Shown here in pieces: positions 1-63,398 of a stretch of 63,398 nt of DNA. Every line of letters starts with the position of its first letter. The first letter of the stretch is position 1. A program made the translations under genes and the position numbers. The stretch comes from Nitrospirota bacterium (GTDB lineage: Bacteria > Nitrospirota > Nitrospiria > SBBL01 > JAADHI01). The stretch covers positions 1 through 63,398 of the forward strand of contig JAJDBW010000041.1 in NCBI GenBank assembly GCA_029261155.1. The letters run 5' to 3'. The notes beneath the pieces are model-generated. The model worked only from the letters and a program-made list of their open reading frames with translations. It searched no databases and was not told where the DNA came from.

Positions 1-1011
<1,011 letters not shown>

Positions 1012-1102
1012 AAGGTTTGAACCTTTTAAAGCTACATTGTTGATTCTCTTACTTAGTGGACCCGCTATGTGACAATACACACTATTTAGTTTTCAAAGAA
1101 CG

Positions 1103-1136
1103 AAAAAAAACCGCAAAAGACCATCTTATTTCGCGG
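1103..1136 (-). terminator. Intrinsic terminator downstream of tyrS
   Basis: Read on the minus strand, an 8-bp stem (CCGCGAAA pairing with TTTTGCGG, one G-U) is followed by eight T residues. It lies 90 nt past the tyrS stop and about 90 nt before the 16S 5' end. It therefore probably isolates tyrS from the rRNA operon, and the rRNA promoter should lie in the short stretch 1012-1102, where I see no strong -35/-10 pair. Confidence 0.7.
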
Positions 1137-1226
1137 CTTTTCCTTAAAGAACTTTATGTCCGCCGAAATCTTAAGCCAAACCTCGGCTGACCGATCGATA
1201 CTTTTAGCATAGCAATATCGAAGTTG

Positions 1227-2423
1227 TCAATCTTTTTCGACAAGATAATATTTAATTTTCTTTCCAACCTTAATATCCCGCCGCGCGACACCTTCCATCG
1301 AAACTTCAAAACTTGGGTCAAGGCATTTTTTTTCATCGATTTCAACCGCACCCTGCTCGATCAGCCGGCGGGCCTTGGCTTTGCTGGCGGCCCATCCCTG
1401 GCTGTACAATAGATCGACCAAGCGAACAGCCCCTGGCCCAATAGGAACTTCGCTCAGGGCATCTGCTCCACTAAGCCTGCCGACAGTAAGGTCGAACTGG
1501 TTCCGTGCTGCCTGAGCGGCTTCCAGGCCATGGAAACGGGCAACAAGGATATGGGCCAGCTGTAGTTTGGCCTCCATGGGATGCTTTTTTTTAATCTCCT
1601 GCTCGGCTTCGTCCGTTAAGAGTGCGTAATAACGAAACATCAGTTCGTCCCGGATGGACATAATCTTCCCAAACATGTCGAAGGGCGTCTCCTCCAAGGC
1701 GATGTCATTTCCGTAACTTTTGCTCATCTTCCTCTGGCCGTCCGTCCCTTCAAGGAGGGGCATGGTCATGACCACTTGTGGGTCTTGGCCATAGACTTTC
1801 TGTAATGTGCGTCCCATGAGCAAATTGAATTTCTGATCGGTGCCGCCCAGCTCCACATCGGCCTCCAAGGCAACCGAGTCATATCCTTGAATCAGTGGAT
1901 AAAGGAACTCATGAACGCCGATCGGATGAGAAGCGGCATACCTTTTTTGAAAATCGTCGCGTTCGAGAATTCTTGCCACCGTATATTGGGAGGCCAACTC
2001 GATCATCTTCCGAGACGAAAGGGCATCCATCCATTCGCTGTTGTATCGAATCATCGTCCGTTTCGGGTCTAGCAATTTAAAAATCTGGGCCTTATAGGTT
2101 TCGGCATTTTTTAAGACGGCTTCCCGCGTGAGCGGCTGCCGGATTTCGGAGCGACCGCTCGGATCGCCGATCATTCCGGTAAAATCTCCAATGAGTACGC
2201 AGACTTCGTGACCAAAATCCTGAAACTGCTTCATCTTTTGGAAGAGCACCACATGTCCAAGATGCAAATTTGGCGATGTCGGGTCGATGCCGACCTTAAT
2301 TCGAAGCCCTCTGCCTTTGCCCCGCACCGCCTTAATCTTGGCTATGAGTTCTTCGTGTTGAATCGTTTCGACAGCACCGCGTGTAAGGACTTCTAGCTCG
2401 TCTTTAATAGAACAGTCCGGCAT
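1227..2423 (-). CDS. tyrS: Tyrosyl-tRNA synthetase
   Basis: Class I aminoacyl-tRNA synthetase charging tRNA-Tyr with tyrosine in the cytoplasm. The 398-residue length fits the TyrZ/TyrS range. The HIGH-type signature appears as HLGH in NLHLGHVV near residue 53, and the KMSKS loop as KMSKSYGN near residue 233. A C-terminal S4-like RNA-binding domain starts around residue 330. The gene reads alone on the minus strand, upstream of 16S rRNA, and has its own terminator. I see no T-box or other tRNA-responsive leader in the 216 nt between it and the comEA-like gene. The assignment is secure. Confidence 0.97.
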
Positions 2424-2639
2424 TGTATCCTTATTTTTTATTTATAAACGTTCTAAATTCTGTTCTTTATCTAAACGCAATGGAACCGATTCGACACGCG
2501 ACTTTGATTATTCTCTTGGGAATAGGCCATCTTATTCCGCAAAGAGGAAGATCGGATCGTCGAGAAGGCCTCAGACCTTGCGACGACAAAAAGGGATGGA
2601 TGCGTATGAAGGAGCGACTATTTCAGCAGAAGATCTCCG

Positions 2640-3050
2640 TTACTTTTTGAGGGCGTCAAAGCGAAGAAAAGGTGTGATTTTTTCTAGCGTTTTTTCTCCG
2701 ATGCCTTTGACGCGAAGCAGATCGGCGGGTTTCATATACGCCCCGTTTGCTTCCCGATCCTTGAGAATGGATTCGGCCAATTTTTGCCCAATTCCTGGAA
2801 GCGCGCTCAATGCTTTTAGGTCTGCCGTATTCACATCAATTGCGTTGTCTCGCTTATCTTTCGCAGCACCGAGCGGGTTGGCCGAAGAAACCGAGGTCCC
2901 AAAGGAAAGCCCTGGCGTATTCTGCCGATCCACCCAAAACTGAAACAAAATCGTTAAAGCAAAAATTGAAGCACAGAAAATCAGCTTTCCAAACAAAAAT
3001 CTTTTCGCTTTTAAATGCGGATTACCTAGACTTTTAATCTGATTTTTCAT
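2640..3050 (-). CDS. ComEA-like helix-hairpin-helix DNA-binding protein
   Basis: A 136-residue protein. A hydrophobic membrane-spanning segment at about residues 18-38 is followed by a polar linker and a C-terminal double helix-hairpin-helix domain from about residue 72. The HhH signatures are LPGIGQKLAESIL and VKGIGEKTLEKI. This is the usual shape of ComEA-type proteins, which bind double-stranded DNA on the outer face of the inner membrane during uptake, although many short ComEA homologues have no proven role. The start overlaps the end of gcvH by 17 nt, so the two are co-transcribed. No other competence gene is visible nearby. Confidence 0.8.
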   Translation of the reverse strand: MKNQIKSLGNPHLKAKRFLFGKLIFCASIFALTILFQFWVDRQNTPGLSFGTSVSSANPLGAAKDKRDNAIDVNTADLKALSALPGIGQKLAESILKDREANGAYMKPADLLRVKGIGEKTLEKITPFLRFDALKK

Positions 3051-3423
3051 TTTCTAAAAATGCCTCATATTGGCTCGCAGTCATCAACTGATCGAGCGTT
3101 TTTGGATTTTCCATCTCAATGGCGACGATCCAGCCTTCCCCATAGGGGTTTTCGTTAATCAACTCCGGTTGATCTTCCAAGGCTTGATTCACCGCGACGA
3201 TTTTTCCCCCGACCGGTGCATAGAGCATTGAAGTCGTTTTAGTGGATTCGATTTCGGTGATTTCGTCTCCTTGCGCAAGCTGTGTTCCTACCTTTGGGAT
3301 TTCAAGAAAAACAATGTCACCCAGCGCGTCCTGCGCAAAATCAGAAATCCCCACTGTTGCGTTTGGACCTTCTGCACGAACCCACTCATGCTCTTTGTGA
3401 TAAAGCAGATCTTTCTGAACCAT
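3034..3423 (-). CDS. gcvH: Glycine cleavage system H protein
   Basis: Small lipoyl-carrier protein of 129 residues that shuttles the aminomethyl intermediate between the P, T and L proteins of glycine cleavage. The lipoylation lysine lies in the motif ESTKTTSMLYAP near residue 64, and the flanking GDIVFLEIP and NENPYGEGWI segments are typical of GcvH. It is the first gene of a two-gene unit with the ComEA-like gene. No gcvT or gcvP is adjacent, so this copy could also serve lipoate relay. Confidence 0.95.
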   Translation of the reverse strand: MVQKDLLYHKEHEWVRAEGPNATVGISDFAQDALGDIVFLEIPKVGTQLAQGDEITEIESTKTTSMLYAPVGGKIVAVNQALEDQPELINENPYGEGWIVAIEMENPKTLDQLMTASQYEAFLENEKSD

Positions 3424-3623
3424 TGCCCCTCTTTCGCATGATAAAAAATAAAGCGATTGTATATCCGAAACCGCTTTTCCTTGTCAAGCTACACTTTAGG
3501 AAACAGGGAGATTCAAATCGAAACAGTTACGTTCAACACCTCCTGTACCGATGACAGGATCATTTCGGATTGCGTTCTTCTCCGAGGCTTGACAATAGGA
3601 AGCCGATCAGATAGGGATGAGGG

Positions 3624-4193
3624 ATGAGACCCACATCAAGCGATCGGAGTCGATTACTGGACCTGCTTTTTAAGCGTTCATATCGATTTAGCGAAACGAA
3701 AAGCTTCCAACTTACTTCGGGGAAACAGACGGCTTACTATATTGACTGTAAAAAAGTTTCCCTCGATGCGGAAGGCGCCACGCTGATCGGACACGACATT
3801 TTCGATCGCATCAAAGACCTTCCTGTGGAGGGCGTCGGCGGGATGACCCTTGGCGCCGATCCCATCGCCACGGCCGTTTCGGTGATCAGCTATATCAATA
3901 AACGACCCATCCCCGCATTTATCGTTAGAAAAGAAGCAAAAGAACATGGAAGCCGACAGCAAATTGAAGGGGCCATTAAACCCGGGGCTCGGGTTGTCGT
4001 GGTTGAAGACGTCGTCACGACCGGCGGGTCGACACTCCGGACTTTAGAGGCACTCAAAACGGCGGGGCATCCCGTGCTCAAAGTGCTTGCCTTAGTCGAT
4101 CGTCTAGAAGGCGGCGGCGATCGGATTCTTCAGGAAGGCATTGCCTTTGAAAGTTTGTTTACGCTTGAAGATTTTATTCAAAACCGGAAGTGA
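3624..4193 (+). CDS. pyrE: Orotate phosphoribosyltransferase
   Basis: Converts orotate and PRPP to orotidine 5'-monophosphate in pyrimidine synthesis. The PRPP-binding signature VVVVEDVVTTGGST is at about residues 124-137, and the orotate-binding region contains TSGKQTAYYIDCK near residue 32. Length (189 residues) is normal. It is convergent with the flagellar fliT-like gene, with only 29 nt between stops and no clear terminator there. It has no pyrimidine neighbour in the window. Confidence 0.96.
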   Translation: MRPTSSDRSRLLDLLFKRSYRFSETKSFQLTSGKQTAYYIDCKKVSLDAEGATLIGHDIFDRIKDLPVEGVGGMTLGADPIATAVSVISYINKRPIPAFIVRKEAKEHGSRQQIEGAIKPGARVVVVEDVVTTGGSTLRTLEALKTAGHPVLKVLALVDRLEGGGDRILQEGIAFESLFTLEDFIQNRK

Positions 4194-4222
4194 GGCTTGC
4201 GTGGGTTTGTTGATGTCACTCG

Positions 4223-4576
4223 CTATGTCGTTTGCGAACCGTAGGTCTGAGTTACTTTCATTTCGTCTCCGATTCCTTGTTGGAGAACCGTCATTCTTTC
4301 TTGAAGCAGGCCCTGAGTTTTTTTATCCGTCGAAATAATTTGATCGATGAGACCCTCTTTCCGCTTTAAATCATTTGGGCCAAGAGCTTTGTTGTCGGCG
4401 GCCGGCGCCCTTAAACGTGCATCGATTTCCTGGTGGTATTGTTCCTGAGTGAAAAACTCGTCCCAATCTTTCTGAGCTGCGGCCTTAAACATCCGTTCTG
4501 AAATCAGCGCGAGCGATTCGTAAAGATCGATCTCGTACCACAGAGTTTCGGCATTTTTTAGTGTGTCGCCATTCAT
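4223..4576 (-). CDS. fliT: FliT-like flagellar export chaperone
   Basis: A 117-residue, helix-rich protein with no signal peptide, last gene of the flaG-fliD-fliS unit. It begins immediately after fliS, with no intergenic gap. Proteins of this size and position are FliT-type chaperones that bind the cap protein FliD and deliver it to the export gate. Sequence conservation in this family is low, so the call rests mainly on context (fliD-fliS-fliT order) and predicted helical content. Confidence 0.6.
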   Translation of the reverse strand: MNGDTLKNAETLWYEIDLYESLALISERMFKAAAQKDWDEFFTQEQYHQEIDARLRAPAADNKALGPNDLKRKEGLIDQIISTDKKTQGLLQERMTVLQQGIGDEMKVTQTYGSQTT

Positions 4577-4999
4577 TTAAACCGCCTTTGCTTTTGAGGT
4601 TTCGAGCGCTTCTTCTGGAAGGTTGCCAATTTCCACCCAGGCCTCTCGCAATGCGCTGAGTAATTGCTCCACTTCCTTCAAGGCCTGAGGATCACCCTTC
4701 AGGTTCGCATGCAATAATCTCCGCGTCATGTATTCGTAAAGGGCCGAAAGGCTCATCGCTATCTCACCGCCCACTTCGTGGTTTAGGCTTGCGTGCAACT
4801 CACCAACAATGGCAATCGCTTTGGTGATCGACTCCCCTTTCCCAGACACATTTTGTTGCTTGATATGCTCTTGCGCAGCCCAGATGGCCTTCAGTGCACC
4901 ATCATACAACATTTGAACCAATCGAATTGGACTGGCTGCGGCGACGTTTCCGGAGAGATCCACTTGAGCATAGGCGCGATGACTTCCCATAGATAACAT
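4577..4999 (-). CDS. fliS: Flagellin-specific chaperone FliS
   Basis: Cytoplasmic export chaperone that binds the C-terminal helix of flagellin and prevents premature polymerisation. The 140-residue protein has the FliS core LVQMLYDGALKAI near residue 28 and the YEYMTRRLLHANL segment near residue 89. Its ATG overlaps the fliD stop by one base (TAATG), so translation is coupled. A second in-frame ATG three codons in is an alternative start. It sits between fliD and a fliT-like gene. Confidence 0.93.
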   Translation of the reverse strand: MLSMGSHRAYAQVDLSGNVAAASPIRLVQMLYDGALKAIWAAQEHIKQQNVSGKGESITKAIAIVGELHASLNHEVGGEIAMSLSALYEYMTRRLLHANLKGDPQALKEVEQLLSALREAWVEIGNLPEEALETSKAKAV

Positions 5000-6756
5000 T
5001 AGCTTCCCCCAACAATATTATTCGCGATACTGGTTATCGATGCCAGTTGTTGCGAAAGAAAATCACCCCCGGCTTGGAGGCGCGCCAAAGTCTCTTCCAT
5101 CGCAGAAAACTGACTAATTAGGCTGGCCTCTTTAATTGTCAGCCGACGTCCGTAACTCTCTATCCGATCCTTCGCGTTCTTCACCGAAGTATTCAAGCCA
5201 TCAACGCGAAAAGGAATGAGTGAATTGACATAGTTGTCAACCGTGTCTTCCAAAGACTCGGCCATTGCGTCGACCGAGGCCAGCAAACCCGTAACATCAT
5301 TGTCAACGGCATTACCGAGAATGGACTCATCTAAAGAAAGAACCCCTTCTTTGCTGTGGCTCAGACCGAAACTGGCGACCGTATTTCCCGCAAATTTCGT
5401 CGTAATCGCCGATCGCAAACTATTGATTAAACCGCGTGTCGTGCTGTCTCCATTTAAAAGATTTCCTCCGCCAGAGGAGACCGTCTTCGACAAACTCACC
5501 ACTTTATTGTAACTGCCGGCAAAACTATTGATATGCTCGGTAATACTCGTGAGGTCTTTCGATAAAGTCAGGGTGACCGTCGGTTTTGCGGTCGGCGCAC
5601 TCAATAAGTCGAGGGTCACACCCGTGATGATATCGCTAATTGTGTTTGAGCTACGCGTCACGGTTAAACCGTTGATATCGAGAGAAGCATCCACGGCCGC
5701 TTGAGATTGGGTCAGGCTGCGTGTCCCCCCCGTGGTCGCCCCAGCGGAATCGTAGGTGGCATTGAAAGCCAAGCGAGAGAGGCCCTCCAAATCCGTTTCG
5801 GCGGTGGCCTCTTCATGGGTTCCGTTATTGTCCTCATCAACGGTAACGATAATACGATTCAATTCTCCTGGCCCTGACGGTGTAAAGGTCAGGCGTGCAC
5901 CATCTACGGCATTGTCGCTGGTAATTAAGCTTCCCACCGCAATGGGTGAATGACCCGTTCGATTGAATCCGAGGATCTCTTCAGCCGTGGTCCCGGAATT
6001 TTCGCTTAAAAAATCGACGGCATTTGCGTTTCCCGAATCGTTGGTGATCGTGAATTTTTTTGTCGTGACATCGTAGGCCACTGTATAGGTATCGCTTCCG
6101 GCGTTCGCCGCTTCAAGTGCGGTCTTGATTTCAACAGCCATTTCGGCTCCCGTATAGGTTCCGGCCGTCAAGGTCGCCGTCCGATCCGCCCCGTCATTAA
6201 AAACGACGGCATTGTTCGTGCTGTCGACGACAAAACCGACATTCACAATGGCGGCCGTCACACCGACACCGGCATTGTTGATCGCATCCTTAATGCCCGA
6301 CAAGGTATTATTGGTGGAATCGATGGTAATGGTTGAAGCGGTCCCGTTTCCAACCTTTACCTTGAGTTTTTGGCTTGCGACTGTGGTCAGATCGGCCACA
6401 GCAGAAGATGCAGACGAAAAAATGCCGGAATACAAGCTTTGAGAGGTCGCCAAATTGTTGACCTTGATGCTGTAGCTTCCTACGGCTGCGGTCGATTCGG
6501 CACTTGCCGTCAGGATGGATGTATCCGAAGACCCGGCGGACATGGCAAAAATCGTATCGTTTTTTAGTGATGCTAAGTTGGTCTTCAGTGTAGAAAGCGC
6601 GCTTTTAATACTGCCGTAGGCACTAATTTTCGCCTCGAAAGCCGCTTGTTTTCCCTGAATAACAGCGAGCGGTCGACTCTCGAGCGCCATCAACTGTTGA
6701 ATCACTTCATCCGTATTGATCCCGGAAGAAATCCCTGTCGAAACCGATAAACCCAT
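4999..6756 (-). CDS. fliD: Flagellar filament cap protein FliD
   Basis: Forms the cap at the filament tip under which secreted flagellin folds and polymerises. The 585-residue protein starts with the FliD_N signature SSGINTDEVIQQLMALES and ends with a helical FliD_C region containing KDRIESYGRRLTIKEASL and LARLQAGGDFLSQQL. The middle (about residues 120-330) is Thr, Ser and Ala rich and variable, as expected for the surface-exposed part. It follows flaG by 6 nt and overlaps fliS. Confidence 0.95.
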   Translation of the reverse strand: MGLSVSTGISSGINTDEVIQQLMALESRPLAVIQGKQAAFEAKISAYGSIKSALSTLKTNLASLKNDTIFAMSAGSSDTSILTASAESTAAVGSYSIKVNNLATSQSLYSGIFSSASSAVADLTTVASQKLKVKVGNGTASTITIDSTNNTLSGIKDAINNAGVGVTAAIVNVGFVVDSTNNAVVFNDGADRTATLTAGTYTGAEMAVEIKTALEAANAGSDTYTVAYDVTTKKFTITNDSGNANAVDFLSENSGTTAEEILGFNRTGHSPIAVGSLITSDNAVDGARLTFTPSGPGELNRIIVTVDEDNNGTHEEATAETDLEGLSRLAFNATYDSAGATTGGTRSLTQSQAAVDASLDINGLTVTRSSNTISDIITGVTLDLLSAPTAKPTVTLTLSKDLTSITEHINSFAGSYNKVVSLSKTVSSGGGNLLNGDSTTRGLINSLRSAITTKFAGNTVASFGLSHSKEGVLSLDESILGNAVDNDVTGLLASVDAMAESLEDTVDNYVNSLIPFRVDGLNTSVKNAKDRIESYGRRLTIKEASLISQFSAMEETLARLQAGGDFLSQQLASITSIANNIVGGS

Positions 6757-6762
6757 ATTTAG

Positions 6763-7113
6763 TTAAGCCTCCACATCAAGTATGTTCCCGAAGCTTTCTC
6801 TTAAGGCTTCCGCCGCATTCAAAAACTCTTCGGAAGGAATCTGTTTCAGCACGCCCCCTTCTCGATCTACAATGAGAATAATGGCGTTCCCTTCCTCATC
6901 AACTGAAAACGAGGCCTTATAGGCCACAACACTCGACTCAAGCTCTTCAAGATTTAGGTCTTGAGACAATTCCTTGGACGGTTCGATCGAAACACTTTCA
7001 GGCGCTTCGATCTTTTCCTTCCCTTCTTGTCCCCGCGTTGCTTTTTTATTCGATTGATTTTCAGAAGACTTTTGGAGCATTGGCACCGCGAAGCTGATGC
7101 TTTTAATCTCCAT
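6763..7113 (-). CDS. flaG: FlaG family flagellar protein
   Basis: A 116-residue protein with a basic and acidic linker in the first half and a FlaG domain from about residue 60. The domain contains SVDEEGNAIILIVDREGGVLKQIPSE as two pieces, SFSVDEEGNAIILIV and GVLKQIPSEEFL. FlaG proteins sit just upstream of fliD in many polarly flagellated bacteria and influence filament length; the mechanism is not settled. A good Shine-Dalgarno (GAAGGAG) precedes the ATG. First gene of the flaG-fliD-fliS-fliT unit. Confidence 0.88.
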   Translation of the reverse strand: MEIKSISFAVPMLQKSSENQSNKKATRGQEGKEKIEAPESVSIEPSKELSQDLNLEELESSVVAYKASFSVDEEGNAIILIVDREGGVLKQIPSEEFLNAAEALRESFGNILDVEA

Positions 7114-7191
7114 ACTCTCTCTCCTTCAGGCCCATCTATGACTCTTTGAACAATTTTTGATTTCAGTCAAAACGCGATGCGCCTTATTTAT

Positions 7192-7230
7192 GCGCCGGTT
7201 CCGGGTCAATGACGATCCCGGAACCGGCGC
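7192..7230. terminator. Strong 14-bp hairpin at the 3' end of flagellin mRNA
   Basis: A perfect inverted repeat, GCGCCGGTTCCGGG and its complement, separated by 11 nt and lying 20 nt after the flagellin stop. There is no T-run on either side. It is therefore better read as a 3'-end stabilising or processing hairpin, or a factor-assisted terminator, than as a textbook intrinsic terminator. Confidence 0.6.
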
Positions 7231-7249
7231 TATGGTTCAACGCGACCTT

Positions 7250-8782
7250 TTATTGTAACAAGGCCAACACGTTTTGAGTCAGCGAATTGGCCTGCGAAAG
7301 GACTGAAATCCCGGCTTGTTGCAGGATCAAGGCTTTCGTTAGATTCGCAGTCTCCATCGCAAAGTCCGCATCCAAAATTCGTGAACGCGCGGCAGTTGCA
7401 TTTTCTCGCACGTTCTCGAGGTTGGAAATCGTAGACTCCATCCTGTTCATCGTCGCACCCAAGGTCGAACGCTCACTATTAATCGTATCGAGACCCTGTG
7501 TCACGGCAAGCAGTGCGAGGTTCGCATTGCCAACGGTGGTCACGTCCACATCGTTGATGGACTTGGTATTCGTCAGCGATACCGCCGTGGCGGTCGAAGA
7601 AAGCCCCAGGGCCAAACCGTCTGCGCCGGTATTAATGGAACGCGAGGTTGTGCCCAATGGCGTCGCGAAGACGATTTTCCCGTTTTGTCCAGCAGAAGTC
7701 GACCGGCTCGAGGTTCCGAAGAAGGCCGCCGCAGTACTGGCCGTGCTGGCCGCCGTGGTCGAAACCGACACCGAAATCGCCGCACCGGTGATGTCCACCA
7801 GCGCAATGCTGTAGGTGCTGGCAGCCCCCGTGTCGGCACTACCGAGCACGATGGCCGTGACGCCAGTATTCGTCGTTTTATTGTTAATGGATGTCACCAT
7901 CGCAGATGCCAACTCGGCCACACTGGAACTAATGGCTGCCGTTGAAGCAATCGAAACACCGTTGATGGACAGGTAGCCCGAAGTCACATCCAAATCGGAG
8001 ACGCTGGCGGCCTGGGCAACGGCCGCAGACCCAATAAGGGCGTTTCCAAAAGAGAATGCCGTGGTGTTATGGGTACCCGTCTTTTCGTTGACCCGGTTAA
8101 TAATGTTCAAGCTGTTGTTGACCGTATCCGAGGTCGTCACCGCCTCCCCAAGATCCACACCGTTGAGCGTTGCGGAGGTCGACATCCCGGTGGCACGAAG
8201 CGTCATGGCGGCAAGCGAACTGGCCAAGGCCGTCCGGTTCGCCGCTGTATCGGTAAAATCGCTTTGGGTAGACTCCACACCGAAGGTATCCGGTGAAACG
8301 TTGGAGGTGCTGACGGTGATGTTTTCGTTCACTTCCGTCCCGACCTGCAAGGTGATACTCGTTCCCTTGTTCAAGAACTTATCGCCGTTAAAACGGGTCT
8401 GGGTCACGATACGATTCAGCTCCGCGATGAGCTGCTGAACTTCGTTATCCATTGAAGTTCGGTCAGTCGATGTATTGTTACTGGCCGATTGAAGCGCCAA
8501 CTCGTTGATCCGCTGCATGGCGTTGATCATCTCGTCCATCGCGCCTTCCGCCGTTTGCGCAAACGAAATACCATCGCTGGCATTCCGGATGGCCACGCTC
8601 AAACCACTGACCTGCTTGGTTTGCCGTGTCGCAATCGCAAGACCGGCAGCGTCGTCTCGGGCTGAGTTAATTCTCAAGCCGGAAGATAAGCGCTGCATGG
8701 CCTTCGCAAGAGGCGCTTCTGTTTTTCTAAGGTTTCTCTGAGCATTCAGAGAGAATAGGTTGGTATTAATTCCAAGAGCCAT
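7250..8782 (-). CDS. fliC: Flagellin
   Basis: Filament subunit of 510 residues. The conserved D0/D1 N-terminus contains LNAQRNLRKTE, LSSGLRINSARDDAAGLAIA and NRIVTQTRFNG. The C-terminus contains RSRILDADFAMETANLTKA and ends in a run of hydrophobic residues (SLTQNVLALLQ) that FliS would bind. The central 150-400 region is unusually rich in Ser, Thr and Ala, offering many O-glycosylation positions, which fits the adjacent nonulosonate operon. It is monocistronic, preceded by a sigma-28 promoter and a structured leader, and followed by a long hairpin. Only one flagellin gene is visible in this window. Confidence 0.96.
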   Translation of the reverse strand: MALGINTNLFSLNAQRNLRKTEAPLAKAMQRLSSGLRINSARDDAAGLAIATRQTKQVSGLSVAIRNASDGISFAQTAEGAMDEMINAMQRINELALQSASNNTSTDRTSMDNEVQQLIAELNRIVTQTRFNGDKFLNKGTSITLQVGTEVNENITVSTSNVSPDTFGVESTQSDFTDTAANRTALASSLAAMTLRATGMSTSATLNGVDLGEAVTTSDTVNNSLNIINRVNEKTGTHNTTAFSFGNALIGSAAVAQAASVSDLDVTSGYLSINGVSIASTAAISSSVAELASAMVTSINNKTTNTGVTAIVLGSADTGAASTYSIALVDITGAAISVSVSTTAASTASTAAAFFGTSSRSTSAGQNGKIVFATPLGTTSRSINTGADGLALGLSSTATAVSLTNTKSINDVDVTTVGNANLALLAVTQGLDTINSERSTLGATMNRMESTISNLENVRENATAARSRILDADFAMETANLTKALILQQAGISVLSQANSLTQNVLALLQ

Positions 8783-8788
8783 GATTTA

Positions 8789-8831
8789 CCTCCTTGTAAG
8801 TGTTATTTTTCTGGATAACTTCCCGTTATCC
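8789..8831 (-). promoter_or_regulatory. Flagellin mRNA leader with two GGA sites, candidate CsrA target
   Basis: Read as mRNA, the leader has a 7-bp hairpin (GGATAAC / GTTATCC at 8813-8831) whose 5-nt loop GGGAA contains a GGA. A second GGA is in the Shine-Dalgarno AAGGAGG at 8789-8795, six nt before the ATG. CsrA recognises GGA in hairpin loops, and in Bacillus subtilis it represses hag through one hairpin site plus one at the Shine-Dalgarno, relieved by FliW. Both csrA and fliW are encoded in this window. The function is inferred from this arrangement. Confidence 0.6.
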
Positions 8832-8910
8832 ATTTTTTGACCATATTTAAGAATGAGCCGACGCCATTTTCCAAGTCGTTTCATTCAGGACCTCTTCGGC
8901 CTTGAATACC

Positions 8911-8937
8911 TTATCGGCCCAATCCTTAAAAACTTGA
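8911..8937 (-). promoter_or_regulatory. Sigma-28 (FliA) promoter of flagellin
   Basis: On the minus strand TCAAGTTT, 11 nt, then GCCGATAA. This matches the sigma-28 consensus TAAAGTTT-N11-GCCGATAA at 15 of 16 positions with exact spacing. It implies a leader of about 120 nt before the flagellin ATG. The gap 8938-9228 upstream is AT-rich with no gene I can support. Confidence 0.88.
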
Positions 8938-9228
8938 GCATGTCCTTCGTATTATCGACAGCGAAAATCATTTAAATTTTGAGAAATAAATAATCACTTT
9001 TAGTCGTGATATAGAGATTTAATAATCCAAATCAAAGGTTTATGCCGGCGACTGGCGACCAGACCAAAAACAAATTATTTTTCTAAAAAAACAGAATATT
9101 TCTCTTATTTCTTTCTAACTTTAAATTAAGATCTATTTTTTACTACTTAGAGCTTGCATTGATCATGGATTTTCGATATTTATATCCCCTAAAATCGCAC
9201 AAACCCTTAATCTAAAAGGCCTTTCTTC

Positions 9229-9256
9229 TTGACATTTCCCGAATGAGCGATACACT
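9229..9256 (+). promoter_or_regulatory. Sigma-70-type promoter candidate upstream of the oxygenase gene
   Basis: TTGACA, 16 nt, TACACT on the plus strand. The -35 is perfect and the -10 matches TATAAT at four of six positions. It is the only good pair in the 800-nt divergent gap between flagellin and the oxygenase gene. It would give a leader of about 320 nt, in which I found no recognisable riboswitch. Confidence 0.45.
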
Positions 9257-9584
9257 TACTAAGTGTTAACACCATCAAATAATGAGGCCATTTACCCATA
9301 ATACGGCCTTCCTATCCATGCACAATATTTCGACTCAAATAATCGTTCATCATACTTACCTTCCTAAAATGGCACTGTTGCAATCCCATCTGGAAGACAG
9401 GGTGTCGCCACCCCATCCGATGGAAAAAGCATCTCAATGGATTACCTTTTCTCCCCACTCACTTCGCTAAGTTTTAGGGAGTCGGGATGGACTTGGAGAA
9501 GGTGTAGGGGCACATCATGGCAGGCGGCGTTTAAAAAGGTCGCGTGATGCCTTCCATGACCCTTGGCTCAGGAGGAGGGACAAC

Positions 9585-10475
9585 ATGGACCAGTTAAAAG
9601 TATTCCATAACCCGGAAACCGGTAAAGACATCATCTTGGATCCACGTACAACGCTCAGGGCGGAACACCGACTGAATACCGTAATGCGCTACGCCATCAA
9701 TCACGCATTTTCGCTTCACGTCGCCCAACGTCAGGCCTCGCGAAACGATTATCCTTTGATCCGGCAAGGCTTCGATTGCGTTCCGGTGATCACGCAAGAT
9801 ACGGCTTCAACACTGTTAAGACATTTGAAAACCGAATACCTCGACAAGCAACACCTGGAACATCCGCCGGACCAACAAGAGTTTCCCTTAATAGAAAAGA
9901 AGCTGTTTATGGGCCTGCTTGAAGAGATTTTCCAAGGAACGGTCGATGACATGATCCTTTCCTATTTTCAAAGCGAATACACGGTTCTATTTTGCTCGAT
10001 GATCGTCACCTATCCCGTTTCAGAAAAAGACATTACTTTTAAAGGGATTTCTTTCAAGTGGCACAGCGATGTCGCGCCGGACTATCACTTAAAATTACTG
10101 GTCCATCTTAACGATGCGGAAGAACACAAGGGAGGGACACAATGCATAAACCGCGAACACACAAAGCGGTTTAAAGAAATCGGCTACGTCTTCAACGATC
10201 TGGGCAATCGCCTCTCGGACCTGAGCCAACTGGCTAAACAATTTAACATCGACCATGAAGAAACCTTGCTCAGCCCACACACAGGGGAAGCCATTATCTT
10301 TCAACCCAGTAATGTCTTGCACCGCGGATCATGGCCGGCACAAGGACCGCGCTATCTGATCAATCTCGGCCTCGTCCCCTCCCGCATCCCATGGCGTCAA
10401 ATGGTCGAGCAGGACTTCGAAGCCATCGTCAACAATACGGAGTCGATTTTTCCGGAACTGAAAGTTGTCATTTAA
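9585..10475 (+). CDS. Fe(II)/2-oxoglutarate-dependent oxygenase (PhyH-like)
   Basis: A 296-residue soluble protein with the metal-binding triad of the family. HSD in FKWHSDVAPDY (near residue 165) gives the HxD pair, and the distal histidine is in NVLHRGSW near residue 246. An arginine in GPRYLINLG about ten residues later would bind the 2-oxoglutarate carboxylate. Such enzymes hydroxylate or desaturate small molecules or protein side chains; the substrate cannot be read from the sequence. An AGGAGG Shine-Dalgarno precedes the ATG. It is followed 40 nt later by a methyltransferase, opposite a sugar-modification operon, suggesting a role in tailoring a glycan or cofactor. Confidence 0.75.
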   Translation: MDQLKVFHNPETGKDIILDPRTTLRAEHRLNTVMRYAINHAFSLHVAQRQASRNDYPLIRQGFDCVPVITQDTASTLLRHLKTEYLDKQHLEHPPDQQEFPLIEKKLFMGLLEEIFQGTVDDMILSYFQSEYTVLFCSMIVTYPVSEKDITFKGISFKWHSDVAPDYHLKLLVHLNDAEEHKGGTQCINREHTKRFKEIGYVFNDLGNRLSDLSQLAKQFNIDHEETLLSPHTGEAIIFQPSNVLHRGSWPAQGPRYLINLGLVPSRIPWRQMVEQDFEAIVNNTESIFPELKVVI

Positions 10476-10515
10476 ATCTTTCAATCCGAAACCCTTATAT
10501 AAGGAGAAATAAAAA

Positions 10516-11304
10516 GTGGAAGATGTATCGGTCTCACAGGAAGACATGCTCGCGATTAACGAGTACCTTCAGAAAAACCCCTTGGATCTATTTAAGATTC
10601 CCAATGTCTGCGCCCTGCTCTCGGCCAGGCGCATACAAGGAATAGATCGAGATCACATCAAAGGCTACGATGGCGACGCGAGTCGACTCAGGAGCAATAT
10701 CATCGAATATAACAAGGACGGCATTATGGGCATGTGGGCGCTCAATCGCCCTTCCCTCCTCATCTGGCCTTTGGTCAGTATCGATTACCTCCGGATGCAA
10801 ATGCCGACGATGAAAGTGCTCTCGATCGGACCACGGGCCGAAGCCGAATTGTTTATGCTGGTTTCCATCGGATTTCGAATCGAAAACATCAAGGCCTTAG
10901 ATTTGGTCTCCTACTCACCCTCCGTCGATATCGGCGATATGCATGCCATGCCTTATGAAGAAGACAGCTTTGATGTGATTTTGCTCGGGTGGGTCATTGC
11001 CTACAGCAACGACAATGCCAAAGTCGCAGAAGAAGTCCTTCGGGTGGCAAAGCCCGGGGCCATTGTCGCCATCGGTTGCGAATACAGTCCCAACGCAGGC
11101 GCTCAGGAAAAGGCGAAAACCCATGTCGAGATCAACAACCCCCTCGATGAAGAGGAGATCGATCCAGACTACTACCTCTGGACAACACAACGGATACACG
11201 ATCTCTTTGGAGATCGTATCGATCGTGTCTATTTCAATCATGACATCCACGAAAAATTCAAGCATCTCACCGGCTGCTGTATTACCATCTTCAGCCTAAA
11301 ATAA
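10516..11304 (+). CDS. SAM-dependent methyltransferase-like protein
   Basis: A 262-residue protein starting at GTG, with AAGGAG nine nt upstream. A class I methyltransferase core is visible: a motif I-like strand and loop MKVLSIGPRAEAEL (about residue 97), an acidic strand end KALDLVSYSP (about 128), then AMPYEEDSFDVILLGWVIAYS (about 145) and EVLRVAKPGAIVAIGCEYSP (about 175). The glycine-rich motif I is weak (SIGPRAEAE), so cofactor binding is likely but not certain. Probably co-transcribed with the oxygenase gene. The target is unknown; filament glycan or flagellin methylation is a guess from position. Confidence 0.65.
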   Translation: MEDVSVSQEDMLAINEYLQKNPLDLFKIPNVCALLSARRIQGIDRDHIKGYDGDASRLRSNIIEYNKDGIMGMWALNRPSLLIWPLVSIDYLRMQMPTMKVLSIGPRAEAELFMLVSIGFRIENIKALDLVSYSPSVDIGDMHAMPYEEDSFDVILLGWVIAYSNDNAKVAEEVLRVAKPGAIVAIGCEYSPNAGAQEKAKTHVEINNPLDEEEIDPDYYLWTTQRIHDLFGDRIDRVYFNHDIHEKFKHLTGCCITIFSLK

Positions 11305-11489
11305 GCGATCCGGCGTGATGAGGAATGAAGGATAGGGCCAGTCCTCTCCTTGCGATCCAAATCTGATAGAGAGAATCCGCACAAAAGGACAAGCGCAATA
11401 TAAAATCAATGATGATGGAAGAATGCAAGGAAGGAAGGAAGGAAATACCGGGCTGCACTGGGGCCGACTGGATTAAGCAAAAAACAAGC

Positions 11490-13505
11490 TTAGCTTTTAA
11501 CCTCCAGTAAATCACCAGCGAAGGCAACAAAGTCCTCGTCTTTCGGAAGCTTCCCCGTCCACTTCGCAAAAAAGCGGACCCTATTTTTCCACTGGGCCTC
11601 CGTGACATCCTCGCCAAAATAACTCTCTTTATATTTCACGGCTAAGGCCTCTTTCACATAATGGATTCCGATACCCTGCTCTTTTCCTTTGAGACAAAGA
11701 TCGGCCTCGATTAAATGATTGGCGATGTCTTCATCGAAACCTTCCAGCTTATCGAAAGCAACCCGTGGCAACGCAAGAATACCACCGCCTACAGCTTCCG
11801 GCGGTTTGGTTTCATCGACCACGCGATAGGGGCTGGCGTTAAAATCGAAACCAATCCCTAAGCAATAGGGTGCCATATCCGCATCTCTCACTGGCATGCC
11901 CACGATGCCTTTTTCAAGGCCCGAAAGAAGTCCTTCTGATTTTAAAAACAAGGTCCCCGGCGTCATGAAAATCAGGTGCTCACCGGTCGCATCCTGGAGC
12001 CCGCGATTATAAAGCGCACCCAAGGAACCATTTTCGCTTTCCACGATGCGAAGATCGCCTGATAAACCCGGAAGCAAGCCCCGAACTGCATCGTGATGCA
12101 CAACCAGAACCACCTCCCAATCCGGGAAATCCACATGCTGTGTTAATGAAGTGAGTGTCGCGACCAAGGTTTCAGGTTCCGCACCGGAAGGCACCACGAT
12201 GCTCACTCGTCCCGGAACAGGGCTTTGTTTTTTATCTTTATTGATCATCTGTTTCCTCCTACTTTTAAGACGACTTTCTGACTGGACGCTCAAAATAAAA
12301 TGCATGCAATCGATCGCACGCTCCACCGAGCGACCATCCAACTTAAAAAAGGCATCACTGAGATAGGCATCGACATTGTCTTGAATCTCGGAAGGCAGAC
12401 CCGTTTCAAGGGTCTTAAAAAGCGCCGACCAATTTCCCGGAGGGAACACGCTCTGGGCGATCCCCGTTTTGACATAGTAGTCCTCCAAGGTATCGGAGTT
12501 CGGCAAGGCAAAGAGCGGTTTACCGAAGGCCAAGGATTCGATCGCCAAAGTCGTCTTCCCCATCGTCACGCAAAAATCTGAAATCGCCAATAGTTGGTAG
12601 GGCTCATAATCGTACAATAAAATAGCGTCCGGACATAAGGATTTAAAAACCGTTTTAATCTCGTCGTAGGTGTTTTTCATCACAGCCGGATGCCATTTAA
12701 AGATCAGTGTCGCCGCCGCATCGAGTCGGTCGAGTCCTTGCAAAAAAGTCTTCCAGGTCTCTTCTTTGGTAATCGCCCCGTATTTAATATCCACGAGAAA
12801 AAGAATGACTTTTTCTTTCAAAGGAATGTTCAGTTCTTCTTTAATTTTCGCAATCGCTTGTTTCGACGAATAACGTTTGACAGCGCTTTCTATATGCGTA
12901 TTCCCGATTAAAAACATCTTGTCTTCCGAGCAACGATACTCCCGTAAACGACGCCTTGTTTTTTCGCCCCATAATAAATCGGCGACTGAATATTCTGTGT
13001 GTAGAACAAAGCCCATGTAGTCGTTGTAATAATCCCCTTCCTGAAAGGTGACAAAAGGAATCTCTTTTTCTCGGCAGAGATGGCCGATGACTTGCCCCCA
13101 TCGATTGCATTCATGGTGGGCGATAAACATGTCCGGTTTTTCGACCTCCATAAATGCTTCGATGCAAAAATATTCTTCTACCACACCCTCGAAAAACCAG
13201 CTTTGTTTAAAGAGTGGCCAACGACTAAATCCGTCCCATTTAAAACAGCGCGTTGCCCAATCATCCATGAGCGCTGTGGTAGAATGCTTAATTTTCTCCT
13301 TCACCGCGGGACTCATGTAATCTCTAAAATAACGGAAAGACAAGTTACGGCGGATGAGATCCAGCTCGTAAGGATAGCCCCCCAAGGTCACGATAAAAAT
13401 CAGCTCGCCGCCTTCCTTTTTAATCTCCTCACGCATTGCAATAAAAAACCGAGAATGGTGCGGCAAGGCTAAAAAACAAGCGACCTTCTTTCCTTTTAAT
13501 TTCAT
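11490..13505 (-). CDS. Two-domain glycosyltransferase (GT-B fold plus GT2-like)
   Basis: 671 residues. The N-terminal about 400 residues look like a GT-B enzyme of the CDP-glycerol or nonulosonate transferase type: LFLVDIKYGAI, FKWHPAVMKN near residue 282 and MGKTTLAIESLAFGKPL near 326 form the donor-binding C-lobe. From about residue 430 a GT2-like domain begins with VSIVVPSGAEPETL, but I do not see a clear DXD, so it may be degenerate. Last gene of the operon that starts at pseB, overlapping the preceding gene by 4 nt. It is the best candidate for the transferase that attaches the nonulosonate to flagellin or extends it. No Maf-type flagellin transferase is seen. Confidence 0.65.
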   Translation of the reverse strand: MKLKGKKVACFLALPHHSRFFIAMREEIKKEGGELIFIVTLGGYPYELDLIRRNLSFRYFRDYMSPAVKEKIKHSTTALMDDWATRCFKWDGFSRWPLFKQSWFFEGVVEEYFCIEAFMEVEKPDMFIAHHECNRWGQVIGHLCREKEIPFVTFQEGDYYNDYMGFVLHTEYSVADLLWGEKTRRRLREYRCSEDKMFLIGNTHIESAVKRYSSKQAIAKIKEELNIPLKEKVILFLVDIKYGAITKEETWKTFLQGLDRLDAAATLIFKWHPAVMKNTYDEIKTVFKSLCPDAILLYDYEPYQLLAISDFCVTMGKTTLAIESLAFGKPLFALPNSDTLEDYYVKTGIAQSVFPPGNWSALFKTLETGLPSEIQDNVDAYLSDAFFKLDGRSVERAIDCMHFILSVQSESRLKSRRKQMINKDKKQSPVPGRVSIVVPSGAEPETLVATLTSLTQHVDFPDWEVVLVVHHDAVRGLLPGLSGDLRIVESENGSLGALYNRGLQDATGEHLIFMTPGTLFLKSEGLLSGLEKGIVGMPVRDADMAPYCLGIGFDFNASPYRVVDETKPPEAVGGGILALPRVAFDKLEGFDEDIANHLIEADLCLKGKEQGIGIHYVKEALAVKYKESYFGEDVTEAQWKNRVRFFAKWTGKLPKDEDFVAFAGDLLEVKS

Positions 13506-14674
13506 GCCCTGCCTCCAATTTCCTGAAGCAAATCGTTCATGCCGAGCCTTTTCTGTTTTTCGCCATACACTTTTTTTAATGCGGCAACAAAGTCTTCCGG
13601 TTGGTCGATAAAACGGACCCCATTCACCGGAGATCGTTTTTCATCACAAGGATTATAAACCCAGGACGCCTTTTCATAACGTGCGGCGAATTCAAGGGGC
13701 GTGACATAGGCTGGCGAAATAACGACATCGGACACCATTGCCGTGGGGACCATACTGTCGACTTCCACAAGATAAAAGGGGCAAGCGATTTTTTTAATTG
13801 CCGGAAAGTAGGCGTCCTTAATAATTTCGTCTTCGCTCAGGTCTTTAACGAAGAAATCGCGTTTGACAAGGCTTAAAACGACCGGGATTTTCGACTCAGC
13901 GATCAAATCGAATATCTCCCTCATCTGCGGCCTCAACTTGGCATGGTTGAGAACAACAACCGACAATTCATCGGGCCGAACGGGAATTTGATCGTTATAA
14001 AGGTGGTTCTTGTAGGCGTCCTCTATCGTCGAAAGGGCATAGATATCTTTCGGATCCGACAGGCAAAAGACCTTCGCAGGCGCGATGCCCATGTCGATAT
14101 AAAATTGCCTCTCGAAATCCGCTCTTACAATAATGCCATCCATCAGCCTGGGCATAAGTTTGAAAACATTGAAAACTGGATGTAATTGATAGCCGACAAT
14201 TTTCTTTCCGCCTTCTTTTGCCAAGAGCGCGATGGAGGTATATAAAACATCGGTTTCGTCAAGCGGAAGGTCTTCCCAAGATTGCAGCGGCAACAAAACC
14301 ATATCGGCCTCAATCTTTTTAATCTCCGGAAAAGAACAAGTCGAATAGTGTCCCCAAAGATCGTCGAAGGCCGCCGTTTTCCAGATCTCCAGATCCGTTC
14401 CGGGAATGGTAATCCCCTTCGCGTATCGCGAAAATATTTTCGAAGCATTGTCCCTAAAATCGAAGGTGAGCGGTAAATAGGCGGGCTTAAGACATTTCAG
14501 CTTCAGGTTGGGGCAGGCTTTTAGGCCTTCCTTCAAATCCTCATAGACTGTTTGAGAGGCCGTCCAGACCTCAACCCGAAAGGCCTCGGTCATTTTTTTG
14601 ATCAGTTCCGCGATTCGCTTTTGGCTGCTCAAATATTCCTTTTCACTCATCGGAAATAAAATACTTCGCATCAA
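13502..14674 (-). CDS. GT-B-like protein, probable glycosyltransferase
   Basis: 390 residues, no signal peptide. It contains a Rossmann-like C-terminal half (DELSVVVLNHAKL, PVVLSLVKRDF, MVSDVVISPAYVTPLEFAA) that resembles the sugar-nucleotide-binding lobe of GT-B transferases. I cannot assign a family. It overlaps both neighbours by 4 nt (the TPR gene upstream, the two-domain transferase downstream), so it is translated with them. Most likely it acts in transfer or assembly of the sugar made by the operon. Confidence 0.5.
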   Translation of the reverse strand: MMRSILFPMSEKEYLSSQKRIAELIKKMTEAFRVEVWTASQTVYEDLKEGLKACPNLKLKCLKPAYLPLTFDFRDNASKIFSRYAKGITIPGTDLEIWKTAAFDDLWGHYSTCSFPEIKKIEADMVLLPLQSWEDLPLDETDVLYTSIALLAKEGGKKIVGYQLHPVFNVFKLMPRLMDGIIVRADFERQFYIDMGIAPAKVFCLSDPKDIYALSTIEDAYKNHLYNDQIPVRPDELSVVVLNHAKLRPQMREIFDLIAESKIPVVLSLVKRDFFVKDLSEDEIIKDAYFPAIKKIACPFYLVEVDSMVPTAMVSDVVISPAYVTPLEFAARYEKASWVYNPCDEKRSPVNGVRFIDQPEDFVAALKKVYGEKQKRLGMNDLLQEIGGRA

Positions 14675-15234
14675 AGCGCTCTCACTTCTTTACCCAGATC
14701 GATGAGCTGCATAACCTCAAGGGCCTTTTTAAGACCCTTGTCCTGCGTTTTTTTACAGAGGCCTTCGACAACCCCCCGAATTGCCTCCCCTTCGCTTGCG
14801 CGCTGATAGGCAATGGGAAGCAAGTTGTCGTACATCTCATCCAAAGCCGCCGGATGCGTATAGAGATAGCCGTAGTCTTCCGCATCTCTTGCGCTAAGCG
14901 CCATGAGAAAATGGATGATTTCACCGAGCATCTCGTCGTAGCGCTGATCGTCCAAGAACAACAGGCAATTCAAATACAAAAGGTCCGCATGATTGTTTTT
15001 AACGTGCAAGCCCTCGTCCACCAAGGTTTTGGCCTTTTCCAGGTTGTTGTCCCTTAAGGCAAATTGTACGAGATTGCTCAGGAGCGAAAAATAAATCTTG
15101 TTCTTTTCTGACTTATCCGATTGGGCGAGTTGTGAATAGGCCCGGTTAAAACAGTCCAAGGCCTGTTCCTTTAAATGCAGCTTGAGATAGGACAAACCCG
15201 ATTGATAGTTTGCGTCATAGCTCGATCCCGACAT
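14671..15234 (-). CDS. TPR-repeat protein in the glycosylation operon
   Basis: 187 residues of helix pairs typical of tetratricopeptide repeats, for example SGLSYLKLHLKEQALDCFNR near residue 12 and DNNLEKAKTLVDEGL near residue 62. No signal peptide or catalytic motif. It abuts pseI and overlaps the GT-B-like gene by 4 nt. In Caulobacter the flagellin glycosyltransferase FlmG carries a TPR domain that binds flagellin fused to a transferase domain. A free TPR protein between the synthase and two transferases may do the same job as a separate subunit; that is inference. Confidence 0.6.
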   Translation of the reverse strand: MSGSSYDANYQSGLSYLKLHLKEQALDCFNRAYSQLAQSDKSEKNKIYFSLLSNLVQFALRDNNLEKAKTLVDEGLHVKNNHADLLYLNCLLFLDDQRYDEMLGEIIHFLMALSARDAEDYGYLYTHPAALDEMYDNLLPIAYQRASEGEAIRGVVEGLCKKTQDKGLKKALEVMQLIDLGKEVRAL

Positions 15235-16292
15235 TATTTATCCTCCTCAATAAGATCCCAGCGTAAGGGTGTCCCTCTAGAAATATTCACACGCGATTTC
15301 CTCCCGATGATTTGCGGGCTATATTTTGGATGCAAACCCGCGCTAGGCCGAATCGACCTGAGGTTCGATGCCGTAAAGGTCTCACCATTTTTCATGTCTT
15401 CGACAACAAATAAAGATCGCGCAAATTGCCGGTTCTTCATCGCGCCTTCCGTCGGCCGATATCGGACTTCGCCCAGCGCCGCCTCGGTTTCCCTCACGGA
15501 GGTCACCATGGCCTGAAAGGCATTGGGTGCCAAAGAAAATGCCGCGTCCGGACCACCGAGGGAGTCATCCAAAATCAAATGTTTCTCAATAATTTTTGCC
15601 CCCAATGCCACAGCGGCGATCGGAACCGATGTTCCGAGCGTATGGTCAGATAAACCCGTCACCGTTCTAAATGTTTGCGTCATATCCGACAAGGTCTTTA
15701 GGTTGACTGACTCCAATGGCGTCGGATAAGACGAGGTGCATTTTAAAAGGGCGATCTGATCGTTCCCCATTCGCTTACAAGCCGCAATGGCCTCTACAAT
15801 GTCCTCTCGCGTGGCGATACCCGTCGATAAAATAACCGGCTTCCCCCTCGCGGCTACATACTCGATGAGCGGAATGTCGGTAATTTCGAAGGAGGCAATT
15901 TTATAGGCAGGCACATTCATCTCTTCCAAAAAATCCACAGCTGATGGATCAAAGGGTGAAGAAAAGCAAATCAAGTTCAAATCTTCGGCGACGCGCTTCA
16001 GCTTGGGTTGCCAGTCCCAAGGGGTATAGGCTTCTTGATAAAGTTTATAGAGCGTTTTTCCGTCCCAGGGGCTGCCGTTTTTTATTTGAAAACAGTCTCG
16101 ATCGGAATCCAAGGTCAGCGTATCCGGTGTATAGGTTTGGAGCTTCACCGCATCGGCACCACATTTTTTGGCGGCCTCGAGGGTTTCGACGGCAATATCA
16201 TAGTTTTGCCTATGATTCGCGGAAAGCTCAGCAATAATAAATACCGGCTGGCCTTCGCCGATTTTTCTTTTTCCAATTTGAAAGGTTTTCAT
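15234..16292 (-). CDS. pseI: Pseudaminic acid synthase (NeuB family)
   Basis: Condenses phosphoenolpyruvate with a 6-deoxy-diacetamido hexose to make the nine-carbon nonulosonate. 352 residues. The NeuB barrel is marked by IIAELSANHRQNYDIA near residue 20, ADAVKLQTYTPDTLTL near 46 and VTGLSDHTLGTSVP near 214. A C-terminal SAF/antifreeze-like domain starts near residue 290 (RSLFVVEDMKNGE). LSANH with the following QNYD favours the Pse over the Neu/Leg branch. The start overlaps the pseG-pseH stop by 4 nt. Confidence 0.92.
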   Translation of the reverse strand: MKTFQIGKRKIGEGQPVFIIAELSANHRQNYDIAVETLEAAKKCGADAVKLQTYTPDTLTLDSDRDCFQIKNGSPWDGKTLYKLYQEAYTPWDWQPKLKRVAEDLNLICFSSPFDPSAVDFLEEMNVPAYKIASFEITDIPLIEYVAARGKPVILSTGIATREDIVEAIAACKRMGNDQIALLKCTSSYPTPLESVNLKTLSDMTQTFRTVTGLSDHTLGTSVPIAAVALGAKIIEKHLILDDSLGGPDAAFSLAPNAFQAMVTSVRETEAALGEVRYRPTEGAMKNRQFARSLFVVEDMKNGETFTASNLRSIRPSAGLHPKYSPQIIGRKSRVNISRGTPLRWDLIEEDK

Positions 16293-17767
16293 CCGCTTGT
16301 CTCGATCGAATACAGGAAGGCCTTCGCCTTTTGATTTTCAATCATCACATCGTTGAGATATTTGAAACCACAGGAACTAAAAAGTTGGTTCGAAATCGCG
16401 TTTTCCACTTTAATATAGGCCTTAATCGAGCTGATCTCCGGCCGAGCCTCCTTTAGGCATGCGATCGCATAACGGAGTATTTGCTTCCCAAGATTTAATC
16501 CACGCCATCGCTTTGCGATGGCGATGCTTACCACCGCCCCGTCGACCTCGAGATCGAAGCGCGTTTGCCCCAAAAAACAATCTCCTGCTTCGGCAACAAA
16601 AAAGAGGACGTTTGGGTTTTTTAATTGATTGGCATACCAATCTGTATGGACCTCCAAGGGGATGCTATCCCGATGAAAGGAAAAGGCGCGGACCTCTGGA
16701 TCATTGGCCAAGGTATAGACATCGATCAAATCCGCATGACGCGCCGGTCTCAATCGCATTTGCGTCCGAAGAAAGTCTTTAAAGATTGCATTCACGACGC
16801 GAAGCGATCCCAAACCATCGACGCATTGCCTGCCGATATGGCTCATCTCTTTGCGATAGGCTTTGTCCTTCACAAGATCAATCTTTGCAAGAACTTTTTC
16901 GCGTAGATCTGCGTCATCCCATGCTCCGGCATATTCAAGAAATCCAACCGTCTGCCCGCCGCTTACATTGGCGCTTTGATTTTGAGAGACGGAAACAGCA
17001 ATGAGTGGGACGCCCACCTGGGCACATTCATACACCGTCTGTCCCCCCGCAGAAAAGACAAGATCGGAGGTCAGCATCAATTCCCTCATCTGCGTGGCAT
17101 TGGGATTAAACACTTGTTTAATACTGCAGTCTATTCGCGATCCAATCTCATCGATACCTAAATTTTTATCGAAATCCTTCCCGATCACAACAGTAATAGA
17201 CCAGTGCGGATGATGGTCACAGAGTAGCCTTAAGATCTTTGGCGTCAGTGCACGTGGATCGCTTCCGCCGAAAGTCAGTAATACTTTGACGATCTCGTCA
17301 TTGATTTTCTTTTCAGCCAGCGCCCAAAAGGCCCTGCGCAAGGGGATATAAGGCGTACTTAAGAGATAACGCGTTTCTTTCTTTTCAGGGTAATCGATCA
17401 TCTCCGCGCCAATCGCGCCGTTAACCACCATGCCCGCAGGGTAGTTCAGTCGCTTCTCATCGTCTAAGTAGATTGCCAACTTGCATGTGGCGGCGATCTG
17501 CCCATAGACCGCCTCATCCGCAAAATAGGAATCCACAATCACAATATCCGATCTTTCAATCGCCGTTAGCATCGCCTTACGATCACGATACCATTCCAAG
17601 GTTTGAAGACTTCGGTCGCCGAAATCATCTCCTAAGGCAGTAGAGGACGACACCCACACGCTGGGTTGTATTCCTCTTTCTTCAAAGGCCTCAGACAAGG
17701 ACAGCGCGCGCACAAGATGCCCAGATCCGATCGTACCGCCATACTCCGTTAAAAAACACACCTTCAT
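16289..17767 (-). CDS. pseG: PseG-PseH fusion: UDP-sugar hydrolase plus N-acetyltransferase
   Basis: One 492-residue protein combining two consecutive Pse pathway steps. The N-terminal domain (to about residue 330) is a PseG-type hydrolase that removes UDP: the GGTIGSGHLVRALSLSEA segment carries the catalytic histidine, and LLTFGGSDPRALT and FSAGGQTVYECAQVGVP bind the nucleotide. The C-terminal domain (from about 337, MRLRPARHADLIDVY) is a GNAT acetyltransferase with the acetyl-CoA loop KRWRGLNLGKQILR, matching PseH. In most species these are separate proteins. I chose the ATG at 17767, five nt after the preceding stop. An upstream in-frame start would overlap the previous gene by 17 nt. Confidence 0.88.
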   Translation of the reverse strand: MKVCFLTEYGGTIGSGHLVRALSLSEAFEERGIQPSVWVSSSTALGDDFGDRSLQTLEWYRDRKAMLTAIERSDIVIVDSYFADEAVYGQIAATCKLAIYLDDEKRLNYPAGMVVNGAIGAEMIDYPEKKETRYLLSTPYIPLRRAFWALAEKKINDEIVKVLLTFGGSDPRALTPKILRLLCDHHPHWSITVVIGKDFDKNLGIDEIGSRIDCSIKQVFNPNATQMRELMLTSDLVFSAGGQTVYECAQVGVPLIAVSVSQNQSANVSGGQTVGFLEYAGAWDDADLREKVLAKIDLVKDKAYRKEMSHIGRQCVDGLGSLRVVNAIFKDFLRTQMRLRPARHADLIDVYTLANDPEVRAFSFHRDSIPLEVHTDWYANQLKNPNVLFFVAEAGDCFLGQTRFDLEVDGAVVSIAIAKRWRGLNLGKQILRYAIACLKEARPEISSIKAYIKVENAISNQLFSSCGFKYLNDVMIENQKAKAFLYSIETSG

Positions 17768-17771
17768 TCTT

Positions 17772-18518
17772 TCAAGGCCTTTCGACAAAAACCTTTAAGC
17801 GTTTATAGCGCTGGCTTGTTCCCCTTGCGATGTCATACGTACTATGATAGCTGCCGTCGGATTTCAGGACATAAAAAGAATAAAACGCTTGTATGTCACT
17901 ATGTTTTAAGCCCGATGTCTTGCCGGGTGCCTTCTTGTTAAAAAATGCCGCATGCTTTTCTTGAAGTTCAAGAATTTCACACGGTGTCCGAAAAAACATT
18001 GGATATTGATCCCCCGGACTGTTTAAGGCAAAATATTGCTCTTGCGAATAGTACATCGGCAATTCAACAGGATGAATGTTCCATATCCCTTCCGAATCAA
18101 GCATGGCAATTTTAAATTTTTCGCCGTCTTCAATGCCCCTCTTAATGCCTCCGGTTGAAGAATCTCCTTCGGAGTCCCAGACCAAGCGGTAATTATTTTT
18201 AAATAACCAGTTGTGTTTTCGATATCTTTTTTTATCCATGAAAACACAGGCGTTTGTGCTGGGCGTATAGCTGCAAAAGAGATCCGTAATATTGGTATAG
18301 CAAAACGAACAGGGCGGGTAGATCTTTTCTCCCAATTTATAGCCCGCGTGTACGGACTCCGATTTCCCCCAAAAAGCCTCTCCCTTTATGATTAGGTGTG
18401 GAAGATCGAAAGTTTCGATGTGTTCTGGATAATTGGAAGGGATGGCTTCATCCGGCACCATAAAAGTTCTTAAGGACGCTCCGTTGATCAGTTGTTTTAC
18501 AATATCCTTATCCGTCAT
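17772..18518 (-). CDS. Unrecognised protein in the nonulosonate operon
   Basis: 248 residues, soluble, no signal peptide and no motif I recognise. It has several aromatic and cysteine-containing stretches (YPPCSFCYTNITDLFCSY near residue 68, RTPCEILEL near 183). The C-C pair in PPCSFC could bind a metal, but this is not proven. It overlaps the preceding aminopeptidase-like gene by 11 nt and is followed 4 nt later by pseG-pseH, so it belongs to the pathway or to transfer of its product. The function cannot be assigned. Confidence 0.55.
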   Translation of the reverse strand: MTDKDIVKQLINGASLRTFMVPDEAIPSNYPEHIETFDLPHLIIKGEAFWGKSESVHAGYKLGEKIYPPCSFCYTNITDLFCSYTPSTNACVFMDKKRYRKHNWLFKNNYRLVWDSEGDSSTGGIKRGIEDGEKFKIAMLDSEGIWNIHPVELPMYYSQEQYFALNSPGDQYPMFFRTPCEILELQEKHAAFFNKKAPGKTSGLKHSDIQAFYSFYVLKSDGSYHSTYDIARGTSQRYKRLKVFVERP

Positions 18519-19806
18519 GGCTAAGCGAAATTAAGCCCTTCTCTTCATATTTCTTTATATAAGGATACAGCCTTGCATAATCAATTTCGTGTTTTTCGGC
18601 AATCTCAAAAATTGTGGTCTTTTCATCGAAATAGCGGATCAGGCAGTTCATCAGATGGTTCCATTTTTTTTGGTCTTCCGGCACAGTTGGCCGAATGCTA
18701 GGATCGAAGGTCGAAATATAAAGATCGTACTTAGGATTACTCAGGGCGACCAGGCCCTTAAAGTGCCGTTTCATTGTCGTATTGGTTTCCATGATGTCGA
18801 GCATGCCAAGGACGGCAACCACGGCCTCTTCCAGTTTTTCCTCGAAGATAATGTTTTCGGTATCCAAACTGGAATGATATTCGGGATAAGGCATACGAGA
18901 AAGTGAGATACACGGAATTTCGTAGCCCGGCGCCTCCCAAACCGTTTCATCGTTGCCCACAATTTTTCTAAATTCATCCGAGTGGTATTCCGGAAATCGG
19001 TGTTTCAAAAAATGATGCCCGGCCTTGTCAATTAAAGTATCACCCGTAAAGCTCTCTTGAAGTGCCAAGCGATTTTTATTACCCAGCATCTCGAGGAACA
19101 TTGCATATTTAAAGCTTTGAACCTGTTCATCCGGCATGTTCTTCAAATAAAACACCGTCCCCAAATGTTCCGGGGCGATGATCAGACGATAGCTGAATTT
19201 CCGTTTCTTTATTTTCATAAGGCGTTTTATAATTTCGATACCCACCACAATACCGGAGATGTCGTCGTTTGCTTGTGCCGGATGACAACTATGCGCATTC
19301 AGAATGATGGTTTCTTTACTTTCGCCTTCTAAGAAATAGTCGAGCACCTTCATGGTCCCCGCCTCGTAAACGGTTTCCAGCACCACATCGTAGTCCCCTT
19401 CTTCGAGAGAACGATAAAGATTAAAAGGTACGCACAAGCCCCAAGTTTTTTGCCAAGGCTTGTAATAATAGTCGCAGTGGTAGACCAAAGCCTCGGCATA
19501 ATTGGGGTGATAAAAAAGGTGGTCTTTTAACTCCTTTAAGGACACCCGTCCTTGAAAGGAGGGACAATAGCCAGCAACCCCCAAGGGGTGCTGCATGCCA
19601 TCATAGAGCAAAACACCGTCTTTCCAAATTTCGGCTTTTTGTGCGCCCCATTTTTGGGGAACCGTCCAGCCGTTGTACTCGTCTCCCGAAGCATATTCGT
19701 GGACTGTAAAGGGCAGTTCCTTGCAAAGCAACGTGACGGCCTTATCCCCATCTTCGGAAACGGGCGCAAGGCGCAGGGGACACAGCTTCTTCAACAAATT
19801 AATCAT
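18508..19806 (-). CDS. M28-like (DUF4910-type) zinc aminopeptidase-fold protein
   Basis: 432 residues. A zinc-peptidase-like site is visible: ILNAHSCHPAQANDDISG near residue 169 supplies His and Asp ligands, APEHLGT near 211 gives the glutamate, and PYPEYHSSLDT near 309 a late histidine. The last about 60 residues look like a winged helix (FDEKTTIFEIAEKHEIDYARL). Proteins of this architecture recur in surface-polysaccharide and nonulosonate loci, where they may hydrolyse an amide rather than a peptide; their activity is not established to my knowledge. Overlaps both neighbours, so tightly coupled. Confidence 0.7.
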   Translation of the reverse strand: MINLLKKLCPLRLAPVSEDGDKAVTLLCKELPFTVHEYASGDEYNGWTVPQKWGAQKAEIWKDGVLLYDGMQHPLGVAGYCPSFQGRVSLKELKDHLFYHPNYAEALVYHCDYYYKPWQKTWGLCVPFNLYRSLEEGDYDVVLETVYEAGTMKVLDYFLEGESKETIILNAHSCHPAQANDDISGIVVGIEIIKRLMKIKKRKFSYRLIIAPEHLGTVFYLKNMPDEQVQSFKYAMFLEMLGNKNRLALQESFTGDTLIDKAGHHFLKHRFPEYHSDEFRKIVGNDETVWEAPGYEIPCISLSRMPYPEYHSSLDTENIIFEEKLEEAVVAVLGMLDIMETNTTMKRHFKGLVALSNPKYDLYISTFDPSIRPTVPEDQKKWNHLMNCLIRYFDEKTTIFEIAEKHEIDYARLYPYIKKYEEKGLISLSHDG

Positions 19807-20845
19807 GGTGAACTAAACCCTCCGTATCGTAGACTGCGCAATATCGCATCGCCGCTTCCAATAGTTCCCTCGGGGTATAAAAACGTTGTCCGAGCTTGAG
19901 TGCATGGACTTGGTCTTGGCCCGTCTCATCTAACACGGTCTCGACAAGTATGGCCCCTGATTTCGTTGCCACATAAACCTTCCGGCCATCGATCCGATAA
20001 ATGAGTCCCGATAAGTAAGGGTGAGATTGAAAAGCGTCCGGGACGACACAACACTTTTTTAAAATAACTTTTTGATCGTCGATAAACGTGGCAGCCCCCG
20101 GATAGGGATCGTCGAAGGCGCTCACGAATCGTGCAACCTCATCTCCCGTCCAAGACCAATCGATATAACCCTGGTGAAATGTGGACAACCTAGGAAAGTG
20201 AGAACTGTCCGCCTCATTTAAGGCGCGCAGCGCGAATGATTTTCCGTTTTGAATTTCATCGAGAAAGGTCTGAAACAAGGCGATCCCTTCTTCATGCGCC
20301 GCCTTAAAATAATCCGCTGGTATGCATGCCCCTGAGGGCAATTTGTATTCCCAGCTTTTAATCACCGCGCCCGAATCGTAGACACCGGGAATCATCTCTT
20401 CGTTAATCAACTGTATATGCCATGCGCCGACTCGGTCCTCCCGCAAAATTTGCCAAGTGAAATGAGCCCCGCCGCGATAATGCGGTAAATCGATCACCAT
20501 GAAGTCGACCAGCTTTCCGCCGAAACGTGCGACCGTCTCGCGATTAAAGGTATAGGCCTCGCCCATGCCAATTCCGAGAGTCTTCTCGTTCATCAACTGG
20601 AGAAGCTCCGGTGCTGTATTAATGTCTCCTGCGAGAAAAAAAGGGATCTCCGCCTTTTCCAAGGCCAAGGCCAGGCTTAAGCGATTTTCCTCATCGACAA
20701 TCTCATCGAGATGCCGTTTCACTGCAAAGACAGCGGCATCCATACCTCGCGCGCGGGCCGCCTCCGCAAAGGACACGATCAAGGGCCCACCTCCAAAGAG
20801 GATGACTTTTTCGATGGGCCCCATCTTCATCTGTTTGAGAGGCAT
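19799..20845 (-). CDS. Formyltransferase-family protein (Fmt/ArnA-like)
   Basis: 348 residues with a formyltransferase N-terminal fold and an Fmt-like C-terminal barrel. DLPHYRGGAHFTWQILR near residue 119 corresponds to the HxSLLP..RG region, with the usual first histidine replaced. GAWHIQLINEEMIPG near 139 corresponds to the segment holding the catalytic Asp in Fmt. DDPYPGAATFIDDQKV near 246 begins the C-terminal domain. It would transfer a formyl group from 10-formyl-tetrahydrofolate to an amino sugar. Its presence suggests an N-formyl variant of the nonulosonate. Replacement of catalytic residues means activity should not be assumed. Confidence 0.65.
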   Translation of the reverse strand: MPLKQMKMGPIEKVILFGGGPLIVSFAEAARARGMDAAVFAVKRHLDEIVDEENRLSLALALEKAEIPFFLAGDINTAPELLQLMNEKTLGIGMGEAYTFNRETVARFGGKLVDFMVIDLPHYRGGAHFTWQILREDRVGAWHIQLINEEMIPGVYDSGAVIKSWEYKLPSGACIPADYFKAAHEEGIALFQTFLDEIQNGKSFALRALNEADSSHFPRLSTFHQGYIDWSWTGDEVARFVSAFDDPYPGAATFIDDQKVILKKCCVVPDAFQSHPYLSGLIYRIDGRKVYVATKSGAILVETVLDETGQDQVHALKLGQRFYTPRELLEAAMRYCAVYDTEGLVHHD

Positions 20846-20848
20846 CCC

Positions 20849-21370
20849 TTAATCTCTCAGCTTCTCAACTAAAATTTCATCGACATACTCACCCTTGCAA
20901 AAACGATGGTCTTTTAATCGACCCACCTCGCGATAGCCCGCCTTCATGAAGCCCTTGTAGCTGCCGACATTATTTGCATAGAGTCCGGCGATGACCTTGT
21001 TCAGGTTAAGCTCTTCAAAAGCATATCGGGTTGCGACCCGAATCGCTTCCGTCCCAAAGCCTTTGCCACGTAATGCCTTTTCTCCAATGAGCAGCCCGAT
21101 ATCTCCATAACGATGTAAGGGGTGAATACCTCCAATTTTGATATTGCCGATCTGGCGATGGCTTTCGATTAAATAGATGCCGAACAAAAAGGCATTTGGA
21201 TCTTCATTCACAAGCTTTGCATAGTTCTTTAATTCCTCAAAACCGTAAACCGTCCAGCGACTCTCTAAAAATCGGATCACCTCTTCATCCTGCATCCACT
21301 GTTGATAGGCCAGCGTGACATCCTCGGGAGATAATAGTTTTAAATAAATGCGTTTTTTAATCGTTTCCAT
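20849..21370 (-). CDS. GNAT N-acetyltransferase (RimJ/RimL type)
   Basis: 173 residues, a complete GNAT domain with the acetyl-CoA loop LRGKGFGTEAIRVATRYAF near residue 96 and ANNVGSYKGFMKAGYREVGR near 130, the strand typical of the RimL/SpeG branch. Because PseH activity is already present as a fusion, this second acetyltransferase probably modifies another position of the sugar. Three nt separate it from the formyltransferase start. Substrate not deducible. Confidence 0.75.
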   Translation of the reverse strand: METIKKRIYLKLLSPEDVTLAYQQWMQDEEVIRFLESRWTVYGFEELKNYAKLVNEDPNAFLFGIYLIESHRQIGNIKIGGIHPLHRYGDIGLLIGEKALRGKGFGTEAIRVATRYAFEELNLNKVIAGLYANNVGSYKGFMKAGYREVGRLKDHRFCKGEYVDEILVEKLRD

Positions 21371-21381
21371 GTATCGCCTCG

Positions 21382-22143
21382 TTAAGCGTCTCTCACCGCG
21401 ACCTTTTTACCGGTGAGATAGGCCTTGATTCGCACAATGTCATAATCTCTAAGAAACAACATCGTCCCGACTGCCGCGCCGTCGCAGTCACTTTGGTGGA
21501 AAAGGGCGGCCAAGTCATCATAGCTCCCGGCGCCACCCGATGCGATCAAGGGCACATCGATCCGCGATCGCGCCCAATGATAAAGTTCGACGTCGAATCC
21601 TTTTAAGCGGCCTTCTCTATCGATGGCGGTGAGAATAATCTCTCCAGCGCCAAGGCCAATCAGTTGTTTTAAAAGTACATCTAAATCGGCCTCGACACGC
21701 TGTTTTCCCGAAAACACATAGGGTCTGTATTCTCCTCCAGGGTCTTTCTTCACATCTAGAGAAACGACGACAGATTGCGTGCCGAATTCCTTTGCGAGTT
21801 CCCCAACGAGCGCGGGATTTAAGACCCCATGCGTGTTCACCACAATTTTATCTGCGCCCGCCGCAAAACAACGGTGGGCATCTTTAACATTTCGAATGCC
21901 ACCGCCCGCTGCGACCGGCAAACGACACTCTGTAATCATTTTTTCAATCAGCTCCGGCACAATCGTTCGGCCTTCATCCGCGGCATCGATATCAACGCAG
22001 ATAATCTCATCGGCGCCCTGGGCATCGTAAATCATTGCCTGTGAAAGCGGATCGCCAACATCGATTCGGCTCGTGAATTGCGACCCTTTAACCAAACGTA
22101 AGCCGCTGAGCAAAAATAGGGGGATAATCCGTTTCGAAATCAC
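21382..22143 (-). CDS. hisF: HisF-like cyclase subunit paired with sugar amidotransferase
   Basis: 253-residue TIM barrel with the IGP synthase cyclase signatures IICVDIDAADEGRT near residue 47, AAGGGIRNVKDAHR near 77 and VPLIASGGAGSYDDL near 195. It starts with GTG overlapping the hisH stop (GTGA). In nonulosonate and O-antigen loci HisF/HisH pairs feed ammonia to a PseA/WbpG-type amidotransferase to make an acetamidino group and do not serve histidine synthesis. The adjoining pseA-type gene and the absence of other his genes support that here. Confidence 0.88.
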   Translation of the reverse strand: MISKRIIPLFLLSGLRLVKGSQFTSRIDVGDPLSQAMIYDAQGADEIICVDIDAADEGRTIVPELIEKMITECRLPVAAGGGIRNVKDAHRCFAAGADKIVVNTHGVLNPALVGELAKEFGTQSVVVSLDVKKDPGGEYRPYVFSGKQRVEADLDVLLKQLIGLGAGEIILTAIDREGRLKGFDVELYHWARSRIDVPLIASGGAGSYDDLAALFHQSDCDGAAVGTMLFLRDYDIVRIKAYLTGKKVAVRDA

Positions 22144-22751
22144 GCCAAACCCTCGACCACGTTCTTAAGGAAGCGAAGCCCATCGCCCTGACTTTTCTCA
22201 GGGTGAAACTGCACGCCCAAGATATTCTCTTTTCTAAGGCCCGAGGCAATCGTTAAATCCCCGTATAACGTGGTGACCAAGACATCACCCTTTTCTTGCG
22301 GGACAAAACGATAGCTGTGCATAAAATAAAAGCTGCGGGCACGAACACCACGGAAAAAACTTTCATCGCTGACGCTGACCTGATTCCAACCCATATGCGG
22401 CACGCGTAGACCCTCGCCCTTCATCTTTTCGACCCGCCCCTTGATCCAGCCGAAGCCTTGTGTCTCCCCATCCTCTTCACTCCCTTCACCGAAGAGTTGC
22501 ATGCCAAGACAGATGCCCAGAATCGCTTTCTTTTTTATTAGTGCGGCTTCGTTCAGCGCATCCCAAAAATGAAGGGTTTTCAATCGATCGACCGCGACGG
22601 GAAAGTTGCCAACCCCGGCCAAAACGATTAAATCGAACCTGTCTAAATCCTTCGGATCGCTGACAAGCGACACATCATATCCATAAAAATCAAAGGCCCG
22701 ATGAACGGAACCCACATTGCCGATGCTGTAATTCACGATTCCGATCTTCAT
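22140..22751 (-). CDS. hisH: HisH-like glutamine amidotransferase subunit
   Basis: Class I glutaminase of about 203 residues. The nucleophile cysteine lies in LGICLGMQLFGEGSEE near residue 80, and the histidine and glutamate partner lies in LGVQFHPEKSQGDG near 182. It releases ammonia from glutamine for its HisF partner. I start it at the ATG that overlaps the pseA-type stop (ATGA), where the conserved MKIGIVNYSIGN begins. An upstream start would add 11 unconserved residues. Its neighbours place it in acetamidino formation. Confidence 0.88.
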   Translation of the reverse strand: MKIGIVNYSIGNVGSVHRAFDFYGYDVSLVSDPKDLDRFDLIVLAGVGNFPVAVDRLKTLHFWDALNEAALIKKKAILGICLGMQLFGEGSEEDGETQGFGWIKGRVEKMKGEGLRVPHMGWNQVSVSDESFFRGVRARSFYFMHSYRFVPQEKGDVLVTTLYGDLTIASGLRKENILGVQFHPEKSQGDGLRFLKNVVEGLA

Positions 22752-23890
22752 ACCTTTTCCCGATACCATAGATCTTGGTCCCAAAGTTTCGGCCCATAAG
22801 GCAAGGACTCCGGATCGATTTTTGGGGCAGGCGCAATAAGGTGTTTGAGGACGATCTCGTTAAATTCCTTTTCGCTGAGATCGAGATAGTCTAAAAAAAC
22901 TTCGAGGCTTTGCGGTTTTCGCTTTTCGTATTGGTCAATTAATTTCAAAGCGTCCTCGCGACTTAGGCGCCCATGCTTAATATCGAGTGTGGTGAGATGG
23001 GTGATTCGCGAAAAACCCCGTTTGAGATACTTGATATAGTCGCGCATGCCTTGAAACATGCATTCGATCTTTTCATAGCTCGGCCCCGGCAAGGTACTTT
23101 CGACCTCATCCTCCTGCCAGCCGAGCTTGATCTTATTAATCTGAACTTGTTTCTGAACATCCCAGGGCATGAAGTTACCGAGCGGCAAACTCTTCACCCC
23201 CGCTGCGGCCAATTCGCGCTTCGCCGGATAGATATAGGGTTCCAGATCTCTCAGTTCGCATCCGATAAATCCGGCCATGTCCTCCGCCCGCATCCCCATA
23301 ATAATTCGTCGATTGAATTTCCACTCGTCGGTTTCTTCCAGATCTTGATATTTGAAATAGGCCTCGTATTCTCCGCCCCCTTCGCCCCATATGATCAGCG
23401 GTATCCCCATCTTAATCGCCATCTTCATCGGGTAGGAAAAAATACCGGCGTGGCAATGCCAACAAAAATCGCCCTTCCGGATAAGGGCCTCAAGCATGAG
23501 GCGTTTCACGATCTTCCAGTTTGGTGTAAAGGTCATGACATCAACGCCCAAGGTCCTAAAGGTACGGGTTCGGTTTTCAAGGGTAAGCGGCCGGTAAAAA
23601 CCGTGATCGAAGGAAACCACCAAGGGTTTTAAGCCATACTTTTTAACAATTGCCCAAAGGGTGTAGGTCGAATCTTTTCCTCCGCTAAATGGCAGGATAC
23701 AATCGTAGGCCGCGCCGGTCTGCTTTGCTTCTTCGACGACTTTTAAAAGCGCTTGCTCCCTTTTTTCCCAATCGATGGCCTTGGATTTCGTTTCCCAGTT
23801 CCGGCAGATATTGCAGACGCCTTCTTCATCGAAGTAGATCGTCTCCCAAGTCACCGGAAGGGTACAGCGCATGCAGCGTTCGAGTTCCAT
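22748..23890 (-). CDS. pseA: N-acetyl sugar amidotransferase (PseA/WbpG family)
   Basis: 380 residues. A PP-loop ATP pyrophosphatase site (LPFSGGKDSTYTLW near residue 66) is flanked by cysteine pairs CMRC and CNIC at the N-terminus and CWHC near residue 143, which probably bind zinc. The enzyme activates an N-acetyl group with ATP and, with ammonia from HisH-HisF, turns it into an acetamidino group. PseA does this on pseudaminic acid in Campylobacter, and WbpG has a related role in Pseudomonas O-antigen. The hisH and hisF genes follow with overlapping ends, forming a three-gene cassette. Confidence 0.9.
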   Translation of the reverse strand: MELERCMRCTLPVTWETIYFDEEGVCNICRNWETKSKAIDWEKREQALLKVVEEAKQTGAAYDCILPFSGGKDSTYTLWAIVKKYGLKPLVVSFDHGFYRPLTLENRTRTFRTLGVDVMTFTPNWKIVKRLMLEALIRKGDFCWHCHAGIFSYPMKMAIKMGIPLIIWGEGGGEYEAYFKYQDLEETDEWKFNRRIIMGMRAEDMAGFIGCELRDLEPYIYPAKRELAAAGVKSLPLGNFMPWDVQKQVQINKIKLGWQEDEVESTLPGPSYEKIECMFQGMRDYIKYLKRGFSRITHLTTLDIKHGRLSREDALKLIDQYEKRKPQSLEVFLDYLDLSEKEFNEIVLKHLIAPAPKIDPESLPYGPKLWDQDLWYREKV

Positions 23891-23901
23891 TTCAGTGCTC
23901 C

Positions 23902-25938
23902 TTAAACCTTGCGAAAAACGGCTTCCAATCGTTTTCCTTCAATCATTGAATCGATCATTCCATATTCCAAGCCGTACTTGACGATGTCCATCACCTCGTC
24001 GTAGATCCGAAGGGTAAGCTCGATCAATGCCTCGTCATGCGGCAAGGCCATATTGTGGCCACCCGTAAAGAGGAGCCCGCGTTTGACACACTCCTGTTGA
24101 AAGAGGGTTTTGAGTTTGAAACGTGAGTCTTCTTTAATCATTAAAAACGATCGGGCAGAATAGCCTTCTATCGAAAAATATCGCGCCATCTCTTTGTCTT
24201 CAATTAATGCCGACACGCCCGTCTTAAGTTTCTCACCGATACGCTGGAATTGCGCATAGACATCCTGCTCCTGAAGGCTTTTGATGGTCGCGATTGCGGC
24301 CGCGATAGATGCGGTCTCACCGCCAAAGGTTGTAGAGAAAAAGACTTCGTTAAAATGGCGCATGATCTCTTTTTTTCCCACCAGCGCGGAAATCGGGAGG
24401 CCGTTGCCCATGGCCTTGCCAAAACAAGACAGATCGGGAAGGACATCGAAATAGGATTGCGCGCCGCCAAGCGACATGCGAAAACCGGTGACCACCTCAT
24501 CGAAAACCAGCAAAGCGCCATAGCGATGTGCAAGTTCCTTTACCTTTTTTAAAAAATCGGCATCCGGCGCTTCAAGGCTGACCGGCTCCATGATGACGCA
24601 GGCGATCTCATCGGGGTACTGCTCGAACAAGGCTTCCAAGCTTTCGATCTTATTGTAGGCGAAGTTCAAAGTAAGATGGCGAACATCGACGGGAATGCCT
24701 TGGCTTCGTGTCGTCGATCCGATATACCAATCCTGCCATCCGTGGTAACCACAACACGCGATATAATTCCGACCCGTATAGGCCCGCGACACGCGCACAG
24801 CTGCAGCGGTGACATCCGAACCGTTCTTAGCCAAACGGACCATTTCAGCGGAAGGAATAATTTCTGTTAGTAAGGCCGAGAGCTCATATTCCAGACGATG
24901 GGGCAGGGTAAAACTGCTGCCCTGGTCAAGCTGTTTCTTGATCGCCTCGACAACGGGTTCATAGGCATAGCCCAAAATGCAGGCACCCAGGCCCATCGTA
25001 AAATCGAGATAGCGATTGCCATCCAGATCGGTCAGCCAAGCGCCCTTGCCTTCTTTGACATAGAGTGGTGCTGCCCCATGGCTAAATTGCAGCGCGGATT
25101 TGCTAAAGGTTTGCGAACCGCCTGGAATAATTTTCATCACCTCGCGGTGGTGCTTCAAGCTTTCTTCGAGCTTGAGGGGCGGGGCAATCCGCGACTGAAT
25201 CCAACGCTTGTCTTCCTTCGCTGAAATGTCGCTCCCCGCCCCGACTCTCGCTGTCGTTTCATCTTGAATCAGTTTGGGAGCAGCCTCGATAAGGGCGATG
25301 ACCTCTTCATAAGAAAAATCGCTCCGATTCAACTGGCCCAAGATCCGATCAATGACCTGGGCATCCTCTTTATAATCGAGACTGAGGTGAATCTTGGAGA
25401 AATCATTTTCGGTGTAGGGGATCACGATCTTCTTGTAGTCGCCATGCTTTTTAATCCAGGGCGTCACGTGCTCTCTTTCGGAAGGCAGCTTGGCCTGACG
25501 ATCTGCCGCAAGTAGCGCGCGCCCGGAAATCACCTCGACATCGAAGCCGTCGATCACATGCGAGAGCGTAAAGTAATCGACGGCACTTTCACTAAACCAG
25601 TGGAGCACTTGGTTAACCATACGGTAATCGGTAAAAAGACAATCGCCCGTAATACGGACGACCGTATCGAGTTCATAACGACGGACCGCTGTGGCAAACC
25701 GGCTTAAGACATCATGAACCGCGCCGCGAACCACTAGCCAGTCTAGCTTTTCTGCCGCGTCCGCTAAAACCTCATCTTCTTCGCCTTCCGTGGTTACCAG
25801 GATTTTAGTGTCGCATTCGATCCCGGCGCAGCGGGACAAGACCCAATCGATAGCGGTTTTGCCATGAAAGGGATGGAGCATTTTCTTGGGATAACGGCTG
25901 GATCCCGTCCTGGCCTGTACGATGACTGCGTGTTTCAT
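23902..25938 (-). CDS. Fusion: PseF/SpsF cytidylyltransferase plus class III aminotransferase
   Basis: 678 residues with two enzyme domains. The N-terminal about 230 residues form a CTP-dependent nucleotidyltransferase of the SpsF/PseF kind (VIVQARTGSSRYPKKML near the start, DTVVRITGDCLFTDYRMV near 97), which would make the CMP-activated nonulosonate. From about residue 280 there is a PLP enzyme of the glutamate-1-semialdehyde aminomutase/class III aminotransferase family: YLDFTMGLGACILGY, VFDEVVTGFRMSLGG, and CFGKAMGNGLPISALVG, whose lysine should hold PLP. I start at ATG 25938 because GAGGT lies five nt upstream and the conserved core begins there. The aminotransferase substrate is unknown. 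Confidence 0.85.
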   Translation of the reverse strand: MKHAVIVQARTGSSRYPKKMLHPFHGKTAIDWVLSRCAGIECDTKILVTTEGEEDEVLADAAEKLDWLVVRGAVHDVLSRFATAVRRYELDTVVRITGDCLFTDYRMVNQVLHWFSESAVDYFTLSHVIDGFDVEVISGRALLAADRQAKLPSEREHVTPWIKKHGDYKKIVIPYTENDFSKIHLSLDYKEDAQVIDRILGQLNRSDFSYEEVIALIEAAPKLIQDETTARVGAGSDISAKEDKRWIQSRIAPPLKLEESLKHHREVMKIIPGGSQTFSKSALQFSHGAAPLYVKEGKGAWLTDLDGNRYLDFTMGLGACILGYAYEPVVEAIKKQLDQGSSFTLPHRLEYELSALLTEIIPSAEMVRLAKNGSDVTAAAVRVSRAYTGRNYIACCGYHGWQDWYIGSTTRSQGIPVDVRHLTLNFAYNKIESLEALFEQYPDEIACVIMEPVSLEAPDADFLKKVKELAHRYGALLVFDEVVTGFRMSLGGAQSYFDVLPDLSCFGKAMGNGLPISALVGKKEIMRHFNEVFFSTTFGGETASIAAAIATIKSLQEQDVYAQFQRIGEKLKTGVSALIEDKEMARYFSIEGYSARSFLMIKEDSRFKLKTLFQQECVKRGLLFTGGHNMALPHDEALIELTLRIYDEVMDIVKYGLEYGMIDSMIEGKRLEAVFRKV

Positions 25939-25994
25939 CTCAACCTCTTTTACGCCCTCCCTTTTCACAATCGAAGGAGCGGCGAGGGATGACT

Positions 25995-26885
25995 TCATGA
26001 TTTCGGCCAATTCGAGGGTACGGTAATCGCTTCGTCCTCAACGCGGAAGGACTCCAGCTGGGGTGTCAAACTTTCAAACGCCGCCAGCTGGCCATTTGAA
26101 ATCGCATCAATATTTCGACGCAAGTGCGCCAGGTGATCGACACCCAGGATCACCCCGTCCATGTGGGGATGACTTAAAGCAAACAACAAGGGCAGGCTTT
26201 CTGGCTCCAAACCAGCGTCATCCGAAAAGGCTTTCATCTTCATAAGCCTGTCTTTCACGCTTGAAAAATGGAGCGGGCAATCCTTGGGTTCGATAAAGAA
26301 AAGACCTTGTAAAAAAATGGAGCGTGCGAAAAAATGATGACCCGCAGTTTTGAAGTCTTGAAGTTGTGGCCCGTCAATGAAACGCCGGTCGAAAAGATTG
26401 AGGGGGATCTCGAATGCCATGGGACCCTGGGTGTCTTCAACAACGACCTTCATCTCTTGGGGACGATAAAGCGAAACGCCATATTCTCCGATCACTTTTT
26501 CGCGACATAAGCGACGAAGGACCGGGAGAACCGTTTCACCATACTGTCGATAGGTTTGATGTGAATGAATCAAAAGCACATCGATAAAATCGATGTGCAT
26601 TCGGGTCAAGGCGGCTTCAATCTCCTTCTCTACCGTTTCCTCCGAAGGATAGTCTCGCTCCGTCAGCTTGGTAATCACCTTCAAGGTTTTTCCATTCCGC
26701 TCGAAAAATTGTCCGATTCGTAACTCTGCGTCGCCGTAGGCATTGGCCGTATCGATTCCCCAGAATCCCTCATCCGATGCGAGAGAAAGAACTTCGTCGA
26801 GGGTTGAGTCATCGAGGCGTTTCCCATTGGCAATCCCATAGTTCATTCCGAAGTTCGCTGTGCCTAAAATCAGCTTTTCTTTCAT
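25995..26885 (-). CDS. Aldo/keto reductase
   Basis: 296 residues, TIM-barrel AKR with a readable catalytic tetrad: Asp and Tyr in WGIDTANAYGDAE near residues 44-51, Lys in KVITKLTE near 72, His in DVLLIHSHQTY near 107. It starts by ATGA overlap with pseC. Several nonulosonate clusters carry such a reductase next to a cytidylyltransferase-aminotransferase gene. It may reduce a keto or aldehyde intermediate that the fused aminotransferase then uses or produces. Confidence 0.85.
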   Translation of the reverse strand: MKEKLILGTANFGMNYGIANGKRLDDSTLDEVLSLASDEGFWGIDTANAYGDAELRIGQFFERNGKTLKVITKLTERDYPSEETVEKEIEAALTRMHIDFIDVLLIHSHQTYRQYGETVLPVLRRLCREKVIGEYGVSLYRPQEMKVVVEDTQGPMAFEIPLNLFDRRFIDGPQLQDFKTAGHHFFARSIFLQGLFFIEPKDCPLHFSSVKDRLMKMKAFSDDAGLEPESLPLLFALSHPHMDGVILGVDHLAHLRRNIDAISNGQLAAFESLTPQLESFRVEDEAITVPSNWPKS

Positions 26886-28066
26886 CCCTTCTTCACCAAT
26901 GCATTGAGGGTTTCGATAACCCGATCAACATCCTCCATACGCATAGACGGATAGATGGGAAGACTCAGCTCTCGGGCATAAAAGTCTTCTGCAAGGGGAC
27001 AAAGACCTTTTGGATACCCTAAGTTTCGGTAATAGGGCTGGAGGTAGATGGGGATGTAATGCGTTTGAACAAGGATCCCCTTTTCTTTTAAACGCTCGAA
27101 GAGATTGGCTTTTTGTGCAACAAGGGAATCTTTGAGTCGAATGGGATAGAGGTGATAGGCCGAATAGGTGTTTCCTTTTTCAAGCGGAATCTCAAACAGG
27201 GGATGATTTTGGAACGCCGCGTCATAACGTCGCGCAATCGCTCGCCGCGCCTCAACAAAGCGCTTGATCTTTTTGAGTTGTGATAGACCCAAGGCCGCAT
27301 GGATATCCGACATGCGGTAGTTGAATCCGAGTGCCTGCATCTCGTAATACCAAGGGCCATCGGCTTTATGGGCAAAATGGTCCCGAACTACGCCATGGGT
27401 CCGAAATTGCTGCAAACGTTCATATAGGGCTTTGTCTTTCGTCACGACAGCGCCGCCTTCACCCGTGGTAATGAGTTTGACGGGATGAAAACTAAACACG
27501 GTGAGATCGGAAATCGATCCAATTTTTCGTCCCTCCGCCTCCGAGCCCAAGGCATGGCAGCCGTCTTCGATCACCATGAGATTGTGCTTGTTCGCAATAG
27601 AAACAATCGCTTTCATATCGCAGGGAAAGCCGGCAAAATGGACAGGAACAATCGCTTTAATCTTTGGATCCTGCGCAAGCCGATTCGTAAGGATCGCTTC
27701 TATTTTATTGGGATCGATATTTCCCGAATCGGGATCGATGTCGGCGAAAACCGGTATTGCGCCGACAGATGCTGCGGCATTGGCTGTGGCCAAAAAACTG
27801 ATCGGGCTGCTTAAGATGGCGTCCTTGGGTCCCAGACCTGCAGCGAGATAGGCCAGATGGAGCGCGGCGGTCCCAGAGGAACAGGCCACCGCATAAGGCG
27901 CGCCGCAATATTCCGCCAAGGCCGCTTCAAACAACCCGACCCGATCGCCTTGGGTCAAGCGTTCGGACTTTAGGACATCGACGACGGCTTGAATATCGTC
28001 GTCCTCAATAGTTTGCCGCCCGTAGGGAAGGATCTTGGGCGATGTTTTCGGGTTTGGCATCGACAT
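26882..28066 (-). CDS. pseC: UDP-4-amino-4,6-dideoxy-N-acetyl-beta-L-altrosamine transaminase
   Basis: DegT/DnrJ/EryC1-type PLP aminotransferase of about 394 residues, second step of pseudaminic acid synthesis. Family marks are AVACSSGTAALHLAYLAAGL near residue 55, VIEDGCHALGSE near 170 and the PLP lysine in TVFSFHPVKLITTGEGG near 190. It directly follows pseB and starts inside its 3' end (about 60 nt overlap). The ATG at 28066 and another at 28060 are both possible starts. Shine-Dalgarno evidence is weak (GGAA). Confidence 0.92.
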   Translation of the reverse strand: MSMPNPKTSPKILPYGRQTIEDDDIQAVVDVLKSERLTQGDRVGLFEAALAEYCGAPYAVACSSGTAALHLAYLAAGLGPKDAILSSPISFLATANAAASVGAIPVFADIDPDSGNIDPNKIEAILTNRLAQDPKIKAIVPVHFAGFPCDMKAIVSIANKHNLMVIEDGCHALGSEAEGRKIGSISDLTVFSFHPVKLITTGEGGAVVTKDKALYERLQQFRTHGVVRDHFAHKADGPWYYEMQALGFNYRMSDIHAALGLSQLKKIKRFVEARRAIARRYDAAFQNHPLFEIPLEKGNTYSAYHLYPIRLKDSLVAQKANLFERLKEKGILVQTHYIPIYLQPYYRNLGYPKGLCPLAEDFYARELSLPIYPSMRMEDVDRVIETLNALVKKG

Positions 28067-29036
28067 TATTTCCAATCATTTTTTTGATTGCAACCAAAGA
28101 AAGCCGCTGACGATTCGAACCGCTGCTGTACACAAAACCTTTGGCCACGGGTTTTCCTCCGTTCTTCCGTTTTTCTTCCGTCCACCAGGGAAATTGCGGC
28201 TGAATCACATAGTAGTCTTTGTATTCGAGGGTCAATCGTCCGTCTTCCTCCGAAATCAAGGCCTCATGAAGTTTCTCTCCAGGACGAATTCCGATGGTCT
28301 TAATCCGGCACTCCGGGCCAATGGCCTTGGCGATATCCAGAAGAGTAGCGGTGGGAATCTTGGGGACGAAAATTTCACCGCCATGCATCTTTTCCAAGGC
28401 CGTCAACACAAAATCCACACCTTGATCCAAGGTGATCCAAAACCGGGTCATCCGCCGGTCGGTCACCGGAAAAACACCGGACTTCCGGAGCTTTAAAAAA
28501 TAGGGAATAACGCTGCCCCGGCTCCCAACGACATTGCCATAGCGGACCACACAAAAACGCGTGGCCCGTTGGCCCGCGTAGCTGTTGCCCGCAGTAAAAA
28601 GTTTGTCCGAACATAACTTCGTCGCACCATAGAGATTTATCGGATTGCAGGCCTTGTCCGTACTCAACGCGACGACTTTTTGGATGCCATGATCGATGGC
28701 CACGTCGATGATGTTCTGCGCGCCTATGACGTTGGTTTTAATACACTCGAAGGGGTTATATTCCGCCGTCGGCACTTGCTTCAGGGCCGCCGCATGCACC
28801 ACGTAATCCACACCTTCGAAAGCCCGATGGAGACGCACTTTGTCCCGAACATCGCCGATGAAAAAACGAATCGCATCGTTGCTCAGTTTCTGCTGCATCT
28901 CATATTGCTTAAATTCGTCGCGGCTAAAAATAATGAGACGTTTCGGTTGAAAACGCGAAAGCACGGTCTGGACAAAACGCTTTCCAAAAGAACCGGTCCC
29001 CCCGGTCACCAAAATGGTCTTTCCATTTAAATCCAT
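28005..29036 (-). CDS. pseB: UDP-N-acetylglucosamine 4,6-dehydratase (inverting), PseB
   Basis: First committed enzyme of the pathway, an extended SDR. NAD-binding ILVTGGTGSFGKRFVQ is at the N-terminus, and the FlaA1/PseB hallmark VVALSTDKACNPINLYGATKL lies near residue 120 and includes the catalytic Tyr and Lys. FVPKIPTATLLDIAKAI near residue 240 is typical. I start at ATG 29036 (AAGG about eight nt upstream). A TTG five codons earlier is possible. It is the first gene of the 16-gene operon and sits under a sigma-54-type promoter. Confidence 0.94.
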   Translation of the reverse strand: MDLNGKTILVTGGTGSFGKRFVQTVLSRFQPKRLIIFSRDEFKQYEMQQKLSNDAIRFFIGDVRDKVRLHRAFEGVDYVVHAAALKQVPTAEYNPFECIKTNVIGAQNIIDVAIDHGIQKVVALSTDKACNPINLYGATKLCSDKLFTAGNSYAGQRATRFCVVRYGNVVGSRGSVIPYFLKLRKSGVFPVTDRRMTRFWITLDQGVDFVLTALEKMHGGEIFVPKIPTATLLDIAKAIGPECRIKTIGIRPGEKLHEALISEEDGRLTLEYKDYYVIQPQFPWWTEEKRKNGGKPVAKGFVYSSGSNRQRLSLVAIKKMIGNNVDAKPENIAQDPSLRAANY

Positions 29037-29073
29037 ACTTTTAGCCTTCAACGCGGTTTACCTTTCTAAGTTA

Positions 29074-29089
29074 AGCAATAAGCCTGCCA
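29074..29089 (-). promoter_or_regulatory. Sigma-54 promoter of the nonulosonate operon
   Basis: On the minus strand TGGCAGGCTTATTGCT matches the sigma-54 consensus TGGCACG-N4-TTGC(A/T) at all but one defined position, with GG and GC ten nt apart as required. The predicted start of transcription, near 29063, is 27 nt before the pseB ATG. Sigma-54 with FlrC/FleQ-type activators drives mid-hierarchy flagellar genes in many bacteria, so this would put sugar synthesis in step with hook and filament assembly. Confidence 0.75.
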
Positions 29090-29258
29090 TACTGCCTCGG
29101 GCTTAGCGGCCCTAAATTGCACGGAAAAGCGCTTAAAACGGCGCGCACAAAATAAATTGTCAACGATTTGACGAACGATGAATCTTTTACTGACGGAGTG
29201 CAGTCATTCTGAACCGTTTTTTCCTGAACCGATTTTCCAAGTCGAATCGGAAAGGCGC

Positions 29259-29729
29259 TTAACGATTTGAAACCAATTTTCGGTTTTTTTCTGGAAACTT
29301 TAGGATTGGCTCTCGGACTTTATATCCCGAATCGTGCAGGACGACCTGCTTTCCAATCCGTAATTGATGATTAATCAACAACGGTGCCATGAGGTTCACC
29401 GTCAGCTTCATTGGATTGTCTTGGGGAAGGGTTACAATCGAGAGCATCGCCATGGCGGACTTGTCTTCGATTTTTAAGATTTCCAGTTCGGATTTTGGAA
29501 AGGGGGGCGCATACTCCGGATGAATGACCAGGGGATCGATCACAACAAAACCCAAATCAGGATCTTCAATCGATTGCAGCCATAAAAATAGATGCCCTTT
29601 TTCATATTCGGTAAGTAGATATTTTTTTAGTGAAGGAAAACCAGGAATCCCTTCCTGAAAGGTGATGAGCGATTCTGGATCGACTTCAAGCGACCGATCA
29701 AGTTTCTTGCTCTCAACTACAATCTTCAT
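29259..29729 (-). CDS. fliW: Flagellar assembly factor FliW
   Basis: 156 residues. FliW binds CsrA and also flagellin, so that free flagellin releases FliW to inhibit CsrA and let flagellin be translated. The domain is clear: [19 protein letters not shown] near residue 22, [18 protein letters not shown] near 56 and [19 protein letters not shown] near 111. It overlaps csrA by 4 nt (ATGA). Last gene of the flgF-fliW operon. Confidence 0.94.
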
Positions 29730-29989
29730 GCCTTTGACTCCTTCTCGCCTGTCTGACCACTTGCACCCTCTTTTTTCGAGAGCAGCTTTTGAAGTCCTTT
29801 CAAATTTGCACCTGCTGCGCTTCGATTTTCGCGAATCGTTTTAGCCAAGATTTCCTCTCGATAAATACTGACCTCTTTGGGCGCTTCCACCCCGAGTTTT
29901 ACGTGGCTCCCATGAATCTGAGTCACCACGACAGTAATTTCATTACCGATCGCAATTTTCTCGCCCAACTTCCGTGTCAGGACCAACAT
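29726..29989 (-). CDS. csrA: Carbon storage regulator CsrA
   Basis: RNA-binding translational regulator of 87 residues with the full CsrA core [15 protein letters not shown] followed by [19 protein letters not shown] and IYREEI. A C-terminal tail of about 25 residues is rich in Lys, Glu and Gly, longer than in enteric CsrA. It lies between flgL and fliW, the classical setting for FliW-controlled CsrA. The flagellin leader at 8789-8831 carries two GGA sites and is the likely target. Confidence 0.95.
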
Positions 29990-29999
29990 CGCTTAGACC

Positions 30000-31214
30000 T
30001 TATCTGAGGAAATCCACCAATGAAATATTAAAGATCCTTGCCGCCAATGACCGACTCACCTCTAATGCATTTTCCTGAAGAACCAGGTCGGAAATGGCCC
30101 GTGTAATATCCAAATCTTCCTGTTCAGATTTCAGCCGCATCACCACGGTCTTAAAATCCTCATGCAATCCAGAGCTTGTCTCGACGCGATTGAGTCTCGC
30201 GCCCAAGGCCACCCGTTCATTACTCACTTGATCGCCGGCCGTATTCAATTCCGATAGCGCAGTTTGAATTCCGGCAGGGACATTCGATTCCAATGCGATT
30301 TGTAAACCGCCCAGGGCCGCGAGGATATCAATACCCCCGCCGGCGCCTTTTACGAGCCGATCTCCCGGCACGTTTTTAATGACCGTATTATTCTGATCAA
30401 TGGCGATCTGTACTTCTCCCGAATCGCCCAGATACGTTCCGACTGCCCGAGTTGTCCCGGCGGACAAGCCCAAAACCGCCTGTCCCGTGCCTGCCGTAAA
30501 GGTGACATTCGAGGTGCCTCCGATGGCATTCGATTGAATCACCAAGTGGTCCGTATCGAAACTGACTGTCGTACTGAGTCCGCCGGACTGAAATCCTGCA
30601 TCCGTGTTGATCGCCGTTTGAAGCATCGTCGCCAAGGCCGTACCGGTGGCATAGGCCCCGGCGGGAAGTGTCACGGTCGAGGTCGTCCCATCCAAAGTTA
30701 GGGTCAACTGGTCATTGACCGTCGCAGTAATCGTGACCGGCAGGGCAACCGCCGTACCGACATAATCGCCCTTGTTTAAAAATGGCGGGGCATCGGTCTG
30801 ATGGCCGCCAAAAATGTAATGCCCTGCTTGTGAACTATTGGCGACCGCGACCACTTGATCGTAAATGAGTCTGACCTCTCTGGCGAGATTGGCGCGGTCC
30901 AGTGCGCTGAGCGTCCCATTGGCCCCTTGAAGGGCGAGTTCACGGGCGCGGATAAATTGATTCTCAATAGTCGCCAGCACCGATTCGGAAATGGAAAGCG
31001 AGGCATCGGCCTGATCGATATTTCTGAGGAATTGATCTATTTCAGATAAATTTTTATCGCTATTGACGACAATTGTGTGCTTGACGGGATCGTCGGAAGA
31101 TCGGTTAATTTTTTTTCCCGTGGAGATCTGTTCTTGAATACGGAAAAGCCTTTGGTCCTGACGCTGCATCCGCTCCGTAATGGCATTGAAAAACATTCGA
31201 TCCGAAATACGCAT
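30000..31214 (-). CDS. flgL: Flagellar hook-filament junction protein FlgL
   Basis: 404 residues. The flagellin-like N-terminus RISDRMFFNAITERMQRQD and QISTGKKINRSSDDPVKHT, and the C-terminal helix DITRAISDLVLQENALEVS, are typical. The middle (about 140-290) is a Thr- and Gly-rich variable region resembling the flagellin surface domain. It forms the second junction layer between hook and filament. It is 45 nt downstream of flgK and 10 nt upstream of csrA. Confidence 0.93.
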   Translation of the reverse strand: MRISDRMFFNAITERMQRQDQRLFRIQEQISTGKKINRSSDDPVKHTIVVNSDKNLSEIDQFLRNIDQADASLSISESVLATIENQFIRARELALQGANGTLSALDRANLAREVRLIYDQVVAVANSSQAGHYIFGGHQTDAPPFLNKGDYVGTAVALPVTITATVNDQLTLTLDGTTSTVTLPAGAYATGTALATMLQTAINTDAGFQSGGLSTTVSFDTDHLVIQSNAIGGTSNVTFTAGTGQAVLGLSAGTTRAVGTYLGDSGEVQIAIDQNNTVIKNVPGDRLVKGAGGGIDILAALGGLQIALESNVPAGIQTALSELNTAGDQVSNERVALGARLNRVETSSGLHEDFKTVVMRLKSEQEDLDITRAISDLVLQENALEVSRSLAARIFNISLVDFLR

Positions 31215-31259
31215 TATCGTTCTCTCAAAACATCCTTAATTAAATGAAATGCTGAACCC

Positions 31260-32909
31260 TTATCTCAGCATGCCTAAAACCGTTTGGTAGAGTTCGTCCG
31301 CCAAAGTAATCAATCGCGCCGAGGCTTCGTAGGCGCGCTGAAAGCGGATGATATTGGTCATTTCCTCATCGAGTGAAACGCCCGAGACGGATTCCCTCAG
31401 GTCGAATAACTGCGCGTGAATCGTTAACTCAACTTCGGCATGACGCTGCGCCGTCTGTGCGCGCGCGCCCACATCACTGGTTAAACCGCTGTAGTAGCCT
31501 TGCAGTGTATTGCCTCCCAATGCGGTCACCGCTTTGTTTTGGATTGCGGCGATCAGAAGCGCATTCGCGTTGTCCCCTGGAACACCCGCTGCCGTTGAGG
31601 CGGCTGCCACCTTGTTCGGGTCACTCTGTGTCACCGAGATCGCCGCCGCCGAGCCTTTGTGGGCGCTGACCCGAAATTGATCACCAGCGACCGGTGCGCC
31701 GCTGATGGCCACATCCAAACCCTCAAATGTCACTGTCGTCGGATCTGCATAGGCACCCGTCGTGGACGCGCCCGTCGTGGAATTACTGAGGGTATAGTTA
31801 CCGCCGGTAAAGCTGAGGACATAGGGATTCAGGCTGAGCGCCGCGGCATTCGAGACGGTCACGCCAACAACGGCAGTCCCAGTGTTTGCCGTCAGGCCGC
31901 TGGCACTCGGATTCAAAGGACCGAAAAAGTTATTTCCAGTCGTTCCATCCAGACCGAAACCCACACGGTGTTGTTGATTGAGTTCGTTGATGGTCCCCCC
32001 AACCAGGCGATCCAGAGTATTGATAAAACCCGGCAATATTTGGTCTCGAATGTCTATTAAGCCTTTAAGACGACCGTCCGTTATTGAAGACGTTAAATCG
32101 GAAGTTGCGCCCGTCCCCGGATCGAACAATACGGTGACAAAACCATCGTTATCCGCATCGGCCAAAGCGCTGAGGCTTGCCGTCACATTCCCTTCGACAA
32201 GGGTCTTGCCCGAGCCCACAAAAACCGTCGTTTGGCCGAAGGCGTCTTCTATGGTTTTAATGTCTATTTTTTTCGCCAAGTCATTTAATAAAAGTTGGCG
32301 TTCATCTCTCAAATCGTTCGCGTGCTGGCCAGAAAATTCGGCCTGTTTGATCTGAACGTTCAATTCCCCAATTTTCGGCACAATCACGTTGATTTCATTG
32401 ATGACGGCAATTGTCTCTTTGTTTACATCCGTGCGGATGGTTTGAAATTGGCGATCCGTGATCCGCAGGCGTTGAACGAAAACTTCGGCCTGCTCCAGTA
32501 AGGCGACACGGGCAGAATGATCTTGTGGATTATTGGACACATCGTTGAGTGCGGCGAAAAATTCGTTAAATGCCCGGTTTAGGCCTGTTCCTTGTGAATC
32601 GCTGAAGACCGATTCGATCCTGCGCAGGATCCCTTCTTCGGTTTGAAGCCGGCCCAAGGCCGATTCGCCTGAAATGAGCTGGTCTTCAACAAAGCGATCC
32701 ACCACGCGGCGGATTTCCCCAATCTCGACGCCTGTGCCGATCTGACCGGGTTGCCCGTTGATCGGATTGGTTGCGCTGAATACAGCTTCTTGACGGCTGT
32801 AACCCGGGGTGCTGACATTCGCGATATTTTGAGAGGTCACCTGCAGGGCTTTTTGATTCGAAAAAAGTGCGCTGCGGCCAATATTAAATATTTCGGGGAT
32901 GCCTGCCAT
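31260..32909 (-). CDS. flgK: Flagellar hook-associated protein 1, FlgK
   Basis: 549 residues with the rod/hook N-terminal signature NIGRSALFSNQKALQV and SQNIANVSTPGYSRQEAV. The family C-terminus is VSLDEEMTNIIRFQRAYEAS. Forms the first hook-filament junction layer outside the cell. Three nt after the flgN stop and in one operon with flgL. Length is ordinary for the family. Confidence 0.95.
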   Translation of the reverse strand: MAGIPEIFNIGRSALFSNQKALQVTSQNIANVSTPGYSRQEAVFSATNPINGQPGQIGTGVEIGEIRRVVDRFVEDQLISGESALGRLQTEEGILRRIESVFSDSQGTGLNRAFNEFFAALNDVSNNPQDHSARVALLEQAEVFVQRLRITDRQFQTIRTDVNKETIAVINEINVIVPKIGELNVQIKQAEFSGQHANDLRDERQLLLNDLAKKIDIKTIEDAFGQTTVFVGSGKTLVEGNVTASLSALADADNDGFVTVLFDPGTGATSDLTSSITDGRLKGLIDIRDQILPGFINTLDRLVGGTINELNQQHRVGFGLDGTTGNNFFGPLNPSASGLTANTGTAVVGVTVSNAAALSLNPYVLSFTGGNYTLSNSTTGASTTGAYADPTTVTFEGLDVAISGAPVAGDQFRVSAHKGSAAAISVTQSDPNKVAAASTAAGVPGDNANALLIAAIQNKAVTALGGNTLQGYYSGLTSDVGARAQTAQRHAEVELTIHAQLFDLRESVSGVSLDEEMTNIIRFQRAYEASARLITLADELYQTVLGMLR

Positions 32910-32912
32910 GGC

Positions 32913-33428
32913 CTAGCGCTTCCCGAAGGTTCGGCCGTTGGAGGATGCCGCCTTTACAACGCCGTTCTGTTGATACGTGGGGGGAAGCTCAATCGTTAAA
33001 TGCCGAAGTGTTCCAAGCAAGCCGGAAATCTGGGTGAGGATGCGGCCGACGAGCATGCCGTTCATTTGGTTAATCTCATGGATGCTGGCCATCAAGGCCT
33101 CAAGGCGAATTTGGCTGGACTGAAGCTGCTCCCGAAAGGGGGACGGACTCAAAGTAATCAGGCTTTTTAAGGTCGGTGTCGTATCCGAATCATCAACGCT
33201 TTCAAGGATTTCGATCCGCTGGCGCTCCAACTCGGCAATGCGCACAAGGCTTGCCTCTTTTTCTTGGCTGCACTGATCCAGACCCTCGACGTCTCCCGCG
33301 ATAATCAATCGCTTTTCCGCTTGAAGGCAGGATTGAAGGCTTTGATGGGCTCGGATGGTCTCCTCAAGGCTGTCACATAATCCTTGGAAATCCATTTCAA
33401 ATTGGGCGTGTATTTCGGCAATGGGCAT
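32913..33428 (-). CDS. flgN: FlgN-type export chaperone for FlgK and FlgL
   Basis: About 171 residues, mostly helical, with a FlgN-like N-terminal helix pair (DFQGLCDSLEETIRAHQSL) and NQMNGMLVGRILTQISGLL later. FlgN keeps FlgK and FlgL unfolded for export. Placement between flgM and flgK is the standard order. I choose the third Met (33428) because AAGGA lies seven nt before it and only one nt before the first Met. Confidence 0.8.
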   Translation of the reverse strand: MPIAEIHAQFEMDFQGLCDSLEETIRAHQSLQSCLQAEKRLIIAGDVEGLDQCSQEKEASLVRIAELERQRIEILESVDDSDTTPTLKSLITLSPSPFREQLQSSQIRLEALMASIHEINQMNGMLVGRILTQISGLLGTLRHLTIELPPTYQQNGVVKAASSNGRTFGKR

Positions 33429-33461
33429 CGACATATCCTTAGTGAGGGAGGAAAAACACGG

Positions 33462-33770
33462 TCACGACACTTTATCTTGAACAGCAGAACGAATGAGTTT
33501 TTCAGCAATCTGCTTTCCGTCTACAGCATAGGTTCCGGCTTCAATTTTTTGCTGAAGCGCGGCGACGCGTTCCGTTCGGACTTCCGGTCCGGATGCGGCG
33601 AGCGCGTTCAAGTGTTGGATATGACGTGCCTTTTCAGAAATATTGACCGAATCGGCGGGAGAAGAATGACTCGTCTCCTGGGCTTGAGCATCTGTCGTCT
33701 TTTTTGGCGTCGTTTTGCCTAAAAGCGTTTTTTCTAAGATCAAGCCGGGGTTTTTATCAGGTATTTTCAT
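33462..33770 (-). CDS. flgM: Anti-sigma-28 factor FlgM
   Basis: About 102 residues. The N-terminal half is disordered and polar. The C-terminal half has the FlgM signature SVNISEKARHIQHLNALAA followed by RTERVAALQQKIEAGTYAVD. FlgM holds FliA inactive until the hook is finished and FlgM is exported, which delays the flagellin promoter seen at 8911-8937. A GGAG six nt before ATG 33770 fixes this start over one four codons upstream. Confidence 0.9.
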   Translation of the reverse strand: MKIPDKNPGLILEKTLLGKTTPKKTTDAQAQETSHSSPADSVNISEKARHIQHLNALAASGPEVRTERVAALQQKIEAGTYAVDGKQIAEKLIRSAVQDKVS

Positions 33771-33821
33771 GTAAATCTCCAATTTTGCGTTTGATTATTC
33801 ATCGGTCGTTTCAATAAAAAC

Positions 33822-34166
33822 TTAAGGTTTTTTATGCAAATTCTTCAATAATACCTCAGCGAGTCCGATTCCACCGTGATCGGTCATTTTATTTGCAATG
33901 GCCTCGTCGAACATACTTTGGTAGATGTCCCCGCCATAACCAAGTTCAGCCCCATCCGATTTGTTTATCGTCTTCCGCATCTCTTTTAAAAGGGATTGCA
34001 CAAAGTAAGCCTCGAAGGCTTTCGCCCCTTTTTTGAGCTCGGCCGCCTTGGCCTCGGCACTCAGTGCTTTTTGATCCGAAGGAGCTAGGGGCCGGGAAGC
34101 GGCGTTCAATTGGTTTTGTGAATTGAGAGACTGAGCCGCTGAAGCAAGAAAGTTAAAGGACTCCAT
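33822..34166 (-). CDS. flgJ: Rod-binding protein FlgJ, N-terminal domain only
   Basis: 114 residues covering only the rod-scaffolding domain (KGAKAFEAYFVQSLLKEMRK near residue 48, GGDIYQSMFDEAIANKM near 77). The muramidase domain found in enteric FlgJ is missing, as in many delta-type and Nitrospira-like bacteria, so a separate peptidoglycan hydrolase must open the wall for the rod. The start overlaps the flgI stop by one base. Confidence 0.9.
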   Translation of the reverse strand: MESFNFLASAAQSLNSQNQLNAASRPLAPSDQKALSAEAKAAELKKGAKAFEAYFVQSLLKEMRKTINKSDGAELGYGGDIYQSMFDEAIANKMTDHGGIGLAEVLLKNLHKKP

Positions 34167-35335
34167 TATAAAATCTCCAAATCCGCATGGAGCGCACCGG
34201 CGGCCTTAATGGCTTGCAGGATGGAAATAAGATCCCGTGGGGTCACCCCTATGGAGTTGAGGCCTCGAATTAATTCGCCGATGGTGGTTCCCCCGCGCAT
34301 CAACACGATTTTAGAGTCGCCCTCGATCACTTCGGTTTCCCCTTGCGGAACGACAACGGTCTGCGCACCTTGGGGCGCAAGCGGCGGCGGTTGAGAAACT
34401 TGAAAATCCGTCCGGACTCGGATGGTCAAATTCCCGTGGGCAATGGCCACATCGGCGATTCTGACCTGATCGCCCATGACGATGGTCCCGGTTCGCTCGT
34501 TAACCACGACCCTTGCGGGCGTATCGATCATCACGTCAAGCGATTCAATCAAGGCCAACAAAGCCACTTCCTTTCCGCGGTATTTTTCCGTCACCTGGAG
34601 TTCCACGGTACCCGCATCGAGCGGACGGGCCAGTGCGGTGGACGCACCATCGGCAGCCAGCGCACTATTGATTGTATCCGATAACCTTAGGGCGGTGGTA
34701 AAGTCCTGACGACGAAGTACGATTTTAAATTTCTCCTGGTCTTCAAAGGGAAAGAGCACCTCTTTTTCCACCAGGGCACCTGCTGCAATTCGTCCGGCGG
34801 TGGGATGATTTTTTTGGCTGGTATCGGCACCCTGCCCACCGATAAATCCCCCAATGGAGACCGCCCCCTGCGCAATGGCATAGACCTTCTGGTCGGGCCC
34901 CTTCAGTGGCGTTAAGAGCAAGGTGCCCCCCTGTAAACTGCTCGCATCGCCAAGCGACGAAACGGTCACATCCAGCCGACTTCCCGTTCGGACGAAGGGC
35001 GGCAGCTTCGTCGTTACCATCACAGCCGCCACATTTTTTACCTTGACCGAATTCGGGTCAACCGTGATGCCCATCTTGTTCAACATGCTGGAAAGCGTCT
35101 GCACTGTAAAGAGCGTGCCGGTCTTGTCTCCCGTACCGTTAAGGCCAATCACCAATCCATAGCCGATTAAGGAATTGTCGCGTACGCCTTGAAGGGACGC
35201 GATGTCCTTCACGCGCGCAGCCTCGGCGGCCTGATGAAAGGGCAAAACCGATATCATAAGGAGGAAGGCATACAGTATCCGGCGCGCTGTTCGGTAAGAC
35301 GATATCGGGGGCCTAGCCATTGTCTTCTTCATCAT
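34166..35335 (-). CDS. flgI: Flagellar P-ring protein FlgI
   Basis: 389 residues with a signal peptide (LYAFLLMISVLPFHQAAEA) and the family core VRDNSLIGYGLVIGLNGTGD near residue 50. Other marks are VRTGSRLDVTVSSLGDASS near 113 and the C-terminal IGELIRGLNSIGVTPRDLI. It forms the periplasmic ring around the rod in peptidoglycan, which shows that the host has an outer membrane. Two ATGs one codon apart follow GAGGGG. Confidence 0.95.
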   Translation of the reverse strand: MMKKTMARPPISSYRTARRILYAFLLMISVLPFHQAAEAARVKDIASLQGVRDNSLIGYGLVIGLNGTGDKTGTLFTVQTLSSMLNKMGITVDPNSVKVKNVAAVMVTTKLPPFVRTGSRLDVTVSSLGDASSLQGGTLLLTPLKGPDQKVYAIAQGAVSIGGFIGGQGADTSQKNHPTAGRIAAGALVEKEVLFPFEDQEKFKIVLRRQDFTTALRLSDTINSALAADGASTALARPLDAGTVELQVTEKYRGKEVALLALIESLDVMIDTPARVVVNERTGTIVMGDQVRIADVAIAHGNLTIRVRTDFQVSQPPPLAPQGAQTVVVPQGETEVIEGDSKIVLMRGGTTIGELIRGLNSIGVTPRDLISILQAIKAAGALHADLEIL

Positions 35336-35341
35336 TCCCCT

Positions 35342-36064
35342 CTAAAAAGGCCAGATAAAATCGATTAAACGCATCAACCAGCCCGGTCGCTGTTTGTCAT
35401 CGATGACGCCATGACCAGAGTACTCAATCTTGGCATCGGCCATGACCGTCGAGATTACGGTATTTCCAGGGCCGATGTCTTCCGGTCGAATAATCCCGCT
35501 GATCGAGAGATACTCCTTCTCTTTATTAATCATCACCTCGCGGTTCCCTTGGATCTCCATATTTCCATTGGGGTAAACGCGAGTCACGATCGCCGTCACT
35601 TCGGCAGTCAAGCTGCCGCTCCGGCTGGTCGAACCGTCACCGTCGAAGGAATTCGAAAAATTAGTACTGGCTTCGGCCTGTGCGAGTTTATCCGAAGCCA
35701 AACCAAAAAAAGCGCCTGCGGATGTGGATAGAGACGAGGACCGCCCTGTGGAGGTATTGGCGTCCTTGGAGCCGCTCGCATTCTCAATGACGCGCACGGT
35801 GACGATATCGCCGAGGAAACCTGCCTTGGTATCTTGAAAAAAGAAACTCCGCGCATTGTCTTCTTTCCAAAGCGAACCTTTATTCGATGCATCCTGCCGA
35901 CTCGCCAGCAGAGGCATTGTTTCAGGCAATGCGGCGGAAACCGTCTCGACCTTTGTCTTCGGCGAGGACTTCGTCACCCGGATCAAACCGCATCCGTATA
36001 TTCCCGTTGAAGCGATAAAAACCAGCAGCAACACTAGAGCCACCCTTTTGAGAAAATACCCCAT
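35342..36064 (-). CDS. flgH: Flagellar L-ring lipoprotein FlgH
   Basis: 240 residues. The signal peptide ends in a lipobox (STGIYGCG), so cysteine 25 or so is lipidated and the protein sits in the outer membrane. Family motifs are SLWKEDNARSFFFQDTKAG, GDIVTVRVIENASGSKDA and GNMEIQGNREVMINKEKEY. Forms the L ring. Three nt after flgA and six before flgI. Confidence 0.95.
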   Translation of the reverse strand: MGYFLKRVALVLLLVFIASTGIYGCGLIRVTKSSPKTKVETVSAALPETMPLLASRQDASNKGSLWKEDNARSFFFQDTKAGFLGDIVTVRVIENASGSKDANTSTGRSSSLSTSAGAFFGLASDKLAQAEASTNFSNSFDGDGSTSRSGSLTAEVTAIVTRVYPNGNMEIQGNREVMINKEKEYLSISGIIRPEDIGPGNTVISTVMADAKIEYSGHGVIDDKQRPGWLMRLIDFIWPF

Positions 36065-36067
36065 CGC

Positions 36068-36793
36068 TTACTCCTTCTGCCCAAATCCAGTGTCCACGCG
36101 GACCCGGCCTTCGCCGATGACTTCAGCGAGTACAATTTTTTTCGAATCGAGATTCATCACCTTGATCAATTCGCCATGCAAACCGTCTTCCGCCGCTTTT
36201 CCCAGCGTGCTCATCTGAAAGCCTTTCGCTTCCAGGAGAATGGTAATCCGGTCGCCGCGGACAATCATCGGCGCAGCTTCGACCCAATCCATCCGAATCG
36301 GAGCCCCACTTTTTACAGAGCGGATCATCCTTTTCCCGATCAGGTCTTTCATCTCGGTTTCGAAAGTTTGGCCTTTCTTTCGAAACCGAATGTCTTTAAT
36401 TTCCAGGTCTTCGGCAGCGATCACCTGATGACGCTTGAGCGCCGTCTTGGTGACCACGACGGCTTGAATACGCGCAACGTCCACCGTGACCCACTGCACA
36501 AAGTTTTTGCCTTCGGCCCCGCGCATCGTCAAAATAAAGACCACCCTACCCATCAATCGTCTCGGATTGGAAGGACGAATCTGAAGGACCGTTCCAGGAA
36601 GAAGTTGTGCTTGCCCGTTCATGGGCCTGATCTGTCCAATTTCGATAGTGTGAAGATCGATCGATAGCCGCTCGGCCACTTCGCGACGGAGATCCTCCGA
36701 AATCGGGTCATCTGCGCGCGGCGCAGCCCAAGAATGACCCGCCACAAGGACGAAAGAAAAACAAAGAAGCCCTATGAGTAGAATGTATCTCAT
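36068..36793 (-). CDS. flgA: P-ring assembly chaperone FlgA
   Basis: 241 residues with a signal peptide (LLIGLLCFSFVLVAGHSWA). A C-terminal SAF-like FlgA domain contains VVTKTALKRHQVIAAEDLE near residue 110, DLIGKRMIRSVKSGAPIRM near 146 and GDRITILLEAKGFQMS near 175. Helps FlgI assemble in the periplasm. Immediately upstream of flgH. Confidence 0.92.
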   Translation of the reverse strand: MRYILLIGLLCFSFVLVAGHSWAAPRADDPISEDLRREVAERLSIDLHTIEIGQIRPMNGQAQLLPGTVLQIRPSNPRRLMGRVVFILTMRGAEGKNFVQWVTVDVARIQAVVVTKTALKRHQVIAAEDLEIKDIRFRKKGQTFETEMKDLIGKRMIRSVKSGAPIRMDWVEAAPMIVRGDRITILLEAKGFQMSTLGKAAEDGLHGELIKVMNLDSKKIVLAEVIGEGRVRVDTGFGQKE

Positions 36794-36797
36794 CCGC

Positions 36798-37583
36798 TTA
36801 TCGCTTTAAACTATTCGCGACGGCCATCATGTCGTCGGCAGTTTGAATCGCTTTCGAATTCAGTTCGTAGGCCCTTTGGGCCACGATCATATTCACCATC
36901 TCTTCGGCAATATTGACGTTCGATCCTTCCAAAGACCCTTGAAGTAGGGTTCCAAAACCATCCAGTCCCGGCGCACCTGTGGCGGGCGTGCCGGAGGCGG
37001 CGGTTTCCTGAAACAAATTCTTTCCCATGCTGGTAAGACCCGAAGGATTCGTAAATCGCGCCAATTCGATGGTCCCGTTCTGCGTCGGCGTGCCGCTCCC
37101 CGGTGTGAGCACGAAGACATCGCCATCCGGGTCGATGGTCACCGATAAGGCATCGGAAGGGATCGTGATATCGGGCAGAATGGGATAACCTTCCGGCGTA
37201 ACCATGTTCCCTTCGCTATCCAGCTTAAAAGCCCCGGTTCGCGTATAGGCCACCGATCCATCCGGCAGGGTCACCTGAAAGAAGCCTTCGCCTTCGACGG
37301 CCAGATCGAATGCATTTTGTGTTTCCTGAAAAGCACCTTGCTTAAAGGTCCGATGCACAGAAACCGCCCGCACACCCGAGCCGAGTTGAATGCCCACAGG
37401 CGTCGTTCCGACTTCTGTGGTCGTGCCTGGCGACTTTAAGGTTTGATAAAGCAGATCTTGAAAATCCCAGGCGCTCTTTTTAAACCCGATCGTAGACACG
37501 TTGGCCAGATTGTTCGCAATGACTTCCACTGACAATTGTTGTGCCGCCAAACCCGTACTGGCAACCGATAATGCCCGCATCAT
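36798..37583 (-). CDS. flgG: Flagellar distal rod protein FlgG
   Basis: 261 residues, the standard length. N-terminal MRALSVASTGLAAQQLSVEV with NNLANVSTIGFKKSAWDFQD, central YTRTGAFKLDSEGNMVTPEG, and C-terminal VNIAEEMVNMIVAQRAYELN identify FlgG. It makes the distal rod. Between flgF and flgA. Confidence 0.96.
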   Translation of the reverse strand: MMRALSVASTGLAAQQLSVEVIANNLANVSTIGFKKSAWDFQDLLYQTLKSPGTTTEVGTTPVGIQLGSGVRAVSVHRTFKQGAFQETQNAFDLAVEGEGFFQVTLPDGSVAYTRTGAFKLDSEGNMVTPEGYPILPDITIPSDALSVTIDPDGDVFVLTPGSGTPTQNGTIELARFTNPSGLTSMGKNLFQETAASGTPATGAPGLDGFGTLLQGSLEGSNVNIAEEMVNMIVAQRAYELNSKAIQTADDMMAVANSLKR

Positions 37584-37658
37584 AAGCCGTCCTCCTCAAC
37601 CCCAGGTGACGCCGCCCTGTTCATCCTTTTTCGATTAAATGAAGATGGGGGCGTTTCC

Positions 37659-38411
37659 TTAAACTTCTGCAATTTCATTCGCCGCTTTCCCAGCAATCTC
37701 GTCTGCCGTTTGAATTGCCTTTTGCGCCGCCTCGTAGAGACGCATCACTTCAATCATGGCCACCATCTCTTCAACGGGATTGACATTGGAGGCCTCCAGC
37801 GCACCTTGCAAGAGACGTCCACCCTCGACGGGTGTCGCTGCCCCCGATGCGGCTTCGAAGAGGTTACCGCCGACCTTCTTAAGAGACTGGGGATCCGCAA
37901 AACCGTAGACGGTCAGCAGATCGATTTCCACGGGTGCAGCGCCGGGCTCAATGCCGCGAACCAAGATTGTACCGTTGGTGTCGATAATCACCGCGCCTTC
38001 GGGCAAAGAAATTGGCCCGCCCGCGCCTTGCACCGGATGCCCCCCCATAGAAAGTAGTCCTTCCGCATTCAAAGAAAATTGCCCGTTTCGCGTATAGCGC
38101 GTGCCTTGAGGCGTTTCCACGGCAAAAAAACCTTCGCCTTCAATGGCCACATCCAGGGGCTCACCCGTGGTACGGATCGCGCCCGGCGTCAAATCGGTGA
38201 TACTCCCCCGCAAGGTTCCAAAAGTGGTCGAGGTGTCCTGTGTACCCGCCAAAGGCATCGCAAAGACATCGGTCGTCGGTACCATCCCCTCAAAAACAGG
38301 CACATCCTTTTTAAAACCCGTGGTCCCAACATTCGCCAAATTGTTTGTAATCATTTGCATCCGTTTTTCTTGCGCCAACGCGCCCGATAAAACAGGATAA
38401 ACGGCATCCAT
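37659..38411 (-). CDS. flgF: Flagellar proximal rod protein FlgF
   Basis: About 250 residues, paralogous to FlgG: MITNNLANVGTTGFKKDVP near residue 20, GTRYTRNGQFSLNAEGLLS near 100 and VNPVEEMVAMIEVMRLYEA near the end. I start at ATG 38411 (GAGGT six nt upstream), where the conserved MDAVYPVLSGALAQEKR begins, and not 14 codons earlier. First gene of the flgF-fliW operon. Confidence 0.92.
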   Translation of the reverse strand: MDAVYPVLSGALAQEKRMQMITNNLANVGTTGFKKDVPVFEGMVPTTDVFAMPLAGTQDTSTTFGTLRGSITDLTPGAIRTTGEPLDVAIEGEGFFAVETPQGTRYTRNGQFSLNAEGLLSMGGHPVQGAGGPISLPEGAVIIDTNGTILVRGIEPGAAPVEIDLLTVYGFADPQSLKKVGGNLFEAASGAATPVEGGRLLQGALEASNVNPVEEMVAMIEVMRLYEAAQKAIQTADEIAGKAANEIAEV

Positions 38412-38456
38412 ACGCACACCTCGATAACGTGATGACTCTAAGGACAAGACCAATAC

Positions 38457-38472
38457 GCAAGTTCTATACCAA
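38457..38472 (-). promoter_or_regulatory. Sigma-54 promoter candidate of the flgF-fliW operon
   Basis: Minus strand TTGGTATAGAACTTGC has the invariant GG and GC ten nt apart and the TTGC element. The -24 box is TGGTAT instead of TGGCAC. It lies 46 nt upstream of the chosen flgF start. Weaker than the pseB promoter but in the expected place. Confidence 0.5.
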
Positions 38473-38679
38473 TAACATTCTCGGCTTTATAAGGGCTTAA
38501 ATCCGATAAGAAGTCGATAAAAACCGACTTCCCGGTTGATTTTGCCTTGCCGACCGGCAAAATATTCCCATCCACCGTTAAGACCTTGACAGGGCCAGCT
38601 GATTTCGGTTTGAATGAAACCATTCGTAGCGATGCGCATATTCACCGAAATTGCTATAGACCGATGTGGAGAAAAAACA

Positions 38680-39687
38680 ATGACTCAACAAGACAATACG
38701 ACCCAAACAGCCACCTTTGCGGGCGGCTGTTTCTGGTGCATGGAAGGCCCTTTTAAAGATATAGAGGGGGTACTAAGGGTTGTTTCGGGCTACATCGGTG
38801 GGACGGAAGCGGAGGCCAACTACGAATCGGTTTGTTCCGGAAAAACGGGACACATCGAAGCCGTTCAAATTAGTTATGACCCCAAGCGAGTTGAGTACGA
38901 GACCTTGATTGACACCTATTGGCGACAGATTGATCCCACAGATGACGGCGGGGCCTTTGCCGACCGCGGCAGCCAATATCAAACGGCCATCTTCTATCAT
39001 GACGAATCGCAAAAAAAAGCCGCACTCGCTTCAAAAGAACGACTGGAACAGAGTGGAAAGTTTGACCGCCCGATCGCAACGGTAATTCTCGAAGCCACGC
39101 CCTTCTATCCGGCGGAAGACTATCATCAAGGCTATTCCGAAAAAAATCCGACGCATTATCAAAGCTATCGCAGCGGTTCGGGACGCAAGGCCTTTATCGA
39201 AAAAACCTGGAGCGATCAAAACGAGACGGCGGTATCCGCTTCTCAATTTAAAAAACCGGAAAAGGCGGAATTAAAATCGAAGCTTAAGCCTCTTCAATAC
39301 AAGGTCACACAAGAAGACGGGACAGAACCTCCCTTTCAAAACGAATATTGGGACAACAAGGCGGAAGGCCTCTATGTCGATATTGTCTCGGGCGAAGCCC
39401 TCTTCAGCTCTCGCGAAAAATACGATTCAAAAACCGGCTGGCCAAGCTTTTTCAAAGCCATCGAATCAGATGGCATCGTCGAAAAACAAGATAAGGCGCT
39501 CTTTATGACAAGAACGGAAGTGAGAAGCAAGCAAGGCGATTCTCACCTCGGCCACCTCTTCGACGACGGCCCCGAACCCACGGGCCTGCGATATTGCATC
39601 AATTCGGCTTCGCTGCGATTCATCCCGAAAGAAGAGCTGGACAAGGAAGGCTATGGAAAGTACCTGGCCTTGTTCGAGGACCAGTGA
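38680..39687 (+). CDS. msrAB: MsrA-MsrB fusion methionine sulfoxide reductase
   Basis: About 335 residues repairing both stereoisomers of methionine sulfoxide. MsrA domain first: catalytic Cys in [17 protein letters not shown] near residue 12, then [13 protein letters not shown] near 145. MsrB domain from about residue 205: [52 protein letters not shown] with the catalytic Cys, and SASLRFIP. The MsrB zinc cysteine pairs are absent. I start at 38680 (GGAG eight nt upstream); an earlier ATG at 38614 lacks support. No signal peptide, so cytoplasmic. Confidence 0.94.
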
Positions 39688-40078
39688 TATTAAAACGAAA
39701 AATGTCTTAAATCCTTTAACTGCTTTTTGACAGATCGCTCAATCCGGAAAAGTTGGGCCATGCATTTCGGCGGTGTTCCAGACATCCCACATTGGATACA
39801 GGAATCATTGACCCCGTTATAAAATCACAATCTCTGCTTCCCCTCTTTTCTTTCAAATGACCATCTACCTGCAGGATCTCCTAGCACGACCCCTTTATCT
39901 TGGATACGGAAAAAGCGCAAGTTTTCTTTTTCTTAGTAAACGAAGATCTTTGTTTGAAAAATTTCCTTTATTGCCCAGCATCCCCTTTCCCGGACGATTT
40001 TCCCTGCTATACTAAAGCGTGTAACACATCCCCCAAACGCTCTATGAAAACCCGCCCACCACAAAGGAGAATACCCAA
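39688..40078. other. Intergenic gap with one promoter-like element
   Basis: About 390 nt with no gene I can support. An extended -10 element, TGCTATACT, lies at 40005-40013, 66 nt before the next start codon, without a clear -35. It probably drives the small gene at 40079. Confidence 0.4.
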
Positions 40079-40345
40079 ATGAAGGTCACCTTTGCTAAAA
40101 GGAGTAATACAGTCTACCCCGGATATATGACTGTCGACGGCTATTGTATCAATCTCGACAAGGAAGTCATTCAATCCCTAAAAGAGGTCACCCAAGTCGG
40201 CGAAAACCAGCAATTTCTGTCCCTTGTATTAAACAAGGTCGCAACCAATAACTATCTCCGTGAAATGGTAAATAAAAATTTCGCAAAAGAACCCAATCCT
40301 CCGGCCTTCGTTTTAAGACTCAGAAACAGTATCAACAATCTATAA
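40079..40345 (+). CDS. Small protein of unknown function
   Basis: 88 residues, predicted mixed alpha/beta, no signal peptide or membrane segment. AAGGAG lies about ten nt before the ATG and an extended -10 promoter element lies upstream, so expression is plausible. The segment INLDKEVIQSLKEVTQVGEN followed by a Phe-Leu-Leu-Val repeat could be a short helix-turn unit. I do not recognise a family. It stands alone between msrAB and cspA. Confidence 0.6.
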   Translation: MKVTFAKRSNTVYPGYMTVDGYCINLDKEVIQSLKEVTQVGENQQFLSLVLNKVATNNYLREMVNKNFAKEPNPPAFVLRLRNSINNL

Positions 40346-40543
40346 GGGAAAGGCTCCCTTTAATTAACAATAATCCATTCCTCAAAAGATAGTAAGATTC
40401 AGTACGATATTTTTCATCTGGAATTATTGGATACATCAAAATCCACTTCGTTCTGTCATTTTATCGACGAAAACTTAGTGTCGACGAGCTTGTGCTATGC
40501 CACGACTTTCAGTTCCTTAAAATGAATAAAATCGATAATACGC

Positions 40544-40583
40544 AAAAAAATACCCCGACTGAAAAATCAGACGGGGTATTTTT
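40544..40583. terminator. Bidirectional intrinsic terminator after cspA
   Basis: A 12-bp stem (ATACCCCG and CTGA on the left arm, with a single A-A mismatch) closed by an AAAA loop. It is flanked by seven A on the left and five T on the right, so it can stop transcription from both directions. It lies 20 nt after the cspA stop on the minus strand. Confidence 0.88.
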
Positions 40584-40602
40584 AAATCGATAAAATCCTA
40601 AC

Positions 40603-40806
40603 TTAAGAAACTTTACGGACGTTGATGGCTTGCGGGCCTTTTTGGCCTTGGGTCTCTTCGAATTCGACTTCATCGCCCTCATCGAGGGACTTGTAGCCTT
40701 CTCCGGCAATCGCGGTGTGGTGGACGAAAAGATCGTCTCCACCTTCGCGGGTGATAAATCCAAAACCTTTGCTTCCGTTAAACCATTTTACTGTTCCTGT
40801 ACTCAC
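40603..40806 (-). CDS. cspA: Cold shock protein (CspA family)
   Basis: 67-residue single cold shock domain. RNP1 is [14 protein letters not shown]2 is DLFVHHTAI, and the N-terminal GTVKWFN is standard. Binds single-stranded RNA and DNA and melts RNA structure. It starts with GTG, with AGGAG nine nt upstream. A leader of about 140 nt with a terminator-like hairpin separates it from its promoter, suggesting post-transcriptional control, as for E. coli cspA. Confidence 0.95.
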
Positions 40807-40872
40807 TGTTTAGTTCTCCTGGTATGTTATCAGCGTGATGCTGACGAAATGTCCAAAGTTTCTTCAATCAGC

Positions 40873-40910
40873 AAAAAAAAAAGCTGCAGCACATTAAAAA
40901 GCACCGCAGC
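40873..40910 (-). promoter_or_regulatory. Terminator-like hairpin inside the cspA leader
   Basis: On the minus strand a 10-bp stem (GCTGCGGTGC with GTGCTGCAGC, three G-U pairs) with an 8-nt loop is followed by ten T. It lies downstream of the promoter at 40956-40984 and about 65 nt before the cspA start. It could therefore act as a transcription attenuator that cold or a cold-shock protein relieves. The mechanism is inferred. Confidence 0.6.
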
Positions 40911-40955
40911 CGATATATACTTTTTTTTGTTCACTTTCTACTCTGGACCTGTTCT

Positions 40956-40984
40956 TTTATACCACATCCATTCTTAAATTTCAA
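40956..40984 (-). promoter_or_regulatory. Sigma-70 promoter of cspA
   Basis: TTGAAA, 17 nt, TATAAA on the minus strand, five of six matches at each box and ideal spacing. Predicted start near 40949. The transposon target duplication begins eight bp upstream of this promoter's -35 (40992), so the insertion removed any upstream element but left the core promoter intact. Confidence 0.75.
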
Positions 40985-40991
40985 TCGCATA

Positions 40992-40999
40992 AAAAACCG
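40992..40999. repeat. Left copy of 8-bp target site duplication
   Basis: AAAAACCG directly outside the left terminal repeat, identical to 44139-44146. An 8-bp duplication is in the 8-9 bp range known for IS1-family elements. Confidence 0.88.
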
Positions 41000-41017
41000 G
41001 GTACTGGTAAAGTTTGA
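41000..41017 (+). repeat. Left terminal inverted repeat
   Basis: GGTACTGGTAAAGTTTGA, which matches the reverse complement of 44121-44138 at 17 of 18 positions (only position 10 differs). It begins GGT, like the ends of IS1-family elements. Confidence 0.88.
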
Positions 41018-41029
41018 AAGTGAGGGGGA

Positions 41030-41057
41030 TTGCAAAAAAGAAGTACACATGTAATAA
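41030..41057 (+). promoter_or_regulatory. Promoter candidate of the first cargo gene
   Basis: TTGCAA, 16 nt, TAATAA. The predicted start falls on or next to the ATG at 41064, and there is no Shine-Dalgarno. The transcript would be leaderless. Confidence 0.45.
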
Positions 41058-41063
41058 TCTTAC

Positions 41064-41318
41064 ATGCCTACCCGCCAAAGCAAAAAGAAAGACTTTAGCC
41101 AGATTGCCCTTGAGGTAGTCGAAGCCGCCACGAAGTCTGAGCTAAAGCCCTCCAAGGAACCCACCAAGAATCCCATCAAAGAAAAGAACCCTGCCGCCGT
41201 TGCCCTTGGCAAGCTTGGGGCAAGCAAGGGAGGCATTGCCAGAGCACAGAAGCTTTCCGCAGAGAAAAGAAAAGAAATTGCTCAGAAGGCCGCTAAAGCG
41301 CGGTGGAAAACCAAATAG
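41064..41318 (+). CDS. Small basic Lys/Ala-rich cargo protein
   Basis: 84 residues, strongly basic. An N-terminal polar part with repeated Lys and Pro is followed by a conserved-looking C-terminal unit, NPAAVALGKLGASKGGIARA and KLSAEKRKEIAQKAAKARW. This GGxARAxxLSxxxRxxIAxxAAxARW pattern is a short module common in small mobile-element and chromosomal proteins of unknown role. The charge suggests nucleic-acid binding. First gene inside the transposon. Confidence 0.7.
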   Translation: MPTRQSKKKDFSQIALEVVEAATKSELKPSKEPTKNPIKEKNPAAVALGKLGASKGGIARAQKLSAEKRKEIAQKAAKARWKTK

Positions 41319-41394
41319 CATTCCCTATTTACGTTAACGTCAATAACGTCACCCCCCCCCTCGCACCTTGGTACTATAGTCGCAATAACGCCTA

Positions 41395-41423
41395 TTGACT
41401 CCTGGTTATCGTAAGAGTACAAT
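41395..41423 (+). promoter_or_regulatory. Sigma-70 promoter of the second cargo gene
   Basis: TTGACT, 17 nt, TACAAT: five of six matches at both boxes with ideal spacing, 35 nt before the ATG at 41458. A palindrome ACGTTAACGT and a further AACGT repeat lie upstream at about 41332-41349 and may be an operator. Confidence 0.7.
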
Positions 41424-41457
41424 CTTATCTATACTCAACCATAAGAGGGAAATCGTT

Positions 41458-41961
41458 ATGTCTGACAGGCCGGAAATCGATGCTTTAATCCAAGCCGCAA
41501 AAGCAGCAGAAGTTTTAATTGAAGGTCTGCAAGCGGAGAAAAAAACGATTGAAGATAAGATTCAATCTCTCTCTGCGGTAATAAACGCTCGCGATGTTTA
41601 TTGTGGCGGGGCAATTTCAGAAAGAAGCCCGTCAACAAAAAAAGACCCTGTAAAATTAAAATCACCTAGCCTTGATATAAAAAAGCGGGTTCCAAAAGGC
41701 GAAATTGAATGGAACATCAACAAGGTTTTGAGTGGAAATCAGGGGTATGACGAACATACCTTGCGACAGCTTATCAATGAAAAATTTTCGACAAATTATC
41801 AGAGATCCGCTGTCAATACCGTGCTAAATAGATTAAAAAATATTAAATACGAAAAGGAAGGAAGTATTTGGAAAATGATTGATCCAGTCAAAGACATCTC
41901 AACTAATGTGAATGGAGACTCAAAGAATGAAGGACTAAAAAGCCCCTCAGCTAGAAGCTGA
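41458..41961 (+). CDS. Cargo protein: N-terminal coiled coil, C-terminal winged-helix-like region
   Basis: 167 residues. Residues 5-45 form a heptad-like helix (EIDALIQAAKAAEVLIEGL). A linker with many Lys, Pro and Ser follows, and from about residue 80 there is a compact domain (GYDEHTLRQLINEKFSTNYQ, then SAVNTVLNRLKNIKYEKEG) that looks like a winged helix ending in the wing GSIWKM. Possible DNA-binding regulator. AGAGGG eight nt before ATG 41458 supports this start over one 21 codons upstream. Its last codons overlap the terminator hairpin at 41941-41969. Family unknown. Confidence 0.7.
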   Translation: MSDRPEIDALIQAAKAAEVLIEGLQAEKKTIEDKIQSLSAVINARDVYCGGAISERSPSTKKDPVKLKSPSLDIKKRVPKGEIEWNINKVLSGNQGYDEHTLRQLINEKFSTNYQRSAVNTVLNRLKNIKYEKEGSIWKMIDPVKDISTNVNGDSKNEGLKSPSARS

Positions 41962-41969
41962 GGGGCTTT
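41941..41969 (+). terminator. Intrinsic terminator-like hairpin overlapping a stop codon
   Basis: A perfect 11-bp stem (AGCCCCTCAGC / GCTGAGGGGCT) with a 5-nt loop and then TTTC. The left arm and loop encode the last residues of the preceding gene. The T-run is short, so readthrough into the tRNA-like genes that begin 19 nt later is possible, and no separate promoter fits in that gap. Confidence 0.65.
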
Positions 41970-41987
41970 CAATATCTAGGCTTTTTG

Positions 41988-42093
41988 GAGCCGGTGACCG
42001 AGCGGTTAAGGACCAGGGTCAGCAACCCTTGGACAATCATGTAAGCTTTGACGGGCAACCATGATTGCGCGGGTTCAAATCCCGCCCGGCTCT
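41988..42093 (+). tRNA. Atypical class-II tRNA-like gene 1, Ser-type body, 38-nt variable region
   Basis: A 7-bp acceptor stem (GAGCCGG / CCGGCTC), T8, a Ser-like D arm with GCGG loop, and a perfect T arm (GCGGG-TTCAAAT-CCCGC) make a cloverleaf. Odd points: the D stem has an A-A mismatch, and the anticodon stem (CAGGG / CCCTT) ends in C-T. The 7-nt anticodon loop TCAGCAA has C where U33 is nearly universal, reading AGC at 34-36. The variable region is 38 nt with a perfect 8-bp stem (CAATCATG / CATGATTG) and an 18-nt loop. The discriminator is T followed by CCC, so no encoded CCA. One more pair (G41987-T42093) would give an 8-bp acceptor. It may be degenerate, a decoy, or a novel tRNA. Confidence 0.65.
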
Positions 42094-42106
42094 CCCTTGC
42101 TTGAAC

Positions 42107-42193
42107 GTGGGTGTGGTGAAACTGGTAAACACAGCGATCTAGAAAATCGCCGCCTGGGGTCAGGCTTTGCGGGTTCGAGTCCCGCCACCCACA
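42107..42193 (+). tRNA. Atypical class-II tRNA-like gene 2, Leu-type body, anticodon AGA
   Basis: A well-formed 87-nt cloverleaf: 7-bp acceptor (GTGGGTG / CACCCAC), T8, Leu-style D arm (GTG-11 nt-CAC with GG in the loop), 5-bp anticodon stem (GCGAT / ATCGC), variable arm GCCTG-GGGT-CAGGC, T arm GCGGG-TTCGAGT-CCCGC, discriminator A73, no encoded CCA. The loop CTAGAAA has a normal U33 and gives anticodon AGA, which would read the Ser codon UCU. But the D arm and A73 are leucine-type, and Ser tRNAs normally have G73. A34 in a Ser box is itself rare in bacteria. It follows the first gene by 13 nt. Confidence 0.75.
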
Positions 42194-42196
42194 TTC

Positions 42197-42231
42197 ATGC
42201 AACGCTATGATAATGCCATCGTTGCGTTTTC
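42197..42231 (+). terminator. Hairpin after the tRNA-like pair
   Basis: An 8-bp stem (ATGCAACG with CGTTGCGT, one G-U), 15-nt loop, then TTTC. It starts four nt after the second tRNA-like gene and could end the transcript or guide 3' processing. Confidence 0.45.
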
Positions 42232-42310
42232 ATCCTACCATAGCGTTTCATGATAATCAAGTATAGCTTTAAGCTTTTATTAAGGCATTTTAAATTATGT
42301 GTAATTTTAC

Positions 42311-42339
42311 TTGACTATGCTTGCCCGCGCAAGTATAAT
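42311..42339 (+). promoter_or_regulatory. Consensus promoter of the transposase gene
   Basis: TTGACT, exactly 17 nt, TATAAT. This is nearly perfect for sigma-70. Seven nt after the -10 lies the ATG at 42346, so the mRNA is expected to begin at or within two nt of the start codon. There is no Shine-Dalgarno. Confidence 0.8.
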
Positions 42340-42345
42340 ATGATT

Positions 42346-43176
42346 ATGAATAAGCTAAACACAAAACAACGCGCACAAATTATTTCGATACTCGTAGAAG
42401 GTGTTGGCATTAATAGCACGGCCCGGATTACAGGAGTTTCTAAGCCAACTATACTTAAACTCTTGGCCGATTTAGGAAAAGCCTGTGCGAAATATCAGGA
42501 TGAGCATCTAATAAACTTGCCTTGCAGGCGTATTCAGGCTGATGAGGTCTGGTCATTCTGTTATGCAAAAGATAAGAACCTGCCAGAAGCATTACAAGGA
42601 AAATTCGGCTTTGGTTCTGTGTGGACGTGGACGGCACTTTGTTCAGATACGAAATTAATAGCTTCTTGGTTTGTCGGTAGCCGCGATGCTGAATGTGGTT
42701 CTAAATTCATGAATGATCTTGCGGGCAGGTTATCCAATAGGGTTCAATTGACCACTGATGGCTATTCAGTGTACCTAGAGGCCGTTGAGGGTGCCTTCGG
42801 TGCAGACATTGATTACTCGATGTTAATCAAGCTTTACAACAACCCGCCGACAGGAAATGAAACCCGATATAGTCCTAGTGAATGTTGTGGCATAAAAAAG
42901 AAAAAAGTTACCGGCAATCCTGATCTAAAACACGTTTCGACGAGTTATACGGAACGGCAAAATTTGACCATGAGAATGAGCATGAGACGGTTTACTCGAC
43001 TAACAAACGCCCATTCAAAGAAGATCGAAAACCACATCCATGCGATTGCGCTTTATTTTATGTACTATAATTTCGCTCGGATTCATTCAAGTCTAAGGGT
43101 TACACCGGCAATGGAAGCGGGTATATCAGACCATGTATGGGATTTGGAGGAAATAATTAACCTATTGAATAAATAG
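42346..43176 (+). CDS. IS1-family DDE transposase
   Basis: 276 residues from the ATG at 42346. An N-terminal helix-turn-helix (RAQIISILVEGVGINSTARI then GVSKPTILKLLADLG) is followed by the InsB-type catalytic core: first Asp in QADEVWSFCYAKDK near residue 66, second in LTTDGYSVYLEAVEG near 140, Glu in TSYTERQNLTMRMSMRRFTR near 206. The ending SSLRVTPAMEAGISDHVWDL is seen in longer single-frame IS1 relatives. No programmed frameshift is needed, unlike classical IS1. It catalyses movement of the 41000-44138 unit. The leaderless promoter and lack of Shine-Dalgarno would keep levels low. Confidence 0.92.
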   Translation: MNKLNTKQRAQIISILVEGVGINSTARITGVSKPTILKLLADLGKACAKYQDEHLINLPCRRIQADEVWSFCYAKDKNLPEALQGKFGFGSVWTWTALCSDTKLIASWFVGSRDAECGSKFMNDLAGRLSNRVQLTTDGYSVYLEAVEGAFGADIDYSMLIKLYNNPPTGNETRYSPSECCGIKKKKVTGNPDLKHVSTSYTERQNLTMRMSMRRFTRLTNAHSKKIENHIHAIALYFMYYNFARIHSSLRVTPAMEAGISDHVWDLEEIINLLNK

Positions 43177-43234
43177 ATCTGATATATTAGTATCATGACG
43201 TACTCTCCCACCCTTTAATAAGGGGGCTTAAATC

Positions 43235-43687
43235 ATGAAAACCCCATATACTGCTTCCGATATTGCTAACTACTTTCTATTTAAGGGCCAATCGGACCAA
43301 GAACTAATTTCTAACCTCAAACTTCAAAAACTAATATACTACGCCCAAGGTCTGCATTTAGCCTGTAAAGGCACTCCGCTATTCAAAGAGAAAATAAAGG
43401 CTTGGACATATGGTCCGGTTGTTCCTGAGCTTTATGCCGCGTATAAGGAGTTTGGAGCAAATGGAATTCCAGCAAATGAATTATTTAATCCAGAAGTCAT
43501 CGACGAAGAAACAAGAGAATTTCTTGATGAGATATATTCAGTGTTTGGGCAGTTTTCTGCTATTCGGCTTATGGAATTGACCCATGAGGACAAATGCTGG
43601 AAGATTGCACATCCAAACAAAATCATTACCCATAAATCTATGCAGAAGTCATTAAAAAAATACCTAAATAATGCCGAAAAGAAATAA
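43235..43687 (+). CDS. Panacea-domain (SocA/DUF4065-like) antitoxin
   Basis: 150 residues. The family core is visible as ASDIANYFLFKGQ, ISNLKLQKLIYYAQGLHLA and AWTYGPVVPELYAAYKEFG near residues 5-75, with a C-terminal DKCWKIAHPNK. Panacea-domain proteins neutralise many unrelated small toxins encoded next to them. AGGGGG ten nt before the ATG supports the start. The next gene's ATG lies inside its 3' end (43671), so the two are translated together. Likely stabilises the transposon or defends the host. Confidence 0.88.
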   Translation: MKTPYTASDIANYFLFKGQSDQELISNLKLQKLIYYAQGLHLACKGTPLFKEKIKAWTYGPVVPELYAAYKEFGANGIPANELFNPEVIDEETREFLDEIYSVFGQFSAIRLMELTHEDKCWKIAHPNKIITHKSMQKSLKKYLNNAEKK

Positions 43688-44095
43688 TAAAAAGCTTAAA
43701 AGAGTTCAAGCTAAAGATAGTCCACGTTTTTCTGTCAAAGAGAAACAAAAAACAAATTACAACACCCATAAGCCTATTTTTCATTCCATTATATGAAATA
43801 TCGTGGTGCTAAATGTCTTTCGCATTGCGATTCTTCTTCCAAGGCGCATTTTTCAGAGAAGCTTCTAGAGATAAGTCAGTTAACTTGGGCTCAAATAACA
43901 TTGGCCCCAAGAGAGGGCATGGGAAGTGAGCTCATCCCATTAGGACAGTTTAAAATATCATTACCACCAATTTGCACACCAGAAGTTTCCCTCCAAGTTT
44001 TTCGCTTTTCATCAAAGGGTAGAATCGCTGGCATCAGAAAAGGTGATGTCTATCATATCGTCGTGGTTAGCCAGTCTCACGATTTATACTCCTAA
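43671..44095 (+). pseudogene. Panacea-partner toxin, broken by a one-base frameshift
   Basis: The frame that opens at ATG 43671 runs 41 codons (Lys/Asn/Arg rich) and stops at 43796. The natural continuation lies in the -1 frame from about 43781: SFHYMKYRGAKCLSHCD, then KLLEISQLTWAQITLAPREG, and near the end GIRKGDVYHIVV and HDLYS. Joined at the five-T run 43777-43781 the protein would be about 141 residues and match the layout I associate with Panacea-linked toxins. Either one T was lost (T6 to T5), or a -1 slip at ATTTTTC is programmed, or this is a read error. The second part alone could start at ATG 43793. Confidence 0.65.
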
Positions 44096-44120
44096 TTTCA
44101 AAATCTATTTTAAATCGAGA

Positions 44121-44138
44121 TCAAACTTGACCAGTACC
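44121..44138 (-). repeat. Right terminal inverted repeat
   Basis: TCAAACTTGACCAGTACC, the inverted partner of 41000-41017 with one mismatch. It ends ACC, as expected for the right end of an IS1-family element, and lies 25 nt after the toxin stop. Confidence 0.88.
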
Positions 44139-44146
44139 AAAAACCG
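44139..44146. repeat. Right copy of 8-bp target site duplication
   Basis: AAAAACCG directly outside the right terminal repeat, identical to 40992-40999. From here to 44357 I see no gene. Confidence 0.88.
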
Positions 44147-44357
44147 GACCCTACAAACGGGTTCTCAGACACCTTATTCGGACAGACGACCACACTAAGG
44201 GCGACGGCTTGGCCTCGGATACACACGACAGGCCGCTTTTAATTTTCAAGGGTGTTTAGGCGTCTGTGATGACGCATTCAAATTTGATTCATACGAACGA
44301 ACATCGATATAGACGCCGCCACAAGTCAGAGGTGCTGAATTTCGTAAACCTGGCGGC

Positions 44358-46085
44358 TTAGAGCGTTTTCAGAAACGCAATCAGCGCCCACTTTTCTCCT
44401 TCGGAGAGCCACACCCCATAGTCGTGACCTAAGTTAGAGTTCGAGGGCGCCGTCGTATCGAACAGAAAACGCTTACCTTTCCTTTGACTTTTAAAACCGA
44501 CCCGTTTCGGGTCAAATTTACGACTCCCCACATAAAAAGACGTTTTTCGTTCGTTTCCCGGCCTTAATAATTCATATAAATTTTGAACCGATCCGTTATG
44601 TAAATAGGGCGCCGTCGCCCAAATACCGTCAAGGGGTCTTGCGCGATAGGCCAAGAGATTTTTGGGCCGATAGGGCGGGAAACCTTCCGCCGGGACGCGA
44701 TATCCGATCGCAGCAGCCAGTTCCTCTGGAGACAGGGGCGGCTGAAGTGCAGACACTGCGGTTTGCTCCGCCACGTTGACCAAAATTCTGAGCAACAAGG
44801 GGGCGGGTAACTCGGCAGCGCCGGTAAACGGGGCCGGCAGAATGGGACCCAAATGCCCCGTCGAGACGACCCTTGTGGCAAAATTTAAGGCCATGGTCGG
44901 GTCTGTGCCGATTTCCGCCAAGGGACTCATATTTGTAATAACAAACTGCTTGCCATAAAAATTTTCCTCGGCGAGGGTCAGCGGATACCGGCCTTGCTCA
45001 TCTTTGAGGGCATGGCAAGAAACGCAACTGGGTTCATCACCACGAACCTGCCCATAGAGCTCCCGGCCCCACGCCGCCTTTTTCCGGTCAATCTTTCCTA
45101 AATATTTTTCCGGCCATCGCGGTGTTTTTAAAGTCTCAACGAGATTTTCCAATTGGATCAGCTCGGGGACCCTGACGGTGCTATGACCGAAACGGTTTGG
45201 ATCTCTTAAGTCGATCCCGCCAAAGGTGCCCAGCACTTCTCCGATATTTCGGCCAAGGGGGTCGTTGCTGCTCCCGTGCCATTGAACAAAATCGTGTTGA
45301 GGCGTTCCCCACAAAAAAGGATAACTCACGGGCGCATTGGGGCTAAATCGGCTTTCCGGCACGCCGAGGTCGTGTACGAACAACTCATTCATGATAATGC
45401 CAAAGGCATCGAGCCGTCCAAAACCATATTCAACATCGGAATGATTTCTCTCGAAAAAATCGCTTGAATCGGCGGCATATTCCCTTAAGGCCTCACGGAG
45501 TGCGTCACTTTCCTCCGAGTCGTGCGAGCCAAGAATACGGTCCGAAAATCGAATAAATCTCTCCTCGTCTTCGAGTGTCGCTATAACAGCTGCATGTAAT
45601 TCCGAGATAAAACCCATCAGATCCGCAAGGGTCGGCGCGCCATCGATTCTGATGGTCTTGCCTTTATATTGAATCTCGTTGGTATGGCAAGCCGCACAGG
45701 TGTAGCCGAGCCAGGCACCCCCATTTTCAACGGATTCGACGGCGAAGCCTATTGGCACATTGGGCACATCGCCATCATATTTTTTCTTTACTAAATAACC
45801 AAATTTTCTGACATGGGCATCATCCGAAAATAAAGCGTAACGATCATGACCCTTAGGACTATGATTTTTGTTATCGACTTGTTCTAAAGATAAATACCAA
45901 CTGAGTGGGATGAGATAAGAACCCTGCGGCGTTTCATAGAAGGCTTGACGTTGTTCTCTAGACCATCCCTGATCTAAGTAGATCGTTCTCTCTCCAGCAA
46001 AAATACGAGAAGAAAAACTCAGCAGCAATAACACAACAAAATATTTGCACCACTTCTTTAGAGAAATTTTTTTTCTTATCAGCAT
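44358..46085 (-). CDS. Di-haem cytochrome c, RoxA/cytochrome c peroxidase-like
   Basis: About 575 residues, exported. A signal peptide (WCKYFVVLLLLSFSSRIFAG) ends near residue 31. Two haem c sites are present: CAACH in GYTCAACHTNEIQYKG near residue 140 and CVSCH in DEPSCVSCHALKDEQG near 360. The layout and segments such as QGWSREQRQAFYETPQGS resemble the RoxA/RoxB group of di-haem oxygenases and related CcpA-like peroxidases. Distal residues would decide between oxygenase and peroxidase. I start at ATG 46085 because GGAGG lies five nt upstream. Apparently monocistronic. Confidence 0.8.
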   Translation of the reverse strand: MLIRKKISLKKWCKYFVVLLLLSFSSRIFAGERTIYLDQGWSREQRQAFYETPQGSYLIPLSWYLSLEQVDNKNHSPKGHDRYALFSDDAHVRKFGYLVKKKYDGDVPNVPIGFAVESVENGGAWLGYTCAACHTNEIQYKGKTIRIDGAPTLADLMGFISELHAAVIATLEDEERFIRFSDRILGSHDSEESDALREALREYAADSSDFFERNHSDVEYGFGRLDAFGIIMNELFVHDLGVPESRFSPNAPVSYPFLWGTPQHDFVQWHGSSNDPLGRNIGEVLGTFGGIDLRDPNRFGHSTVRVPELIQLENLVETLKTPRWPEKYLGKIDRKKAAWGRELYGQVRGDEPSCVSCHALKDEQGRYPLTLAEENFYGKQFVITNMSPLAEIGTDPTMALNFATRVVSTGHLGPILPAPFTGAAELPAPLLLRILVNVAEQTAVSALQPPLSPEELAAAIGYRVPAEGFPPYRPKNLLAYRARPLDGIWATAPYLHNGSVQNLYELLRPGNERKTSFYVGSRKFDPKRVGFKSQRKGKRFLFDTTAPSNSNLGHDYGVWLSEGEKWALIAFLKTL

Positions 46086-46436
46086 GTCGCCTCCATACAT
46101 CCATACGACCAATATCCAAAAAAAAATAATATCACTTTTTTGTGGAAACGAGCAATGAATATGAGGCCGGAATTTGCTCAGTCTGAATTTTAAGTTGAAT
46201 CAGTCGGGCTGAATAGAAAAGGCTTGTCTATCCCATTTCTAAGATAGTAGGTCATCCTAATTTTTACATCTGGGACAAGAGATTGTGGCGAAAAATGCTC
46301 AGGTTGGCTAAAAGGAAAGCGAAGGCGCAGCACAAGGGGACGCGCTGTCTATACGGTTTTCATATTGAAGGGTGGACGTAGAAATGGAAACGAATTCTAA
46401 CCGAGTTCGAAGGATTTGGGGTTCTCGTTGACAACT
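46086..46436. other. Intergenic stretch without a supported gene
   Basis: About 350 nt between two minus-strand genes. I see no gene, clear terminator or repeat. Confidence 0.4.
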
Positions 46437-47327
46437 TCAAGTCGACTGATTAAAAGCCACGACCGATGCCTTCACCGAGCGGTCGGCGCGCCAGCCGCCG
46501 AGGAGATAGAGGGTGCCGTTTAAGACCACGATGCCCATGGCCGCGCGGTCGTGGGGCATGGGTGGAAGGACGTACCACTTCTTTTCTGAAAGATCGTAAA
46601 CTGCGCCGTGCTTGCCGATGCCGACGCCTTCCTGAAAGCCGCCGAAACTATAGAGGCGATTTTCGAGGACACAGGCCCCCTGCCCTGCCGAGGAATAGGG
46701 CAGGCTCACTTCGCTGCGATGCCAGGCATTTTGTTTCGGATCGTAGACCTCTATGCGGTCGTACTCGTGAAAACCTTCCGGCGTGAAGGCCACGCCCCCC
46801 ATCACCCAGATTTGGCCATTGATCGCAACAGCGGAGGAGGCAAAACGCGGCGTGGGCATTTGCGGGATCTCTTCCCACGCCTCGGCCTTCCCGTCCCAGC
46901 GTTGTGAAAACGCAAAGGCCGGATCGGTTTGCGGCCCGCCTTCGGTCGCATCGGGGTGATGACCGCCGATGATGTAGACCTGCCCATCGAGCACGGCGGA
47001 AGCCGGATAGTCGTGCGGCTGCAAAAGATCGGGCTTGGTCTCCCAGCGGTCTTCTTTTGGATAATAGGCCTCGACCGTTTTTAAAAACTTAAACTTGCCG
47101 TCCGGCTTTCTAAAACCACCGCCCATCACCACGATCATCTCTCCCATCCGCATCGCCATTGTTCCTGAGCGCTTGGTCGGCATGGGCGAAACGGAAGACC
47201 AAGCCTTCGTCGCGGGATCGTAAACCTCGGAACAGTTCAAACTCAGAAAATTCGGCCCGCCCCCGCCAAAGGCGTAGATCTTCCCATCGAATTCAGCAAC
47301 GCCGGGATGCGAACGGCCCGTCGGCAT
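46437..47327 (-). CDS. Six-bladed Kelch-repeat protein, possibly missing its 5' end
   Basis: 296 residues with six Kelch motifs: GKIYAFGG, GEMIVVMGG, GQVYIIGG, GQIWVMGG, NRLYSFGG and GTLYLLGG. Together they can close one beta-propeller. Upstream of the first ATG the frame stays open for 25 more codons and encodes GTWQTLPPM, the expected first strand of a blade, but contains no ATG, GTG or TTG before a stop at 47403-47405. The gene therefore either uses a rare start or has lost its 5' end with a signal peptide. Partner or ligand unknown. Confidence 0.75.
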   Translation of the reverse strand: MPTGRSHPGVAEFDGKIYAFGGGGPNFLSLNCSEVYDPATKAWSSVSPMPTKRSGTMAMRMGEMIVVMGGGFRKPDGKFKFLKTVEAYYPKEDRWETKPDLLQPHDYPASAVLDGQVYIIGGHHPDATEGGPQTDPAFAFSQRWDGKAEAWEEIPQMPTPRFASSAVAINGQIWVMGGVAFTPEGFHEYDRIEVYDPKQNAWHRSEVSLPYSSAGQGACVLENRLYSFGGFQEGVGIGKHGAVYDLSEKKWYVLPPMPHDRAAMGIVVLNGTLYLLGGWRADRSVKASVVAFNQST

Positions 47328-47448
47328 AGGTGGAAGGGTTTGCCAGGTGCCTGGAAAAGTGGGAAGGGGAATAATGACTCTCCTATTTTTGAACGTAATG
47401 ACCTAAGCTGGCCGCTTTACGACTTTTTTTTATTTTGGGCGACTTGAT

Positions 47449-48015
47449 TTAGAACCTGTACTTCATACCGGTCGTAATAGGAATATAATCGGTTTCAAAA
47501 AAATCATTATCAAAAAACCAAAAATAAGAAGCTTCTGTAAATAAAAAGACCATTTCGGATAAAGACACCTCCAATCCAAAACCTACGCGGAATATGACGC
47601 TCGACTCCGATATCGATATTCCAGATCCAAGGGTATCTCTAAAATCTAATTCAGACCAACCCAGTCCAAATAATCCGTATGGCCTTACTCTTCCACTCAT
47701 ATAGTAAAGCCTCTGACTAAAAGTTAAGGCATAGCCATCCAGCACAAAAGCATTTATTCCATTTACCGATCCTTCAAAACCATCGATGAACAGATATTCA
47801 ATTGCTAATTCAGAGGCGCTACCCGCTTGGTAACTCAGGAATAAAGTGGCCCCTTTACTTTCTTCGAAAGACACATTGATACGATCAAAGTCGTCAAATA
47901 TTACAGTTACGCCTGCTCCAAATGATAACTTACTCCGATTTACATCTTTCCCCTGAGAAGGAGATGAAGCCAATAATAGTGAAGTAAAAAGTAAAGCGCC
48001 TAATACGACCTTCAA
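47449..48015 (-). CDS. Outer-membrane beta-barrel protein
   Basis: 188 residues. A signal peptide (VVLGALLFTSLLLASSPSQG) is followed by alternating strands rich in aromatic residues (RPYGLFGLGWSELDF, SSVIFRVGFGLEVSL, FLFTEASYFWFF). A terminal phenylalanine in TTGMKYRF is the usual outer-membrane insertion signal. About eight strands fit an OmpX/OmpW-size barrel. Two nt after the lipoprotein gene, so co-transcribed. Confidence 0.75.
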   Translation of the reverse strand: MKVVLGALLFTSLLLASSPSQGKDVNRSKLSFGAGVTVIFDDFDRINVSFEESKGATLFLSYQAGSASELAIEYLFIDGFEGSVNGINAFVLDGYALTFSQRLYYMSGRVRPYGLFGLGWSELDFRDTLGSGISISESSVIFRVGFGLEVSLSEMVFLFTEASYFWFFDNDFFETDYIPITTGMKYRF

Positions 48016-48017
48016 TA

Positions 48018-48401
48018 TTATTCTCTATCTTCGTGACCTGTACAATTTTCCCGAGTACTATCTTCTGAAAACCATGGATAACCTTCCGCTTCGACCCATG
48101 TTCTTCCGTATATGTACGGGATAAACCAAAACTTCTGAGTTATTTTTACTTCTGTTAAATACTCGGCACAATATTCATCCAATGCATTGGAAACTGCATC
48201 AGAATAGCTAAGGGGAAGTTTTGTCGGGAACAAGATTATGATATGGGCGATGTCTTTCCCTACCACTTTTTTGTTTCCTTTCCTATATTTCTTAGTGCCA
48301 TTTATTTCTACCTGCTTCGTACTTAGAAGTGAAAAATCCCCAAATTTAATTGAACACCCAGATACTGCTAAAATCAAAAAGAGAGCACCCAGAATCTTCA
48401 T
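48018..48401 (-). CDS. Small lipoprotein of unknown function
   Basis: 127 residues with a lipoprotein signal (GALFLILAVSGCS), so the cysteine near residue 16 is the lipid anchor. The mature part is short, mixed alpha/beta, with two late cysteines (DEYCAEYL, RENCTGHE). No family recognised. It precedes an outer-membrane barrel gene by two nt, suggesting a paired envelope function. Confidence 0.7.
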   Translation of the reverse strand: MKILGALFLILAVSGCSIKFGDFSLLSTKQVEINGTKKYRKGNKKVVGKDIAHIIILFPTKLPLSYSDAVSNALDEYCAEYLTEVKITQKFWFIPYIYGRTWVEAEGYPWFSEDSTRENCTGHEDRE

Positions 48402-48443
48402 TTAAATTCCCGTTTCATGGTTTTCACGCTGGTTAACGGATTT

Positions 48444-50117
48444 TTATGAAGTCATCGCCCCTTCGGATGCCGAAGACACGTGTCGCGCATACTTCGCCAT
48501 CACGCCGCTTTTGTAACGGGGGATCGGTTCTTTCCAGTCCTTCATGCGCTCTTGAATTTCCGCGTCGCTGAGTGCGACATTCAAAGTACGTTTTTCGATA
48601 TCGAAAGATATCGTGTCGCCCTCGCGGAGCGCGGCAATGGGACCGCCGACCGCCGCCTCGGGCGCAACATGACCGGCCATGAGGCCGCGCGTCGCGCCGG
48701 AAAAACGACCGTCCGTCATGAGCGCGACGGAGTCGCCCAGGCCCGCGCCCACAATGGCCGCCGTCACGCCGAGCATCTCCCGCATCCCCGGTCCGCCTTT
48801 TGGACCTTCGTAGCGAATCACGACGACATCGCCGGGCTGAATCTGGTTCGCTTTTACGGCGGCAAAGGCCGCTTCTTCGCAATCGAAGACCTTGGCCGGA
48901 CCTTGGTGCAACAAACGTTCGTAACCCGCGACTTTAATGACGCAGCCTTCCGGCGCAAGATTCCCTTTTAAGATGACTAAGCCGCCCGTTTTTTTGATGG
49001 GATTGGACAAGGGTCGAAGCACTTGCTGACCCGTGGTTTCTTTCGCGCTAAGCGCCTCTTCTCCAATCGTCAGTCCACTCACGGTCATGACATTGGGATG
49101 GAGAATACCCGCATCGAGTAATCTTTTTGCAACGAGCCGGATGCCACCCGCTTGGTGCATGTCGGAGGCCACATATTTTCCGCCCGGTTTCAAATCGGCC
49201 AAGAGTGGGGTCTTGCTGCTGATGCGATCGAAGTCGTCCATGTTGAGCGGAATGCCCATCTCTCGCGCCACGGCGATGAGATGCAGAACGGCATTGGTCG
49301 ATCCGCCGGTCACGGCGACCGCCGCGATGGCATTCTCGATGGACTCGCGCGTGATCACCTGGTCGGGCCGAATATCATTTTCAAGCGCCGCCATCACGAC
49401 ACGGCCCGCCTCGAAGGCGACGGCGTCTTTATCCACATCTTCCGCCGGAACATCGGCGCTGCCCATGAAGGAGATGCCCATAATCTCAAAAGCCGTCGCC
49501 ATGGTATTCGCCGTAAACTGCCCGCCGCAGGCACCCGGCCCAGGACAGGCGTGATCTTCGAGCACTTTCAATTCGTCCGTCGACATCGTCCCCTTCGCCA
49601 CCGCGCCCACGGCCTCGAAGACATCCTGAATCGTCACATCGTGACCTTTGTGTTGGCCCGGCGCGATGGAACCGCCATAAAGCATGAGCGAAGGGAGGTT
49701 CAGGCGCGCAAGGGCCATCACCGCACCGGGGATGGTCTTATCGCAGCCAGAAAGCGCCACCACGCCATCAAAGAAATGTCCGCGCGCGACGAGTTCGATG
49801 GAATCCGCCACAATTTCGCGGCTAATCAGCGAGGTCTTCATTCCCTCCGTCCCCATCGTAATCCCGTCCGAAATCGCAATTGTGTTGTATTCGATGGGCG
49901 TCCCGCCCGCCGCACGGATGCCTTCTTTAACACGCGCCGATAAACGGCGCAGATGATAGTTGCAGGGCATGGTTTCGATCCAGGTATTGGCGACGCCGAT
50001 AATGGGCTTGCGCAGATCTTCATCGGTTAAACCAATGCCCTTCAGCATGGCGCGTGCCGGGGCCCGGTCCGGGCCGTCAAGAATGGTGTGGCTTTGCTTT
50101 CTTAAATCGGAACTCAT
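48444..50117 (-). CDS. ilvD: Dihydroxy-acid dehydratase
   Basis: Makes 2-keto acids for valine, leucine and isoleucine. About 557 residues, the normal length. Fe-S cysteines are in [11 protein letters not shown] near residue 97 and [18 protein letters not shown] near 168. The ending [20 protein letters not shown] is the family C-terminal signature. I place the start at ATG 50117 (AAGGAG eight nt upstream), 25 nt after bioB, because an earlier in-frame ATG would lie inside bioB. Co-transcribed with bioB. Confidence 0.96.
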
Positions 50118-50142
50118 TTTATTCTCCTTCATTGAATCAGTT

Positions 50143-51159
50143 TTACTGAACCTGTAACAAGGGTTGTTCATGGCAAGACGAGGCGTGTTTAAGGTCCAAG
50201 TCTTCAATCATTTTGAGATCGTCTTCCGACTTGCGGCCCGAGGTCGTAAGGTAGTTACCGACGAGGGTATGGCTCGCGCCCGCCATAAACATCCAGGATT
50301 GCAGATCGCGCAGGTGCACCTCGCGGCCGCCCGCCGTCATAATATCTTTGGAAGGCAGCATCAAACGGAAAACGGCGATGATTTTGAGGATCTCCATGGG
50401 TCGCAGCGGCGGCTGGTCTTCGAGCGGCGTGTCGGGCAGGGCATGCAGAAAATTCAAGGGCACGACGTCCACATCTAAGTCCTGCAGGGCGACGGCCAAT
50501 TCGACGCGCTGATCGCGGCTTTCGCCCATGCCGAAGATGCCGCCGGAGCAGATCCCCATCCCCGCCTTCTTACAATATTCGATGGTGCGCAATCGGTCCT
50601 CATAAGTGTGCGTACTACAAATTTTCGAAAAATAAGACCGCGCGGTTTCGAGATTGTGATTATAATATTCGAGTCCGGCCTCCTTCAGCTTATAGGCAAT
50701 CTCCTGCGTATCGATAATGCCCAGCGAGGCATCGGTTCGCGTATGCCCAGCCGCCGCCAAGGCGCGGATACGTTCGAGCATGGCTTCCAAATCCGGTCCT
50801 TCACGCAGGCCCCACCAAGCCGCAACCAAGCCAAAAGCCTCTGCATTATTGTCCGCCGCTTCCTTCGCGGCATGCTTCAGACGGTCGGTATCCATTAAAG
50901 GATAGGTGGCGATGTCAGTACCGTGAAGGGAGGATTGCGAACAAAAACTGCAATTTTCCGAACAAGCCCCGGACTTGGCATTGACGATGGAGCACAGATT
51001 AATCCGGTCGCCATAATAATGAATACGCACCCGGTTCGCCGAGGACATCAGGTCCATCACGTCCGGTCCTTCAGCGGTCATTAAGCGGCAACCCTCGTCA
51101 TAACTTAAACGCCCGCCTTCAATGGCCTTCGTTTCCATCTCCCGAATAAAATCCCGCAT
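50143..51159 (-). CDS. bioB: Biotin synthase
   Basis: Radical-SAM enzyme inserting sulfur into dethiobiotin. 338 residues. The CX3CX2C motif is in [12 protein letters not shown] near residue 66, and the family's later cluster residues are in [20 protein letters not shown] and [20 protein letters not shown]. Adjacent only to ilvD; no other bio gene is visible. The C-terminal tail ends in Gln-rich residues without special meaning. Confidence 0.96.
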
Positions 51160-51173
51160 ACCTTCTCCTTAAT

Positions 51174-51469
51174 TTAGCTATTCTTCCGTCCGATCCAATA
51201 ATCCGGTTTCCGATGTTGATGTGCTATGGCGATTATAAAAATTGATCCGCTTCGATCGCGTAGAGCAGCTTATAGGGAAAGGTGTGAAGCAAACATTTCC
51301 GTATCTCACCCCGCTCAATCGACCAGGCCTTCGAATAAGACGAAATCCTCAGGGCCGCCTTTTTAACCTCTTCCTTAAATTTCCAACCAAGGCCCTCATG
51401 TTCAAGTTCGTAATAACGGACAGCATCGTTCAATTCCTGCCGGGCGTATTTCGAGAAAACAACTTTCAA
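51174..51469 (-). pseudogene. ParE/RelE-family toxin with one-base frameshift
   Basis: The open frame from ATG 51469 encodes a normal ParE-like start (KVVFSKYARQELNDAVRYYE) up to LLYAIEADQFL, then stops at 51233. The missing last strand is found in the next frame: IIAIAHQHRKPDYWIGRK, ending at 51174. The break coincides with a run of five A on the plus strand (51237-51241); one additional base there would restore the frame. It is therefore a recent loss-of-function, a read error or a slippery site. The partner antitoxin gene just upstream is intact and overlaps by 4 nt. Confidence 0.8.
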
Positions 51470-51675
51470 AGGACATCCTTGAAGACTTCCTCCATGGGCA
51501 CGCCTTCCAGTCCCCCCGCTCGATAAGCCTTAAGCCTTTTCTCGGCTTCTTCCGCCCAAATTTGATCGAGCTTTTTATCCGGCTCATCTAAGCTTTTTAG
51601 TAGCCCTTCCACAACCGTGAAGCGTTCTTCCGGCTTTAGGTTTAATGCCTGTTTAAGAATATCCTTACTTTCCAT
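51466..51675 (-). CDS. RelB-like addiction-module antitoxin
   Basis: 69 residues. The short N-terminal helix KDILKQALNLKPEERFTVVE and acidic centre ESLDEPD-like segment match the small addiction-module component family that partners ParE/RelE toxins. The stop overlaps the toxin start (ATGA). Because the toxin frame is broken, this antitoxin may now have no partner here, though it could still bind other toxins or its own promoter. Confidence 0.82.
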   Translation of the reverse strand: MESKDILKQALNLKPEERFTVVEGLLKSLDEPDKKLDQIWAEEAEKRLKAYRAGGLEGVPMEEVFKDVL

Positions 51676-51762
51676 TGTATTCTTCCTCGCTTTTGTCTGA
51701 AAGATAACACAGGCCGTTTTTGAAATCCATCTCGAAGTCAGCTTGTTTTTCTGGTGAAGAAA

Positions 51763-53538
51763 TCACCCCGCCCCGCGAAAGGGCGGCGGCATGGGAGCGG
51801 CGGACGCGGGCACGTTTGCCGCCTCGCGCAGGAGGCCCAGGAAAAAAGGCCCGTAGCTTGCGAGTTTCTTGGGGCCGACGCCGTTGATCTCCAGAAATTC
51901 GGCATCGCTTTGGGGTAGTTTTGTGGCCATTTCGATGAGTGCTGCATCGCTGAAGACCAGGTAGGCCGGAATCTTTTTCTCGTCGGCCAGGCGTTTGCGA
52001 AGCTGCTTGAGCCGGTCCAAAAGTCCCGCGTCGATATCGACCTCGGTTCCATCGAAATTGGAGCCGGCAAACGCGGCGGCCTTCCGCTTGGTGCGGGGGA
52101 GGGTCTTTTCTAGCGGTCGAAGATCTGCCAAAATGTCGCTCTTTCGGCAGGTGTCGCAGGATTTTTCGCAGTCGGCGATCGTCTCGCCAAAATAGGCCAC
52201 AAGGGCCTGGTGGCGGCAACCTGCCTGTTCGGCCAATTTGAACATCTCGCGGGTCTGCTGATAGATGCGGTTTTTCACGGCCGCGTCCTCTACATCCATT
52301 AAGAAGCGTTCGTAGCTGATCACCTCCGACCAGGAATAAAAGAGGACGCAGTCGCTGACAACGCCGTCGCGCCCGGCCCGGCCGATCTCCTGATAATAGC
52401 CGTCGATGCTCTTGGGCATGTCGCGGTGGATGATATAGCGCACGTTCGGCTTGTCGATGCCCATGCCGAAGGCCACCGTCGCCACAATCACGTCAATATC
52501 GTCTCTGCGGAAGGCCTCTTGCGCCTCGCTCCGTCGGTCGTGATCCAAGCCCGCGTGATAGGGCATCACCCGGATGCCGTGCTCACCGAGATAGGTCGCG
52601 GTCTGATCCACCGCCTTGCGGCTGAGGCAATAGACGATGCCCGCCTGCCCCTTGCGCGATTGAATGAGTCCCAGAATATCCTTCCGCGTGTTTCGCCCGC
52701 CGCCTTTTTTGTAGGCGTGGAGCCGAAGATTGGGTCGAAAAAAAGAACCCCGGTAACGAAAAGGCCCCGACATTCCCATCTGCTCGGCGATGTCGTCCCC
52801 CACCCGTCCCGTTGCCGTCGCCGTAAGCGCGAGCACCGGCACATGGCCGAACTGTTCTTTCAGGCCGCTGAGATTGCGGTAAGAAGGGCGAAAGTCGTGA
52901 CCCCACTGGCTGATGCAATGGGCCTCATCAATGGCAATGAGGTTGATCTCGCAGCGCGAGAGCAGCTCGAACAAGCTGCCATCCAAACCCTCCGGGGCGA
53001 CGTAGATCAGGTCATAATGCCCGGCCAGCAAGCGCGCCACCCGTTCCCGCCGTTCATCGGCATCGAGGCTGGAATTGATAAAAGCCGCCCGGATGCCGAC
53101 CTCCGTGAGGGCGTCGACCTGATCCTTCATCAGTGAAATCAAAGGCGAAATAACGATCGTTGTTCCCTTGAGGATACGTGCAGGAATTTGATAAGTGAGC
53201 GACTTGCCCGCCCCCGTCGGCATCACCCCCACGCAGTCGTGCCCGGCGAGCACCGCTTGGATGATCTCCGCTTGCCCGGCGCGGAAGACATCATAACCAA
53301 AAATCGATTCCAAGACGGACTGAGGAGAGTCCTGCGTGCGTGCCCCATCGGCCAAGCGGCGAAGCCACTTCACCAAGGAGGCATCGAAAAGGAGGGGGGC
53401 GCCGCGATAGATCTCACGGAGCTTGTCGATCCGGGACCAATAGCCCGCATCCCGCGCAACCGGTGCGTCCTTGGCGGCAATTTGCGCCAGGGCCGCCACC
53501 TCTTCCATGAGGGCTTCTTTTGACCACGATTCAGACAT
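51763..53538 (-). CDS. recQ: ATP-dependent DNA helicase RecQ
   Basis: 591 residues. Order: an extra N-terminal region of about 80 residues, then superfamily 2 helicase motifs (Walker A in VGVMPTGAGKSLTYQIPA near 114, DEAH in LIAIDEAHCISQWGHDF near 203, motif VI in IGRAGRDG near 390). The RecQ zinc-binding Cys cluster follows (DCEKSCDTCRKSD), and an HRDC domain ends the protein (LPQSDAEFLEINGVGPKKL). Unwinds DNA 3' to 5' in recombination and repair. Monocistronic. Confidence 0.95.
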   Translation of the reverse strand: MSESWSKEALMEEVAALAQIAAKDAPVARDAGYWSRIDKLREIYRGAPLLFDASLVKWLRRLADGARTQDSPQSVLESIFGYDVFRAGQAEIIQAVLAGHDCVGVMPTGAGKSLTYQIPARILKGTTIVISPLISLMKDQVDALTEVGIRAAFINSSLDADERRERVARLLAGHYDLIYVAPEGLDGSLFELLSRCEINLIAIDEAHCISQWGHDFRPSYRNLSGLKEQFGHVPVLALTATATGRVGDDIAEQMGMSGPFRYRGSFFRPNLRLHAYKKGGGRNTRKDILGLIQSRKGQAGIVYCLSRKAVDQTATYLGEHGIRVMPYHAGLDHDRRSEAQEAFRRDDIDVIVATVAFGMGIDKPNVRYIIHRDMPKSIDGYYQEIGRAGRDGVVSDCVLFYSWSEVISYERFLMDVEDAAVKNRIYQQTREMFKLAEQAGCRHQALVAYFGETIADCEKSCDTCRKSDILADLRPLEKTLPRTKRKAAAFAGSNFDGTEVDIDAGLLDRLKQLRKRLADEKKIPAYLVFSDAALIEMATKLPQSDAEFLEINGVGPKKLASYGPFFLGLLREAANVPASAAPMPPPFRGAG

Positions 53539-53668
53539 TGTGGGGGGAGTTTAAAAGAGACGAAGGAAAAAGGCAAGGCGCAAGGATCACCTCTTTTTCG
53601 AGGCCTTGAAAACAAACGAAATTAAAAAACGCATCACTTTTATGTGCTCCGCATTTAAGGCTTTTACA

Positions 53669-53760
53669 CCCCCTTAGACTTAGGGGGGCGGGGAGATTTA
53701 AAGAGCGCGACAATCTGGAACAAATGCAAATCCCCCTCAGTCCCCCTTTCCTAAAGGGGG
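53669..53760. repeat. Palindromic C/G-run repeat
   Basis: Two hairpin-forming units: CCCCCTTAG..CTTAGGGGGG at 53669-53688 and a perfect 8-bp palindrome CCCCCTTT-CCT-AAAGGGGG at 53742-53760, about 55 nt apart. Sequences of this kind recur as REP- or MITE-like elements in many genomes. It lies between recQ and the MNT-JAMM gene and could also act as a terminator. Confidence 0.55.
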
Positions 53761-53790
53761 AAGTTTATGAAGAGGGATATAAAAATGATT

Positions 53791-54558
53791 TTAGACTGGA
53801 GGGTCTATCGTCTCGATGGCCTCTTCGTGGATCGTTTCCTTGACGATGCGAAAAGCCCGGACATGGGGCTTGTTTTTATCTTCCAGAGACACGATTAGAT
53901 AGTGCACATCCGGATAAAAGGCGAGCCTCACATCCGTCGCCGAAGGATAGGCCGGGCTGTGCGTGTGACTGTGATAAATCGCCACCATCTCCGTCCCGTT
54001 TTCCCGCATCGCCTTAAAAGCGGCAATCTGCGCCTTGGGGTCCATCACATAACGCAAGCGCCGGTCTTCGGGAACCTTGAGATCGGCCACCGCGGGGTCG
54101 TCGGAAGGCAAGTTGGGAATGCGATAAATCTCCGTCGCCACCCCCGCCTTCCCCGCCAACAAGCCGCAGCACTCGTTGGGATCATCCGCTTGGGCGTGGG
54201 CAATAAGGGCGTCGTAAATCGTTTCCGTAAGCCGAAAGGTCTTCGCCTCCTCTTTCTCGGAAGGATAAAAAACAATCCCGACCCTTTGGATGTGCGCGAT
54301 CAAATCCGCGCTATCAATGTGATCGAAAATCGAAAGATCGAAGGTGTATGGCAACAGCAAGTCATCGAGATCGTTGTCTATTTTATGGAGAATAGAAAGC
54401 GTCAAGCCCTTCCCTTCTAGCGTTAAATCGATATCTGAACCGTTTTTATAATTCCCCTTCGCCCGGGAACCGTAGAGGACGGCCTTTTCGACTTGTGGAT
54501 ATTGGGAAAAAACGCCTTGTATTTGCGCGATGGCGCTCTCTTTTAGGCCGAATTTCAC
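53791..54558 (-). CDS. MNT nucleotidyltransferase fused to a JAMM/MPN metalloprotease domain
   Basis: 255 residues. Residues 1-100 are a minimal nucleotidyltransferase with the exact GSX10DXD motif (GSRAKGNYKNGSDIDL near residue 31), as in MntA antitoxins that AMPylate HepT. From about residue 110 a complete M67/JAMM domain follows: the glutamate in DDPNECCGLLAGKAG near 128 and the zinc motif HSHTHSPAYPSATD near 196 (HxH, seven residues, S, two, D). JAMM enzymes cleave isopeptide or sulfur-carrier bonds. The two parts share one uninterrupted frame with a short charged linker. It overlaps the HepT gene by 4 nt. The fusion is unfamiliar to me. Confidence 0.88.
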   Translation of the reverse strand: MKFGLKESAIAQIQGVFSQYPQVEKAVLYGSRAKGNYKNGSDIDLTLEGKGLTLSILHKIDNDLDDLLLPYTFDLSIFDHIDSADLIAHIQRVGIVFYPSEKEEAKTFRLTETIYDALIAHAQADDPNECCGLLAGKAGVATEIYRIPNLPSDDPAVADLKVPEDRRLRYVMDPKAQIAAFKAMRENGTEMVAIYHSHTHSPAYPSATDVRLAFYPDVHYLIVSLEDKNKPHVRAFRIVKETIHEEAIETIDPPV

Positions 54559-54977
54559 GATGCGTTCTGCTCTTTGGCCTTAAAAGTTTCAAGTTTTTCC
54601 TGTAAGTCCAAAAAGACCTGATAGTAGCGATTCAAAACGTCGTCGATTATTTTCTTAGCCGTCTCTTTATTGTAAGTATGCCCCGTCTGATTTCGACTTT
54701 TGATCATATCCATCCAGACTTCTCCCTCTTCAATCAAGCCCCTTTTAAAGGCTAAACGAAAGGCATCCCGGCTGCCTTGAATGTCGGTTTCCGCCTGGTG
54801 TTCGTAAAAATCTTTTATCGTATTCCAGGCCAGTTCGTAATTATATTCGAAGGATTGGATCAAGCCATGCTCTTCGAGTTCGTTCAGTTCGCCCTTCTCG
54901 ATGAACTTCGTGAGTTGCTTCAGGGCCTTCGAAAAATTATTGAATCGCTGAATCCAGCGGATGTCTTGGCTTTTCAT
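54555..54977 (-). CDS. hepT: HEPN toxin / HI0074-type nucleotidyltransferase-binding protein (HepT-like)
   Basis: 140 residues, all helical. The HEPN RNase motif RX4HXY is present as RNQTGHTY near residue 94, and LIQSFEYNYELAWNTIKDF near 44 is typical of the HI0074 family. In HEPN/MNT modules the HEPN protein is an RNase silenced when the MNT partner adds AMP to the tyrosine of RX4HXY. Its partner here is the MNT-JAMM fusion directly downstream. Gene order (toxin first) is normal for the class. Confidence 0.88.
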   Translation of the reverse strand: MKSQDIRWIQRFNNFSKALKQLTKFIEKGELNELEEHGLIQSFEYNYELAWNTIKDFYEHQAETDIQGSRDAFRLAFKRGLIEEGEVWMDMIKSRNQTGHTYNKETAKKIIDDVLNRYYQVFLDLQEKLETFKAKEQNAS

Positions 54978-55005
54978 TTATCTTTCTCTTTCTTCAATAG
55001 CAACA

Positions 55006-56508
55006 TCAAGATACTTCAGTTGTTGAATTTTCAATTGGAGTTGGAAGTAGAATTTCGGCGATATCAGACAAAGGACCAAGCTCAACCAGCACAGGTCCGA
55101 GTTTTGGTATAGGCTGAGGAGGCCACCATGCGACACGAACCTCTTTTTGATAAGCATAACGAAAGTGCTTCCACAAAAGCACATCGATCTCCCTAGGAGT
55201 GACCTGCAGGGGATCGTAGTATTGTACATATTCAACTACCGGACGCCAGTTCCGAAACTTTAGCTTCATAGCATTGTCAAGCCGCTGGAGGAATATATTC
55301 GGGTTGTGTATCACGAGGGCAGCCTCTTTTTCAAAATCATACAGCAGCCGAGTCGAAAGTTTGCTTGCGGTACAGTAAACATAATAATCCGTATTTATCT
55401 TTTTGTGAATTAATTTTCGAGTGCTACTACTTGGAAAACTCTCTTGATCGGAATGATAGATGTCGAATTGCCCCGGATCAAAATTGATTTCTCGAACAAG
55501 CTCCTCATCTTTAATTGCTGTATTCAATGAAGAATCTTTATAGCTTGATGCAGGAGAAATTTTGATTCGGCCATATTGAAGAGCATTCTCAATGAATTTA
55601 CGATCACTGTACTTCACTAAAAATGGTCTTGTCAGGGAGGCCGGTGGTTTCAATATTTCTCGCCTCGTAAGTTGACCATTATTAAGACTCCCCGGCAACA
55701 AATCCCGGTTAATATATCCTGGAGGCCAGCCAGAAATATCTGTACCGAGCCGGAGAGACTTTTCAGCACGTGCCTCCTGAAACCGAGCAAGCCAATAAAA
55801 ATTTAAAGGATTTTCTTTATCGAGACTAATCAGTCCGTCTGTATTAATTTCATGAATATTTGCAGCAATATCTCCGATTCTACGGTCTAATTGCTCATCG
55901 CGCAGGTCAGTCATATAACGGTTTCTCAGATAGTCTTCTAAAATTATCTGATCCCACCTTAAATTACCACGTACTCGCTCTGAGTGACTTACATCTACTT
56001 CAATGGACGGAGGAGGAGGACCAAGACGGCATTGATGGGCTTGATCTCGGATAATAAAGTCAGCGGGAAGCGATCCAAAAGTGTTCATACCCCCACCCAA
56101 AGCATCTTTAATGTCAGAGATATAACTTAGGTGTTGCAATAACAACACTTCAGCCAATCGTTGTATTTCAAATAACACCCACGGAGCGAATATCTTCCCG
56201 CGCCCTTGACGGATTTCCCCACCGCCTAATAGCGTTGCAGCACAAGCGCGGGAAGGCATTAAATTTGTTTGTATTATATTCTCTTGTTGATCCAGGATAA
56301 GCATACCTAAGAGTAGAGCAATGGAACGAAGTTCTATTTCAGGTGGAGCAATAACTTGCCAAATTTCCTCTGTTGGAGAAAAGGTTTTAGAAACGACTCC
56401 CTTTATGTTTGTTGAAGACATCTCTGCCGGGAAAGTCATTACGACACATGGTAGTGAACCTCTTTTTATTGATTGAACTGCTTTTTCTTTTGGCATCACC
56501 AACTTCAT
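55006..56508 (-). CDS. Unrecognised 500-residue protein
   Basis: No signal peptide or transmembrane segment. The N-terminal half has a glycine-rich stretch (ATLLGGGEIRQGRGKIFAP near residue 90) and a Pro run (LGPPPPSIEVDV near 166). The C-terminal half (from about 295, FLVKYSDRKFIENALQYGRI) through YYVYCTASKLSTRLLYDFE and YAYQKEVRVAWWPP has the layout of DUF2971-like proteins, which occur in defence and mobile regions. The match is by feel only. Codon use is more AT-rich than in neighbours. It ends 29 nt before hepT, so it could be co-expressed. Confidence 0.6.
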   Translation of the reverse strand: MKLVMPKEKAVQSIKRGSLPCVVMTFPAEMSSTNIKGVVSKTFSPTEEIWQVIAPPEIELRSIALLLGMLILDQQENIIQTNLMPSRACAATLLGGGEIRQGRGKIFAPWVLFEIQRLAEVLLLQHLSYISDIKDALGGGMNTFGSLPADFIIRDQAHQCRLGPPPPSIEVDVSHSERVRGNLRWDQIILEDYLRNRYMTDLRDEQLDRRIGDIAANIHEINTDGLISLDKENPLNFYWLARFQEARAEKSLRLGTDISGWPPGYINRDLLPGSLNNGQLTRREILKPPASLTRPFLVKYSDRKFIENALQYGRIKISPASSYKDSSLNTAIKDEELVREINFDPGQFDIYHSDQESFPSSSTRKLIHKKINTDYYVYCTASKLSTRLLYDFEKEAALVIHNPNIFLQRLDNAMKLKFRNWRPVVEYVQYYDPLQVTPREIDVLLWKHFRYAYQKEVRVAWWPPQPIPKLGPVLVELGPLSDIAEILLPTPIENSTTEVS

Positions 56509-56572
56509 GAGAATGGAAATCCCCTACGTTCATATGAATAGTTATTCTATATAGTTATAGTTGCAATAAATT

Positions 56573-56658
56573 TACTTGTCTCCTCTTTTCACACCCTCTC
56601 CCCCTGGTGTTTCGATCACAAAGCGGTAACCGAGATTAAGCGTCACCCTTTGCCCTCT
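56573..56658 (-). pseudogene. Remnant of a HyuB-type C-terminus
   Basis: A short minus-strand frame reads [20 protein letters not shown] then KRGDK and stop. The FVIETPGG piece is identical to the C-terminal end of the intact oxoprolinase (residues about 1190-1197), and its position just before a stop fits that domain's end. No start or other domain is found, so it looks like the decayed tail of a second hydantoinase B gene. Confidence 0.45.
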
Positions 56659-56700
56659 GAAAAACAGTATTATTTTATTCCTTCCTTAATTGTTCACACC

Positions 56701-57918
56701 CTAACCCTTCACATTCACAATCTGCCTTAAGGTGTGCATAATCTCCACCAAGTCGCTTTGGTTGGCCATGACGGCGTCTATCGATTTATAGGCGGCGGGA
56801 ATCTCGTCCACTCGCGCCAGGTCCTTCGGGCACTCGACGCCTTCGGTCTGCCGAGCCAAATCTTCCGCGGTGAAGCGCCGCCGGGCCTCCGTGCGGCTCA
56901 TGCTGCGCCCCGCCCCGTGCGCGCAGGAATCGAAAGATGCCTTGCTCCCCTTTCCTCGGACGATGAAGGATTTCACGCCCATCGAGCCGGGGATAATACC
57001 GAGCTCTCCGGCACCCGCCCGAATGGCCCCCTTCCGGGTCACAATCAGCTCATCTCCAAAATGCCTCTCCCGTGAAATGTAGTTGTGGTGGCAGTCGATA
57101 GTCTCGACGACCCGACAATCCTTTTTCGATAAAACCGAGGCCAGGGCAGAGAGCGTATGCTTCATCATCAGCGCCCGGTTGGCCTTGGCAAAGCCTTGCG
57201 CCCAAGAGACGGCCCGCACATAGTCGTCAAAATGGGCTGCGCCCTCTTTGAGATAGGCCAAATCCGCATCGGGCAAATTGGCGATCTGTTTTTTCATATC
57301 CTTCTTCGCGAGGGCGATAAAATAAGTCCCGATGCGATTGCCGATGCCCCGCGAGCCAGAATGTAAGAGCACCCACAGCCGGTCATCTTCGTCGAGGCAC
57401 AGTTCGATAAAGTGATTGCCCGTGCCCAGGGTACCCAAGTGCCGCTCCACATTCACCCGCTTGTGCAGCAACTTTGGATGCCGTTCCAATAGATCCGAAA
57501 TTGCATGCAAGCCCATGCTCGCGTAAACCTGCGTGACGTCATCGGGAATGCGTCCCCACGCGCCCCGGTCGTTTCGGCCGCCGCCGTCGGTCCGGCCATG
57601 CGGCACGGCCGCTTCAATCGCGCTGCGAACGGACCTGAGGTGGTCGGGCAAATCGCCAGCCTTTAAATCCAATCGGCAGGCCATCATGCCGCAACCTAAA
57701 TCCACGCCGACTGCCGCGGGAATCACAGCGCCCTTTGTCGGAATCACCGAACCGATGGTCGCCCCTTTGCCCAAGTGCACGTCGGGCATGGCCGCCACAT
57801 GCGGGTAAACAAAGGGCAGCGCCGCGACATTTTTTAATTGTTGAATGCACTTGTCGTCAATCGCGTCCGTCCACACCTTCACGGGCACGCGGCCCTTAAT
57901 TTGTTTGATTACCGGCAT
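56701..57918 (-). CDS. rtcB: RNA-splicing ligase RtcB
   Basis: 405 residues. Joins 2',3'-cyclic phosphate or 3'-phosphate RNA ends to 5'-OH ends with GTP and Mn. Seen motifs: GVDLGCGMMACRLDL near residue 71 (metal Cys), GTGNHFIELC near 161, LLHSGSRGIGNRIG near 181, CHHNYISRERH near 264 and HGAGRSMSRTEARRRF near 328, whose histidine takes the GMP. No rtcA or rtcR is adjacent. Lies between the oxoprolinase and the HyuB remnant, near an RNase toxin module whose cuts it could repair. Confidence 0.95.
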   Translation of the reverse strand: MPVIKQIKGRVPVKVWTDAIDDKCIQQLKNVAALPFVYPHVAAMPDVHLGKGATIGSVIPTKGAVIPAAVGVDLGCGMMACRLDLKAGDLPDHLRSVRSAIEAAVPHGRTDGGGRNDRGAWGRIPDDVTQVYASMGLHAISDLLERHPKLLHKRVNVERHLGTLGTGNHFIELCLDEDDRLWVLLHSGSRGIGNRIGTYFIALAKKDMKKQIANLPDADLAYLKEGAAHFDDYVRAVSWAQGFAKANRALMMKHTLSALASVLSKKDCRVVETIDCHHNYISRERHFGDELIVTRKGAIRAGAGELGIIPGSMGVKSFIVRGKGSKASFDSCAHGAGRSMSRTEARRRFTAEDLARQTEGVECPKDLARVDEIPAAYKSIDAVMANQSDLVEIMHTLRQIVNVKG

Positions 57919-57974
57919 GGCGATTCCATTTCCTCGGGCCTACCCTTCTCGTCTTTCGGCACGGCACTGCGGCA

Positions 57975-60900
57975 TTATACACCCATACCGGTCTTCCCTT
58001 CGCCGAAGCCACCACCCCCCGGCGTTTCGATGACAAAAAGATCGCCTCGCTGAATCTGGACGGTCTCCGTCGCGGATAAATTTTGAATCGTCCCATCCGC
58101 ACGCTCGATCCAATTTTTTCCCAGCGCTCCGGGTTCGCCGCCTTCCAAGCCAAAAGGCGGGACTTCGCGGCGATTCGATAAAATTGACAGTTCCATGGCT
58201 TCGAGAAAACGAATCGCGCGCCGCACCCCATCGCCGCCGTGCCATTGTCCCACCCCGCCACTGCATCGTCGGATTTCGAAGGTTTCGACGCGGACAGGGT
58301 AGCGCAGTTCCAGGATTTCCGGATCGGTAAGGCGGCTGTTGGTCATGTGGGTGTGCACGGCGCTTGCGCCGTCGAAGCCCGGCCCCGCGCCCGCGCCGCC
58401 GCAGAGGGTTTCGTAATATTGATGCGCTGCGTTTCCGAAAGTCAGGTTGTTCATGGTCCCCTGGGCCGCGGCCATTACACCCAGCGCACCGAAGAGGGCA
58501 TCGGTGATCGCCTGAGAAGTTTCGACATTCCCCGCCACAACCGCCGCCGGATATTGCGGGGCGAGCATGGAGCCTTCGGGGATGCTGATTTCAATCGGTT
58601 TGAGGCAGCCTTCGTTCAAAGGGATGTCGTCATCGACCATGCATCGAAAAACATAAAGCACGGCCGCGCGCGTGACGGCCTTCGGCGTGTTGAAATTATT
58701 TTCTTGTTGCAGGCTCGTTCCGCTGAAATCGATCTTGAGGTGACGCCGCTTTGCATCGACGGTTAAGTGGACGGTGATTACGCTGCCATTATCGAGGGCA
58801 TAAGAAAAGACACCGTCGCGAAGCCGGTCGATCACGCGGCGCACGGCTTCTTCCGCGTTGTCCTGCACGTGTTGCATGTAGGCCTGTATGGTGTTCATTC
58901 CGAATGCCGCGACCATTTTTTGGAGTTCGGCGACGCCCTTTTGATTTGCGGCCACCTGCGCCCGGAGGTCCGCGATATTTTGTTCGACGTTGCGGCTGGG
59001 ATGGGCCGCCGTCGTGAGCAAATGGCGGATCGCCCTTTCGTCGAATTGTCCCGCGGCAACCCCCTTGAGATTTCGGATCAACACGCCTTCTTCTTCGACG
59101 CTTCGGCTCTGGGGCGGCATCGATCCGGGCGTCAGGCCGCCGATGTCGGCGTGGTGCCCTCGGCTGCCCGCAAAGAAGACCAGCCTTTCGCTTTCAAAGA
59201 CCGGCGTGATGACGGTGATATCGGGCAGGTGCGTCCCGCCGTGATAAGGATCGTTTAAAACGAAGACATCGCCGGGATGGATGGTGCCCGCGTTGTCGGC
59301 GAGGACGGCGCGGACCGATTCGCTCATCGAACCCAAGTGCACCGGCATGTGGGGCGCGTTGGCGACGAGATTCCCCGCCGGATCGAAAAGGGCGCAGGAA
59401 AAATCGCGGCGCTCCTTGATGTTGACGGAAGTGGCCGTGCGTTCCAGGCAAGCGCCCATTTGCTCGGCGATGGACATAAAGAGATTGTTGAAGACCTCCA
59501 ACATCACTGGATCACATTGCGTGCCGATGGCAAAGCCTTGGGGAAGGGGAACGACACGTTTTAAGATCAAGCCTCCATGAGCCGTGACGCTCGCCTCCCA
59601 GCCAGGCTCGACAATCGTCGTCGCATAGGGATCGCAAATGATGGCCGGACCTGTAATGCACTGGCCGAAGCGCAAATGGGCACGATCAAAAACAGCGGTC
59701 TGACTTAATTTACCATCAAAATAAACTTCGACAGAGGACGCCGCTTCGGGCGCAGTCTCTGCCGCTTCATCGGGTACTTTTTCTTCCATCACGGCAGTCG
59801 AAACACCCACCGCTTCGACCGATACCTTGTCGACCACGCGCCGTTTCGCGGGCGATGCAAATCCGAAATGCTGCACATAGACCGCTTCGAAGGCCGCGTT
59901 CATTTCCTCTAGACCGCCCCAATCGATGGGAAAGGCCGTATCCGTTCCTTCGCCTTTTATGAACACCTTGCGTTCCAACCGAATGCGCGCTTCCGGCACG
60001 CCCTGCCTTTGCATTCCGGCCACTGCGTCTTCTGAAAGCCGGTCTATCTCATCGGACAGGAGTGGGAGCTTCGCTTCGCACAGGACAAGCTCGGCCGACG
60101 CCTCGCGCAAGAGGCGCTGGTCGGCGCGGCCAATGCCGTAGGCCGAGAGCAGCCCGGCAAAGCGGTCGATGAAGACGGTCTTCATTCCCAACAAGTCTGC
60201 GACCTTGCAGGCATGCTGCCCGCCCGCGCCGCCAAATGCGCAGAGGGTATATTGCGTGACATCGCGGCCCTGCTGCACGGAGATTTTTTTGATGGCGTTC
60301 GCCATGTTCTCCACGGCGATTTTGAGAAAGCCTTCAGCCGCTTCAAGCGGCGAGCGGTTATCGCCCGTCGCGTCCTTAATCTCCGCCATCAATTCGTCAA
60401 ACTTTTTTTGGACAACAGCCACATCCAAGCCTTGGTTTTGCGAGGGACCAAATACTTTTGGGAAAAAGTCCGCTTGCAAGCGACCCAGCATCACGTGGCA
60501 GTCGGTCACCGTCAGCGGGCCACCGCGACGGTAGCAAGCCGGGCCGGGATCGGCACCGGCGGAGTCTGGCCCCACACGGTAGCGGCTACCGTCGAACAAG
60601 CAGATCGATCCCCCGCCTGCTGCCACGGTGTGCACCGCCATCATCGGCGCACGCATCCGCAGGCCCGCAATCTCCGTCTCCGCCTTCCGCTCGTACGCGC
60701 CCGCGAAGTGGGCCACATCCGTCGAGGTGCCACCCATGTCAAAGCCGATGATTTTCTCGAAGCCCACCGCCCGACTCCCTTCCACCGCCCCAACCACGCC
60801 GCCCGCCGGTCCGCTGAGAATGGCGTCCTTGCCGCGAAAGTGGGCCGCATCCGCCAGGCCGCCGTTGGATTGCATAAACAGGATGCGCGCGCCGCCGAGT

Positions 60901-61601
60901 GCTTCGGAAACCTGTGCAACATAACGTCGGAGAATGGGAGAAAGATAGGCATCGACGACAGTGGTATCGCCCCGTCCGACGAGTTTAATTAGCGGCGCGC
61001 ATACATGGCTGGTCGAAATTTGCGTGAAGCCGATCTCACGCGCCAGCGTCGCAGCGGCCTGTTCGTGCGCGGGATACTTGTAGGCATGAAGGCAAACGAT
61101 GGCGAGGGCGCGGATGCCTGTATCGAAAGCGGTTTGAAGTTGCGAACGGAGGGTGTCGGGGTCGAAAGGCTTGATGACTTCGCCCTGCGCCGAAACGCGC
61201 TCGTCGATTTCGACCACTCGCTCGTAAATCATTTCCGGCAAAACAATTGCCCGATCAAAAAGCCGAGGCCGCGTTTGATCGCCGATTTGCAGCGCATCAC
61301 GAAATCCGTGCGTAATGGCCAGCACGACGCGTTCACCCTTCCGTTCCAAGAGCGCATTCGTGGCAACAGTGGTTCCCATGCGGACGACGTCGATCTCCCC
61401 GGCAGGAATAGCTTCACCAGATCGCAATCCCATCAAACGCCGGATGGCTTCGATGGCCGCATCCGGATAGTGCCCCGGGTTTTCCGAGAGTAGTTTGTGG
61501 CCGACGAGGACCCCTTCGGGTTTAGATCCGATTACATCCGTAAAGGTTCCGCCCCGGTCAATCCAAAATTGCCAGCGGTTTTTGATTGGCGTTTTATTCA
61601 T
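57975..61601 (-). CDS. Fused hydantoinase A/B family protein (5-oxoprolinase type)
   Basis: 1208 residues, HyuA domain then HyuB domain as in eukaryotic-type OPLAH. Hyu[17 protein letters not shown] at the N-terminus, [16 protein letters not shown] near 262 and [16 protein letters not shown] near 284 (ATP site), [15 protein letters not shown] near 463. HyuB from about 700: [35 protein letters not shown] near 800, [15 protein letters not shown] and the last residues [17 protein letters not shown]-dependent opening of 5-oxoproline or a hydantoin ring; substrate not certain. Start precedes rtcB in the same direction with a 56-nt gap. Confidence 0.92.
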
Positions 61602-61652
61602 TGATAAGAAAAAGTAAGAGGAAGTCCCCTACCTAGCGCGCTTCGCAAGCCA

Positions 61653-62648
61653 TTAAACACGGTCCAGTGGGCTTCGAACCCCACGGCCCCCGCGCTTGGC
61701 GACATGGGTATAGATCATTGTGGTCTGCAGGTCTTTATGACCCAGCAAATCTTGGATGGTGCGAATGTCATAGCCGTCTTCCAAGAGATGTGTTGCAAAG
61801 GAATGCCGAAAGGTATGGCAGCTCGCCGGTTTATGAAGCCCGGCAGCGCGAATCGCCCGTTTTACACCGCGCTGCAGTACCGTTTCCGAAAGGTGATGCC
61901 GCCGGATTTGTCCCGAGCGCGGATCAACCGAGCGCTTGGTCGCTGGAAAACAATATTGCCAGCCCCAGCTAAGATCGGCGCTCGGATATTTCCGATTCAG
62001 CGCGAAGGGAAGGTACACCGCGCCGAAGCCTTCCTTTAGATCGCGCTCGTGGAGCGCTTTCGCCTTTTTCAATTGCGCCTGAAGCGGGCCAACAATTTTT
62101 TGGGGCAGCAAGGTCACACGATCCTTGTGTCCCTTTCCATCTCGGATAACGATTTGATTGAGATCAAAGTCGACATCCTTCACGCGGAGACGGATGCACT
62201 CCATCAGGCGCAGCCCAGCACCGTAGAGCAGACCTGCCATTAAGTGGTTAAGCCCTTCGAGTTGGTCGAACACCTTTTCAATTTCATCGCGTGAAAAAAC
62301 GAGGGGAATTCTTTCGGGCCGCTTGGCGCGGACCACGCCTTCCAACAGGCCGACTTCACGCTGCATGACTTCGCGATAAAAAAAGACGATGGCATTGAGC
62401 GCCTGGTTTTGGGTGGCGGATGCGACCTTTTTATTGACCGCCAAATCGGTGAGAAACTGTTCGACCTCAAGACGTCCCATCTCTTGGGGGTGCCGTTTGT
62501 TATGAAATAAAACAAAGCGTTTCACCCATTGGGTATAGGCCGTTTCCGTGCGAATGCTGTAGTGTTTCAGGCGAATTACATCCCGAAGTTGGTCGAGTAA
62601 TTTGGGCTTTTGCCCGACGGGGACCTGAGCCGTATTTGTCCTGAGCAT
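61653..62648 (-). CDS. intI: Integron integrase
   Basis: 331-residue tyrosine recombinase. Catalytic residues: Arg in [14 protein letters not shown] near 148, His-Arg in [16 protein letters not shown] near 281, His in [17 protein letters not shown] with the nucleophile Tyr near 315. The IntI-specific insertion is present between motifs: [17 protein letters not shown] and [14 protein letters not shown] near residues 222-255. This patch separates IntI from XerC/D and is needed to recognise folded attC hairpins. GGAG six nt before the ATG. Divergent from a cassette on the plus strand, the normal integron layout. Confidence 0.96.
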
Positions 62649-62722
62649 ATTTTCTCCTCACCTCAATAAGTCTTTGACTTTTTAAAAGAAAAATATTATA
62701 CATGAAATCCTATCGCAATTAA

Positions 62723-62742
62723 ATACGGCAATTGGGCCGTAT
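62723..62742. promoter_or_regulatory. Palindrome between intI and the first cassette
   Basis: ATACGGC and GCCGTAT, perfect 7-bp arms with a 6-nt spacer. It sits in the attI/intI promoter zone, 75 nt upstream of the intI start and 8 nt before the cassette junction. It may be a repressor operator or an IntI-binding accessory site. It is not a LexA CTG-N10-CAG box. Confidence 0.5.
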
Positions 62743-62749
62743 AGTATAT

Positions 62750-62757
62750 GTTAGAGG
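62750..62757 (+). other. attI/cassette junction core site (GTTAGAGG)
   Basis: The recombination point should be between G62750 and T62751. GTTAGAG fits the core GTTRRRY except at its last base. Its 8 nt are the exact reverse complement of CCTCTAAC at 63178-63185, as expected of the two ends of one cassette. Confidence 0.75.
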
Positions 62758-62761
62758 TTAA

Positions 62762-63154
62762 ATGTCAGAACAATTAACATATTCGATCTTGTCCTCAAGT
62801 TTTGGCTTTGTAGCTGCTACCTCTTTTTGTGTTGGGTCGGCCTTTCTGAATAAAAATAAAATCATAGAATTAGCAACTACTTATTGGGGTCATAATGAGG
62901 AACAGGCGAAAGCAGCAATTTCTCAATCAATACAGTACGGAATTGGCGCGCTACTGCTTCTCTCTTCGTTTTGTTTTCAAGTTGCGGCAATTCTAGGCTC
63001 TCCAACCAAAGTTCTAATTGTTCATCCAATTCTTTCACAGCCATTAATTTTCGTTCTTGTGCTTGTTTTTTCCATTGGCGGTCTTGCTCTTTGCTGTTTT
63101 TACGCATTAAAAAGATTATGGCAACCGCCAATATTAGAAGCATTAAAACAATAA
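62762..63154 (+). CDS. First integron cassette gene: small membrane protein
   Basis: 130 residues with about three membrane segments: near residues 10-30, 59-80 (YGIGALLLLSSFCFQVAAIL) and 92-112 (LIFVLVLVFSIGGLALCC). The segment ELATTYWGHNEEQAKAAISQ is reminiscent of other short cassette-encoded membrane proteins. The ATG is 11 nt inside the cassette boundary with AGAGG before it, the typical compact design. No promoter is inside the cassette, so it depends on a promoter near intI/attI. Function unknown. Confidence 0.78.
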   Translation: MSEQLTYSILSSSFGFVAATSFCVGSAFLNKNKIIELATTYWGHNEEQAKAAISQSIQYGIGALLLLSSFCFQVAAILGSPTKVLIVHPILSQPLIFVLVLVFSIGGLALCCFYALKRLWQPPILEALKQ

Positions 63155-63177
63155 GGGTGAAGCCATCCATGTATTTA

Positions 63178-63269
63178 CCTCTAACCCATCGCTCAAGGTC
63201 CGACCGCGATAGGCTGGTTTGATTTCAATCCTCCGGTCGGCGCGGCGGCTTAGCTCTAATCGTTCAGCC
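63178..63269 (+). other. attC site of the first cassette
   Basis: R'' CCTCTAAC (63178-63185), then GCTCAAGG as L'' (63191-63198). An imperfect stem includes TCCGACCG with CGGTCGG, and a central hairpin is GGTTTGA / TCAATCC. L' is CTTAGCTC (63249-63256) and the next R' is GTTCAGCC with the cut after G63262. L'' pairs with L' leaving an unpaired base, as in classical attC sites. About 85-90 nt, within the family's range. Cassette 1 therefore spans 62751-63262. Confidence 0.75.
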
Positions 63270-63398
63270 GCGCTTCGCCCGGCTGAACGGTTCGAGCTAA
63301 GGTGTTGTCCGTCGTCGCTCAGCGCCGCCGAACAATCGCTGAAGCTGACACCGCTTCGCGGCTTCGCCCTTTTCACTCGCCGTCACAACGTCGTTGTG
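63263..63398 (+). other. Second cassette, apparently gene-less, cut by window edge
   Basis: It opens with TTCAGCC, and an exact complementary R'' GGCTGAAC follows at 63281-63288, leaving only 11 nt between them. After that come further attC-like sequences: GAGCTAAG at 63293-63300, an imperfect stem GGTGT..ACACC with GCTCAGCG paired to CGCTGAAGC, and a GCCGAACAATCGCTGAAGC segment at 63328-63346 that resembles another attC left half. The right end is outside the window, so the number of attC sites cannot be settled. Confidence 0.5.

Follow-up and report, generated by a model that had tools for sequence, protein, structure and literature searches.

A candidate split, Maf-less flagellin glycosylation system at the end of a pseudaminic-type sugar operon in Nitrospirota

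Three overlapping genes at the end of a pseudaminic-type sugar operon in the genome of a flagellated Nitrospirota bacterium probably encode a cytoplasmic, Maf-less machine for flagellin O-glycosylation in which acceptor recognition and catalysis reside on separate chains, a reading to which we give a probability of about 0.6. Elsewhere, flagellin is usually decorated with sialic-acid-like sugars by one fused protein or by a Maf enzyme. How cytoplasmic O-glycosylation singles out flagellin remains an open question, which fused enzymes make difficult to take apart; placing recognition and catalysis on separate chains would permit independent swapping of reader and writer.

The genes lie in a 63,398-nucleotide stretch of DNA, analysed as a whole and hereafter called the window, which belongs to a 3.56-Mb Nitrospirota draft genome that is 95.6% complete (Table 1). 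On the minus strand, the genes for a TPR protein, P0002 and P0001 stand at the end of the sugar operon, as the initial annotation had placed them; they are three ORFs with overlapping ends situated directly after PseI. The annotation's further statement that these genes overlap by 4 nt holds for P0002 and P0001, which share a plain ATGA, but for the TPR protein and P0002 it depends on the start codon: the overlap is 4 nt if P0002 starts at TTG and 1 nt (TGATG) if it starts at the adjacent ATG, and in one homologue (L010) ATG is the sole start possible at that place. A long hydrophobic stretch is absent from all three proteins. The FliC gene, 2.7 kb past the trio, is the sole flagellin gene detected in the draft genome. 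Judging from its WbuX, HisH and HisF homologues, which we take to point to an acetamidino sugar pathway, the operon would yield a CMP-activated, pseudaminic-type NulO that probably carries an acetamidino group.

Table 1. Features of the flagellin and sugar locus in the window
Feature	Coordinates	Strand	Remarks
FliS	4577..4999	-	best PDB match FliS, 7.3e-31
FliD	4999..6756	-	best PDB match flagellar hook-associated protein 2, 1e-24
Candidate FlaG	6763..7113	-	relatives have a similar gene in this position; presumed FlaG, named by position
FliC, proposed acceptor	7250..8782	-	87 Ser/Thr among residues 151-430
P0001	11490..13505	-	671 aa; GT-B-like half and GT2-like half; proposed CMP-NulO transferase
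P0002	13502..14674	-	390 aa, soluble; TTG start, next ATG at 14671; putative transferase working with the TPR protein
TPR protein	14671..15234	-	187 aa, soluble; candidate adaptor that would bind flagellin
PseI, pseudaminic acid synthase (NeuB family)	15234..16292	-	TIGR03586 8.7e-148
PseG-like hydrolase fused to GNAT domain	16289..17788	-	TIGR03590 1.2e-38, 133.3 bits, under cut-off 153.55; Acetyltransf_3 9.1e-10
Conserved 248-aa protein	17772..18518	-	no Pfam match at 0.001; 50-56% identity in Manganitrophaceae
DUF4910/DUF2172 protein	18508..19806	-	PF16254 9.6e-56; presumably aminopeptidase-like
Formyltransferase-like protein	19799..20845	-	Formyl_trans_C 8e-14
GNAT N-acetyltransferase, PseH-like	20849..21370	-	PF13302 4.1e-19; PseH 3.6e-10, under cut-off
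HisF-like and HisH-like pair	21382..22784	-	HisF-like 21382-22143; HisH-like 22140-22784
N-acetyl sugar amidotransferase (WbuX family)	22748..23890	-	TIGR03573 8.8e-105
Cytidylyltransferase (CMP-sugar activation) fused to class-III aminotransferase	23902..26010	-	PF02348 1.1e-20; PF00202 4.2e-53
Aldo/keto reductase-family protein	25995..26885	-	PF00248 2.6e-22
PseC-like aminotransferase	26882..28075	-	PF01041 9.8e-123
PseB-like dehydratase	28005..29051	-	PF02719 2e-102
FliW	29259..29729	-	PF02623 1.6e-39
FlgL (Flagellin_N gene)	30000-31214		best PDB match FlgL, 5.2e-20

The distribution of these genes across the phylum lends strong support to a divided machine. The TPR gene and P0002 are found in exactly the same 20 of 395 Nitrospirota genomes, spread over six families but not independent, as 12 of the 20 belong to one family, and they are adjacent in every case; this constant adjacency exceeds chance. 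P0001 is present in 19 of the 20 pair genomes, unlinked to the pair in 10 of them, and a full-length P0001 was found in 17 of 295 genomes searched, all 17 being pair genomes. The exceptions are one genome with P0001 and no pair (G355, 88% complete) and one with the pair and no P0001 (G343, 93%). In 15 of the 20 genomes, representing five families, the pair is followed on its own strand by fliC or flaG at a distance of 4 kb or less, and in 14 at 1.5 kb or less; the other five genomes show neither gene within 4 kb on that strand. A NeuB match better than 1e-30 accompanies the pair in all 20 genomes, compared with 147 genomes in the whole set of 395 (Fisher p ~1e-9, counted by hand). Three of the 19 weaker matches to the TPR profile, ranking under the 20 strong ones, were inspected and are long TPR proteins with no transferase in sight; the gene beside two of these three loci is presumably ispE.

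The Maf domain PF20157 matches 50 of the 395 genomes, 45 of them above the cut-off and many with partial matches, and none of the 20 pair genomes is among them, a lack of overlap that is weak by itself (p = 0.06). Within a single genus (g119), the pair occurs in one genome (G312) and Maf in two others (G214 and G327). The source genome itself yielded no Maf protein with PF01973 or PF20157, in agreement with what had been noted from the window; the 50 matching genomes served as positive controls for PF20157, and the controls for PF01973 matched in four archaea only. Profiles of P0002, the TPR protein and P0001 gave hhalign probabilities below 1 against five Maf-containing ORFs. An FlmG homologue elsewhere in the genome, which would have accounted for flagellin transfer, was sought by means of the GT41 domain (PF13844) and a TPR profile, and none was found. 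PF13844 does match in the Caulobacter genome, where the matched protein was not tied to FlmG.

The identification of the first gene as a TPR protein holds, chiefly through its relatives: the window copy matches TPR_1 weakly (0.038), and TPR_8 is matched by 10 of 25 family members, the best at 9e-08. A model built from two sequences is all-helical (pLDDT 67), and its top PDB matches in Foldseek are mostly TPR domains, with probabilities up to 1.00 and query TM-scores up to 0.58 at E values never below 0.001; a sequence search of PDB gave no meaningful match. Both the motifs and the helical pairs expected of the TPR superfamily are present, and the protein is proposed as a candidate flagellin adaptor. 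Its invariant residues are Y6, N9, A25, A32, N45, Y48, G75, D84 and E133.

P0001 consists of a GT-B-like half (approximately residues 1-400) and a GT2-like half (approximately 430-671). Invariant in all 23 homologues are QEGD 155-158, KWHP 270-273 and TT 318-319. D/E-D/E-G and HP motifs are described as important in bacterial sialyltransferases in the available part of PMC2169525, which also allows the EG and HP pairs of P0001 to be compared with those of GT38, GT52 and GT80: they are similarly placed (E153-G154 and H278-P279 in NmB-polyST, E156-G157 and H272-P273 in P0001), but P0001 has Gln in place of the first acidic residue of the motif and matches none of these families. EG...HP-like pairs also arise by chance, at a rate that is not negligible: they occur in 8 of 79 other long ORFs and, among the 31 window proteins, in P0001 and one more. 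P0001 is a likely NulO transferase candidate, because its invariant EG and HP motifs resemble those of CMP-sialic-acid transferases. Pfam sialyltransferase families were unmatched at E up to 0.1 among 11 members, and the best result of a PDB sequence search, a profile match to UDP-GlcNAc 2-epimerase (E 0.027), was not meaningful. The GT2 profile is matched by the C-terminal half of 9 of 11 members, with a best value of 2.9e-09, and the copy in the window scores 23.0 bits, slightly under the cut-off of 23.3; the usual DXD is missing in 23/23 homologues and mostly replaced by F-[MLI]-x-P-G.

P0002 has no family in Pfam or NCBIfam, Glyco_transf_4 is touched by 2 of 23 homologues (best 9e-04), the EG/HP pair is found in none of the 23, no donor motif was recognised, and a sequence search of PDB returned nothing meaningful. 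The ORFs of 20 matches span 389-455 aa. Its AlphaFold2 model, built from three sequences only, reached a pLDDT of 41.7, and the Foldseek matches of that model were set aside. The earlier description of two GT-B-type genes is too firm, as P0001 combines a GT-B-like half with a GT2-like one and P0002, a putative transferase, has no assigned family. A shared origin of P0002 and P0001 is not supported, since the hhalign probability is at most 1.1 with shallow profiles; the same ceiling, with equally shallow profiles, applies to P0002 against GT9, GT1/DUF3880, giant GT and Maf sets. No relatives emerged from plasmid tblastn or a viral-contig scan, and a scan of genome contigs gave two named loci, in Manganitrophus and Manganitrophaceae.

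From these observations, we infer flagellin binding, catalysis and an order of sugars for the trio. The TPR protein would dock on newly made FliC and hold P0002, as suggested by their constant adjacency and by the role of TPR domains in FlmG and Maf-1. P0001 would use the CMP-NulO through its EG/HP/TT site, as its motifs suggest, and its GT2-like half may help to bind acceptor or glycan, while P0002 would attach a sugar, either the first or a later one, before export of the glycosylated flagellin. A broader proposal, which we hold tentatively and at somewhat less than even odds, is that the trio represents a third class of system for glycosylating flagellin with NulO, an obligate three-protein machine of TPR acceptor-reader, P0002 and P0001, exchanged as a cassette with Maf or one-chain TPR-GT proteins in Nitrospirota flagellin loci; P0002 would then be a transferase family outside the libraries searched and P0001 a CMP-ulosonate transferase with a converted GT2 domain.

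Several other readings share parts of this evidence. The linkage pattern, with the TPR gene and P0002 always adjacent and mostly beside flagellin genes and P0001 often elsewhere, would suit a pair that forms the whole flagellin transferase, P0002 moving the NulO to protein and P0001 extending the glycan in the manner of Fgi-1. According to the accessible part of PMC7874193, Fgi-1 extends the flagellin glycan beyond pseudaminic acid in Aeromonas, and fgi-1 mutant flagellin still carries a single pseudaminic acid derivative. We regard this division of labour as unlikely: P0002 shows neither the EG/HP pair nor a recognised donor motif, and the co-occurrence of P0001 with the pair is too strict for an optional role. 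Because it is unlinked in 10 of 20 genomes, P0001 may nevertheless serve another glycan.

That same dispersal, together with a match of P0001 to the surface-carbohydrate family TIGR04396 below its cut-off, also favours a trio that makes a NulO-bearing capsule, LPS or pilin glycan beside flagellin genes by accident; the proximity of fliC or flaG in five families and the presence of TPR-GT41 chains at the same slot in siblings make this very doubtful. The TPR protein might instead act as a chaperone of glycosylated flagellin, assist its export or serve as an enzyme scaffold, with no acceptor specificity, as TPRs bind many partners and its assignment is based on TPR fold and gene order. This appears rather improbable, as inheritance of the gene follows P0002 rather than the flagellar genes: of seven sibling genomes lacking it, six still give a clear match to flagellin and the seventh a match of FlgL strength.

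The preferred reading, a split machine in which the TPR protein selects flagellin, can be set against systems in related genomes and elsewhere. In two scanned siblings, the flgL-to-fliC slot holds single-chain TPR-GT41 proteins, which we take to be of OGT/SPINDLY type, and a third sibling encodes a protein 67% identical to one of them; these chains likewise combine TPR and transferase, but fused and with GT41. As a further difference, NeuB-family matches are weak in genomes G002 (2.8e-9) and G003 (2.4e-10). Families f6 (probably Nitrospiraceae) and f13 have a giant GT-methyltransferase-GT2-TPR protein of 1440-2165 aa, encoded upstream of fliD and, in 5 of 6 loci, also upstream of a gene recognised as fliC. 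Although all its parts form one chain, this protein has a GT2 domain related to that of P0001 (hhalign probability 99.4).

Among characterised systems, Maf-1 carries its own TPR domain, and the specificity factor GlfM is reportedly a four-helix bundle. GlfM is a separate protein that forms a ternary complex with a Maf-2 transferase and flagellin (Unay 2024, as cited in the available part of PMC13317340), so a separate specificity factor as such is already published; in the present case the factor would be a TPR protein, and no co-encoded Maf-2 was found in the source genome. In the open-access literature, no paper was found that describes a stand-alone TPR gene working with flagellin transferases, and BFO_1060, sought as a possible tie to GtfS, the pseudaminic transferase of Tannerella, does not occur in the available parts of PMC6120980 and PMC6388019. 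A close parallel is FlmG of Caulobacter crescentus, a single 596-aa chain of TPR and GT-B-type transferase whose TPR module suffices for interaction with flagellins in a two-hybrid assay (Ardissone 2020, available part of PMC7591256). As that source describes it, FlmG shares with the trio a TPR module, a transferase, pseudaminic acid and the absence of Maf, but it is one chain, whereas three separate chains occur here, one without a family (P0002) and one an extra third protein, and the TPR and transferase genes are separate in 20/20 genomes. The suggestion of the initial annotation that the trio is a divided version of FlmG thus survives in its first part: a divided, Maf-less machine is favoured by pair co-inheritance, flagellin adjacency, the constant presence of NeuB, the lack of overlap with Maf and the one-chain TPR-GT41 proteins at the slot in two scanned siblings, and the likeness to FlmG is kept as an analogy rather than as descent, GT41 being unmatched in this genome. 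Within one phylum, and at the flgL-fliC slot within one family, differing solutions are thereby set side by side: Maf, a TPR-GT41 chain, a giant GT-TPR chain and a split set.

The window lies on contig C36 of a 3.56-Mb draft Nitrospirota genome, whose only named relatives found, Candidatus Manganitrophus and Manganitrophaceae, belong to the same order and a different family. Its minus-strand operon of pseudaminic type runs from PseB to PseI (TIGR03586 match, 8.7e-148) and also includes an amidotransferase/HisH/HisF set, a cytidylyltransferase and genes resembling PseC and PseG. Directly after PseI, with no gaps, come the TPR gene, then P0002 and then P0001, the successive junctions being TAATG, TGATG (a 1-nt overlap, or 4 nt if a TTG start is used) and ATGA. 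FliC is the sole flagellin found in the draft genome, the second Flagellin_N match being FlgL, and a probable flaG, fliD and fliS lie 3' of it. Two plus-strand genes separate P0001 from fliC in the window; in the four Manganitrophaceae loci read, P0001 is directly followed by fliW and fliC.

Coordinates of the trio, the sugar operon and the flagellar genes in the window
Feature	Position	Strand	Remark
FliC	7250-8782		flagellin
Gene without family match	9585-10475	plus	between P0001 and FliC
Methyltransferase	10516-11304	plus	between P0001 and FliC
P0001	11490-13505	minus	671 aa
P0002	13502-14674	minus	390 aa
TPR protein	14671-15234	minus	187 aa
PseI	15234-16292	minus	end of operon
Fusion	16289-17788	minus	PseG-like hydrolase + GNAT domain
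Conserved operon protein	17772-18518	minus	248 aa
DUF4910/DUF2172 protein	18508-19806	minus	beside formyltransferase-like gene
Fusion	23902-26010	minus	cytidylyltransferase + class-III aminotransferase
PseB	28005-29051	minus	start of operon
FlgL	30000-31214		second Flagellin_N match

Within the sugar operon, the DUF4910/DUF2172 protein is presumably related to Campylobacter Cj1295. Its gene adjoins a formyltransferase-like gene, and the sialic-acid-like sugar (NulO) may therefore bear an unusual N-acyl group; the aminopeptidase-like Cj1295 is linked, according to PMC3068675, to the modification of pseudaminic acid on flagellin by di-O-methylglyceric acid. The 248-aa operon protein, without a match in a Pfam search, has Manganitrophaceae copies that are 50-56% identical.

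The strongest evidence for the trio's role comes from sibling genomes, in which single TPR-glycosyltransferase chains hold the place that the trio fills here. Flagellin is clearly matched in six of the seven siblings from the window genome's own family and with no more than FlgL strength in the seventh; the TPR gene and P0001 (at 1e-10) were found in none of the seven, and P0002 in none of the five shown in its search. The flgL-fliC stretch encodes proteins with TPRs and a GT41 domain in G002 (1798 and 664 aa) and G003 (1115 aa), with Glyco_transf_41 matches of 1.7e-109, 2.2e-49 and 3.4e-55, and a 664-aa protein in G004 that is 67% identical to its G002 counterpart. The window genome lacks GT41 by profile search. 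No island of this type was seen near fliC in G001, from the same genus, where the five ORFs scanned encode sensor-kinase, response-regulator or GGDEF/EAL proteins. In two further families, f6 and f13, a 1440-2165-aa chain lies upstream of fliD in all six loci opened, which were picked from strong GT2-domain matches (fliC recognised in five), and the two chains scanned carry GT, methyltransferase, GT2 and TPR domains. Given these TPR-GT41 and giant chains, Nitrospirota flagellin loci therefore exchange glycosylation enzymes. Sibling TPR-GT41 chains occupy 3531-6878 of locus L128 and 3425-10778 of L129, in genomes with only weak NeuB-family matches; the giant chains occur at L114-L119, with GT9 and GT1-type genes between chain and fliC in L118.

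Across the phylum, P0002 is present in 20 of 395 genomes, and the TPR profile reaches E ≤1.6e-63 in exactly the same 20, with no score better than 7e-08 elsewhere; because these same sequences went into the profiles, their own high scores are no surprise, and the informative part is the lack of strong scores in other genomes. The two genes are adjacent in every case. P0001 follows this pair in nine genomes, lies elsewhere in ten and was not found in G343 (93% complete). Full-length P0001 occurs in 17 of 295 genomes searched, all with the pair, other matches being partial (E 4e-28 or weaker); P0001 but not the pair was found in G355 (88% complete). A second family of the order contributes six genomes with the TPR gene: four loci are readable beyond P0002 and place the full trio directly upstream of fliW, fliC, fliD and fliS (flaG recognised in three, P0001 broken in one), and two are short contigs ending within P0002 or just past the TPR gene. 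Unlinked P0001 copies are found in family f31 (L103-L113), the L107 copy adjoining a radical-SAM gene and a GT2-like gene. In L015, from a single-contig MAG (G017), P0001, fliW, fliC, a formyltransferase-like gene and the 248-aa gene are each split over at least two frames, a pattern that points to sequencing errors and not to decay.

In 15 of the 20 pair genomes, the first 4 kb downstream contain fliC or flaG on the same strand (≤1.5 kb in 14, 2.7 kb in the window); neither was recognised in the fetched stretch of four, and in one, flagellar genes are found on the opposite strand at a distance of about 7 kb. All 20 carry a NeuB match at E <1e-30, a threshold set by the analyst, compared with 147 of 395 overall by hand count (p ~1e-9, ignoring relatedness; a single family supplies 12 of the 20), and in several the synthase gene lies away from the pair. 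Maf was found in 50 of 395 genomes (45 over cut-off, many matches partial) and in none of the 20 (p 0.06); within genus g119, G312 has the pair, and G214 and G327 have Maf.

Judged from its relatives, the predicted TPR protein clearly belongs to the TPR family, with TPR_8 matched by 10 of 25 members (best 9e-08). A structure model from two sequences (pLDDT 67) consists of helices throughout, and its top PDB matches are mostly TPR domains (probability up to 1.00, query TM-score up to 0.58, no E below 0.001). P0002 has no relative in Pfam, NCBIfam or PDB, and Glyco_transf_4 is touched by 2 of 23 members (best 9e-04); its gene company points to a putative transferase. P0001 combines a GT-B-like half, with below-cut-off matches to Epimerase_2, Glyphos_transf and BFO_1060, and a GT2-like half. 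QEGD, KWHP and TT are invariant in 23 homologues (E-to-H distance 112-116 residues), all of which lack the GT2 DXD. According to PMC2169525, the counterparts in NmB-polyST are E153-G154 and H278-P279, where single alanine changes abolish activity and reduce it to below 10%, respectively. The HP motif is common to beta-Kdo transferases too (PMC10148158), and loose EG/HP-type pairs are not rare in comparison ORFs; a CMP-ulosonate donor for P0001 is therefore supported, without proof.

Because all three proteins look soluble by prediction, the reaction is assumed to be cytoplasmic, as in the FlmG and Maf systems. We favour P0001 as the candidate for the NulO step; that P0002 would instead attach the NulO and P0001 extend it is rather unlikely. 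The trio resembles known systems in which flagellin glycosylation relies on a separate factor (GlfM with Maf-2) or TPR-based specificity (Maf-1), both as cited in PMC13317340, which also reports predicted TPR-bearing flagellin transferases in Clostridium. A separate factor is thus already known; what sets the present case apart is a Maf-less set in which a stand-alone candidate TPR reader is joined by a partner of no named family, P0002, and an accompanying third protein, P0001.

What the first reader, a model, noticed from the sequence alone, without database searches (positions are those of the whole stretch)
41988..42193. Two tandem tRNA-like genes that break tRNA rules
Seen: both fold as class-II cloverleaves, but gene 1 has C33, an AGC triplet, mismatches in the D and anticodon stems and a 38-nt variable region with a perfect 8-bp stem. 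Gene 2 is well formed with a leucine-type D arm and A73 but anticodon AGA, a Ser UCU reader. Neither encodes CCA. Inference: they could be recoding tRNAs, decoys for an RNase or tRNA-modifying toxin, or regulatory RNAs. Being side by side inside a transposon with a toxin gene makes the decoy idea attractive.
Basis: partly seen in the sequence, partly recalled or inferred. Interest (0 to 1): 0.88.

Follow-up and report, generated by a model that had tools for sequence, protein, structure and literature searches.

The report
Transposon-borne tRNAs with mismatched anticodons
Two odd tRNA genes sit inside an intact jumping gene, and related jumping genes in several bacterial phyla repeatedly carry tRNAs whose bodies say one amino acid and whose anticodons say another, so they probably make the ribosome insert the wrong amino acid on purpose.

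Summary
Both tRNA-like genes are real (Rfam 34.9 and 55.9 bits, gathering score 29) and lie at the stated coordinates, inside an intact 3,139-bp IS1-like transposon (41000-44138) with 18-bp inverted ends and a perfect 8-bp target duplication. Relatives of its transposase form a passenger-carrying family. In about 10% of 250 distinct loci a tRNA-like gene stands directly upstream of the transposase on its strand: ARAGORN alone finds 24, against one on the other strand in the same span. They have Ser, Leu or Arg-like bodies with anticodons for something else: Leu body/UAA stop, Ser body/Leu, Ile, Tyr, Ala or Arg codons, Arg-like body/Ser AGY. No class II case has a cognate anticodon. Stems are 92-100% paired, related copies differ by compensatory changes while the anticodon is usually kept, and the trait is scattered over the transposase tree, so these are not pseudogenes. 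Best reading: mobile missense/nonsense suppressor tRNAs, exchanged as cargo in a slot where relatives carry toxin-antitoxin genes. Window gene 2 should put Leu at UCU; gene 1, a weaker candidate, Ser at GCU. Charging and decoding are inferred, not shown. The decoy idea is not supported.

The parts
40992..40999 (.). left target-site duplication AAAAACCG
   Evidence: identical to 44139-44146; read; found by script
41000..41017 (+). left terminal inverted repeat GGTACTGGTAAAGTTTGA
   Evidence: 17/18 complementary to 44121-44138; same ends in relatives
41064..41318 (+). 84-aa 'ARW' basic small ORF, found at the left end of nearly all tRNA-carrying relatives inspected
   Evidence: ORF list; homologous ORFs
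41395..41423 (+). sigma-70-like promoter TTGACT-17-TACAAT for the winged-helix/tRNA unit
   Evidence: 10 of 12 consensus matches; the region as a whole has no excess of such sites
41458..41961 (+). 167-aa coiled-coil plus winged-helix protein gene
   Evidence: AlphaFold model: helix 4-48 (pLDDT ~97), winged helix 82-140 (~75-89); same protein type next to the tRNA in about 12 of 19 tRNA-carrying loci inspected
41939..41969 (+). 14-bp perfect hairpin just before the tRNAs; holds the stop codon of the winged-helix ORF
   Evidence: folding z -6.45; a hairpin stands in this place in most tRNA-carrying relatives
41988..42093 (+). tRNA-like gene 1: Ser-type class II body, anticodon AGC (reads Ala GCU), C33, U73, no CCA
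   Evidence: Rfam 34.9 bits; parse; nearest body Ser
42021..42023 (+). anticodon AGC of gene 1, preceded by C33
   Evidence: parse
42107..42193 (+). tRNA-like gene 2: Leu-type class II body, A73, anticodon AGA (reads Ser UCU), no CCA
   Evidence: Rfam 55.9 bits; nearest body Leu; related to the Leu-body UAA suppressor of L149
42141..42143 (+). anticodon AGA of gene 2
42195..42253 (+). inverted repeat after gene 2, possible 3' end of the tRNA transcript
   Evidence: 18-nt arms, 89% complementary; no T run, so a terminator is not shown
42311..42339 (+). transposase promoter TTGACT-17-TATAAT with a palindrome CTTGC...GCAAG inside it
   Evidence: 11 of 12 matches
42346..43176 (+). IS1-like transposase (276 aa)
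   Evidence: NCBIfam transpos_IS1 64.4 bits, below its cut-off 100; PF03400 23.8 bits, below its cut-off 24.1; single copy in the genome; hundreds of relatives
43235..43687 (+). SocA/Panacea antitoxin-like protein
   Evidence: PF13274 79.4 bits
43793..44095 (+). 100-aa ORF, possible toxin partner (unproven)
   Evidence: phrog_8366, unknown function, E 9e-21
44121..44138 (-). right terminal inverted repeat
44139..44146 (.). right target-site duplication AAAAACCG

Best explanation
The pair is a cargo of mobile suppressor tRNAs in an IS1-like transposon. Shown: they are folded tRNA genes inside an intact transposon; the same transposon family repeatedly carries, just upstream of the transposase, tRNAs whose body and anticodon disagree. 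Inferred: leucyl- and seryl-tRNA synthetases, which do not read the anticodon, charge the class II bodies, and arginyl-tRNA synthetase charges the Arg-like ones, which keep C35; the ribosome then inserts that amino acid at the codon matching the foreign anticodon. In this window gene 2 would put Leu at Ser UCU codons, and gene 1, less efficiently because of C33, U73 and stem mismatches, Ser at Ala GCU codons. The genes are probably transcribed with the winged-helix gene from the promoter at 41395, trimmed by RNase P and 3' enzymes, and given CCA by the CCA-adding enzyme. I think most likely that the low-level mistranslation acts as a costly or protective cargo, comparable to the toxin-antitoxin genes that fill the same slot in sister elements, with the winged-helix protein as its regulator; that last step is the least certain.
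For: Intact element. In 250 distinct transposase loci ARAGORN alone finds 24 same-strand tRNAs upstream within about 670 bp (one, L413, beside a distant transposase), against 1 opposite-strand in that span; the other quadrants hold 3 to 5. 14 elements with both inverted ends and a perfect target duplication enclose their tRNAs, one of them (L157, 1,323 bp) with little else besides the transposase. All 18 class II cases have anticodons foreign to their body; nearest bodies are Ser or Leu in 17 (L416 nearest Tyr; L076 close between Ser and Leu); the method was right for 14 of 14 host Leu/Ser/Arg tRNAs and for the Leu and Ser tRNAs of a phage array. Arg-like bodies carry only ACU (5) or GCU (3). 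Pairing: acceptor 186/189, anticodon 124/135, T stem 135/135. Pairs sharing an anticodon differ by double compensatory changes with almost no breaks (26 against 1 over the seven listed same-anticodon pairs). The trait needs 23 changes for 25 carriers on the transposase tree, at least 17 forced by supported branches: repeated acquisition or swapping.
Against: No transcription, charging or decoding data. Gene 1 has C33 and U73, both unfavourable for a Ser tRNA; U73 occurs in 9 of 27 parsed cases. A34 anticodons are rare in bacteria. Covariation between distant copies partly reflects their ancestry as ordinary tRNAs. Identity of class I bodies is less reliably assigned. The winged-helix partner is absent from several tRNA-carrying elements, and present in some without a tRNA. 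The carriers whose record titles were seen are MAGs or viral contigs, not isolates.
Confidence: 0.6

Rival explanations
1. Processing insulator or regulator: the cloverleaf matters only as an RNase P/RNase Z target that cuts transcripts running into the transposase gene, or as a structured leader; the anticodon is irrelevant.
For: The tRNAs stand directly upstream of the transposase on its strand, 84-670 bp away; a strong hairpin precedes them; the transposase has its own promoter.
Against: Anticodons are not random: five diverged Arg-like bodies share ACU, four Leu bodies share UUA, two Ser bodies share UAU. U33 and A37 are mostly kept. Avoidance of cognate anticodons has no reason in this model.
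Confidence: 0.17
2. Decoys for an anticodon nuclease or a tRNA-modifying toxin, including one carried by the element.
For: Sister elements carry toxin-antitoxin cargo (RES/Xre) and this one has a SocA/Panacea antitoxin homologue.
Against: Bodies and anticodons vary widely between copies; no nuclease gene accompanies the tRNAs consistently; a decoy of a host tRNA should resemble that tRNA in its anticodon arm and body, whereas these are chimeras.
Confidence: 0.08
3. Toxic-RNA addiction module in the strict sense: the mistranslating tRNA is the toxin and the coiled-coil winged-helix protein, or a short leader peptide, is its antitoxin.
For: The winged-helix gene and the tRNA lie in one unit here and in several relatives; the cargo slot otherwise often holds toxin-antitoxin genes.
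Against: No winged-helix gene was found in L092, L118, L149, L157; some winged-helix elements have no detectable tRNA.
Confidence: 0.1
4. Self-decoding lock: the transposase or cargo gene needs the foreign tRNA to be translated correctly.
For: Would explain linkage to the transposase.
Against: Tested: the decoded codons mostly sit where the family has the normal amino acid or varies, and no transposase of a UAA-suppressor carrier has an in-frame UAA; codon usage is not clearly shifted (121 observed against 100 expected).
Confidence: 0.02
5. tRNA pseudogenes or chance capture of chromosomal tRNAs.
For: Gene 1, L098 and L299 have weakened anticodon stems; neither window gene encodes CCA.
Against: Stems 92-100% paired, compensatory changes, repeated acquisition in one position and strand, and no cognate anticodons. 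Ordinary class II tRNAs in an unrelated array have matching body and anticodon by the same method.
Confidence: 0.03

Closest known systems
allo-tRNAs (Mukai et al. 2017, read through the review PMC7609411)
   Same: Class II, mostly Ser identity with foreign anticodons; reported to read sense codons and ochre; [quoted passage not shown]
   Different: Allo-tRNAs are defined by 8/4 or 9/3 acceptor/T stems; the copies parsed here fit 7/5, and they include Leu and Arg-like bodies and a defined transposon home.
tRNA-ProX of Streptomyces and Kitasatospora (read through the review PMC11415595)
   Same: One body, foreign anticodon (AGC, AUU, AGU), A34, altered position 33 (A33 there, C33 here in 4 of 27).
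   Different: Pro body, linked (from memory of the original paper) to a prolyl-tRNA synthetase copy; not described in the review as transposon cargo.
IS1 family insertion sequences
   Same: Related transposase, inverted ends, 8-bp duplication; relatives on plasmids are annotated as IS1 family transposase.
   Different: Scores below the IS1 model cut-offs; 1.3-5.3 kb with varied passenger genes.
Toxin-antitoxin passengers of Tn3-family transposons (PMC7157771, title and abstract only)
   Same: Potentially harmful or protective cargo placed beside the transposition genes.
   Different: Protein toxins and antitoxins, not tRNAs.

Membership tests
tRNA (Rfam RF00005) | score above gathering threshold with cloverleaf pairing | tested here: met
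   34.9 and 55.9 bits against 29
tRNA (Rfam RF00005) | transcribed, processed, CCA-tailed and charged | not testable with these tools
   needs RNA sequencing and charging assays
ordinary tRNA-Leu (gene 2) | Leu anticodon with Leu body and A73 | tested here: not met
   Leu body and A73 present, but anticodon AGA reads Ser UCU
ordinary tRNA-Ser (gene 1) | Ser anticodon and G73 with Ser body | tested here: not met
   nearest body Ser, but anticodon AGC, C33, U73
allo-tRNA | 8/4 or 9/3 acceptor/T-stem arrangement | tested here: not met
   7/5 in the parsed copies; the parser assumed 7/5, and near-complete pairing of both stems supports it
tRNA-ProX | Pro body and nearby ProRS gene | tested here: not met
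   Leu/Ser bodies; no synthetase gene in the element
IS1 family transposon | inverted ends and 8-9 bp target duplication | tested here: met
IS1 family transposon | transposase above the curated IS1 model cut-off | tested here: not met
   NF033558 64.4 bits against 100; PF03400 23.8 against 24.1
suppressor (mistranslating) tRNA | inserts an amino acid other than the codon's own | not testable with these tools
   inferred from the body/anticodon conflict only

The most novel reading that the evidence does not exclude
A widespread class of transposons spreads codon-hijacking tRNA cassettes: a hairpin-led suppressor tRNA, often with a coiled-coil winged-helix regulator, that changes the meaning of a chosen codon in the host, with the anticodon arm and variable arm evolving fast (L089 against L383), as an addiction or anti-invader weapon.
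Probability: 0.35. Interest if true: 0.9.

Novelty: new variant of a known kind. Interest (0 to 1): 0.78.

Why it matters
Natural mistranslating tRNAs were known as scattered curiosities (allo-tRNAs, tRNA-ProX). Finding them as recurrent, exchangeable cargo of one transposon family gives them a home and a route of horizontal spread, and makes directly testable whether mobile elements use changes of the genetic code as a tool against hosts or competitors. It also offers a natural supply of candidate suppressor tRNAs for UAA, AGY, Tyr, Ile and other codons.

Tried and rejected
Self-decoding of the transposase by the carried tRNA: rejected. Avoidance or enrichment of the decoded codons in the transposase: none clear. 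Close DNA homologues of the tRNA pair in plasmids, phages and about 390 genomes of the phylum: only D-arm and T-arm matches to ordinary tRNAs, and none in viral contigs by exact pattern. Pfam, NCBIfam, PADLOC and PHROGs gave no convincing family for the winged-helix protein, and its fold matches only general winged helices, none at E <= 0.001. Hits outside the element (L419 Val; L423 Arg-CCU next to an inverted end) and L413 (distant transposase) were not counted as carriers. L416 and L429, on the opposite strand, were parsed but not counted as carriers on the tree. An empty-site search in relatives was begun and not pursued; the target duplication makes it unnecessary. Literature searches for tRNA-carrying insertion sequences found no prior description in the held library; subscription papers, including Mukai 2017, are not held.

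Full report
1. The observation. Both genes are tRNA by covariance model, at the stated ends; gene 2 also by ARAGORN. The host genome, 3.56 Mb in 90 contigs, has 43 other tRNA genes with full Leu and Ser sets, most with CCA, so neither gene is needed for ordinary decoding. The host is in the same class as Nitrospira genomes (the match at G169:C32:1622-2446 has the coordinates of L068, a Nitrospira MAG).

2. The element. Inverted repeats GGTACTGGTAAAGTTTGA at 41000-41017 and 44121-44138 are flanked by the identical octamer AAAAACCG. The 3,139-bp element holds, in order, a small basic 'ARW' ORF, a promoter, a coiled-coil winged-helix gene, a perfect hairpin, tRNA genes 1 and 2, a second promoter, an IS1-like transposase, a SocA/Panacea antitoxin-like gene and a 100-aa ORF. 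The transposase is single-copy in the genome.

3. Relatives. Scans with the transposase gave 507 relatives in genome contigs (80 kept) and 54 in viral contigs, then more from further viral scans and genome searches. Of the first 134 loci, most have recognisable inverted ends, typically GGTAGTGGGTCAGTTTGA, with perfect 8-bp duplications and 1.3-5.3 kb between them (95 elements taken as bounded). The passengers differ even between near-identical transposases (L383 against L384) and include toxin-antitoxin genes (L381 looks like one too).

4. The tRNA habit. ARAGORN, which knows nothing of my models, finds in 250 distinct loci 24 tRNA-like genes upstream of the transposase on its strand, all within about 670 bp, but only 4 upstream on the other strand (1 within that span) and 3 and 5 downstream. 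Covariance models built here add L077, L094 and a second weak one in L076. In 14 cases the tRNA lies inside an element with both inverted ends and a perfect duplication. L157 is the minimal case: 1,323 bp, a truncated ARW ORF, hairpin, tRNA, transposase.

5. Bodies against anticodons. Parsed cloverleaves: Leu bodies with UUA (reads the UAA stop; L145, L149, L157, and L429 on the other strand), GUA (Tyr; L100) and AGA (Ser; window gene 2); Ser bodies with UAA (Leu; L079, L111), UAU (Ile; L193, L422), GUA (Tyr; L420, L436), UCG (Arg; L116), CGC or AGC (Ala; L089, window gene 1), GGU (Thr; L383) and UAG (Leu; L076); Arg-like class I bodies with ACU (L092, L118, L128, L358, L299) or GCU (L075, L098, L145), both reading Ser AGY codons; one Glu-like body (D arm TCGTCTAG) with AGU (Thr; L176). 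Nearest-body assignment against the host's tRNAs gives Ser or Leu for 17 of 18 class II genes and was right in 14 of 14 leave-one-out tests for Leu, Ser and Arg and for the Leu and Ser tRNAs of an unrelated phage tRNA array. For class I bodies the method is weaker, and 'Arg-like' rests mainly on the D arm GTAGCTCAG.TGGATAGAGC and C35. L299 lies next to a truncated transposase end and may be a decayed copy.

6. Not pseudogenes. Across 27 genes, 98% of acceptor, 92% of anticodon and 100% of T-stem positions pair, against 54%, 52% and 73% when strands are swapped between genes. The model-fitted alignments give 18 of 20 and 19 of 20 pairs with changes on both sides, none of 500 shuffles reaching this. 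These figures partly reflect descent from ordinary tRNAs, and the second alignment includes a few stray tRNAs, so the close comparisons matter more: L420/L436, L079/L111, L193/L422, L118/L128, L092/L128 and L145b/L149 keep their anticodon while changing stem pairs on both sides, with one break in all. L089 and L383 share acceptor, T arm, U73 and CCA but have different anticodon arms, anticodons (CGC, GGU) and variable-arm stems, each still largely paired. Window gene 2 resembles the UAA-suppressing Leu-body tRNA of L149 throughout the D arm, which suggests that its anticodon was changed from UUA to AGA (inference).

7. Evolution. On a tree of 245 transposases the tRNA trait needs 23 changes for 25 carriers, at least 17 forced by supported branches, no more clustered than shuffled labels. 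Hence the tRNA is exchangeable cargo acquired or swapped many times, not an old part of one lineage. It is a FastTree tree with many weak branches.

8. Mechanism. Established knowledge: bacterial LeuRS and SerRS do not read the anticodon, and ArgRS needs C35 and A20. The bodies used are thus the ones that stay chargeable after an anticodon swap, and the Arg-like ones keep C35. The simplest reading is deliberate mistranslation. A lock in which the transposase depends on the tRNA was tested and rejected, and the transposases neither clearly avoid nor favour the decoded codons. UCU and GCU make up 14% of Ser and 10% of Ala codons in host genes of the window, so full decoding would be harmful; expression must be low or regulated, or the decoding inefficient. 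The winged-helix protein is a candidate regulator: confident coiled coil and winged helix, general winged-helix neighbours only, beside the tRNA in about 12 of 19 carriers but also in a few loci without one. Those protein profiles were seeded from carriers, so the association is biased upward.

9. Compared with what is known. Allo-tRNAs share the logic and, according to the review, one allo-tRNA(UAU) pseudogene overlaps a transposon ORF (PMC7609411); they differ in stem arrangement. tRNA-ProX shares the dual identity, A34 and an altered position 33 (PMC11415595); it differs in body and genetic partner. I found no description of a transposon family with recurrent suppressor tRNA cargo in the held library, which lacks most subscription papers.

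10. Confidence. That transposons of this family recurrently carry folded, discordant tRNAs: about 0.95. That they mistranslate: about 0.6. What the element gains: open; cost- or protection-type cargo is my best guess.

Noticed in passing
window 42320-42333; the same place in most relatives (e.g. L383, L089, L145): A palindrome of the type TGCTTGAnCGnTCAAGCA lies between the -35 and -10 boxes of the transposase promoter in most elements, and is replaced by other palindromes in some (L094, L119): a likely operator that changes with the cargo regulator.
   Followed up: no
L089 ~4640-4720, L383 ~1120-1220, L375, L422, L149, L103: A short ORF with a strong AGGAGG-like site (for example MRRSIAHAITLTDAMGNNSKSRLSAF, MRRIVAPASTLTDVWGDNSKSRLFTP, MKRRVSAPMLMLTGMRGEKRRGHPFRL) ends at or inside the hairpin that precedes the tRNA: a possible leader peptide or attenuator.
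   Followed up: partly
L089 and L383, hairpin before the tRNA: The loop of the hairpin is inverted between two related elements while the stem is the same.
   Followed up: no
L091, L133, L125, L080, between winged-helix gene and transposase: Elements without a detectable tRNA have other strongly structured stretches in the same slot; those of L091 and L133 are alike. Possibly further RNA cargo.
   Followed up: no
window 41064-41318; L075, L076, L100, L116, L128, L145, L157 and others: A small basic protein ending KGGKARAEKLSxxxRxEIAKKAAxARW sits at the left end of nearly every element inspected; it is part of the transposon family, function unknown.
   Followed up: partly
L345:3841-3939: An Arg-like tRNA with some 25 extra bases in the anticodon arm (99 nt in all), followed by a T run, just upstream of the transposase.
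   Followed up: no
L076:4791-4858, L094:4656-4728, L413:821-894: Weak, shortened or unusual tRNA-like sequences in the same position or near related transposases; too irregular to assign a body.
   Followed up: partly
L098:4779-4891 and L080 ~4790-4900: A shared 38-40-aa ORF (..YITTRSGRRIYAWQYGKKCFAIRVKN / ..FITTRTGKRLYAAQFGKRCWAIQVKA) between the cargo and the transposase.
   Followed up: no
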